Positions 1 to 34,887 of a stretch of DNA of 34,887 bases are shown piece after piece. Position numbers and translations under genes: made by a program. The stretch is from NCBI GenBank assembly GCA_018700525.1, contig JABITN010000259.1, positions 1 to 34,887 of the forward strand, written 5' to 3'. How positions within the stretch are numbered: position 1 is the stretch's first letter; each line of letters opens with the position of its first letter. The notes beneath the pieces were generated by a model. It was not told the DNA's origin. It saw only the letters and a program-made list of their open reading frames with translations, and made no database searches. The stretch comes from Opitutales bacterium. Lineage in GTDB: Bacteria; Verrucomicrobiota; Verrucomicrobiia; Opitutales; Opitutaceae.

Positions 1-1068
1 AGCGGTGAAAAAACCGTGACCTACGGCGTGGCATATCACGTAAATAATATCGTTACATTGATGGCAAACAAGGCTAACAATGCTGGATTGTCAGCGTTCG
101 CCGAAAGATCTATTATGGGTGCTTCCGGAGAACAGGGTCAGGCGGTTCCTGTACCACAAGGCAAATCTGAAGATTTTGGTGTCATGCTGGAACTTATGGA
201 AGGGAAACTCGTGGTAACGGGTTCTGTGTACGAGACCGCGGCCGACCGTGAATCTTCCTTTGCATCCTGGAACGATATAAACGCCGTTACAGGAATAAAC
301 AACATTTACGACAACCTGTCTACGGGAAATCCATCGGCTGTTCCTCCCATCGCTCCGTTTATTACGCAGGCAATTAACGACAATCAGCGCACAGACGCAG
401 GAGGCGTGATAACCAGTTCTAACAGTTCCGAAGGTTGGGAATTATCCGCAACGGCGAACATCACCGAAAACTGGCAATTCACGGCAAATACTTCTTATAT
501 TAATTCTACGGTTGCTGATACTTTTTCAGAATTCACACCTTGGTGGGAGGGGCCAACAGGTAAAGCGTTCTTCTCTCAATTTGATCAGAACTTTGTTTTT
601 CCTGATAATGGAGTATTCGAACCTGGTGTGACTCTTGGCGGTGCCATAGCACAAACGGAATCCGAAGCTAATAGCGTACAAGCGCGTGCAGGAGGGTCAA
701 GCCCCGGACAACGCCACCAAAAGTTCAATCTATTCACCAATTATGCTTTTACGGAGGGTGCACTGGCTAATTTTTCAATCGGTGGTGGAGCACGTTACCG
801 TAGTGGAGCAACCTGGACTCAAACCTCTACATTGGGGCTGCAGGAATTCAATGGCATGACCATCTTTGACCTGGTCGGCGGTTACGATACTGAGATGTTT
901 GGTATACCAGTTCAGTTACAGTTGAACATCAGAAATCTCTTCGACAAAGATGATTTCTCAGTTGTTCGCCTTAGCAACGCCGCAAGACCCGATGGCGGTT
1001 TCGACGTATTCAAATATGTCCACACACCAGGACGCGACATTCGCCTAAGAGCCAGATTTAAATTCTAG
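1..1068 (+). CDS. TonB-dependent receptor, C-terminal part (5' truncated by window)
   Basis: The frame is open from base 1, so the N-terminal plug and TonB box lie outside the window; about 355 residues remain. What is visible is outer-membrane beta-barrel sequence: alternating aromatic/polar strands, the late-barrel motif NIRNLFDKDDF near residue 315, and a C-terminal strand RLRARFKF ending in Phe, the signature recognised by the BAM outer-membrane assembly machinery. Family role: energy-dependent uptake of large ligands across the outer membrane. Substrate cannot be read from the sequence; the adjoining sulfatases and Gfo/Idh genes suggest a sulfated glycan or oligosaccharide (inference). 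A strong hairpin 26 bases after the stop separates it from the next gene. The GTG at 16 is only an internal codon, not a start. Confidence 0.9.
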   Translation, partial: SGEKTVTYGVAYHVNNIVTLMANKANNAGLSAFAERSIMGASGEQGQAVPVPQGKSEDFGVMLELMEGKLVVTGSVYETAADRESSFASWNDINAVTGINNIYDNLSTGNPSAVPPIAPFITQAINDNQRTDAGGVITSSNSSEGWELSATANITENWQFTANTSYINSTVADTFSEFTPWWEGPTGKAFFSQFDQNFVFPDNGVFEPGVTLGGAIAQTESEANSVQARAGGSSPGQRHQKFNLFTNYAFTEGALANFSIGGGARYRSGATWTQTSTLGLQEFNGMTIFDLVGGYDTEMFGIPVQLQLNIRNLFDKDDFSVVRLSNAARPDGGFDVFKYVHTPGRDIRLRARFKF

Positions 1069-1093
1069 AAGTAGTTCTAAGTTAGTTTGATAT

Positions 1094-1136
1094 AATAATA
1101 GGCGGTACAACTGAGGTTGCACCGCTTTTATTATTT
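1094..1136 (+). terminator. Long hairpin terminator after the TonB receptor
   Basis: The stem is built from AATAATA (1094-1100) pairing with TATTATT (1129-1135), GCGGT (1102-1106) with ACCGC (1121-1125), one A/C mismatch, and CAAC (1108-1111) with GTTG (1116-1119), around a TGAG tetraloop (1112-1115). The 3' arm is T-rich, as in an intrinsic terminator. The A-rich 5' arm means it could also act in the other direction. It ends the receptor transcript. Confidence 0.8.
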
Positions 1137-1253
1137 GGGCACTTTGATTTTTATCGTTTTCAGATTGCGGAGGTCAAAAAATCATTTGGCCGATTCCGCA
1201 TCAATGCATTGCAGATTACAGGAGAAGAACTTAAGGATTAGACCAAATACATT

Positions 1254-2675
1254 ATGAATAAGACTACAAGTGATCGACGGAAATTTGTAAAATCCACGGC
1301 GGCAGCCAGCGCTGGGCTGCTGATAATGCCTAGCGGATCGCTGTTTGGCCAGTCCGCGGCCAGTAATAAGCTGAATATCGCGCTCATCGGTTGCTGGGGC
1401 CGCTCCAGACGCCATCGAAGCATGCTTCAAAAAGAAAACGTTGTAGCCATCTGCGATGTGAATGCATTCGTTCTGGCGGCTACTTCAAAGGAATTCCCCG
1501 GCGCTAAGCTCTACAAGGATTGGAGAAAATGCCTGGACCAAAAAGACCTTGATGCGGTCGTCTGCTGCACCCCTGACCACCATCACGCGTTTGTATCCAT
1601 ATGGGCCATGAACCGCGGGCTGCATGTTTATTGCGAAAAACCTCTCGCTAACAGCATCCAGGAAGCGCGTATGGTTCGCGATACCTATCTAAAAAACAAA
1701 GACAAACTGGCTACCCAATGCGGCACACAACACCACGCAGAACCAAACTATGCACGCATACGCGAACTCATCCAGGATGGCGCCGTTGGCAATCTCAAGG
1801 ATGTCCACGCCTGGACCAACCGCACACACAATATAACGGGATACTTACCCGAAAGCGGCTCCGCTCCAGATCACATTGATTGGGATCTCTGGATAGGGCC
1901 TTCACCGATGCACCCATTTAACCCACGCTACTTTCAGGCTCAATCGCAAGTAAGCGTTGTTCTGGCTGGATCGAAAAAAGGCGATACAAGTTATCTCCAC
2001 CCCGATAGCAAAAAATGGCCTTTAGGCAGAAACTGCCTTTCATGGAATATGTTCCGTGACTTCGGCAACTGGCAAATCGGCGACATGGGCAGCCATACCA
2101 TGGACCTCGCCTTCAGTCCGCTGGACGCCGACTTCCCGACTTCCGCTCAAAGCAAAGGCGACCCTTACAATCCAGAAATGTCGCCTTCCAATATGAGTTC
2201 CACCTGCATCAATCCAGCCAATAGCTGGCGTGATGAAATACGTGTCACTTGGCACCAGGGCGGCAGCATGCCAAAGTCACCTCTGAACTACCTTGACCTC
2301 TCAAATATTAACCATGGAGCCATGTTTAAGGGCGACAAGGGTTTCCTCATCTGCGATTTCAAGACACGCTTGGTTATTCCTTATGGCAAAGCTGCCGACA
2401 TGACCTACTTTGAGCCACGCAAGAAAGATGAACTTATCCCGGAGATGGATAGCTTCCAGGAAGAATGGACAAATGCCTGCAAGACAGATCTTAAAACCAC
2501 CTGCAACTTCGATTATTCTGGTATCCTGATTGAGCAACTCCTGCTGGGTCTTGTCGCCTACGACGTGGGCGAGAAGCTCGAATACGATGCCAAAAAGATG
2601 GAAGTGACAAACAATCCTGAAGCCAATCGTCACCTTAGCAAGAAGTACCGCGAAGGTTGGGTATTGAACGGATAA
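1254..2675 (+). CDS. Tat-exported Gfo/Idh/MocA oxidoreductase with atypical nucleotide loop
   Basis: 473 residues. The N-terminus SDRRKFVKSTAAASAG (RR at 8-9) is a twin-arginine signal, so the folded enzyme is probably exported with its cofactor. A Rossmann fold follows (IALIG at 42-46, AICDVN 65-70, TPDHHHAF 106-113), then the catalytic-lysine motif CEKPLA (127-132, Lys129) and the C-terminal Gfo/Idh domain. The family oxidises or reduces sugars and inositols with NAD(P). The dinucleotide loop reads GCWGRS (46-51) where relatives here have GIGNRG or GCGSRG, so two of the usual glycines are replaced. It resembles the 16239-17603 protein over most of its length, including the ending YREGW versus YRKGW. 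No clear ribosome-binding site precedes the ATG. Sugar substrate unknown. Confidence 0.88.
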   Translation: MNKTTSDRRKFVKSTAAASAGLLIMPSGSLFGQSAASNKLNIALIGCWGRSRRHRSMLQKENVVAICDVNAFVLAATSKEFPGAKLYKDWRKCLDQKDLDAVVCCTPDHHHAFVSIWAMNRGLHVYCEKPLANSIQEARMVRDTYLKNKDKLATQCGTQHHAEPNYARIRELIQDGAVGNLKDVHAWTNRTHNITGYLPESGSAPDHIDWDLWIGPSPMHPFNPRYFQAQSQVSVVLAGSKKGDTSYLHPDSKKWPLGRNCLSWNMFRDFGNWQIGDMGSHTMDLAFSPLDADFPTSAQSKGDPYNPEMSPSNMSSTCINPANSWRDEIRVTWHQGGSMPKSPLNYLDLSNINHGAMFKGDKGFLICDFKTRLVIPYGKAADMTYFEPRKKDELIPEMDSFQEEWTNACKTDLKTTCNFDYSGILIEQLLLGLVAYDVGEKLEYDAKKMEVTNNPEANRHLSKKYREGWVLNG

Positions 2676-2902
2676 AGGGCGCCATCCCGCGCTTCGCCCT
2701 GCGGCTTCGCAGGATTTACTGGATACGCACGGGCGTGGAGATGCCGACCGGGATGGGAGATAGAAAGATGACATGGGAGCAGTTGTCAGTCGTGAGTGAT
2801 CACGCTAACGTTTCCAGTGTAACCATTGTACCGAACGAAGAGACACATTCATTTCCTATCAACAATGCCTTCGCCCGGCACTTCTAAATTGAACTTCTGA
2901 TA

Positions 2903-4306
2903 ATGAAACACCTACCGCTTTTCACCCTATTTATTGCAGTCACGATTGCAGCCTCCTCCTATGCAGCCGAAAGGCCCAACCTGGTCTTCATCATCGCAGA
3001 CGACTGTACCTACCTGGACATGGGGGTCTACGGCGGGCAGGCTAAAACGCCCACTCTTGAGAATCTCGCCAGAGAGGGAATGCAGTTCTCCCGCTGTTTC
3101 CAGGCCGCACCGATGTGCTCTCCCACGCGGCACAATATCTATACAGGTATCTACCCGGTAAAATCCGGCGCTTGGCCCAACCACACCCGCGTCTACCCAG
3201 GCACTAAATCAATAGCGCATTATCTAGGCGATGCCGGCTACCGAGTGGCATTGTCAGGCAAAACTCATATCTCACCCGAAGAGTCCTTTCCGTTCGAGTA
3301 TTCCGGAGAGTTCCGAGCTGCTGATCCTTTTAAAGATGATCCCTTTCCGACCATCGAAAAACTCCTTACAGATTCCAAAGAAGGCGGTACACCGTTCTGT
3401 CTGTTTGCCTGTTCCAGCGAACCACATACGCCTTACAACAAGGGTGATGCCTCCGTATACGATCCAGCCAAACTCAAGCTGCCGCCAACTTTTGTGGATA
3501 CAGCTAATACGCGGCAGGAATACGCCAAGTACCTCGCTGAGATCACCTACTTCGATGCCCAATGTGCCGCTCTGCTTAAATTGCTCGATAAACACGAGCT
3601 GACCCAAAACACCCTCGTCATGGTCGTCTCCGAACAGGGCTCTGGTTTCCCCTTTGCAAAATGGACTTGTTTTGAGCTAGGACTCACCTCCGGCATGATT
3701 GCGCGTTGGCCCGGTACGATAGCGGCGGGCTCCCAGTCAAACGCTCTCGTCGAATACGTCGACGTCACTCCCACCTTCCTCGACGCCGCCGGATTGGAAA
3801 CTTCCGACACGATGGACGGGCGTTCGTTCTTGCCCGTCCTCACAGGCGAAAGCGCGGAGCACAAGAAATACACCTTTGGCCTGCAGACGACCCGCGGCAT
3901 TGGGGAAGGATCCGAGAACTTCGGCGTCCGGTCTGCCGGGACCAAAACCCACCGTTATATCCGCAACCTCAATCATACCGAAACATTCAAGAACTTCGTC
4001 ACCCGCCCAGGTGGTGACAAGGCCGATTTCTGGATGTCGTGGATCGAAAAGGCAAAGGCTGGCGATGCGCTCGCCTTGGCCATGACCCAGAAATACCAGC
4101 ACCGCCCCGCCGAGGAACTCTATGATGTGGAGAATGATCCCCATTGCCTCAAGAACCTGATCGATAATCCGGAATACGCTGAGCTCAAGGGAGACCTGTC
4201 CACTCAGCTGGATGCCTGGATGATATCGCAGGGGGACAAGGGGGCCGCCACGGAGGCCCTGGCTCACACCCGCAATAAAAAGTTCAAGGAGAACAAGCGG
4301 CCCTAA
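2903..4306 (+). CDS. Secreted sulfatase, sulfamidase-like (CSPTR)
   Basis: 467 residues with a Sec signal peptide (1-21, ending SYAA). The type I sulfatase signature CSPTRHNIYTG starts at Cys72, the residue converted to formylglycine in active enzymes; Asp33-Asp34 in IADD supply metal ligands. The second metal site reads SEQGSGFPFAKWT around residue 250, where most sulfatases have SDNG or SDHG. The SEQG...FPFAKWT form is, from memory, shared by a group resembling heparan N-sulfatases, so this is probably family-specific rather than decay. It hydrolyses sulfate esters or sulfamates in the periplasm or outside the cell; the exact substrate is not readable. It lies 227 bases after the Gfo/Idh gene on the same strand, possibly co-transcribed. 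The intervening gap holds a small hairpin (2698-2713) and no convincing gene. Confidence 0.93.
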   Translation: MKHLPLFTLFIAVTIAASSYAAERPNLVFIIADDCTYLDMGVYGGQAKTPTLENLAREGMQFSRCFQAAPMCSPTRHNIYTGIYPVKSGAWPNHTRVYPGTKSIAHYLGDAGYRVALSGKTHISPEESFPFEYSGEFRAADPFKDDPFPTIEKLLTDSKEGGTPFCLFACSSEPHTPYNKGDASVYDPAKLKLPPTFVDTANTRQEYAKYLAEITYFDAQCAALLKLLDKHELTQNTLVMVVSEQGSGFPFAKWTCFELGLTSGMIARWPGTIAAGSQSNALVEYVDVTPTFLDAAGLETSDTMDGRSFLPVLTGESAEHKKYTFGLQTTRGIGEGSENFGVRSAGTKTHRYIRNLNHTETFKNFVTRPGGDKADFWMSWIEKAKAGDALALAMTQKYQHRPAEELYDVENDPHCLKNLIDNPEYAELKGDLSTQLDAWMISQGDKGAATEALAHTRNKKFKENKRP

Positions 4307-4393
4307 TCACAGAGAGGGACAAGCTAATTTCTGGGGGCAAGAATTTGTTTTATTTTTCTATCTAACCCCGAAAACCAGATCGCACACGAAATG

Positions 4394-7039
4394 CTATTTC
4401 GCACGGAACGTCTCACTCAAAATCAAATCCACGAAGAGATCTTGAAAACCTTTATTGTTTTCTAAATTGGTTTTAACAATGCCTTCTATTTCTTTGACTT
4501 CTATATAACTCGGTTCTCTCCCGGTCGCATAGATCATTAGTTTTACAGCAAGACATTTCGAAAACAGGTCAATATTCGTTACCATCCAACGCTTGAGCCC
4601 TATTACATCCTCAACCGTTGACCCATCTTGTAGCGTTGCCGATGCATCAATAATCCTTTCCGAATCTGGCCACTTGTCACGCCAACGGCCAACTGGATCG
4701 AAATTTTCCAAGACGAAACCCAGAGGATCAATTTTCTTGTGACACTTCATGCATGAGCTGTTTTCCGTGTGAGCTGCCAATACATCCCTTGGCGTTTCCG
4801 CGCCTTGCGTATCAGGAGTCAGGGCCGGCACATTCGGCGGCGCTTCCGGGACGGGTGACCCTAGAATATTTTCAAGAAGCCACACACCTCGAAGAACAGG
4901 CTGCGTGTCTACACCATTAGCCGTAGCAGTCATAACCGCCGACATGCCAAGAAGACCGCCATAACGACCATCGCGCCTTAATGTGATTCTCTGAAATTCG
5001 TTCTCACTGTCTTTATCGTCTATATTCTTTTCATTTTTTACCTTATAGATTCTATCGGCAAATCTAGGTGTGGTAAACGTAAAATCGGGATCTATAAAAT
5101 CAGTCATAGGCCGATTTTCCTTAAGCATCGCTGCGAAAAAATGCTCAACCTCTCGTTTTGCCAAATCGATATCGTCTGCTGTGAAATCAAATTTTGGGTC
5201 TGGCATAATCGAATTCAAGCGCTTCGTATCCAACCACTGACTAGTGAAGCTTTGCACCAAAGGACTCTGCGCATTTTTTGGAAGCAGTCTCAGTGATTGT
5301 TCCTTAAGGATTTCGGAGTCCGATAATTTTCCAGCTGCCGCCAATTCAACAAGCATCTTATCAGGTGGTCCTTGCGTCAAAAAGTAGGACAACCTCGTCG
5401 CAATATCATAATCATTCGTTGGACCTTCATCTAATTTGCGATACAGAAACCTTGGCGACATCAGTATGCTGCGAACCAATAGGTGAAGGCCATCTTCATA
5501 TGAATGCCCCTTTGCCCAATGCTCAGTGGCAATTTGCAAATAGGCATCAATCGTGTGACTCTCAACAGGTCTTCTAAATAGCTTAGGCAAGAGTTTCTCT
5601 AGGATGTCACTGGCGTTTTTTTCTTTGGTTTGTCCTCTATTTCGAACACCAAACAAACGCTGTTGCCTATCCTTGATCGCCTTGTCTTTGGGGCCATCAA
5701 CCAATCGAAGAGGTCCTTCAACACTAAATCCATGAAGGTCTAATGCGGGACCCTTTTCAAAATAATCATAGACAAAAGCCTCACCAAGAACGTTTCCCTG
5801 ATGAGCAAATAATGCGATCAATTCTTCGGTTTGAGCTGAGTCCATAGTAGCATGGCTCATGTCCAAATTCTTATCCTGTTTAGCTTTCTTAAACCGCTCC
5901 CAACCCGAGATTCCTCTTAAATCACCATAGTTAAATAAAGTGTCTTCTTTCGCATCGTGACTATTATCAAGAATAACTTTTTGCCATGCAGCTAGTACAC
6001 GTTTATCGTTCTCAAAACGTTTACGAACATGACTACCAAAATCCCCATTCTGTCTTCCGCCGTAACTCAATGGGGAATTATTCCAATGGAACAAAATCGT
6101 CTCACCTTCATACAGCTCAGCTTCGAAGGAAACCTCCATGGGAGTTTCTGAAGAAACGCTTATCGTTTCCAAAAGACGAAAACGATTAACTCGGGCCCGT
6201 TCCCCTACCCCCAAATCTCTCGCTCGTAGCTCTAATAACATAGGACCTTCCTTCATCAGATTCCTTGACCTTGGAAGAAAGCTCGAAGCGCTCACCGTTA
6301 TCTTATAAACTCCCGATGAATTGATCATCATTCGCTTCGGCCAACTGCAACTGCGCATAATTTCAGTACCACTCGAGGCAAACCTCAACGCATTATCGTA
6401 TATGGCAGCCGCCGCATAATTCGCCACCATATCATTTGGTCCCACTACCCTGATTGACGATTCTGGAGACGCCTTCTCCACTGGAAAAAGTGTTTCCGCC
6501 ACTTGATTTGCAATATTGAAATAGGATTCTAATAGAGTTGGAGACAGAATAAGTCCATCACCTGTATTATTAAAGCCATGACGAGTCGAATCCTCAGGAA
6601 AACCAAGGGGTACTTTATATTTGGGAAGATCGAAACGATTGCGGATTGTGTTTTGGTATTCCGCCTTGCTCAAGCGACGTGCCAATGTGCCTCCAAAAGA
6701 TGTGTTTTCAGTTAGTGACGCATCCAGCCAGTCGATTAAGGCGGCGCGTTCTGCTTCGCTTGGTTGATCTTCGTCTTTTTCTTCCTCTGGAGGCATGAGC
6801 CCTTCCTGTAACATGGACAATGCATCTAACCAGAGGCTACGCTCTTCCTTTTTGCTCCAGTCAATGGAATCGCGGTCAAGGTTCACATCGCCCTCCATCT
6901 CCTCCTCGTCGTGGCAATTCAAGCAATAGCTGTTGAGAAGCTCGTAATGCGTATCCGAAATCAGGGACCCGTCGTTCGCGGTCAAGCTTACTGTTGCTAA
7001 AGTTGCTATCAGCAGGCTGAGCGGATTCTTACTTTTCAT
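4394..7039 (-). CDS. DUF1587/DUF1595/DUF1592/DUF1588/DUF1585 protein with two c-type haem motifs
   Basis: 881 residues with a Sec-type signal peptide (about 1-21). A planctomycete-type cytochrome c domain with CLNCH (39-43) comes first, then LARRLSKAEYQNTIRNRF near 118 typical of DUF1587, a long middle covering the DUF1595 and DUF1592 regions (LSYFLTQGPPD near 550), a second haem motif CMKCH (763-767) followed by KIDPLGFVLENFDPVGRWR characteristic of DUF1588, and DUF1585 at the C-terminus. The enzymatic role of this family is unknown; the haem motifs point to periplasmic electron transfer. It lies 78 bases downstream of the DUF1552 gene, the partner with which it is regularly found in Planctomycetes and Verrucomicrobia. 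It is convergent with the sulfatase ending at 4306. Confidence 0.93.
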   Translation of the reverse strand: MKSKNPLSLLIATLATVSLTANDGSLISDTHYELLNSYCLNCHDEEEMEGDVNLDRDSIDWSKKEERSLWLDALSMLQEGLMPPEEEKDEDQPSEAERAALIDWLDASLTENTSFGGTLARRLSKAEYQNTIRNRFDLPKYKVPLGFPEDSTRHGFNNTGDGLILSPTLLESYFNIANQVAETLFPVEKASPESSIRVVGPNDMVANYAAAAIYDNALRFASSGTEIMRSCSWPKRMMINSSGVYKITVSASSFLPRSRNLMKEGPMLLELRARDLGVGERARVNRFRLLETISVSSETPMEVSFEAELYEGETILFHWNNSPLSYGGRQNGDFGSHVRKRFENDKRVLAAWQKVILDNSHDAKEDTLFNYGDLRGISGWERFKKAKQDKNLDMSHATMDSAQTEELIALFAHQGNVLGEAFVYDYFEKGPALDLHGFSVEGPLRLVDGPKDKAIKDRQQRLFGVRNRGQTKEKNASDILEKLLPKLFRRPVESHTIDAYLQIATEHWAKGHSYEDGLHLLVRSILMSPRFLYRKLDEGPTNDYDIATRLSYFLTQGPPDKMLVELAAAGKLSDSEILKEQSLRLLPKNAQSPLVQSFTSQWLDTKRLNSIMPDPKFDFTADDIDLAKREVEHFFAAMLKENRPMTDFIDPDFTFTTPRFADRIYKVKNEKNIDDKDSENEFQRITLRRDGRYGGLLGMSAVMTATANGVDTQPVLRGVWLLENILGSPVPEAPPNVPALTPDTQGAETPRDVLAAHTENSSCMKCHKKIDPLGFVLENFDPVGRWRDKWPDSERIIDASATLQDGSTVEDVIGLKRWMVTNIDLFSKCLAVKLMIYATGREPSYIEVKEIEGIVKTNLENNKGFQDLFVDLILSETFRAK

Positions 7040-7117
7040 TGGACGAATAAGTGATCTAAATTGCGATCGGCCAAGTTCAAATCAAGATCAGTATCGCGAA
7101 AATAAAATGTGTATCTA

Positions 7118-8365
7118 TCATACAAATACACTATTAAGGCTGCTGCTGGCATTTGAAAAACTATTCACTTTCACACCCATCTTATCCATAAGGGTGATAT
7201 AGAGGTCTCCAAGTAGATATCTATCTCTATCAAGAGATAAATGACTTCCATGGGCAAATCCACCACCCGCGACCAAAGCTGGCAGGTTGTCATTGGCATG
7301 CCTACTGGCGTCTCCCATTCCTGTCCCTAAAAGAACAACAGTGCTGTCAAGCAAGGGATTCCCATAAGCGTCTTTCTTTTCCTTCAGTTGAGTTAAGAAA
7401 TCATTAAATATCGTCATAAGCTTATATTCAATTTTTAGCAAATCACGAATCATATCCGGATCGTTTCCATGGTGAGACAAACTATGATAACCCGTCTTCA
7501 ATGTTTCACCATTAATTGTGAACACTGAGCCTAAACCTCCTAGCATCAAGGTGATCACCCGAGTGGATCCTGTTTCAATAGCCAAGGCCATAAGATCGTA
7601 CATCAAAGGTGCCGCTTCCAACATCAGGCTTGCAGAAACCGCGTCTTTTCCTAATTCTGGAAGCTTATAATCTGTTTGGGCAATCACATCATCAATAGAA
7701 ACAATTTTTTGATTGATCCGCTTCTCAACTGAACGCAGGGAATGAAAATATTCCTCCAACTTATTGCGATCCGCTTTAGAAACATTGTTTTGTAAATGCT
7801 TCGCATCCGCCAGAACATAATCGAGAGCACTCTTCCCACTACGAAGGATATACTCCGTACGGTCTTTATCTGATTCCGAAACAAAAAGTTGACTGTAAAG
7901 AACGCTGGGCCGGCGCATCATGGGCAAAGGAATTTTCTGTTTAGTAAAACTCATAACACCTCCCTGGTCTTCCACTCCTCCAACGGCGAGTTGCATAGAG
8001 GGAAAACGACTCTTCTGCCCGATCTTGTCGGCAATCATTTGGTCGAGCGAATAATCTCCAGCAGTTCCGCAAAGAAAATTGGGCCAGTGGTGGTGACCAT
8101 TACTAGCTCTATGATCAAGCCCAGAGAAAATCGTAAAATCGTTTCGATGTGCTGCAATGGGTTCAATAAGCTTCGGTAGAGCGTAATTCTTTCCCACCTG
8201 ACTGGGGTAGAGATCTTCTCGGTGCCAACCAAAAAAACTGCCTATAGCCACAAAGGTCTTCGCCTGCTTCGTTGGGTTTTCGCTTTTGGCAAATGACTCC
8301 AAATAGGGCAATCCAATTGCTGCCATCGTGGAGGTCAAAAAACTACGACGGTTTAGGATCCTCAT
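7118..8365 (-). CDS. DUF1552 protein, Tat-exported
   Basis: 415 residues. The N-terminus MRILNRRSFLTSTMAAIGLP (RR at 6-7) is a twin-arginine signal. The body matches the DUF1552 pattern: IGSFFGWHRE, FSGLDHRASNGHHHWPNFLCG near 80-100, LGGLGSVF, and a C-terminal block LLDSTVVLLGTGMGDASRH followed by LPALVAGGG and GSHLSLDRD. No catalytic reaction has been assigned to this family. The C-terminal block resembles the one in the DUF1501 protein of this window (LLEDTLVVWSGEFGRTP...AGGGIKPG), hinting at a shared alkaline-phosphatase-like fold (inference). First gene of a two-gene unit with the DUF1592 cytochrome protein. The 165-base gap upstream holds a weak promoter candidate and the palindrome at 8484-8499. 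Confidence 0.93.
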   Translation of the reverse strand: MRILNRRSFLTSTMAAIGLPYLESFAKSENPTKQAKTFVAIGSFFGWHREDLYPSQVGKNYALPKLIEPIAAHRNDFTIFSGLDHRASNGHHHWPNFLCGTAGDYSLDQMIADKIGQKSRFPSMQLAVGGVEDQGGVMSFTKQKIPLPMMRRPSVLYSQLFVSESDKDRTEYILRSGKSALDYVLADAKHLQNNVSKADRNKLEEYFHSLRSVEKRINQKIVSIDDVIAQTDYKLPELGKDAVSASLMLEAAPLMYDLMALAIETGSTRVITLMLGGLGSVFTINGETLKTGYHSLSHHGNDPDMIRDLLKIEYKLMTIFNDFLTQLKEKKDAYGNPLLDSTVVLLGTGMGDASRHANDNLPALVAGGGFAHGSHLSLDRDRYLLGDLYITLMDKMGVKVNSFSNASSSLNSVFV

Positions 8366-8483
8366 CGTTTATGCATTTATGTTCAGGGCCGAGTTCCGAC
8401 ACTAATTAAAACTACAATCAGAATAGCTATTTATTGCAAACAAAAGATTTAGCGGCCTATTGACCCCAAAACAATAGCCTTTT

Positions 8484-8499
8484 TAGTCAACAGTTGATC
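8484..8499. promoter_or_regulatory. Palindromic motif upstream of the DUF1552 gene
   Basis: The sequence TAGTCAACAGTTGATC contains the inverted repeat TCAAC-A-GTTGA about 120 bases upstream of the DUF1552 start. A near-identical motif, CAGTCAACAATTGACC, lies about 90 bases before the sulfatase at 34246. An operator or a -35-like region is possible; the evidence is only the shared palindrome. Confidence 0.3.
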
Positions 8500-8530
8500 A
8501 TGGAGGCCTATTAATCTGTGTGCTTTTACC

Positions 8531-9217
8531 TTACCGCGCTTCCCGGATGCGGACACTGCGGAATTCGATCCGGACTTCCTTACTTTGCAATCCGATATGA
8601 CCGTCTTTGCGAAGGAGACCTGGATGAGACTCCTTCACCTCATCGGAAAAACTGGTCAGATCAACATCCTGAACCACTTGATTTTCGATACTTACACGGC
8701 AGCGCGTGCCAACACAGCGCACGTTCATACGGTGCCATTCGCCCGGTGGTTTCGACGCATCAAAGGCTGGAGGGGCGACCGTGTAGAGGGCGCCCAGGTG
8801 GCGATCGGGGGTAAGCTTCTTTTGAAGACCCGAGTCGGACATGTCGGCAATCTGTATTTCATTGCCCAGATAGGCGGGACTCTTTTCCACCAGCGGGGTA
8901 CGGAAGAAAACACCGCCATTACATCCCACTTCGAATCGAAATTCTACCTCTAGTTCAAAGTTATCGAACACACGCTCGTGCGCGATCCAACTTGCGTTCC
9001 CCTTTTTCCGACCCGTGTTGACTAGCAATCCGTTTACCACCTTCCAGTTGGCCGATGTGCCATTGACCCCACGCCAACCCGTCAGGTCCTTGCCGTTGAA
9101 CAGTGGAATCCATGAACCATAGTTTCCGGCGGCTTTCAGGCTCAACAACGGCATCAGTGTCATACCGCCTACGGGGAAGACAATATTTCCAATGAATCGT
9201 CGCCGGGAAATATCCAT
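8531..9217 (-). CDS. DUF1080 protein (3-keto-glycoside hydrolase-like)
   Basis: 228 residues from the ATG at 9217. This start is chosen because it gives MDISRRRFIGNIVFPVGGM, a twin-arginine signal; the open frame runs back to 9388 but the added residues look like non-coding sequence. The DUF1080 fold (concanavalin-like beta sandwich) is shown by WIPLFNGKDLTGWRG (36-50), WKVVNGLLV (58-66), FELEVEFRF (87-95), GGVFFRT (101-107), and GEWHRMNVRCVG plus GHIGLQS towards the end. Known members cleave glycosides already oxidised to 3-keto sugars, acting after Gfo/Idh-type dehydrogenases, three of which lie in this window. Others may only bind glycans. It is divergent from the NagB-like gene, with a shared 266-base upstream region. 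Confidence 0.88.
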   Translation of the reverse strand: MDISRRRFIGNIVFPVGGMTLMPLLSLKAAGNYGSWIPLFNGKDLTGWRGVNGTSANWKVVNGLLVNTGRKKGNASWIAHERVFDNFELEVEFRFEVGCNGGVFFRTPLVEKSPAYLGNEIQIADMSDSGLQKKLTPDRHLGALYTVAPPAFDASKPPGEWHRMNVRCVGTRCRVSIENQVVQDVDLTSFSDEVKESHPGLLRKDGHIGLQSKEVRIEFRSVRIREAR

Positions 9218-9263
9218 ATTTTCTATGTTGTTATTTAAACTAACTATCATCGAACGAAGCCTA

Positions 9264-9367
9264 TCTATATATAGAATAACAGTATCCTGATTTTGGCAAG
9301 TTTGAGTTTTCAAACGTAAATTTATGATCGCGTATCCAATAAAAATGTACCATTTCGGATATGGTAC
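9264..9367. promoter_or_regulatory. Divergent promoter region with three palindromes
   Basis: Between the DUF1080 and NagB-like starts are three perfect inverted repeats: TCTATATATAGA (9264-9275); GTTTGA-gttt-TCAAAC (9300-9315); and GTACCAT-ttcggat-ATGGTAC (9347-9367). A fourth pairing, ATTTCG (9352-9357) with CGAAAT (9375-9380), overlaps the last one. The 21-bp GTACCAT repeat has the size and symmetry of a LacI or GntR operator. No regulator gene is in the window, so binding is inferred only from symmetry. Confidence 0.4.
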
Positions 9368-9483
9368 GATTAGTCGAAATCTCGTCACTCAATAGGACTT
9401 CGACCATACGCGCAATTATTCCTCGTTGCGTCGACGCGCCTCTGTGGATTATCCTTACTAACAATCCTAGCAAAGTAGATTCA

Positions 9484-10329
9484 ATGACAAGATCAGAAGA
9501 AATACGCCAACTATTGAGCCTGACTCCCGAGGCAGTGAGGGAGAAGGCCGGAAGCAAGTTAATCGTGATCGAAAACATCGACCTTCTATATAAGCACTTT
9601 GCGAATTCCGTTGCAGAAGAAATCATTCTCAATAACCAAAAAAATGCTCCAACAAAGCTTATTCTCCCAGTTGGACCCGTGGAACAATACAGGATCCTCG
9701 CAAAACGGGTGAACGATGAAAATATCAAACTGGAAAACTGTTGGTTTTTCATGATGGATGAACAGTGCGACATCAACGGCGCGACTTTACCTTGCGATCA
9801 CCCACTTAGTTTTCGCCGCGTCTTCGATGAAGCATTCATGCAGCGCGTGAAAGAGAGGCACCGAATACCAGCAGAACGAGTCATCTTCCCTAACCAGGAG
9901 AATCTGCATCGATTGAAGGACAGAATAGCGAATGAAGGGGGAATAGACACGACTTATGGCGGGATCGGAATTCACGGTCATCTCGCTTTCAACGAACCAA
10001 AGCCCAACATTCGCGAGTCGGACCCACGGGTAGTCGAACTCAATGAGTTTACTCGGACAATCAATGCAGTTCGGTCCCAAGTCGGTGGAAATCTGGAAAA
10101 TTTTCCACGGCACGGAATCACCCTTGGGATGCGTCAGATTCTTCAGGCCAAACGCGTTCGACTATACTGTCGCAATGGGATCATTCTTGATTGGGCCAAT
10201 ACCGTTTTACGGCTCGCAGTTCTCGGTAAATCCGGAGATGACTATCCTGTTACCCATATTCGCGATCACGCAGATTACAAAATTGTAACGGATGAAGACA
10301 CGCTGAAGCAGCCGAAGTTCATTTTGTAA
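9484..10329 (+). CDS. NagB-like sugar-phosphate isomerase/deaminase, altered active site
   Basis: 281 residues from the ATG at 9484; the frame is open to 9361, but the extra 41 residues are unlike the family and overlap the palindromic regulatory region. It belongs to the glucosamine-6-phosphate deaminase family: FFMMDEQ (Asp92, equivalent to the enolisation base Asp72 of Escherichia coli NagB) and GGIGIHGHLAFNEP (159-172). The second motif keeps the His and Glu of the ring-opening triad (His166, Glu171) but has His164 where NagB has Asp141. The phosphate loop normally GGTP-like reads LPVGPVEQY. The protein may act on a different amino or keto sugar phosphate, or form a distinct subfamily. 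Cytoplasmic, no signal peptide. The assignment to the fold is secure; the reaction is not. Confidence 0.87.
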   Translation: MTRSEEIRQLLSLTPEAVREKAGSKLIVIENIDLLYKHFANSVAEEIILNNQKNAPTKLILPVGPVEQYRILAKRVNDENIKLENCWFFMMDEQCDINGATLPCDHPLSFRRVFDEAFMQRVKERHRIPAERVIFPNQENLHRLKDRIANEGGIDTTYGGIGIHGHLAFNEPKPNIRESDPRVVELNEFTRTINAVRSQVGGNLENFPRHGITLGMRQILQAKRVRLYCRNGIILDWANTVLRLAVLGKSGDDYPVTHIRDHADYKIVTDEDTLKQPKFIL

Positions 10330-10352
10330 ACTCAACGTGATTGAACCGAACA

Positions 10353-10371
10353 GCTCGTATTGAAAACGAGC
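10353..10371. terminator. Small hairpin between convergent genes
   Basis: GCTCGT (10353-10358) pairs with ACGAGC (10366-10371) around a 7-base loop, between the ends of the NagB-like and PHP genes. There is no T-tract, so it is at best a weak or factor-assisted terminator. Confidence 0.3.
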
Positions 10372-10396
10372 GTAATCTAGTAAACGGAAAATCCAA

Positions 10397-11920
10397 TTAT
10401 CGGTTCAAAAAGATCGGCGAGCACCATCCCCATTGGTCGTTTCGCTGTCGAACTCGCATATAGTAGGCGGACCCCTCACCTCCATCATCCTCCCATTCGC
10501 CTGACCATTTCCATTGGTTTGGCGCTGGCGCGCGGTTGAAGCGCCAAGCGGGCGAAGCGATGCCCGACGACAGCCCCGAGCGAGCGCCGTCCATTAGCGC
10601 TGCCAACGACCACTCGACCCGCTTGCCATTGAGGTTCGCCCACACCCTTGCATTGCGGGGCATACGCACTTCTAAGCAAACACCCTGCGACAGGTTAGTT
10701 GAATTATTTGGATTGCCACCGGTAAATGACTCAAACCGAACGAACTGTTCTCCTTTCTCCAAAACCTTGCTGGAGTAGTAGTTCCCAGTCTCCTCTGCTT
10801 CCAAGGGCGATATCACTTCGCGACCACGGAAGCGCGGTTCAACCGCTTTAATTTCGCCGTCCGATATTCCCAGCTCAACCTCCCAGTTACAGGTTTTGTG
10901 ACGAGCGCCCCACCCCAACTCCAAGTAAATTTTCGTATGAATCAAGTCGTCCTTCTTTCCGTCAGAGCACTCGAATTCGTACTGTGAAAAGCGCTTCACC
11001 AATTCGCCATCGCGCAAGATGTCAACGCAGTCAATTGCCCCACCAGCTTGCAACGCGAATTCGATGCGTCTCTTTTCGGTCGCGGCAATCTCCGATCCCA
11101 TAGGCATGTCATTCACCAAAAACTGCAAATCCATCCGATCGCCGGTCAACGCAAACATTCGGCGCCTCAATAGCGCGTTCCAGATATCCTCGCGATTGCC
11201 TGACTTTGCCCATAGCCCGGTCATTCCATGCCCGTAACTGCCGGGATGCGCGCTATGATGATCCGTACCGCCTGAAAAACCAAACACATGCCCCTGCTTC
11301 AACCCATAATGAATCGTACTTTGCCAATCGCTCGGACCCATGGAATGCAGAAACGGCTTGATACCCTCCGACGACTCAGAACAGCCGTGCATGGAGAGCA
11401 TTTCAACAAAGGGCGCAAACTCCGGACTAAAGCTCTCCCAATCGATACCGCGCGTGCCTTTGAGATATCCAATATGGTGCGGCTGAGCAATCGCATCCCT
11501 ACCCCGCTCCCGCAACTCACGCAGTTGATTATGTAAATCGTCCAAATTTTTTGGGTACAAAATCTCTCCCTCCAAATCCTTATAGAGCATATTGCGATCG
11601 CCACACTCGCAGAAGTGGACTTCAAAGCCTGGAAACACGACAAATCTCCCCTCATCGTTAAACTGCTTCAACGTCTCCATCATCTTCGGCCAACCCTTCT
11701 CCAGCTTAGCGAAACCCTTCTCATGAAAATCAATGATGTACTTAATACGTTCATCCGGCTCCGGCATATCCGGCCAGTGAGCGTGACCAGTGACACTCAC
11801 AAAATCGAGCCTCTCACGGGCGTTGTTCAGGGCATCTTTCAACGATCCATGAGCATAGGAGATTCCGCAATGATTGTGAATATCTCCAAAAAGAAGATTT
11901 GAATTGGTATAGGGATTCAT
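10397..11920 (-). CDS. PHP-domain metal-dependent hydrolase (DUF3604-like)
   Basis: 507 residues from the ATG at 11920. The frame reaches a TTG at 11935, but ATG gives the natural start MNPYTNSNLLFGDIHNHCG. The PHP metal motif is GDIHNH (His15, His17), followed by VTGHAHW, FPGFEVHF, AQPHHIGY and GGTDHHSAHPGSYGHGMTG, which supply further His/Asp ligands for a multinuclear site. The C-terminal half is beta-rich and lacks recognisable motifs. No signal peptide is seen, so it is probably cytoplasmic. PHP enzymes of this type are annotated as phosphoesterases or metal hydrolases, but substrates are largely unknown. It follows the MFS gene after 18 bases, so the pair is almost certainly one transcript, linking it to an imported compound. 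Confidence 0.86.
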   Translation of the reverse strand: MNPYTNSNLLFGDIHNHCGISYAHGSLKDALNNARERLDFVSVTGHAHWPDMPEPDERIKYIIDFHEKGFAKLEKGWPKMMETLKQFNDEGRFVVFPGFEVHFCECGDRNMLYKDLEGEILYPKNLDDLHNQLRELRERGRDAIAQPHHIGYLKGTRGIDWESFSPEFAPFVEMLSMHGCSESSEGIKPFLHSMGPSDWQSTIHYGLKQGHVFGFSGGTDHHSAHPGSYGHGMTGLWAKSGNREDIWNALLRRRMFALTGDRMDLQFLVNDMPMGSEIAATEKRRIEFALQAGGAIDCVDILRDGELVKRFSQYEFECSDGKKDDLIHTKIYLELGWGARHKTCNWEVELGISDGEIKAVEPRFRGREVISPLEAEETGNYYSSKVLEKGEQFVRFESFTGGNPNNSTNLSQGVCLEVRMPRNARVWANLNGKRVEWSLAALMDGARSGLSSGIASPAWRFNRAPAPNQWKWSGEWEDDGGEGSAYYMRVRQRNDQWGWCSPIFLNR

Positions 11921-11938
11921 AGTAGGAGGAAACAAGAA

Positions 11939-13324
11939 CTACTCCGGCAAATCCTCTCCCCGAGTTTCCGGAGCGAATCGGATAATCACCAGGCCCAGCA
12001 GAAAGAACCCGCTCAGCCAAGCGGCCGTTTGATTGGTTGTAAACCCCATGGATTGCTGCATCCAGGCGGTCAAAAATAACACCGGAGCCGCAATAACACG
12101 CCCTAAGTTAAAACACAATCCGCCTCCCGTCCCACGCAACCGCGATGGGAACAGCTCAGGAAAGTAGATAGCATAACCCGAATGAATACCGCTCACCAGA
12201 AACCCGAACACAGGCAGTGCCCACCAGTAGAAAATAACGCTTTTCTCCGTAAGCAAACCAAACAGCAACGCGCTGCTGGCAAAGCCTCCCACAAAGAAAA
12301 ATGAAAACGCACCCCGTCGACCTATCCGTTCACTGATCGGACCAAAAGCGAGCATGCCTATCAGACCGCCCGTCATCACCAGAAAGTGCCCAGTCATTTC
12401 CTTCTTTTTAATCTGACTGAAATTTGCCTTAAGAACCGCTTCGCTATCCACAGAGGACCCTTCATTTTGCATAACCACCTCCCGCTCCGCCGCGCCGCGC
12501 ATCAAGTCGCGTCCATAGATTTTAACTCCCCAAAACGTTGCCAAACCGATCGAAGCCAAAGCCACACCCACCAACGTTTTTCGCCTCAAATCGCCCTTGA
12601 ACAAATCTCCAATTCGCCCCGCACGCTTGGTTGGGTCTTTTTTCGCGACCTCCTGCGCTCGTTTCCAACTCTCAGGTTCCTTCAATTTGGCACGTATCCA
12701 AATAGTTAATAAAGCAGGCAACACGCCTATCCCAAAAGCCAACCGCCAATTCAGATCCGGTATCGCCTCAGTCTGAATCGCTGGGTTCCCTACTATAAAA
12801 GCTCCCGCTGCGATTGCCAGATACGAACCTAAAGTGCTGGTCGCATGAAAGATGCCTAACGAACGCACACGGGCCCAACGCGGAATCACCTCCGCAACCA
12901 TAGCGCTAGCCACTGCCCATTCACCTCCCACGCCCATCGCAACGAAAAACCGCAGCACAATCATCTGCCACGCTTCTTGAGAGAAAGCCGTCATGCAAGT
13001 AAAGATAGAATACACCAAAATGGTTATTATCATCGTCCGCGCTCGGCCAATACGATCACTCAACATTCCAAAAAAAACACCGCCGACCGCTCCGCCAATT
13101 AGGAATACTCCCAACGCCAACTTCGCTACCGCATCCCGCTTTTCCATTGGCACATCAGGCGGCAAAAGCGACGCCATCATTTCATTCATGCTCGTGACGA
13201 ATATCTGTCCTTCAAACGTATCGAAAACCCACCCTAACGACGCGATGAATAACACCAGCCATTGATAGCGCGTGACGCCTTCCCACCAGGGGGTCTTCTC
13301 ATCGCGACTGGCTTCGTTGCTCAT
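11939..13324 (-). CDS. MFS transporter, sugar/organic-anion type
   Basis: 461 residues with twelve probable membrane helices. The motif-A loops between helices 2-3 and 8-9 are both visible (GMLSDRIGRART near 84-95 and GPISERIGRRGAF near 330), and FVAMGVGGEWAVASAMVAE near 128-146 matches the helix-4/5 region of the metabolite:H+ symporter and sugar porter groups. An extended loop of about 110 residues (roughly 205-315) joins the halves and includes a predicted helical segment. It would import a small product of periplasmic glycan breakdown, though direction and substrate are not readable. Downstream lies the PHP gene (18-base gap); upstream, on the same strand after 189 bases, the Gfo/Idh gene. 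The ATG lacks its own ribosome-binding site; the AGGAGA upstream instead serves an overlapping mini-ORF. Confidence 0.9.
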   Translation of the reverse strand: MSNEASRDEKTPWWEGVTRYQWLVLFIASLGWVFDTFEGQIFVTSMNEMMASLLPPDVPMEKRDAVAKLALGVFLIGGAVGGVFFGMLSDRIGRARTMIITILVYSIFTCMTAFSQEAWQMIVLRFFVAMGVGGEWAVASAMVAEVIPRWARVRSLGIFHATSTLGSYLAIAAGAFIVGNPAIQTEAIPDLNWRLAFGIGVLPALLTIWIRAKLKEPESWKRAQEVAKKDPTKRAGRIGDLFKGDLRRKTLVGVALASIGLATFWGVKIYGRDLMRGAAEREVVMQNEGSSVDSEAVLKANFSQIKKKEMTGHFLVMTGGLIGMLAFGPISERIGRRGAFSFFFVGGFASSALLFGLLTEKSVIFYWWALPVFGFLVSGIHSGYAIYFPELFPSRLRGTGGGLCFNLGRVIAAPVLFLTAWMQQSMGFTTNQTAAWLSGFFLLGLVIIRFAPETRGEDLPE

Positions 13325-13340
13325 AATTCGATTTTTTCAT
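13299..13340 (-). other. Possible 13-residue leader ORF overlapping the MFS start
   Basis: On the minus strand AGGAGAGT (13354-13347) is well spaced before an ATG at 13340. That frame encodes MKKSNYEQRSQSR and stops at 13299, overlapping the start of the MFS gene out of frame. This is one of very few convincing Shine-Dalgarno sequences in the window. It may couple translation to the MFS gene or may be accidental. Confidence 0.25.
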
Positions 13341-13513
13341 AGAATCACTCTCCTAGTTTCGATCGAACGTTGGACAGCCTCACAAGAGACAATTGACCAA
13401 ACACCGTTAATCCTTCCGCATTTGAGATCGATTGCGCACGATTGCTCGCCAAAGCGCCCAGAACCAAACAGGCTGGATCGAATGGCTTCGGTTATAGACA
13501 TTGATCGATTATT

Positions 13514-14794
13514 TTAATCCAGGGTTATCTTCCTACCTTCGGTATGATAACGCGTCCTCCTGCCTGTCTCGTATGACATTTGAGCCATGATCGTGGCCAC
13601 GGCGTGCCGGTAGCCTGTTTCAAGAGGCGCGTGAGGCTCGACCTTGCCACGCAAAGCTTGGAACCAGTTCAGGAAGTGATCCGGACGCTCAATTGATTCC
13701 ACTTCGTTTTTGCCGCGTATCGATCCGTCTCGATTAATTCCCCCTTCTGCCGTGTAAACGCCGATACCGCGACGGGCAAGTTCGAGAGTGCCTTTCTCTC
13801 CCATTATCCGAGTACGGTTGCCACTGCCGTTTCCGAAATTCGTCGTGTAGGTGACCACGGTATCTTCCGGGTAGCTCCAAATCGCATCAATCTGGTCGGG
13901 TGCCGTGAATTGGTATTCGTCTTTCCAGGTATAAGTACCTCCATGACAATTACAGGTTTCGGGAATGTGGAGACCTGTCAAGTAGTGCACCAGATCAATG
14001 TAGTGCGAACCCCATTGCGGTACCGGGCCCTGAGAAAACTCGTAGTAGCCATACCACCCGGTGTAAATCAACGGATCGAAAGGTTTGTCGATTACTCCAT
14101 TGGTAAACTCGTCCCAATCTAAATCCTCTTTTCTTATCTTTGGATTTAGCCGCTTATACCAATAAGGCTTGTCTGCCCCGTTGCGCACCTGTTCGACACG
14201 GGATAGATGGCCGAGGATGCCGGTTTTCAGGAGTTTCTGAGTACCCACGTTCGGGGCTTCCGTCCTATGTTGAGTCCCTATCTGGACAATGATCTTCGCT
14301 TCTTCAGCCGCATCTACAGCGCGCTTTAATGCTTCAAACTCGATACCAAGAGGTTTCTCTGCGTAACAGTGCTTTCCCGCCTTGGCCACAGCTTCAAGGT
14401 GGAGCGTGTGAACGTGATCAGGCGACGCGATCATCACCGCATCCAGATCCTTCATCTCCAACATGTCGCGATAGCTTGTGAATTGTTTCGGGGTTTTCCC
14501 CGACCACTCCTTTACATGGGCGGCTGCCTTTACCTGGGCTGGCCGGTAAGGATCGCAAACAGCGACGACTTCGAGATTCTCTGCCTGCGCGTGTTGCTTT
14601 ACATATCGCTGATGAGTGCCCAGTCCGCGTGACCCACACCCTATCTGGCCGATACGTATACGATCATTAGCACCAATACTGCCAGTGTAAGAAAAGGCCG
14701 ACGAGGTTAAGGGAATCACCCCCAGCGCGGAGGCAGTTGCCGCTTGCCCGATAAAAGTGCGGCGAGAGATTGAATTAGGCGTTTTTCGTTTCAT
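13514..14794 (-). CDS. Tat-exported Gfo/Idh/MocA oxidoreductase
   Basis: 426 residues. NSISRRTFIGQAATASALG (RR at 11-12) is a twin-arginine signal. The Rossmann loop IGCGSRG (51-57), VCDPYRP (79-85), SPDHVHT (124-130) and AEKPLG (145-150, Lys147) are complete, followed by GTQHRTEAPN and a C-terminal domain with WGSHYIDLVHYLTGL, which supplies the His/Asp cluster near the substrate. The glycine loop is intact, unlike the 1254-2675 protein. It belongs to a different subfamily from the other two Gfo/Idh proteins here. It sits between the TIM-barrel isomerase (409 bases upstream) and the MFS transporter. Likely role: NAD(P)-linked oxidation or reduction of a sugar or inositol in the periplasm; the exact sugar is unknown. 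Confidence 0.92.
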   Translation of the reverse strand: MKRKTPNSISRRTFIGQAATASALGVIPLTSSAFSYTGSIGANDRIRIGQIGCGSRGLGTHQRYVKQHAQAENLEVVAVCDPYRPAQVKAAAHVKEWSGKTPKQFTSYRDMLEMKDLDAVMIASPDHVHTLHLEAVAKAGKHCYAEKPLGIEFEALKRAVDAAEEAKIIVQIGTQHRTEAPNVGTQKLLKTGILGHLSRVEQVRNGADKPYWYKRLNPKIRKEDLDWDEFTNGVIDKPFDPLIYTGWYGYYEFSQGPVPQWGSHYIDLVHYLTGLHIPETCNCHGGTYTWKDEYQFTAPDQIDAIWSYPEDTVVTYTTNFGNGSGNRTRIMGEKGTLELARRGIGVYTAEGGINRDGSIRGKNEVESIERPDHFLNWFQALRGKVEPHAPLETGYRHAVATIMAQMSYETGRRTRYHTEGRKITLD

Positions 14795-15052
14795 AGGGAT
14801 ATCATCAGTTCGAAGAGACGCTTTGTAGACTTAAATAAAAAAACCGGCAGGTCTATCGCGGACGATCGGAACCTTTGTTTTCACTTAGCAAAGCAGCGTT
14901 AATCCATTTGAGATTTTATTGGGGACGGGGTTATTGCGGCAGCCAAATACGTAGACAACTTCGCAATACAATAGATGTTTTCTGCTATTTGCAAGATTCA
15001 GCTTTCGCAATAGGAATACCCACGGCAAACTCCGAAGCATTGAAAAGGTAGC

Positions 15053-15071
15053 GACCGATCTCCGAGCGGTC
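15053..15071 (+). repeat. CTCCG-loop hairpin repeat, copy A
   Basis: The 19-mer GACCGATCTCCGAGCGGTC is preceded by GGTAGC-type sequence and followed by CAT. Stem positions 1-7 pair with 13-19 around the loop CTCCG, with an A/G mismatch at positions 6/14. The pair at 2/18 is A-T here and G-C in the three other copies. Confidence 0.8.
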
Positions 15072-15109
15072 ATTATTCTAAAGATAGCTGAACGACTTCG
15101 TCATTCATT

Positions 15110-15128
15110 GGCCGCCCGGAGGTCGACC
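15110..15128 (-). repeat. CTCCG-loop hairpin repeat, copy D
   Basis: Read on the minus strand: GGTCGACCTCCGGGCGGCC, preceded by GTCGC and followed by CAAT. The loop CTCCG is conserved. The 7/13 pair is C-G here instead of T-A, and 3/17 is a T/G wobble. With copy A, 38 bases away, it forms an inverted pair. This is the most divergent of the four copies. Confidence 0.65.
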
Positions 15129-15202
15129 GCGACCACCTTCAGCACTTGCTGAAAAACCTGTCATTTAAAAAGGATACGATTTCTCAATACTATTTCCCAC
15201 CT

Positions 15203-16069
15203 TCACACGAGATCCAGAACATCGCGCATCCAGCCCGCTATTCCTATGAGACGTTTTCGGTCCCCACCGGTAACTTCCGCGGTCGCCCAGCCAGAGAACG
15301 ATACGCTATTCAATTCTTCGCGCACCTTTACCCAATTAACCTCGCCGCCGTCAGTTCCAGTGGCAATACCTTTCCTCTTTAGTTTGACGTCGCCGAACTC
15401 CCGGTGACCACGATCTTTAATATCGAGTTTGTAAACGCGGCTACCCAGCGCCTGGGCCCAGTGCTCGGCCGATTGCTCGGTCCAAGTAATCGTGTTGCCG
15501 ATATCATAATAGGAGCGCACGAATGATGAATCAAAAGAATCAATGAAACGCGCCATTTCTTCGCCCGCTTTTAGAAACGTCGCGCGAACATTCTCGATGC
15601 ATAGATAGATGTCCGATTTTTCAGCTATCGGTATCGCTTTCCGCACTAATCTTTGCCAATGGTGGAAGTTTTCATCGTAAGACTTTTTCGGATCTTCCTT
15701 TGCTAAAACCAAAACCGAATCGCCACCGAGTTGCTTCGCAAGGTTTACGGCACGTACAATATCCGGATTCGACGAATTGATCACTCCATGTACCGGTAGT
15801 CCGATCTGCTCACTAGCCTTCACGATTTCGTTCATGTCAACTGGCTCATCGATTTTTAGCTCTACACCGTCAAAACCGATTTCTTTCAACATTCGAAACT
15901 TCTCAACAACGCTCAATTCAGGTTCAGCAATCATGTGATACTTTACTGCAATCTTGATCCTTCCTGAGAGTGGCCCTGGTTTCGCAGCGAGGCGCGAAAA
16001 GAGAATGGAGCCGAGAGCCGCTAAACCTGCTGTGGATTTCAAAAATTGCCGTCGATCAAATTGATTCAT
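15203..16069 (-). CDS. Tat-exported sugar-phosphate isomerase/epimerase-like TIM barrel
   Basis: 288 residues from the ATG at 16069. This start gives MNQFDRRQFLKSTAGLAALG, a twin-arginine signal; the frame extends to 16123 but the extra 18 residues do not fit one. The AP-endonuclease-2-type barrel is shown by FDGVELKID (Glu70), LCIENV (Glu159), SYYDIGNT (Asp189), YKLDIKDRGHREFG (213-226) and ATAEVTGG (Glu265), which are the usual metal ligands. Members isomerise or epimerise sugars; some act as lyases on keto-glycosides. Export, together with the Gfo/Idh protein encoded next on the same strand, favours action on free or keto sugars in the periplasm rather than sugar phosphates (inference). 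Confidence 0.88.
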   Translation of the reverse strand: MNQFDRRQFLKSTAGLAALGSILFSRLAAKPGPLSGRIKIAVKYHMIAEPELSVVEKFRMLKEIGFDGVELKIDEPVDMNEIVKASEQIGLPVHGVINSSNPDIVRAVNLAKQLGGDSVLVLAKEDPKKSYDENFHHWQRLVRKAIPIAEKSDIYLCIENVRATFLKAGEEMARFIDSFDSSFVRSYYDIGNTITWTEQSAEHWAQALGSRVYKLDIKDRGHREFGDVKLKRKGIATGTDGGEVNWVKVREELNSVSFSGWATAEVTGGDRKRLIGIAGWMRDVLDLV

Positions 16070-16238
16070 AGAACCGATTTTCAACCTACAGCGAATTGAC
16101 CGCTTATAAAACTCTAAAAGCATGCGTTTTCAGCAGATTTACTCAAGTTCAGGTTTTGTATCAATTATTTGCACTACACTTACCCGAGTTTCCGGAATCC
16201 TATTGCCACATACGCTCCAACCCCTTAAACATTAGGAC

Positions 16239-17603
16239 ATGATGTCCCCTAAACTTACCCCAAAAAATATTAATCGCCGATCGTTTCTGAAAACCGGGGC
16301 CCTCGTCGGAGCGGCCGCGACCATCACGGCGCCCAACATCTTGCGTGGTCATAATCTGAATGAGCGACTCAATATCGCGATGATCGGTATCGGCAATCGC
16401 GGTCAACGCAACACCGGTTATTTCGAGAAAGAGAACATTGTCGCCTTATGCGACGTGAATGCCGACAAACTCGGAATAGCCTTCAAGTTTTTTCCAAGGG
16501 CACGGAAGGCAACTGACTTCCGTAGATTGTTCGATCACGAGAAGGAATTCGATGCCGTGGTGGTATCCACCCCGGAACATACGCACGCCTTCGCCACCTT
16601 GCCCGCTCTTCAATTAGGCAAGCACGTCTATTGCGAAAAACCGCTGACCTACAATATCGAAGAGGCGCGCATCATTCGCATGGCAGCACGCAATGCGAAC
16701 GTCATAACTCAGATGGGAACGCAAAATCACGCCAACGATAACTACCGGCGCGTGGTTGAACTCATTCAATCCGGGGCGATCGGTAAAGTGCGCGAAGCGC
16801 ATGTTTGGAATTCACGCGCCTGGGGTTGGCATGAAAGCGAACAAGCAGCCCGCGATGCCAAGGACCGGTATATTGTAATCCGCAAGCCGAAGAATTCTCA
16901 ACCGATACCTAAAAGCCTTAACTGGGATTTATGGCAAGGACCAGCGCCTGATCGGCCTTTCCACAATGATTATTTCGTAGGACCCTTATGGTACCGCTGG
17001 TGGGACTTTGGAAACGGCACCATGTCCGACCTCGGAAGCCACTGGATCGACCTTCCCTTCTGGGCTCTGAAACTTGATGCGCCACTGACCATCGAAGCCA
17101 AAGGGCCGAAACCGCACAACGCTATCGCCCCCGCTTCGATGCAAGCGATTTATGAATACGGAGCTCGAGGCGAACTGCCGCCAGTGAAACTGACCTGGTA
17201 TCAAGGATTGGAAAAACCTAAAATCTGGAAAGACAACGGTATTCCCCAATGGGCCAATGGACATCTATTCATCGGCGATAAAGGCATTCTGTTGTCCGAC
17301 TATAATAAATACGTGCTGCTTCCAGAAGAAACATTCGCCAACTTCAAAGGTCCTGATCCATTCATTCCACGTTCGCCCTCTGGCCATCACGAAGACTGGG
17401 TAATCGCATGCAAAGGTGGAGCTCCAACCATGTGCGACTTCGAATACTCCGGATTGCTAACCGAGGCCAACCACCTCGGCAACGTCGCCTATCGCGTCGG
17501 CAAAAAAATCCACTGGGACGCAAAAGAGATGCGAGCCACCAACGCTCCCGATGCCGAGCAGTTCATTCGTCGCGACTACCGCAAGGGCTGGAACCTCAGT
17601 TAG
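16239..17603 (+). CDS. Tat-exported Gfo/Idh/MocA oxidoreductase
   Basis: 454 residues. [20 protein letters not shown] (RR at 13-14) is a twin-arginine signal. The Rossmann loop is IGIGNRGQR (49-57), then [18 protein letters not shown] and [13 protein letters not shown] (132-144, Lys134). The C-terminal domain has [27 protein letters not shown] and ends DYRKGWNLS. It is of the same subfamily as the 1254-2675 protein, sharing [34 protein letters not shown] and the C-terminal signature, but has the full glycine loop. Either of two adjacent ATGs (16239 or 16242) could start it. The role is oxidation or reduction of an unidentified sugar. It is convergent with the caspase-like gene, whose out-of-frame end reaches to within 15 bases. 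Confidence 0.92.
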
Positions 17604-17617
17604 TCGCTCGGCCCCAA

Positions 17618-17722
17618 TCAACCCTTAATAGGAACCAATGCTGGATCTCCCCAGAGGATATAAAGCAGTCCGTTAGCCGGATCGGGACTGACAGCCTTTG
17701 CAGGGGGCGGCTCTGGAATAGG
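17618..17722 (-). pseudogene. Out-of-frame C-terminal tail of the caspase-like protein
   Basis: Read on the minus strand one base out of frame with the upstream gene, this stretch encodes PIPEPPPAKAVSPDP followed by ANGLLYILWGDPALVPIKG and a stop at 17618. A YxLWGDPA ending is typical of gingipain/caspase-like exported proteins, whereas the in-frame ending of the gene (AYSRAAPCKGCQSRSG) looks like random sequence. The tail is therefore probably the authentic C-terminus cut off by a one-base indel, a sequencing error, or a programmed shift. Confidence 0.65.
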
Positions 17723-19181
17723 CAGGAATCGCTTTCGTTCCGATTATTGAATTCATCAGGCGCTGGTAAGCTTCGCCCGAGGACAACCCATCCATCACAT
17801 GTTCGGCCATGGGGTAAACCTTTGGAAAACCGCCGCAGGTCCCCATATGCCCCAAAATCATGACGGAGCCATTATCCATGGCGTGAAAAGCGAAGCGCTT
17901 ATCGTCCTTCTTGGAATCAAGATTCAAGCGATCCGCGGAATAAGGCGATGCCGACATGCAGGAGCCGCAAAACACGAGTTCGTCGGAGAAATCGATTCCC
18001 GCGAAGGCATCCACTTGCGTTCCCACTATCCGCTCCGGCGTGCCGTGACCAAACATGAAGAGGACATTGTTCTCATTGAGCACCTGCGTCGCTGGAGCCG
18101 ACAGGCTGGCAAATGTTTGCCTAGCCGCATTTGGTAGCATTGAAATATTTCCTTCGCTCGATTTCAATTGGGGAAAATCCGCACGCTCGGTATGAGATTT
18201 TCGAGTCGTAATGATGATCGCCGGCGACTCCTTGTCTTGCTGCGAAAACATCTTCTGAACCACTTTGGCCTTTTGGTAACTACGATAACGTCGGGAATCA
18301 TTGTCTTCGATCGCGCCAATTGACACAGGCGTAATCCGATCCTTTCCGAGAACCTTGTAGTTAATCGTCCGCTCCACCAACTCGGAAAGCTTCGCTGCAT
18401 CGCTGGCGACCAAGTAACCGGGAAAGGCGTCCAACTGCGGATCGGAATCCAATCCCGCCAACAATTTCAGAATACTCAGGTGCATGTTCTCCCGATAACT
18501 TTCCAGCCTTGGCGCAACCGCCACGAAACGCGGTTTCAACTTGCGCAGCATTTTCTGGATACGCTTAAATTCCGCTGGATCCTTAAACAAACTACCAAGC
18601 GACGACACCGCAAGCACCCTTCCTCCCCGATGTTTTGCCAATCGCTCCAGAGCATGGCGGGCCAGTTCATCCTGATGGTCGGACAAGATCACGTAACCCT
18701 CGCCGATCGCCGGGTGGGCCTTGGTTTTGGCAAGGCCGGCGGATGGTCCAAAAGCGTTCGGCGTCGGAGGGTTTCTCATATCCTCGACTGACGGGATAAT
18801 CAGCGAACGGGACGCCATGAGATCGTTGGAAGATTGTTGTATGGACCTAGATGAAGAAACCGGTCCCGCCAATTGCTCCCATTTGCTAAGTTGATCGGCT
18901 CTCAACAGCGCCAATGCTTCCTTTTGCGATGCCGATCGAAGCGCATCCAGTTTCGCAGCACGCCCCGGATTGCCTCGTTCAGCAGCCCCAATTCGTCGAA
19001 ACTCATTGCTCGTTTCACGAACAATCACCTCGATTTTCGCCGTCTGCTCCGCTGTCAGCGAAAGGTCGGCACCATTATCCAGCAGCGACTTAGCTCCTGG
19101 ACCAACGGCAGCGAAGGCCGTAGTCGCTAAGAAAAATATCAGGGCTACAGTCATGCTTATGGGGAATCGTATCTTCATCAT
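17673..19181 (-). CDS. Exported Spy/CpxP-like plus gingipain/caspase-like protein, probably frameshifted
   Basis: About 502 residues from the ATG at 19181; an earlier ATG at 19205 is possible, but this one starts directly at the signal peptide MMKIRFPISMTVALIFFLATTAFA. Numbering from 19205, residues 48-112 contain LSLTAEQTAKIEVI and LRADQLSKWEQL, LTxxQ-type repeats as in Spy/CpxP periplasmic helices. After a linker comes an alpha/beta core (YVILSDH, RFVAVAPRLESYRENM, FPGYLVASDA) with a likely His-Cys pair in FMFGHGTPE (His387) and VFCGSCMSA (Cys413 or Cys416), then MILGHMGTCGGFPKVYPMAEHV. This arrangement matches clan CD peptidases such as gingipains. The last 18 or so residues are out of frame with the expected ending. 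Substrate unknown; peptidase activity is inferred from the motif only. Confidence 0.75.
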   Translation of the reverse strand: MMKIRFPISMTVALIFFLATTAFAAVGPGAKSLLDNGADLSLTAEQTAKIEVIVRETSNEFRRIGAAERGNPGRAAKLDALRSASQKEALALLRADQLSKWEQLAGPVSSSRSIQQSSNDLMASRSLIIPSVEDMRNPPTPNAFGPSAGLAKTKAHPAIGEGYVILSDHQDELARHALERLAKHRGGRVLAVSSLGSLFKDPAEFKRIQKMLRKLKPRFVAVAPRLESYRENMHLSILKLLAGLDSDPQLDAFPGYLVASDAAKLSELVERTINYKVLGKDRITPVSIGAIEDNDSRRYRSYQKAKVVQKMFSQQDKESPAIIITTRKSHTERADFPQLKSSEGNISMLPNAARQTFASLSAPATQVLNENNVLFMFGHGTPERIVGTQVDAFAGIDFSDELVFCGSCMSASPYSADRLNLDSKKDDKRFAFHAMDNGSVMILGHMGTCGGFPKVYPMAEHVMDGLSSGEAYQRLMNSIIGTKAIPAYSRAAPCKGCQSRSG

Positions 19182-19816
19182 TTCGATCGGCTGTTCTTCA
19201 TTCAACTATCCGTTTCGCAATTGGCCTGCAACTTCGGGCTGTCCATGGCTAGGTCGAATTCACTATTCTCACTCAGAGTGCAATAAGGGGTACATTTCGC
19301 TCGCTAAATTGATGGCCGGATTACGTCTATGCAAGAGAGGAATGAGATATCAACCAGGCACCTTCACTGTTTTAAATACCCTGTCATATCTGTATTTGGC
19401 TTAGCCATCTCCATCAAAGACCCCGGTCTAACGGTGGCGGCGTTTCGTCAATAAAGCATCCCAGGGGCAGCCACCGACAGGTCGGGGACAATGTCTGAAC
19501 GGTTCCATCGTTCAATGGCCAATCGGAGATTGGCCGCTACCAAGATTGGCAACGAAGCAAACTCGAGGTATTTACCCGAAGGGAATAAACTGTAAGGCGC
19601 TGACCCGCCATCAGAAGAGAATATGTCGCCTCAGCGACCCGACCTACAATATGGACGAAGCGATACGGAGATGATGAACCAAAAAAACAAGGTGCAGTTT
19701 TAATAGCACCCAGGACCTACCCTATTAGCAACTTGCCAAGACAGACGCCACTCTTCAGCCTAACCCGCAAATCAATCGATTCCCCTATCGCCTCGAACAG
19801 AATTACCGACAGTAAT
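19182..19816. other. Long divergent intergenic region with repeat debris
   Basis: There is no credible gene in these 635 bases between the divergent caspase-like and sulfatase genes. Inverted repeats crowd 19470-19645: CCGA-cagg-TCGG near 19474, TGAACG-gttccat-CGTTCA (19496-19514), the CTCCG-loop hairpin (19517-19535), GGCG-ctgacc-CGCC (about 19597-19610) and GTCGC-ctca-GCGAC (about 19629-19642). This looks like a mosaic of small mobile or structured repeats. The promoters of both flanking genes must lie here, but none is clear. Confidence 0.6.
19517..19535 (-). repeat. CTCCG-loop hairpin repeat, copy B
   Basis: Read on the minus strand: GGCCAATCTCCGATTGGCC, with GGTAGC before and CATT after. 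All seven stem pairs are perfect. The 5/15 pair is A-T instead of G-C, and 6/14 is A-T instead of the A/G mismatch of the other copies. A second hairpin (19496-19514) abuts it. Confidence 0.85.
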
Positions 19817-21694
19817 ATGTATTTCAAAAACTCTCCGCGACTGGCGTCGCTTCGCCCAATTTTAGTAGTTTTTACCTGTTTGCTGAGTGCTCTCGCCATG
19901 GTGAAACAAGCGTCTGGCCAAGACCGTCCAAACATTCTTTGGATTACGAGCGAGGACAACGGTGTCAAGTGGGTCGGTTGCTATGGCGGAACCAATGCGG
20001 ATACGCCAGCGATTGACCAACTAGCGACGGAAGGTTTTCGCTACACCAATTGCTTCGACAATGCCGCCGTCTGCGCCCCGACACGGTCGGTTTGGATTAC
20101 CGGAATGTATGGGATTTCCAACGGGACGCAACCGATGCGTAGCCGAAATGAGATTCCGCACGACACCATCAAGTACTACCCCGACCTCCTAAAACAAGCG
20201 GGGTACCATACCTCGAATCCTTCAAAAACCGACTACAACATCGGCGGCCGCGAGGACAAAGAGTGTTGGGACTATAGTGGCGGCAGAGAAAAATATGGCT
20301 GGCGAATGCGCAAGCCGGGGCAACCTTTCTTCGCGATCGTCAATATCGGCGACAGTCACGAAAGCCGTGCTCATGGCAGCCATGACGATGTCAAAAAAGA
20401 TCCCGCCAAAATGACGCTTTTCTCGTATCACCCCGACCTTCCGGTGATCCGAAAAACCTACGCCAAGTATGCTGATGCTGTCGAAAATATGGATCGAAAG
20501 GTCCAGGCGACAATCGATGCGCTCAAGGCCGATGGCTTGTACGAAAACACGATTATCGTCTACAATTCTGACCATGGTGGAGTGATGGCGCGCAGCAAAC
20601 GATTCCTCTACTCGAGCGGCGTACACTGCCCCCTCGTTATTCGCTTTCCTGAATCGATGAAACACCTCTACCCTGGCGACAAACCAGGAACGACTGTCGA
20701 CCGAATCGTCAGTTTCGTCGACATGCCCAAAACGTGGTTGAGCCTCGCTGGTGCCAATATTCCGAATACCTACCAAGGCACTATCTTTTTGGGAGACGAC
20801 ACCGAGACCGCTCCCAAGTATCACTTGGGTTTCCGCGAACGCGCTGACGAACGACTCGACCATGTTCGACTCATGCGAACTGGACGCTACTCGTATCACA
20901 AGAACTACTTCCCATTCGCTCCCGCAGGACATCACTTGGCTTATCTTTGGAAAGCTCAATTAACTCCCGCCTGGGAGCAGCATCACCTGGAAGGCAAGAC
21001 AAACGAGATTACAGGTCGCTTCTTCGAACTACGTGTGTCCGAAGAATTCTATGACAACCAGAGCGACTTCGACAATGTTCACAATCTGATCGGCGCCCCA
21101 AAGCACCAGAAAATGATCGCTGAATTGAAAACGGCTCTACGCAAAAAGCAGCTCGAATTACGCGACTCTGGTCTATTGCCCGAGAAGATGCGCGAACGAC
21201 GCGCTGCCGAAAACAACCTCACAATCTACGAGATGGTCCGGAACGAAACGCTGTATCCACTCGAAACTTATCTGGACGCCGCCGACCTCGCTCTCGAACG
21301 CGACAAAGCGAACCTAGGAACCTTCAAGAAATGGATGACAAACGACGACGAAGGCATGCGCTGGTGGGCGAGCGTTGGCTTAAACTTGCTGGCAAAAGAC
21401 GCCCGTTCGGCGAACGCGATTTTGAAACGAGCGCTCCAGGACGAATCGCACGAAGTGCGCATGATGTCAGCCTGGACCTTGATCAAAACAGGACAAAGCA
21501 AACAAGCCCTAGCCGTCCTCGATGATCTCATTGTCAACGGCACCGAAAACGAACCCATGCTTCACAACGTGATAGACTGGATCGGCGAACCAGCGTTTCC
21601 ACTCGTAAAGAAATATCTAGACAACGGAGGCAGTCGCGATGGCAAATACGGCATCAGCATCTTCGCTCGTATCGCTCAGGTTCAGGGTTGGTAA
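19817..21694 (+). CDS. Secreted sulfatase with HEAT-like C-terminal extension (CAPTR)
   Basis: 625 residues from the ATG at 19817, chosen because it opens directly on a signal peptide (MYFKNSPRLASLRPILVVF, cleavage near SGQ); an open frame to 19733 adds 28 unlikely residues. The formylglycine signature CAPTRSVWITG starts at Cys86. The first metal motif is WITSEDNG (Glu46-Asp47) instead of the usual DD, and the second is NSDHGG (250-255). KTDYNIGG, INIGDSHESR-like sequence (VNIGDSHESR) and SKRFLYSSGVHCPLV mark a sulfatase group distinct from the others here. After about residue 485 comes a helical extension, with ALQDESHEVRMMSAWTLIK resembling a HEAT repeat, perhaps for protein or glycan contacts. 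Transcribed alone from the long intergenic region. Confidence 0.9.
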   Translation: MYFKNSPRLASLRPILVVFTCLLSALAMVKQASGQDRPNILWITSEDNGVKWVGCYGGTNADTPAIDQLATEGFRYTNCFDNAAVCAPTRSVWITGMYGISNGTQPMRSRNEIPHDTIKYYPDLLKQAGYHTSNPSKTDYNIGGREDKECWDYSGGREKYGWRMRKPGQPFFAIVNIGDSHESRAHGSHDDVKKDPAKMTLFSYHPDLPVIRKTYAKYADAVENMDRKVQATIDALKADGLYENTIIVYNSDHGGVMARSKRFLYSSGVHCPLVIRFPESMKHLYPGDKPGTTVDRIVSFVDMPKTWLSLAGANIPNTYQGTIFLGDDTETAPKYHLGFRERADERLDHVRLMRTGRYSYHKNYFPFAPAGHHLAYLWKAQLTPAWEQHHLEGKTNEITGRFFELRVSEEFYDNQSDFDNVHNLIGAPKHQKMIAELKTALRKKQLELRDSGLLPEKMRERRAAENNLTIYEMVRNETLYPLETYLDAADLALERDKANLGTFKKWMTNDDEGMRWWASVGLNLLAKDARSANAILKRALQDESHEVRMMSAWTLIKTGQSKQALAVLDDLIVNGTENEPMLHNVIDWIGEPAFPLVKKYLDNGGSRDGKYGISIFARIAQVQGW

Positions 21695-21762
21695 ATATTG
21701 CATAAGAGGGAGTCATTGAACAGAGCCAGTCGGGTATCCCCTTTGGGGAATCTAAAATCGAG

Positions 21763-22620
21763 CTACCTTCGCGTGTGCTTTAGCAGAAAATCCATCGCGA
21801 TGGAGTCCGCGCGATCTCGGAGGTCCCTTCTGATGTGATGCTCTTGGTCCTTCACTTTACAGTAGACCACTTCTATTCCGTCCAAATTCGTATACGTGTA
21901 CACAGTGATCTCGTCTCCTACTTTCTCAACGACCGGATCGGGGCCGCATTGGTTAAACGTACGCCAAACATCGATACGCTCCGTCGCCGAATACATAGTC
22001 ACTTTCGGATTGCTTGACCCATTGAAACTCTTGTCCTGGTCACCGATCACTTGCATGACCGGGACAGGCTTCGTATTTCCGTCTGGCTCATGCCCGTCTT
22101 TCACCATGCCGCAACTCATAGGAGACAATGCAGCGAACAAGGAGCTTTCCTTTGCAAGCCGATAGCAAAACAGCCCCCCACTGGAATGACCGGTCGCATA
22201 GATGGCTTTAGGATCGGCGATTTTCTGCCTAATTAAGATTTCAACTACCTTAGAAGTAAACCCGACATCATCATGATTCACTTCGTGAAAATTATCCACG
22301 AAGTTCCACTTTGCGAGTGGCTGAACCGCTTCCGCACTGATAACAATCAAACCCTGCTTATCGGCCTGCGGGCTCCACCGATTACTCTGACCTTCCGCTT
22401 TGCCTCCTGCGCCATGAAAGCAAAATAGAATAGGATAAACACCTTGGCGATCGAAGGTCTTCGGCGTAGTGACGATGAGCCTCCTAGATAGACCGTCATA
22501 TTGGATCTGGACCTCATTCTTTCCCGGAGACAGCGATGCTAGGTCAGCAGCATACGACTGAGGTAAACTAAAAATAACCTTAGCTGCCAGCATTAGGTAT
22601 ACAACGCTCAATCTACACAT
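21763..22620 (-). CDS. Secreted PHB-depolymerase/feruloyl-esterase-like alpha/beta hydrolase
   Basis: 285 residues with a signal peptide (about 1-24, ending SYAA). The alpha/beta-hydrolase elements are in order: oxyanion loop FCFHGAGG (67-73), nucleophile elbow GHSSGG (144-149, Ser146), VIGDQDKSFNG with a candidate acid Asp194 or Asp196, and a late His in QEHHIRRD (261 or 262). This is the LpqC/polyhydroxybutyrate-depolymerase-like family, which includes esterases that remove acetyl or feruloyl groups from plant and algal polysaccharides. Placed among sulfatases, glycan de-esterification is more likely than polyester breakdown (inference). It is convergent with the 19817 sulfatase and divergent from the 22770 sulfatase. 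Confidence 0.87.
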   Translation of the reverse strand: MCRLSVVYLMLAAKVIFSLPQSYAADLASLSPGKNEVQIQYDGLSRRLIVTTPKTFDRQGVYPILFCFHGAGGKAEGQSNRWSPQADKQGLIVISAEAVQPLAKWNFVDNFHEVNHDDVGFTSKVVEILIRQKIADPKAIYATGHSSGGLFCYRLAKESSLFAALSPMSCGMVKDGHEPDGNTKPVPVMQVIGDQDKSFNGSSNPKVTMYSATERIDVWRTFNQCGPDPVVEKVGDEITVYTYTNLDGIEVVYCKVKDQEHHIRRDLRDRADSIAMDFLLKHTRR

Positions 22621-22769
22621 TCTTAACAGGAACGCACAATGTAGACAGATTGCAACCTTAAGCTCACCTTCCTACTCGTTATCTCAAATTCCCCTTGCTC
22701 GCAGAAGAACGCCATCCGACTATCCGGAAAAGAACCCCTTTTAACAACACTTGTTCAATAAATTTCGCA

Positions 22770-24197
22770 ATGATTACAAAACGTATTCTAATCCTACTAA
22801 GCCTCGCCCTTTCAACATTCATCCTTTGTCCTTCCTCCTTGGCCAGTGCTACTCCCAATATCGTTATTGTAATGACCGACGATCAGGGCTGGGGCCAAAT
22901 GGGCTACCAAGATCACCCCGTCCTAAAAACACCCCACCTCGACGCGATGGCAGCCAACGGATTGCGTTTTGAGCGTTTCTACGCGGGAGCGCCCAATTGC
23001 TCTCCTACCCGCTCAACGGTTATGACAGGTCGCAGCAACAATCGCACTGGCGTTGAAGATCACGGTTTCCCCCTACGCCTGCAGGAAAAACCCCTCCCAA
23101 AAGCAATGCAAAACGCCGGCTACACTACAGGTCACTTCGGCAAATGGCACCTCAACGGATTTCGCGGGCCCGGCGCGCCCATCCTAGGATCGGATCCACG
23201 CAGCCCTGGTGCATTCGGTTTCGATGAATGGCTATCGGTCTCCAATTTTTTCGACCGCAATCCCATCATGAGTCGCCAAGGCACCTTTGAGGAATTCAAA
23301 GGCGATTCATCTGAAATCATCGTAGCCGAAGCTCTCGAATTCATCACACGGCAAGCCAAGTCGGGCAAGCCCTCTTTCACGGTCATCTGGTACGGCACTC
23401 CGCACTCACCCTTCGTAGCGAGCGATGAAGACAAGGCTCCATTTCCAAATCTCGAATATCCATCGAAGAACCACTACGGCGAAATGGTCGCGATGGACCG
23501 CAGCATCGGCACCCTGAGAAGAGGCCTGCGTAATCTCAGAATCGCCGACAACACGCTTGTCTGGTTCAACAGCGATAACGGTGGACTCCAGAATATAAAA
23601 CCGGATACAGTCGGCGGTCTGCGAGGCAACAAAGGAACCGTATTCGAAGGAGGCCTACGCGTTCCCTGCGTAATCGAATGGCCGGCGGTGATTAAACATT
23701 CACGGATCACGAACCACCCCACGGCCACCATGGATATTTTTCCAACAATCGCCGAAATCGTGGGACTGCCAAAATCCGACCTTCTCCAGCCACAGGACGG
23801 AATGAGCGTTCGCGCTTTATTCGACAACGAAATCGGTCCACGCAAAAAACCGCTCGGATTTCGTCATATGAAAAAGGCCGCCTTTCTCGACAACGACTAC
23901 AAGCTCGTCGCCCCCGACATGGCCAAAGGCGAATTCTACCTCTACAATGTAGCAAAGGATCCGAACGAGACCAACGACCTCTACAGAGCAAAGCCAGCAA
24001 TCGCCAAACGCATGCTCAAGCAATTCCAGAAATGGGATGCTTCCGTTCAAGCTAGCTACGAAGGGAAAGACTACCCCGAAGGCCACGTAGATCCAGACCA
24101 CCCTGGACGCCGCGACTGGACCCAGTCCGAAGAATACGAACCTTACTTCGAAGCCTGGAAAAATCGCCCCGAATTCAAACGATACCTCAACAATTAA
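22770..24197 (+). CDS. Secreted sulfatase (CSPTR, SDNGG)
   Basis: 475 residues from the ATG at 22770; an upstream frame to 22695 lacks a signal-like start. The signal peptide MITKRILILLSLALSTFIL is cleaved near SLASA. Motifs are canonical: MTDDQGWGQMGY (Asp37-Asp38), NCSPTRSTVMTGR (Cys77), GHFGKWHLNG (Lys125, His127) and FNSDNGGL. RGNKGTVFEGGLRVPCVIEWP follows, as in arylsulfatase A-type enzymes. The C-terminus has the usual small sulfatase domain. Its stop codon is only six bases from the start of the FG-GAP protein gene, so the two are co-transcribed and probably translationally coupled. Exact sulfated substrate unknown. Confidence 0.94.
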   Translation: MITKRILILLSLALSTFILCPSSLASATPNIVIVMTDDQGWGQMGYQDHPVLKTPHLDAMAANGLRFERFYAGAPNCSPTRSTVMTGRSNNRTGVEDHGFPLRLQEKPLPKAMQNAGYTTGHFGKWHLNGFRGPGAPILGSDPRSPGAFGFDEWLSVSNFFDRNPIMSRQGTFEEFKGDSSEIIVAEALEFITRQAKSGKPSFTVIWYGTPHSPFVASDEDKAPFPNLEYPSKNHYGEMVAMDRSIGTLRRGLRNLRIADNTLVWFNSDNGGLQNIKPDTVGGLRGNKGTVFEGGLRVPCVIEWPAVIKHSRITNHPTATMDIFPTIAEIVGLPKSDLLQPQDGMSVRALFDNEIGPRKKPLGFRHMKKAAFLDNDYKLVAPDMAKGEFYLYNVAKDPNETNDLYRAKPAIAKRMLKQFQKWDASVQASYEGKDYPEGHVDPDHPGRRDWTQSEEYEPYFEAWKNRPEFKRYLNN

Positions 24198-24203
24198 GTG
24201 TTT

Positions 24204-25331
24204 ATGAAAAAGCTCATGCGATTAGCCTTACTCCTACTCTCCCTTGCATCTACTTTTTCTGCATCCGCCGCTGAAGAACGACGCTTCATGAGCAACAGTC
24301 GACTCGTAATTGGAACCGAATCGGAACTCTCGGCATCTCTCCGTATTGGAGATTTGGATAGCGACGACGATCTCGACATCGCCGTCGCGAATGGACGCCA
24401 TTGGCCCCAACAAAATCTTGTCTGGTTTAACCACGGCCCCGCCCGATTTAAGCTCATACGTCGACTTGGACAAGATATGGCTGCATCCTATGCTACCGAA
24501 CTGGCCGACTTAGACAATGACGGCGATCTCGATATCGCTGTAGGAAACGACACCGCCCCTAATCTTATTTTCCTCAACGACGGAGAAGGACACTTCCAGC
24601 GTCACGCAACCTTCGGGGTACCCTCGAGCCTCCGCAGCCTGACGCTAGCCGATATCGATCAAGACGGTAATATCGACATACTGGCCAATGCCCGAGGCAG
24701 ACAAAATCTAATCTACTTCAACGATGGAGCGGCCAATTTCCCGAGGACTCAGCCATTCGGCAATCAGGTAGATTCCACCATTGATGTTGCCATAGGCGAC
24801 CTCAACAACGATGGCTATCCAGACCTCGTCCTTGCCAATCGAGATGCCCAGCAAAACGTAGTGCTGCTCAACGACGGACACACTCAATTCACTCAACGAA
24901 TCCCATTCGGATCGGGCCAAGACGAAACGCGGGCAATTGCTGTAGCCGATCTCAACGGGGATGGAAACCTGGACTGGGTCGCCGGAAATATCGGAAAAAC
25001 GAATACAGTTTATATCGGCAACGGAAAAGGCGGAATCACCGAAGCTCACGATTTCGGTCGAACAAACGGACAAACCTATACCCTTGCGATCGCAGACATG
25101 AACAACGATGACCTACTTGATATCGTCATCGGAAACACCGGCCAGCAGAATGCGGTTTTCTTCAACCAAGGCAGCGGAACGACATTTAGGGAAGTTCGAT
25201 TCGGAGAAGCATCCGAAGTGACCTACAATCTAGCAGTTGGTGACCTAAACAAAGATGGCTACACCGACATAGCAGTCGCCAATTCCGGTTCCGAAAATCG
25301 GATCTACATAAATCTCCCCGCAAAGAAATAG
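24204..25331 (+). CDS. Secreted seven-bladed FG-GAP/VCBS beta-propeller
   Basis: 375 residues from the ATG at 24204; a GTG at 24198 is in frame, but the ATG opens directly on the signal peptide MKKLMRLALLLLSLASTF. The mature protein is seven repeats of about 47 residues, each with a calcium-binding DxDxDG-like loop: DLDSDDDLD, DLDNDGDLD, DIDQDGNID, DLNNDGYPD, DLNGDGNLD, DMNNDDLLD and DLNKDGYTD, followed by IAVAN or equivalent and N-rich strands (NLVWFN, NLIFLN). Seven blades close a propeller. No catalytic domain is attached, so a binding or lectin-like role, perhaps presenting substrate to the coupled sulfatase, is most likely (inference). Confidence 0.9.
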   Translation: MKKLMRLALLLLSLASTFSASAAEERRFMSNSRLVIGTESELSASLRIGDLDSDDDLDIAVANGRHWPQQNLVWFNHGPARFKLIRRLGQDMAASYATELADLDNDGDLDIAVGNDTAPNLIFLNDGEGHFQRHATFGVPSSLRSLTLADIDQDGNIDILANARGRQNLIYFNDGAANFPRTQPFGNQVDSTIDVAIGDLNNDGYPDLVLANRDAQQNVVLLNDGHTQFTQRIPFGSGQDETRAIAVADLNGDGNLDWVAGNIGKTNTVYIGNGKGGITEAHDFGRTNGQTYTLAIADMNNDDLLDIVIGNTGQQNAVFFNQGSGTTFREVRFGEASEVTYNLAVGDLNKDGYTDIAVANSGSENRIYINLPAKK

Positions 25332-25416
25332 AAGGGCTGTCGCCAACGACCCCACGCCGCAACACAACCAAGTAGCTACGCGAGGGACCCGCGTGGAGTC
25401 TCAAGATCCCAAGTCG

Positions 25417-27009
25417 TTAGTCCTCGCCTTCCGCCAAACTCGCTACCCAACGAACCGTTTGGGTAACCTCCACATTCACCTCTGCATCGTTGGCTTGAAT
25501 CGGACCCGCGCGGCTCGTACCACGAGCTACGATTCTCTTGAGACTCTCTCCCAAACGTTCGGCAATTTCCGATTCATTTTCGCTCAGATTATTCGCTTCA
25601 GCTATATCCTCTTCCAGGTTGTACAATTCTACTATTCGAGATTTTCCACGCGATTGGTTTCGATTCGCGACCGCATTTTTGTAGACGACTTTCCAAGACC
25701 CTTCCATATACGCGAATTCGCCTCCCACAGAATGACTCACTACATGACCCCGATGCGGCTCATCGTTTTCTCCGAAAATCGTGCTCAAAAAGCTGATACT
25801 GTCCTCTCCTGCATCGTTAGGCAACACAGAGCCCAACAATTCAGCGCAGGTCGCGAACAGGTCATTCAAGCTAAGGATATCGTCATTCACCAAACCAGCC
25901 TCGATCCTATTCGGCCAACGCACCATGAACGGCACTCGATGCCCTCCTTCCCAAATATCCGCCTTGCGGCCACGGTAAGGACCGCTCGGAAAATGCCCGG
26001 CCTCTATCAACGTATTCCATTCTGTCGGCAAGTGACCATTATCCGAAGTGAAAATGATTAACGTATCCTCCGCCACTCCGACATCTTCCAAAGCTTGGAT
26101 TACTTGTCCGGCTGACCAATCCGTTTCCATTATAAAATCAGCAACCAGAGCAATGCCGCTCTTCCCCTTAAACTGCTCAGTCGGTACAATCGGCGTGTGA
26201 GGCGAGGTCATCGGAAAATACAAAAAAAACGGTTCTTCTTCCTGCGCTTGATCGTGAATATACTCCACTGCTCGCTGAGTAAGCTCCGGCAAAATCTGAT
26301 CAAACTGCCAGCCAGGGACCATGGGATTCCCATCGAACTGCGCAGGCAATGCCCTGCCATCATTTGGAACGTATTCAAATTTTTCCGTCGGTTGCTCAAA
26401 CACTCGATCGTTCTCGATAAAGGTAAACGGAGGCTGGTTCGGTACATCGGTTCCGAAGTAGTAATCGAATCCGCGCGTCGTCGGTCCATTGAGAACCGGC
26501 TTCGTATAGTCCCATTCTTTTGTCCGAAGACTATTGGTCTGTTCTTCCATTGTGTTGGGTTGCGGACCCGCCCATTCCCAACCCAGATGCCATTTACCGA
26601 TACAGGCGGTATTGTAACCGCGATCCCTCAGAAAACCCGGAAGCGTCAACCGGTCAGCCGCGATCAAAGGAGGTTCGTAACAAGCCAGCACCCACTCTTG
26701 AAGACGCGTACGCCAAGCATACCGACCCGTCAACAAACCGTAGCGCGTCGGCGTACAAACGGCCGAACCGCTGTGCGCATTCGTGAAGCGCATAGACTCC
26801 GCAGAAAACGCATCCAAATACGGAGTAGCGATTTTGTTATCCGGGAAATGAGCCTGAATATCGCCTATTCCAAAATCATCCGCCAAAATGATGACGATGT
26901 TCGGCTTCGAATCGCGCCCAGAAGATGACTGGTCATGAATCGTATTCCTGGAACAGCCCGTTAACAACAATGCTATCGTCGAGCAGATAAAAATGTAGGT
27001 TCTTAACAT
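25417..27009 (-). CDS. Lipoprotein sulfatase (CTPTR)
   Basis: 530 residues. The N-terminus has a lipobox LLTGC with Cys19, so it should be lipid-anchored, unlike the other sulfatases here. Motifs: ILADDFGIGD (Asp44-Asp45), VCTPTRYGLLTGRYAWRTR (Cys85), CIGKWHLGW, PMTSPHTPIVP and FTSDNGH. It is closely related to the 31644-33092 sulfatase (shared TPTRYG..TGRY.WRTRLQ, TRGFDYYFG, PHTPIVP), with PSD1 and DUF1501 genes between them. It lies 64 bases downstream of the DUF1501 gene and is probably the last gene of that transcript. It is convergent with the FG-GAP gene. Substrate unknown. Confidence 0.94.
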   Translation of the reverse strand: MLRTYIFICSTIALLLTGCSRNTIHDQSSSGRDSKPNIVIILADDFGIGDIQAHFPDNKIATPYLDAFSAESMRFTNAHSGSAVCTPTRYGLLTGRYAWRTRLQEWVLACYEPPLIAADRLTLPGFLRDRGYNTACIGKWHLGWEWAGPQPNTMEEQTNSLRTKEWDYTKPVLNGPTTRGFDYYFGTDVPNQPPFTFIENDRVFEQPTEKFEYVPNDGRALPAQFDGNPMVPGWQFDQILPELTQRAVEYIHDQAQEEEPFFLYFPMTSPHTPIVPTEQFKGKSGIALVADFIMETDWSAGQVIQALEDVGVAEDTLIIFTSDNGHLPTEWNTLIEAGHFPSGPYRGRKADIWEGGHRVPFMVRWPNRIEAGLVNDDILSLNDLFATCAELLGSVLPNDAGEDSISFLSTIFGENDEPHRGHVVSHSVGGEFAYMEGSWKVVYKNAVANRNQSRGKSRIVELYNLEEDIAEANNLSENESEIAERLGESLKRIVARGTSRAGPIQANDAEVNVEVTQTVRWVASLAEGED

Positions 27010-27073
27010 GAGCCAAATAATTTTGAGATCGTTCTATTTCTAACCGACTCCTACACTCCCCTACAAAACACTC

Positions 27074-28561
27074 TCAAGCCAGCAAACCCTTGATCACCTT
27101 TGCATCTTTAACGCCGGTCAGCCGCTGGTCCAAACCCTGAAACGGATAGTTGAGCTTCTTATGATCGAACCCTAGGAGATGCAGCATAGTGGCGTGATAG
27201 TTTTCCATCGGCACGGGGTTTACCGCCGCGCTATAGCCAACTTCATCAGTCTCGCCGTAAGTTACGCCAGGCTTTATCCCACCTCCCGCCATCCAAGCCG
27301 TAAACGCTCCCGGGTTATGATCGCGACCGATGAGCTTCATTTCGCGACCATTTCGATTTTCTCGCATTGGAGTGCGACCGAACTCGCCGCTCCAGACGAC
27401 CAGCGTATCCTCCAATAACCCTCGTCGCTTAAGATCCGTAAGCAACGCCGCCATTGGCTTGTCTACCTCGCGACACTTATCCTGAAACCCTCCATTAAGA
27501 GCTTCAGCCTCTCCCGCACCGTGCGAATCCCAACCCCAATCGAAAAGCTGAACATAACGCGTGCCTCGCTCTACAAGCCGTCGGGCTAACAAACAATTAT
27601 TCGCAAAACTCTCTTTCCCAGGAGCCGTCCCGTAAAGTTCATGCACTTCTGCCGGTTCTTTCGAGATGTCCATCGCATCAGGCACGGCCATTTGCATACG
27701 AAAGGCCATTTCGTATTGCGCGATTCGGGTCAGCGTTTCCGGATCGCCAAAATCTTCATGGGTTTGCGTATTGAGGGTTTTCAATGTATCTAAAGTCGAC
27801 CGACGAATATCGCGAGAAATGCCCTCAGGGTTAGAGACATTCAAGACCGGATCCCCAACCGAACGACACTGGACGCCTTGGTAAACCGAAGGAAGAAACC
27901 CGGAACTCCAAAGCGCTTTGCCCACGCGAGGCTGGCGCCCGCCGGAAAGCAGTACAACAAACCCGGGAAGATCCTCGTTTTCCGTGCCCATCCCCCACGT
28001 CACCCAAGAGCCAATGGATGGGTATCCGATACGCGCCTGCCCCGAATGCACCATCAACTGAGCAGGACCGTGATTGAATTGATCCGTCTGAAGCGTCTTG
28101 ATGAAGCTAACATCATCGACCACTTTCGAAAAAAACGGTAACCGATCCGAGACCCAAGCGCCGGACTTTCCGTGTTGTTTAAATGGATACTGAGGACCGA
28201 GCATGTTAGGGGTCCCCTGGATAAACGCAAAGTCCTTGCCTTCGAGAAACGATTGCGGACAGGCCTGACCATCTAATCTCTCAAGATCCGGCTTATAGTC
28301 GAAAAGCTCGAGCTGGCTCGGAGCGCCGATCATGTGGAGATAGATTACCCGCTTGGCTTTGCCCCTGAAATGAGGCGGGAGAGCATTGAACGGATTTGCT
28401 GTATCGTGAGTCGAATAGTCCAATCCACTCGCAAACGAACCCGATTTACCTGCGAGAAACATCGCTCCGAGACCCGTTGTACAACGACTTAGAAACTGTC
28501 GCCGCGTTTCGTGCTCAAGGGTGCGAAGACGCGTTTCGTTTAGTAGAGATTCGAGTTTCAT
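27074..28561 (-). CDS. DUF1501 protein, Tat-exported
   Basis: 495 residues. HETRRQFLSRCTTGLGAMFL (RR at 20-21) is a twin-arginine signal starting later than usual, a common feature of the family. DUF1501 motifs: VIYLHMIGAPSQLELFDYKP (72-91), DQFNHGPAQLMVHSG, SIGSWVTWGMGTEN, DWGWDSHG, VVWSGEFGRTPM and GRDHNPGAFTAWMAGGGIKPG, ending in the HLLG-FDH-KLNYPFQG-D-RLTGV block. The fold belongs to the alkaline-phosphatase-like superfamily, as do sulfatases, but the C-x-P-x-R motif is absent and its reaction is unknown. It starts six bases after the PSD1 cytochrome gene, the partner with which it is found across Planctomycetes and Verrucomicrobia. Confidence 0.95.
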   Translation of the reverse strand: MKLESLLNETRLRTLEHETRRQFLSRCTTGLGAMFLAGKSGSFASGLDYSTHDTANPFNALPPHFRGKAKRVIYLHMIGAPSQLELFDYKPDLERLDGQACPQSFLEGKDFAFIQGTPNMLGPQYPFKQHGKSGAWVSDRLPFFSKVVDDVSFIKTLQTDQFNHGPAQLMVHSGQARIGYPSIGSWVTWGMGTENEDLPGFVVLLSGGRQPRVGKALWSSGFLPSVYQGVQCRSVGDPVLNVSNPEGISRDIRRSTLDTLKTLNTQTHEDFGDPETLTRIAQYEMAFRMQMAVPDAMDISKEPAEVHELYGTAPGKESFANNCLLARRLVERGTRYVQLFDWGWDSHGAGEAEALNGGFQDKCREVDKPMAALLTDLKRRGLLEDTLVVWSGEFGRTPMRENRNGREMKLIGRDHNPGAFTAWMAGGGIKPGVTYGETDEVGYSAAVNPVPMENYHATMLHLLGFDHKKLNYPFQGLDQRLTGVKDAKVIKGLLA

Positions 28562-28567
28562 CGCAGT

Positions 28568-31444
28568 TCAGTAAGTGAGCGTTTCATCGAGGTTGAGCAA
28601 TACTTGAGCTAAAACCAACCAAACCTTATCCGGAGACTGAGCGTGCACTTCATCGTGAAGCCCAACCAATTCCTCAATCTGTTTCGAGTTCGCCGACCGT
28701 CCAGTCGCAAGTCGATGAGCCTGGACGAGGCGTTCTTCAGTGGAGCCGGAAAAGTCCGACTCCAGCCGTTTCCCCAAAGCCTCTGCGCATTCCACGAAAA
28801 CCATATCATTTAACGTAACGAGCGCTTGCAACGGCGTATTCGACGAAAGACGACGAGGAGAGCAGAACTCGCGCGATGGCGCATCGAAGGTCGCAAACGT
28901 TGGAAAAGGGATCGTTCGTTTGACGTAAGTATAGATCGAACGGCGATAACGGTCTTCATCACCAACTTCGGGTGTTTCCCATTTATCGCGACTTGCAAAT
29001 GGCCGCCACACGCCTTCGGGCAAAGGAGGATGAACCGGCGACCCTCCTCTTTTGGAGCCAATCAATCCGCTCATTGCCAACGTCTGATCGCGAACCATTT
29101 CGGCCGTTAGTCGTAAACGCGGACCGCGAGCCAACAGACGATTATCCGGATCCTGCTCCAAAAGCTCGGGAGTCACCCGCGATGATTGACGATAGGCGTG
29201 GCTAAGGACGACCTCTCGTATGATCGCCTTAACCCCAAAAGCATAGTCTTTCTGAAAACGCACCGCGAGATAGTCGAGCAACTCAGGATGCGTCGGTTTT
29301 TCGCCTGAAGATCCGAAATCCTCTAGTGTCGGAACAATTCCAATACCGAATAACTGTGCCCAGATCCGATTGACGAATACTCGGGCGGTAAGCGGGTGAT
29401 TATCAGAAACCCACCAACGTGCCATCTCGAGTCGATCGAGCGGACCATTCGCCGGAGCAACCTTAGTCAAAGTTTTGGGTAGTCCCGCAAAAACCAAGTC
29501 CCCTTTCACCATAGCGTTTCCTCGTTCGAATATATGCGTTGGGCGGGCAAGCTTATCCGGTCGTCGATGCATGATCGGTACCGTCGTCCCCGGAATATCC
29601 GAAAGACGCTTGAGCGCTTGAGCCAATTCCTCAATTCGAGGAAACGTCTCACTCCCCTTCTTTCCCAATCGCGTCCAACGCATATCTGAACTACTCGACA
29701 ATTGCCCTCGCTGAATCGCCATAGGGTGGCTGCCTTGACCTGTTTTGTCGCAGTGAATATGAAAAGCGAGCACCTCGTCCTTCTCCAAGCTCAATGGCAC
29801 TTCCGGAACGAGAACCAACTTTCGAGTATAATGGATACGCGAATCAGCTCCCCAGTTCTTACCGTTGCCTTCGATTACGTTCATCGGATCCGTAGGCATC
29901 CACGGTACGTCCGGAACGCTTAATCTAAACGCAATAGGTTCTTTTTCGCCATTTTGGTCCACGACCGAGGCTTCCAGATCGTTTACGAGAAACCCCCATT
30001 CCGGATTACTGACCGAAGCCTCTGGATCATAAGGCAGAACGGTTAGCAATAGAGCCGTTATGGGCTCATCGCCAAGACTTGCGGCGGGAACATCTATCAA
30101 GTTGTGGGTTTTCGTCTCCACGGTTCCTTCGGTGAAAAACTCGTCGTGCCCCAGCTTTTCAACTACGGAAAACTTGGTACTGTTATTAGACTTTACCTTA
30201 AGCCCCTTAACTCCCCGCCAATCGGTTTGCTCCTGCAAACCCATGCCACTCTCCCAGATCGATTCTTTCAGCTCGAGAATGCCCTGACGCAATGCAGCAG
30301 CTTCATTATAAAGTCTAACATCATCGGGAACGGTGATCAGCGGCGCCTCGTCCGACAGATCGGAATCCGCGGAATTATTGTAGAACGCCATGAATTGGTA
30401 GTACTCCTCGTTACGCAGCGGATCGTAGGGGTGGTCATGACATTGCACGCAACCGAACGTTAAGGAGCCCCACGTTTGCCACGTCGTATTGACCCGATCG
30501 ACAACCGCTTCAACGCGAAACACTTCATCATCAGTGCCGCCTTCGTCATTCGTTTGCGTATTACGCTGACAGGCAGTGGCAACCAAATCGCCTATAGTCG
30601 GCCGGGGAAGCAGATCGCCCGCGAGTTGCTTGATAGTAAATTGATCGAATGGCAGGTCATCGTTAAACGCTTTCACCACCCAATCGCGGTAGGCCCAGAT
30701 CGTTCGCTTCTGATCCTGACCTAAGCCCCCCGAATCCGCATAGCGAACGAGGTCGAGCCACATGCTCGCCCAACGTTCGCCGAAAGCCGGGCGGCTAATC
30801 AAATCATCGACCACATTTTCTACGGCGACTTGCGAATCATTTTCGAATGCGACTTCAAAGGCATTCAACTCGGAAACGTTCGGAGGCAATCCGGTAAGAC
30901 CCAGACTGAGCCGCCGTAACAATCGACCAGATCCCTCTACCGTGCTGGGCTTCAAACCTTCTTTCTCCAAACGATTGAAGAGAAAACGGTCCAAATCGCC
31001 CGTCGCTTGATCGTCGAACTTTGTCTCGGGAACCGGCGGTTTGCTTGGGGTTTGAAACGCCCAGTGACCGCTCCACTTGGCGCCGCCTTCAATCCACTCT
31101 TCGATCAACGCGATGTCCTCCTCCGAAAGCGTTTCATGCTCATCAGGCGGCGGCATAAGATCGTCTTCGTCATCCGTCGTTACGCGGTAGAACATTTCCG
31201 ACGCGCCCACATTGCCTGGCTTCACTACTGGAGAACCCGATTTCCCCTCGAAGTTAACTACACGGTCCTCGTAAACAAAGGAAACGTCGCCCGCAGCTTT
31301 CACTCCACCATGGCACTCAACGCAATTCTGATTGAGAATCGGCTGAATATCGCGGGCGAAATCGACTTCTGGATATGCGGTAGGAGCAAGAGCAGAAAGG
31401 GCGAGAACAGGAGCAAATGTCGGGGGTCGTAAAGAAACGATCAT
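28568..31444 (-). CDS. PSD1-type cytochrome c protein (DUF1549/DUF1553)
   Basis: 958 residues from the ATG at 31444; an ATG at 31486 would add 14 residues ahead of the signal peptide [21 protein letters not shown] planctomycete cytochrome c domain carries CVECH (41-45) with MPPP as a candidate distal ligand region. DUF1549 follows ([28 protein letters not shown] to [11 protein letters not shown], with a second haem-like motif at 332-336), then a beta-rich insert and DUF1553 ([61 protein letters not shown]). Periplasmic electron transfer is likely, but the partner reaction is undefined. It is co-transcribed with DUF1501. Confidence 0.95.
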
Positions 31445-31599
31445 GTTTGAGAGGACTATTCGTGGAAGAATCTTATATCGAATCAATAGTCGCTAAACGC
31501 ATTTAGCAGCATCTAGGAATTAGGCCTAGCTCTACCTTTCCAAAGGCCCAAGAGACAACAAAAAACTAAAGATTCCCTTCAATGCAATCTTTAGGTAGC

Positions 31600-31618
31600 G
31601 GCCGATCTCCGAGCGGCC
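31600..31618 (+). repeat. CTCCG-loop hairpin repeat, copy C
   Basis: The sequence GGCCGATCTCCGAGCGGCC, with TAGGTAGC before and CAT after, lies between the 31644 sulfatase stop and the PSD1 start. It has the same A/G mismatch at 6/14 as copy A, but a G-C pair at 2/18 where copy A has A-T. Confidence 0.85.
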
Positions 31619-31643
31619 ATGTTACCTCGCATCTCGCTGCCCC

Positions 31644-33092
31644 CTACCGACCGTTTTTCCAAAGAACGATATCCACGACGTCATTCATCGATTTTGGCCC
31701 CTTCGTACTCCGGCCTGCATTCACATCCGCAGCCAATAGAGCCAGTAAACGTTCGGCGACTTCCGGGTTCTTCGAATAGAGATTGTTGGTCTCTCCAACA
31801 TCGTTTTCCATATCGTAAAGTTGGGCCTCCAAAGGTTCCTCTTTCGCTTCTTTCTCCGTAGGCGATGACCACCCGCCCGAACTTCGAGCAAGCAACAATT
31901 TCCATTTGCCGTAACGGTAGGCGAAGTGTCCCGTATACGAATGATGAATCACTCCATTACGAGTCGATACAATACGCTTGCCAGACAATGCCGGCAGAAA
32001 ACTAACGCTGTCCTCGCCGCTACCTGCAGGCAGCTTCGAGCCAAGAATTTCCGCTGTCGTAGAAAGTAAGTCTGTCAGGCAAATCAATTGATTGTTCTGC
32101 GAGCCCGGTTTCACATTTCCCGGCCAGCGAACGATGAACGGAATGCGATGCCCGCCATCCCAAAGATCCGCTTTCGAACCGCGAAGATGAGCCGAAGGAA
32201 AATGCCCTTGCGCCTCCAACTTATCGATACCAGCTGCCTTTGATGTACCATTATCGCTCGTGAAGATAACTAGCGTGTTGTCTGTCAGCCCGTGACGTTC
32301 CAGCGCCTTCGAAACTTCCACCACTACATTGTCAGTCTGCATAACGAAATCCGCATGAGGACCCAGTCCGCTCTTACCCTGCCATTCTGGTCCCGGCACG
32401 ATCGGATTATGCGGCGAACCAAGCGGAAGGTAGAGAAAAAATGGACTCTCTTTGCCGGACCGAGAATCAATGTACTCGACGGCTTCACGAGTCAGACGCG
32501 GCAGCATATTGATCTCATCGTCATGCGCAATCACTCGATCATTCTCGATAACCGCTTTCATATTCCGAGCATGGTGAAACCCGTGAAAATAATCGAATCC
32601 TCGAGTTAGGGGCCCGTCTGGAATGCGGGCTGCGACGGGCGGCGTTTTGTGCTCTTTTTGAGAATAGGCTTCGCCGGAATCAGGATCGAGGTATTGGAAA
32701 TTCAAATGCCACTTACCGACAATCGCCGTATCATACCCCTGCCCTTTTAAAAAGCTCGCCACCGTTGGACGATCCTCGGCGATCAAATTCGGAGCAAAAC
32801 CCGAAACGACGCCCTTTTGTAACCGCGTACGCCAGCTATACCGCCCCGTCATAATCCCATATCTAGTAGGCGTGCAAACCGACGAACCGCTATGGGCATC
32901 CGTAAAAACCATCCCCTGAGTCGCCAGTCTGTCCGCTCCGGGAGTCGCTATCTTGGAGGTTTCCGGAGCCAGCGTATGGATTTCCCCATAACCTAGATCA
33001 TCACAGATAATATAGACGATATTCGGTTTATTAACCGCAGAAGTCAGCGATGCTCCAAAGAGGAAAAGTAATACAAAGAAAGTGGATTTCAT
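31644..33092 (-). CDS. Secreted sulfatase (CTPTR), paralogue of the lipoprotein sulfatase
   Basis: 482 residues. The signal peptide is MKSTFFVLLFLFGASLTSAV. Motifs: YIICDDLGYGE (Asp31-Asp32), VCTPTRYGIMTGRYSWRTR (Cys73), AIVGKWHLNF, PLGSPHNPIVPG, FTSDNGTSKAAG and GGHRIPFIVRWPG. It is closely related to the 25417-27009 protein but has a cleavable signal rather than a lipobox, so the pair could work at different places. It lies 199 bases upstream of the PSD1 gene on the same strand, with a CTCCG hairpin between. Two inverted-repeat elements lie upstream of its start. Substrate unknown. Confidence 0.94.
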   Translation of the reverse strand: MKSTFFVLLFLFGASLTSAVNKPNIVYIICDDLGYGEIHTLAPETSKIATPGADRLATQGMVFTDAHSGSSVCTPTRYGIMTGRYSWRTRLQKGVVSGFAPNLIAEDRPTVASFLKGQGYDTAIVGKWHLNFQYLDPDSGEAYSQKEHKTPPVAARIPDGPLTRGFDYFHGFHHARNMKAVIENDRVIAHDDEINMLPRLTREAVEYIDSRSGKESPFFLYLPLGSPHNPIVPGPEWQGKSGLGPHADFVMQTDNVVVEVSKALERHGLTDNTLVIFTSDNGTSKAAGIDKLEAQGHFPSAHLRGSKADLWDGGHRIPFIVRWPGNVKPGSQNNQLICLTDLLSTTAEILGSKLPAGSGEDSVSFLPALSGKRIVSTRNGVIHHSYTGHFAYRYGKWKLLLARSSGGWSSPTEKEAKEEPLEAQLYDMENDVGETNNLYSKNPEVAERLLALLAADVNAGRSTKGPKSMNDVVDIVLWKNGR

Positions 33093-33239
33093 AACGAGAG
33101 GTAAGCTACAGTTTGTTTCTAGAACACCAACAATGCCTCTGACAACACGCGAATTGGACTGTTTGCCAAAAGCGATTTAGGAATCTCCCCAATTTCTTAG
33201 AGACTGTTAAATAGATCGAAAATCACACTGTCTCGAATC

Positions 33240-33320
33240 TGTAGGAGCCAGTTTACCCCGCGATTCCTCATTTCCATCATATGTGAACCGACACAATCGC
33301 GGGGTAAACCCGCTCCCACA
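33240..33320. repeat. REP-like long inverted repeat
   Basis: The left arm is 33240-33265 (starts TGTAGGAGCC, ends CCCCGCGATT) and the right arm is 33295-33320 (starts AATCGCGGGG, ends CGCTCCCACA). The arms match at 23 of 26 positions across a 29-base spacer. The core GGTTTACCCCGCGA resembles REP-type palindromes known in gamma-proteobacteria such as Pseudomonas, spread by RAYT transposases; no RAYT gene is in this window. It lies in a gene-free stretch (33093-33560). Confidence 0.75.
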
Positions 33321-33364
33321 TTGACGAATTTAGCAATCCTCTTAAACTCAAATTGCAGGTTTTT

Positions 33365-33496
33365 TAACCACGGATTACACGGATAATCACGGATTCAAAA
33401 CATCGAATAAGATCGGATTCTAGTGATTATCGAGATTCTCTTGATCCAACGATTGAGTTCTTAAATAATCTGTGCTCTCTATGTAATCTGCGGTTA
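33365..33496. repeat. Degenerate inverted repeat ('accacggattacacgg' type)
   Basis: The left arm 33365-33395 contains TAACCACGGATTACACGG and ends TCACGGATT. The right arm 33467-33496 reads, reverse-complemented, TAACCGCAGATTACATAG and ends GCACAGATT. About three quarters of positions agree, most differences being transitions, across a spacer of 71 bases. The unit repeats CACGGAT-like words. Similar elements are scattered in Planctomycetes and Verrucomicrobia intergenic regions as far as I recall; origin and function are not established. Confidence 0.6.
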
Positions 33497-33560
33497 GATT
33501 TTCATCACATCACACTACACTATTCATAACCCAAAGCATCGCGACTTCCCTAAAACCTGA

Positions 33561-33950
33561 ATGGCCATTTTTACAAAGAAACGCATCATTAAAGTCGTTC
33601 TGATTGCTATTTTCTTAGTTGGACTCGTATTCGCTGTCCAACTTCAACTCGGCCTAATCAACATCGGACAGGAGTTCGGAACCTATGGTCCCTACAACCG
33701 AACCCTCAACACGGTAGAGGAGATGGACGAATTCGAAACCGTAAGTTCCCGCCTTCGCCGAAAATTCGAATTCGGCTACCTTTCCACTCTGGAGAATTTT
33801 TCTCTGAAAGTAAAAGATGACTCAGGCCGAAGCGCCATTATCACCTTCGACAAAAACACCCCTGAATTCAACGAAAGCGATCGCGAGGGCCTCAAAACAA
33901 TCATCCTCGAAAAAGCGAACAACGCATTCGCTCAAACGGAAACTCGTTAA
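33561..33950 (+). CDS. Small membrane-anchored protein, unknown function
   Basis: 129 residues, not recognised. MAIFTKKRIIKVVLIAIFLV opens a single membrane helix (about 9-27) with a positive cytoplasmic side, leaving a soluble domain of about 100 residues outside. That domain contains YGPYNRTLNTVEEMDEF, a helical stretch SSRLRRKFEFGYL, a strand pair FSLKVKDDSGRSAIITF and a C-terminal helix. The composition and alternating strands suggest a small folded domain, not random sequence. No ribosome-binding site is evident. It stands alone between the repeat cluster and the last sulfatase. Confidence 0.7.
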   Translation: MAIFTKKRIIKVVLIAIFLVGLVFAVQLQLGLINIGQEFGTYGPYNRTLNTVEEMDEFETVSSRLRRKFEFGYLSTLENFSLKVKDDSGRSAIITFDKNTPEFNESDREGLKTIILEKANNAFAQTETR

Positions 33951-34140
33951 TCGAGAAGTGACAGGTCACCGACCCGTTCTACAATTGAACTTATCGAATC
34001 AAACTAACTTATTTAACAGTCTATAAGAAAATTTCTAAATCAGGTTGTCCCGTCGAAGATCCTGAGAAAAGACGAGGAGTCCAGCATCCCAACGCCCCCT
34101 CCTCAGTAAATTCCATCCTAATCCCGAATAGAAGGCGTTT

Positions 34141-34156
34141 CAGTCAACAATTGACC
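34141..34156. promoter_or_regulatory. Palindromic motif upstream of the last sulfatase
   Basis: CAGTCAACAATTGACC contains the inverted repeat GTCAA-caa-TTGAC and matches the 8484-8499 motif at 13 of 16 positions, all differences being transitions. It lies about 90 bases before the sulfatase start. A shared operator is possible. Confidence 0.3.
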
Positions 34157-34245
34157 TTATTTAGAAATTACGCAAGAATTCGCGAATGTGCTGCCTTCCG
34201 ATTATGAGTTGATCTATTGGGAAAACGAAAGTGGACTCATTGCGT

Positions 34246-34887
34246 ATGAAAAAACTAATACTAAATTTAGTCGTTTTTCTTATTTGCGGATTCGCTAATG
34301 CTCAGGACAACGCTCCTACGCAGCCGAATATACTCATTCTTCTCGCGGACGATATGGGCTCCGGCGATTTGGGTTGCTACGGCGGAACCGCTCGCACGCC
34401 CAATCTCGACGCCCTCGCCGCCACCGGAATCAAATTCAATAACAGCTACTCCGGAGCACCCAACTGCTCCCCTGCTCGAGTGAGCCTCCTAACCGGTCGC
34501 ATGCCAGCACGGTCCGGCATGTACAGCTATCGCCCTCCAGAGCACGCGATGCATATGCGAAGCGAAGAACTCACAATGGCCGAGGTCCTCAAAACGAGAG
34601 GCTACCAGACTGCCCATATAGGCAAGTGGCATTTGAGCAGCCTCCCACAGAATCCAGAGCTCAATCAGCCCCAACCTCACGAACAAGGTTTCGACTACTC
34701 TCTAGGAACGGAAAACAACGCGGAGCCATCGCATTTCAACCCGATCAATTTCATTCGAAACGGCGAACCTCTCGGAGAGGTCAAAGGTTACGCTAGCCAA
34801 TTGCTGGCCGACGAATTTCAGCTTTGGTTCAAGACCGAACGCAAAGCCGACCAACCGTTCTTCGTCTACCTTCCCTTTCACGAGCCA
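34246..34887 (+). CDS. Secreted sulfatase, N-terminal part (3' truncated by window)
   Basis: 214 residues are visible, and no stop is reached before the window ends. The signal peptide is MKKLILNLVVFLICGFANAQ. Motifs: ILLADDMGSGDLGCYGG (Asp35-Asp36), NCSPARVSLLTGR with the formylglycine Cys74 (CSPAR rather than CSPTR), and TAHIGKWHLSS. Sequence to the end (PFFVYLPFHEP) fits the start of the next catalytic block. It resembles arylsulfatase/N-acetylgalactosamine-6-sulfatase-type members, but the second metal site is missing, so the subfamily is open. Sixth sulfatase in the window. Confidence 0.93.
   Translation, partial: MKKLILNLVVFLICGFANAQDNAPTQPNILILLADDMGSGDLGCYGGTARTPNLDALAATGIKFNNSYSGAPNCSPARVSLLTGRMPARSGMYSYRPPEHAMHMRSEELTMAEVLKTRGYQTAHIGKWHLSSLPQNPELNQPQPHEQGFDYSLGTENNAEPSHFNPINFIRNGEPLGEVKGYASQLLADEFQLWFKTERKADQPFFVYLPFHEP

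Follow-up and report, generated by a model that had tools for sequence, protein, structure and literature searches.

REP and REPIN sequences are a known class of small passenger DNA whose copying is attributed to a RAYT transposase (PMC3733652, PMC3116915, PMC8049555). GTAG-class REPs, their linkage to RAYT genes and their high enrichment in the verrucomicrobium Opitutus terrae are described by Di Nocera et al. 2013 (PMC3733652), and the E. coli enzyme is reported to need an irregular stem (PMC8266576). Here, we analysed a window of 34,887 nucleotides from an Opitutales bacterium, in which a preliminary description had noticed four short hairpins that it could assign to no known element. The view that no known element accounts for them was wrong, since GTAG REPs and REPINs form a recognised class, which has been described in a verrucomicrobium (PMC3733652). 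The hairpins are very probably units of one GTAG-class REP family, here called family A, in which head-to-head pairs with a spacer of 14-53 bp would be the mobile unit (REPIN).

Results

Hairpins in the window

Re-reading the letters of the window placed the four 19-mers at 15053-15071 (+), 15110-15128 (-), 19517-19535 (-) and 31600-31618 (+), each with the loop CTCCG, exactly as described. Of the 75 window ORFs with a length of 80 aa or more, none overlapped a copy, in agreement with the intergenic position that had been stated. The lead-stem-loop pattern GGTAGCGGCCRATCTCCG gave 4 window matches at ≤3 mismatches, compared with a mean of 0.07 and a maximum of 1 in 100 shuffles. The copies had been presented as four dispersed hairpins; their positions held, but not their independence, the copies at 15053-15071 and 15110-15128 being inverted halves of one 88-bp unit (Table 1).

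The neighbours of this pair are genes for a MocA-type oxidoreductase and a xylose-isomerase-like protein; the 19517 site separates an ORF that has no Pfam match from a divergently oriented sulfatase gene, and the 31594 site separates a PSD1/PSCyt gene from another gene for a sulfatase. The fold of the pair at 15047-15134 beat all 200 shuffles (z -3.0), and both the 19450-19590 stretch and the single 31594 unit reached z -2.0 against shuffles. The latter, as the exact-consensus copy of the window, folded as modelled.

Table 1. Family-A features in the window, with the evidence for each
Feature	Positions	Strand	Evidence
Complete head-to-head REP pair (REPIN) of 88 bp with its GTAG ends facing outward	15047..15134		two inverted matches, 38-bp gap
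REP unit, GGTAGC lead and hairpin, A-T subtype of pair 8/24	15047..15071	+	pattern match
Partner REP unit, diverged: GTCG for GTAG, 4 mismatches to consensus	15110..15134	-	pattern match
Inner spacer hairpin, imperfect	15089..15107	+	fold; similar inner hairpins elsewhere by eye
Probable decayed long form: outer arm, REP, inner hairpin, eroded partner REP, outer arm	19450..19590	-	by eye against longer copies
REP unit with perfect stem	19517..19541	-	pattern match
Inner hairpin of the 19517 copy	19496..19514	-	sequence, fold
Possible eroded partner REP of the 19517 copy	19466..19492	+	by eye only; no pattern match at 7 mismatches
Single REP unit, exact consensus	31594..31618	+	no partner within 7 mismatches

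Copies and pairs across the genome

The genome that contains the window (4,796,265 bases in 268 contigs) held the 25-mer within 3 mismatches at 130 places, and the reversed-pattern control gave 0; the genome search proposed in the preliminary description thus returned further copies. The three-pair covariation reported there rested on four sequences, a point in favour of chance hairpins or an alignment artefact. The 130 places against 0 and the 4 window matches against 0.07 refute such an origin, whose probability is practically negligible, and show that the hairpins are genuine and greatly exceed the number expected by chance. Across 82 loci including the window, 136 matches were found at ≤6 mismatches (reversed control 0), and merging four hairpins scored on both strands left 132 copies. 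A covariance model gave at least 138 matches in this genome, a lower bound like all counts from the model, with 150 candidates scored per genome.

The copies were arranged mainly as 44 head-to-head pairs with GTAG outward, which accounted for 88 of the 132, at gaps of 14 to 53 bp (mode 38). Among the loci read from this genome (132 copies) there were no tail-to-tail pairs, and 2 same-strand neighbours lay within 150 bp; 2 of 7 pairs in genome G236 were tail-to-tail. The tag was exactly GTAG in 96 copies, GTCG in 14 and another sequence in 22, and CGTC, the tag that would mark a CGTC-class REP, was absent among the listed tags of the 132 copies. The loop and lead, described as invariant and shared, were so for CTCCG in the four window copies, whereas genome-wide CTCCG occurred in 103/132 and GTAG in 96/132 copies. 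The stem carried an A.G mismatch at pair 12/20 (6/14 in 19-mer numbering) in 114/132 copies, including three of the four in the window, where the 19517 copy alone is paired throughout its stem. Immediately after the hairpin the commonest bases were A (120), T (91) and T (79 of 132). Many spacers carried a hairpin of the TGAACGA...TCGTTCA type, as judged by eye and from folds, and one well-preserved family-A pair folded at z -9.4 against shuffles.

ORFs of 150 aa or longer contained only 16/132 copies, compared with 81.6% of random positions. Pairs were no better conserved than singles (mean pairwise identity 0.863 for pairs and 0.871 for singles, permutation p 0.66), the loci having been picked by a 3-mismatch match, which favours singles; better conservation of pairs is a published prediction, examined in a single species, and not the strict definition of a REPIN. 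Family A therefore has the tag, the short irregular palindrome and the many, mostly extragenic copies of a GTAG-class REP, and, with inverted head-to-head pairs as its main unit, the arrangement of a REPIN.

The preliminary description had proposed selection on a structure, either an RNA hairpin or a DNA hairpin recognised by a protein. The second option, a DNA hairpin for a REP-type transposase, is favoured because of the GTAG tag, the head-to-head pairs, the high extragenic copy number and the RAYT genes in the genus; the RNA option found no support. Under this option the units would serve as terminators, as mRNA 3' stabilisers or as small RNAs, would be maintained because of their effect on transcripts and would have spread incidentally; it draws on the intergenic position of the copies, on the 31594 unit lying 25 bp beyond the stop of ORF 31644-33092, and on the hypothesis, raised in PMC3733652, that REPs act in mRNA. 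However, an Rfam scan of the window gave 0 matches over the gathering score, the unit is followed by ATT and not by a T run, and the 19517 copy lies between divergent ORFs (a tRNA scan of the window was also empty). G.T pairs (25) and A.C mismatches (22, both summed by hand) were about equal in number, which is a weak test because the copies lie in both orientations. Selection on transcripts would also leave unexplained the head-to-head pairs, the GTAG tag and the accumulation of same-score matches in the related genome 2_bin.11 described below, and we consider it very unlikely.

Covariation of the stem

The paired stem changes that had been reported are present as described in the four window copies, but over the 132 copies only pair 2/18 (8/24 in 25-mer numbering) is strong, with a change from G-C to A-T in 19/132. 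For pair 5/15 a double change was seen in 1/132 (the window copy) against 12 copies without a standard pair, and for pair 7/13 in 2/132 against 5. We aligned 84 distinct rows, two offset 25-mers of 86 being left out, and compared them with shuffles in a control that ignores the relatedness of the copies. Standard-paired cells made up 90.3% compared with 88.3% when shuffled, cells changed on both sides numbered 15 compared with 4.4, and the covariation score was 0.166 compared with 0.130; for each of these three measures, 0/500 shuffles were as high. The number of pairs with a double change was reached by 48/500 shuffles and the number of pair types by 193/500. Stem changes without compensation, named beforehand as evidence against a selected structure, were in part found, many changes over the 132 copies being uncompensated, as expected of decaying copies.

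Covariation was thus modest within this genome, where it came mainly from pair 8/24, and was plainer between species at pair 9/23. This pair was C-G in 114/132 copies here, 40/43 in ANT-100, 14/14 in OFTM265, 5/5 in EAC85 and 14/16 in G236, and G-C in 37/37 in 2_bin.11, 20/22 in G365 and 6/9 of the copies read in G212; these fractions are not a census, as the loci cover part of each genome and those of 2_bin.11 and many of G365 and G212 were taken from lists in which that subtype was conspicuous. Among the matches listed for 2_bin.11, at least 97/142 model matches had one and the same score. The identity of its 37 copies is partly a matter of choice, because they came mostly from places chosen at one score. 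The idea that spacer length changes with stem subtype was rejected, G236, G244 and G363 combining C-G stems with short spacers.

Outer-arm module

A second hairpin module, AATACCTCGRRGCTTGCYYCG, ended 5, 11 or 37 bp before the unit in 14/132 copies at ≤4 mismatches, compared with 18/4000 random windows, and was lacking in the other 118. At ≤3 mismatches it occurred at 40 places in the genome; the window had no match at 3 mismatches, the 19450-19590 stretch included. In 37 printed contexts of the module, some places being counted twice, 20 had a nearby family-A unit and 17 did not. Loci L332 and L339 resemble one outer module alone.

These observations, together with pair 9/23, allow a joint and tentative reading. 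A larger composite unit that includes the outer arms may be mobilised in one piece, one such unit interrupting a RAYT gene, and the REP population of a species may turn over together, given that pair 9/23 is mostly C-G in some species and mostly G-C in others and that so many matches in 2_bin.11 have one score. We regard this as possible, though the less probable course; if true, the turnover would document, in nature, a joint shift in the specificity of a transposase and of its hairpin.

Distribution

Of the 273 genomes searched within the order, 8 had a match at ≤2 mismatches, four from the same genus and four others with one match each. An exact-match scan of genome contigs found at least 96 stretches, and the 80 among the matches listed were all titled Opitutaceae, Opitutales or Verrucomicrobiia. 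Family A was present in 11/11 genomes of the genus found among the 250 genomes surveyed. Genomes were equated across searches by identical match places (G359 = G439, G360 = G399, G361 = G367) and, more weakly, by E-value together with size (G365 = G413, G366 = G449) or solely by size and absence of matches (G362 = G427, G363 = G383). Where flanks of sites in the genome of the window were collinear in other genomes, 17/22 sites held the unit and 5/22 did not, a ratio that means little because the compared loci were mostly chosen for holding units.

RAYT genes and their flanking repeats

The preliminary description had suggested looking for a linked REP-type transposase. The genome yielded two Y1 transposase matches, namely one intact RAYT (NF047646, 110.8 bits, cut-off 80) and an IS200-type remnant. 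A GTAG hairpin of another kind, GTAGGACGGGGCGCTGACCCGTC, stood on each side of the intact RAYT and a further one, GTAGGTCGCCGCTCCGAGGCGAC, on one side, and no family-A copy was found within 7 mismatches in 2.1 kb around it or within 6 mismatches on its whole 4.6-kb contig. A pattern related to these flanking hairpins occurred at 18 places in the genome, one of them at 19625-19647 of the window. The gene in the genome thus adjoins another family.

In ANT-100, a RAYT frame is cut by the contig end, and on its visible side a family-A unit with its partner follows the stop at a distance of 28 bp; the fold of this pair reached z -3.4 against shuffles. The N-terminal part of this RAYT was not found in the ANT-100 assembly. 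By a rough estimate, the chance of a family-A copy beside some ANT-100 RAYT is about one in ten, which is not remote. No RAYT locus examined showed a complete gene bracketed by family-A units, and none of 37 RAYT frames listed in an earlier locus set (one gene thrice) adjoined family A.

The proposal that 2_bin.11 (L277) carries a RAYT with its own REP was rejected, as the frame stops short of the conserved YIR.NPVR stretch, and a C-terminal end resembling those of other RAYTs is found beyond the family-A element. The sequence indicates that the element interrupts the gene, and because of this the adjacency is no sign of linkage. The same evidence led us to reject the outer arm as the 3' sequence of this RAYT, whose interrupted frame is flanked, as judged by eye, by a different GTAG repeat.

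Across Opitutaceae, 65 of 94 RAYT-like frames had a GTAG hairpin within 300 bp, and the density of such hairpins was 3.13 per kb near the frames compared with 0.33 per kb farther off; the frames came from best-match loci, with split genes counted twice, and the hairpins had been selected for pairing. The 58 distinct RAYT-flanking hairpins, from lists selected for pairing, included 6 with the loop CTCCG, two of which were family A, and several with the same A.G mismatch. When the analysis was repeated with a loose loop pattern and no choice for pairing, at least 6/8 pairs formed in 37/70 distinct hairpins near RAYT and in 6/58 far from it.

Family-A copy number was higher where a RAYT relative (E ≤1e-12) was present. 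The 7 genus genomes with such a relative had at least 138, 51, 146, 66, 61, 53 and 142 model matches, compared with at least 25, 29, 13 and 5 in the 4 genomes without one, these being raw counts uncorrected for phylogeny or completeness. One RAYT-poor genome, G363, had five Y1 transposase matches. The contrast is consistent with RAYT-driven spread and is no proof of it.

Another possibility is that, instead of a RAYT, an IS200/IS605-type TnpA or some other unlinked enzyme moves family A as a non-autonomous passenger; the unit moved by such an enzyme could be the outer-arm long form. The IS200-type remnant, the module flanking a minority of copies, and an intact RAYT that, judged by its flanks, serves another REP family all fit such a passenger. 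Against it, a GTAG tag and an arrangement in head-to-head pairs characterise the REPs linked to RAYT genes as described in PMC3733652, most copies lack the module, and copies are more numerous in genomes with RAYT relatives. Overall, we consider mobilisation by an enzyme of this kind unlikely.

Discussion

These results point to a GTAG-class REP family, and we infer by analogy that a RAYT would mobilise it. Following work in E. coli and Pseudomonas, a single-stranded REP unit would fold, and the RAYT, an HUH tyrosine transposase, would recognise the GTAG tag and the irregular stem, cut beside the unit and copy it elsewhere; lone units would be decayed pairs.

Family A reveals no new kind of system. 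It is a new family of a known kind, although it may be identical with one of the published O. terrae families; no earlier description was recognised in the literature searched, mostly the text of openly available papers, and a search for the sequence of the unit matched none of these papers. For a genus known mainly through metagenome-assembled Opitutaceae, it contributes a REP/REPIN family with many copies. Many RAYT genes of Opitutaceae adjoin GTAG hairpins in which the tag is the same, the loop is shared in some and the stem is different. The matching of RAYT and hairpin becomes testable here because the genus has close species with different main subtypes.

Compared with the E. coli REP y/z and TnpA-REP system (PMC8266576), family A likewise joins GTAG to a stem with a conserved irregularity. 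Where the E. coli stem has an AA-GC bulge, that of family A has one A.G mismatch close to its 5-base loop, a comparison made here on sequence. Family A resembles the REPINs of P. fluorescens (Bertels and Rainey 2011, PMC3116915), in which an inverted doublet with a structured spacer is the mobile unit and singles are remnants; unlike what is described there, family-A singles are not more diverged than doublets. The likeness extends furthest to the GTAG-class REPs as described in PMC3733652: GTAG stands beside a short hairpin, copies are numerous and mostly extragenic, pairs are mainly head-to-head (with a published spacing of 20-100 bp), some spacers have a hairpin of their own, and some pairs lie inside longer palindromic tracts.

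Longer mosaic elements, transposase genes and neighbouring features

A longer mosaic was noted among four loci (L322, L332, L339 and L329), in which a hairpin module of ~22 bp flanked the REP pair on either side as a direct repeat, with TTTATT near the ends. By eye, a probable decayed copy of this longer form also lay at 19450-19590 in the window. At some places, apparently including L332 and L339, a single module occurred alone.

In MAG 2_bin.11, of the same genus, a RAYT (REP-associated transposase) gene of another REP family was interrupted by a family-A element (locus L277, ~1400-1500). Separately, an IS200-type transposase remnant with a stop was observed on contig C12 (L031/L228), with a copy of the outer-arm module (3 mismatches) close by. 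A pattern search of the source genome located the second GTAG REP family at 18 places genome-wide.

Additional features in the window
Feature	Position	Strand	Remark
510-aa ORF	17673-19205	-	No Pfam match at E 0.001
Unit of second GTAG REP family	19625-19647	-	Related to hairpins flanking the only intact RAYT found in the genome

A variant of the outer arm in L336, L337 and L345 included a CTTGAGCCTGTCGAAGG-like stretch, which may resemble CGTC-class REPs.
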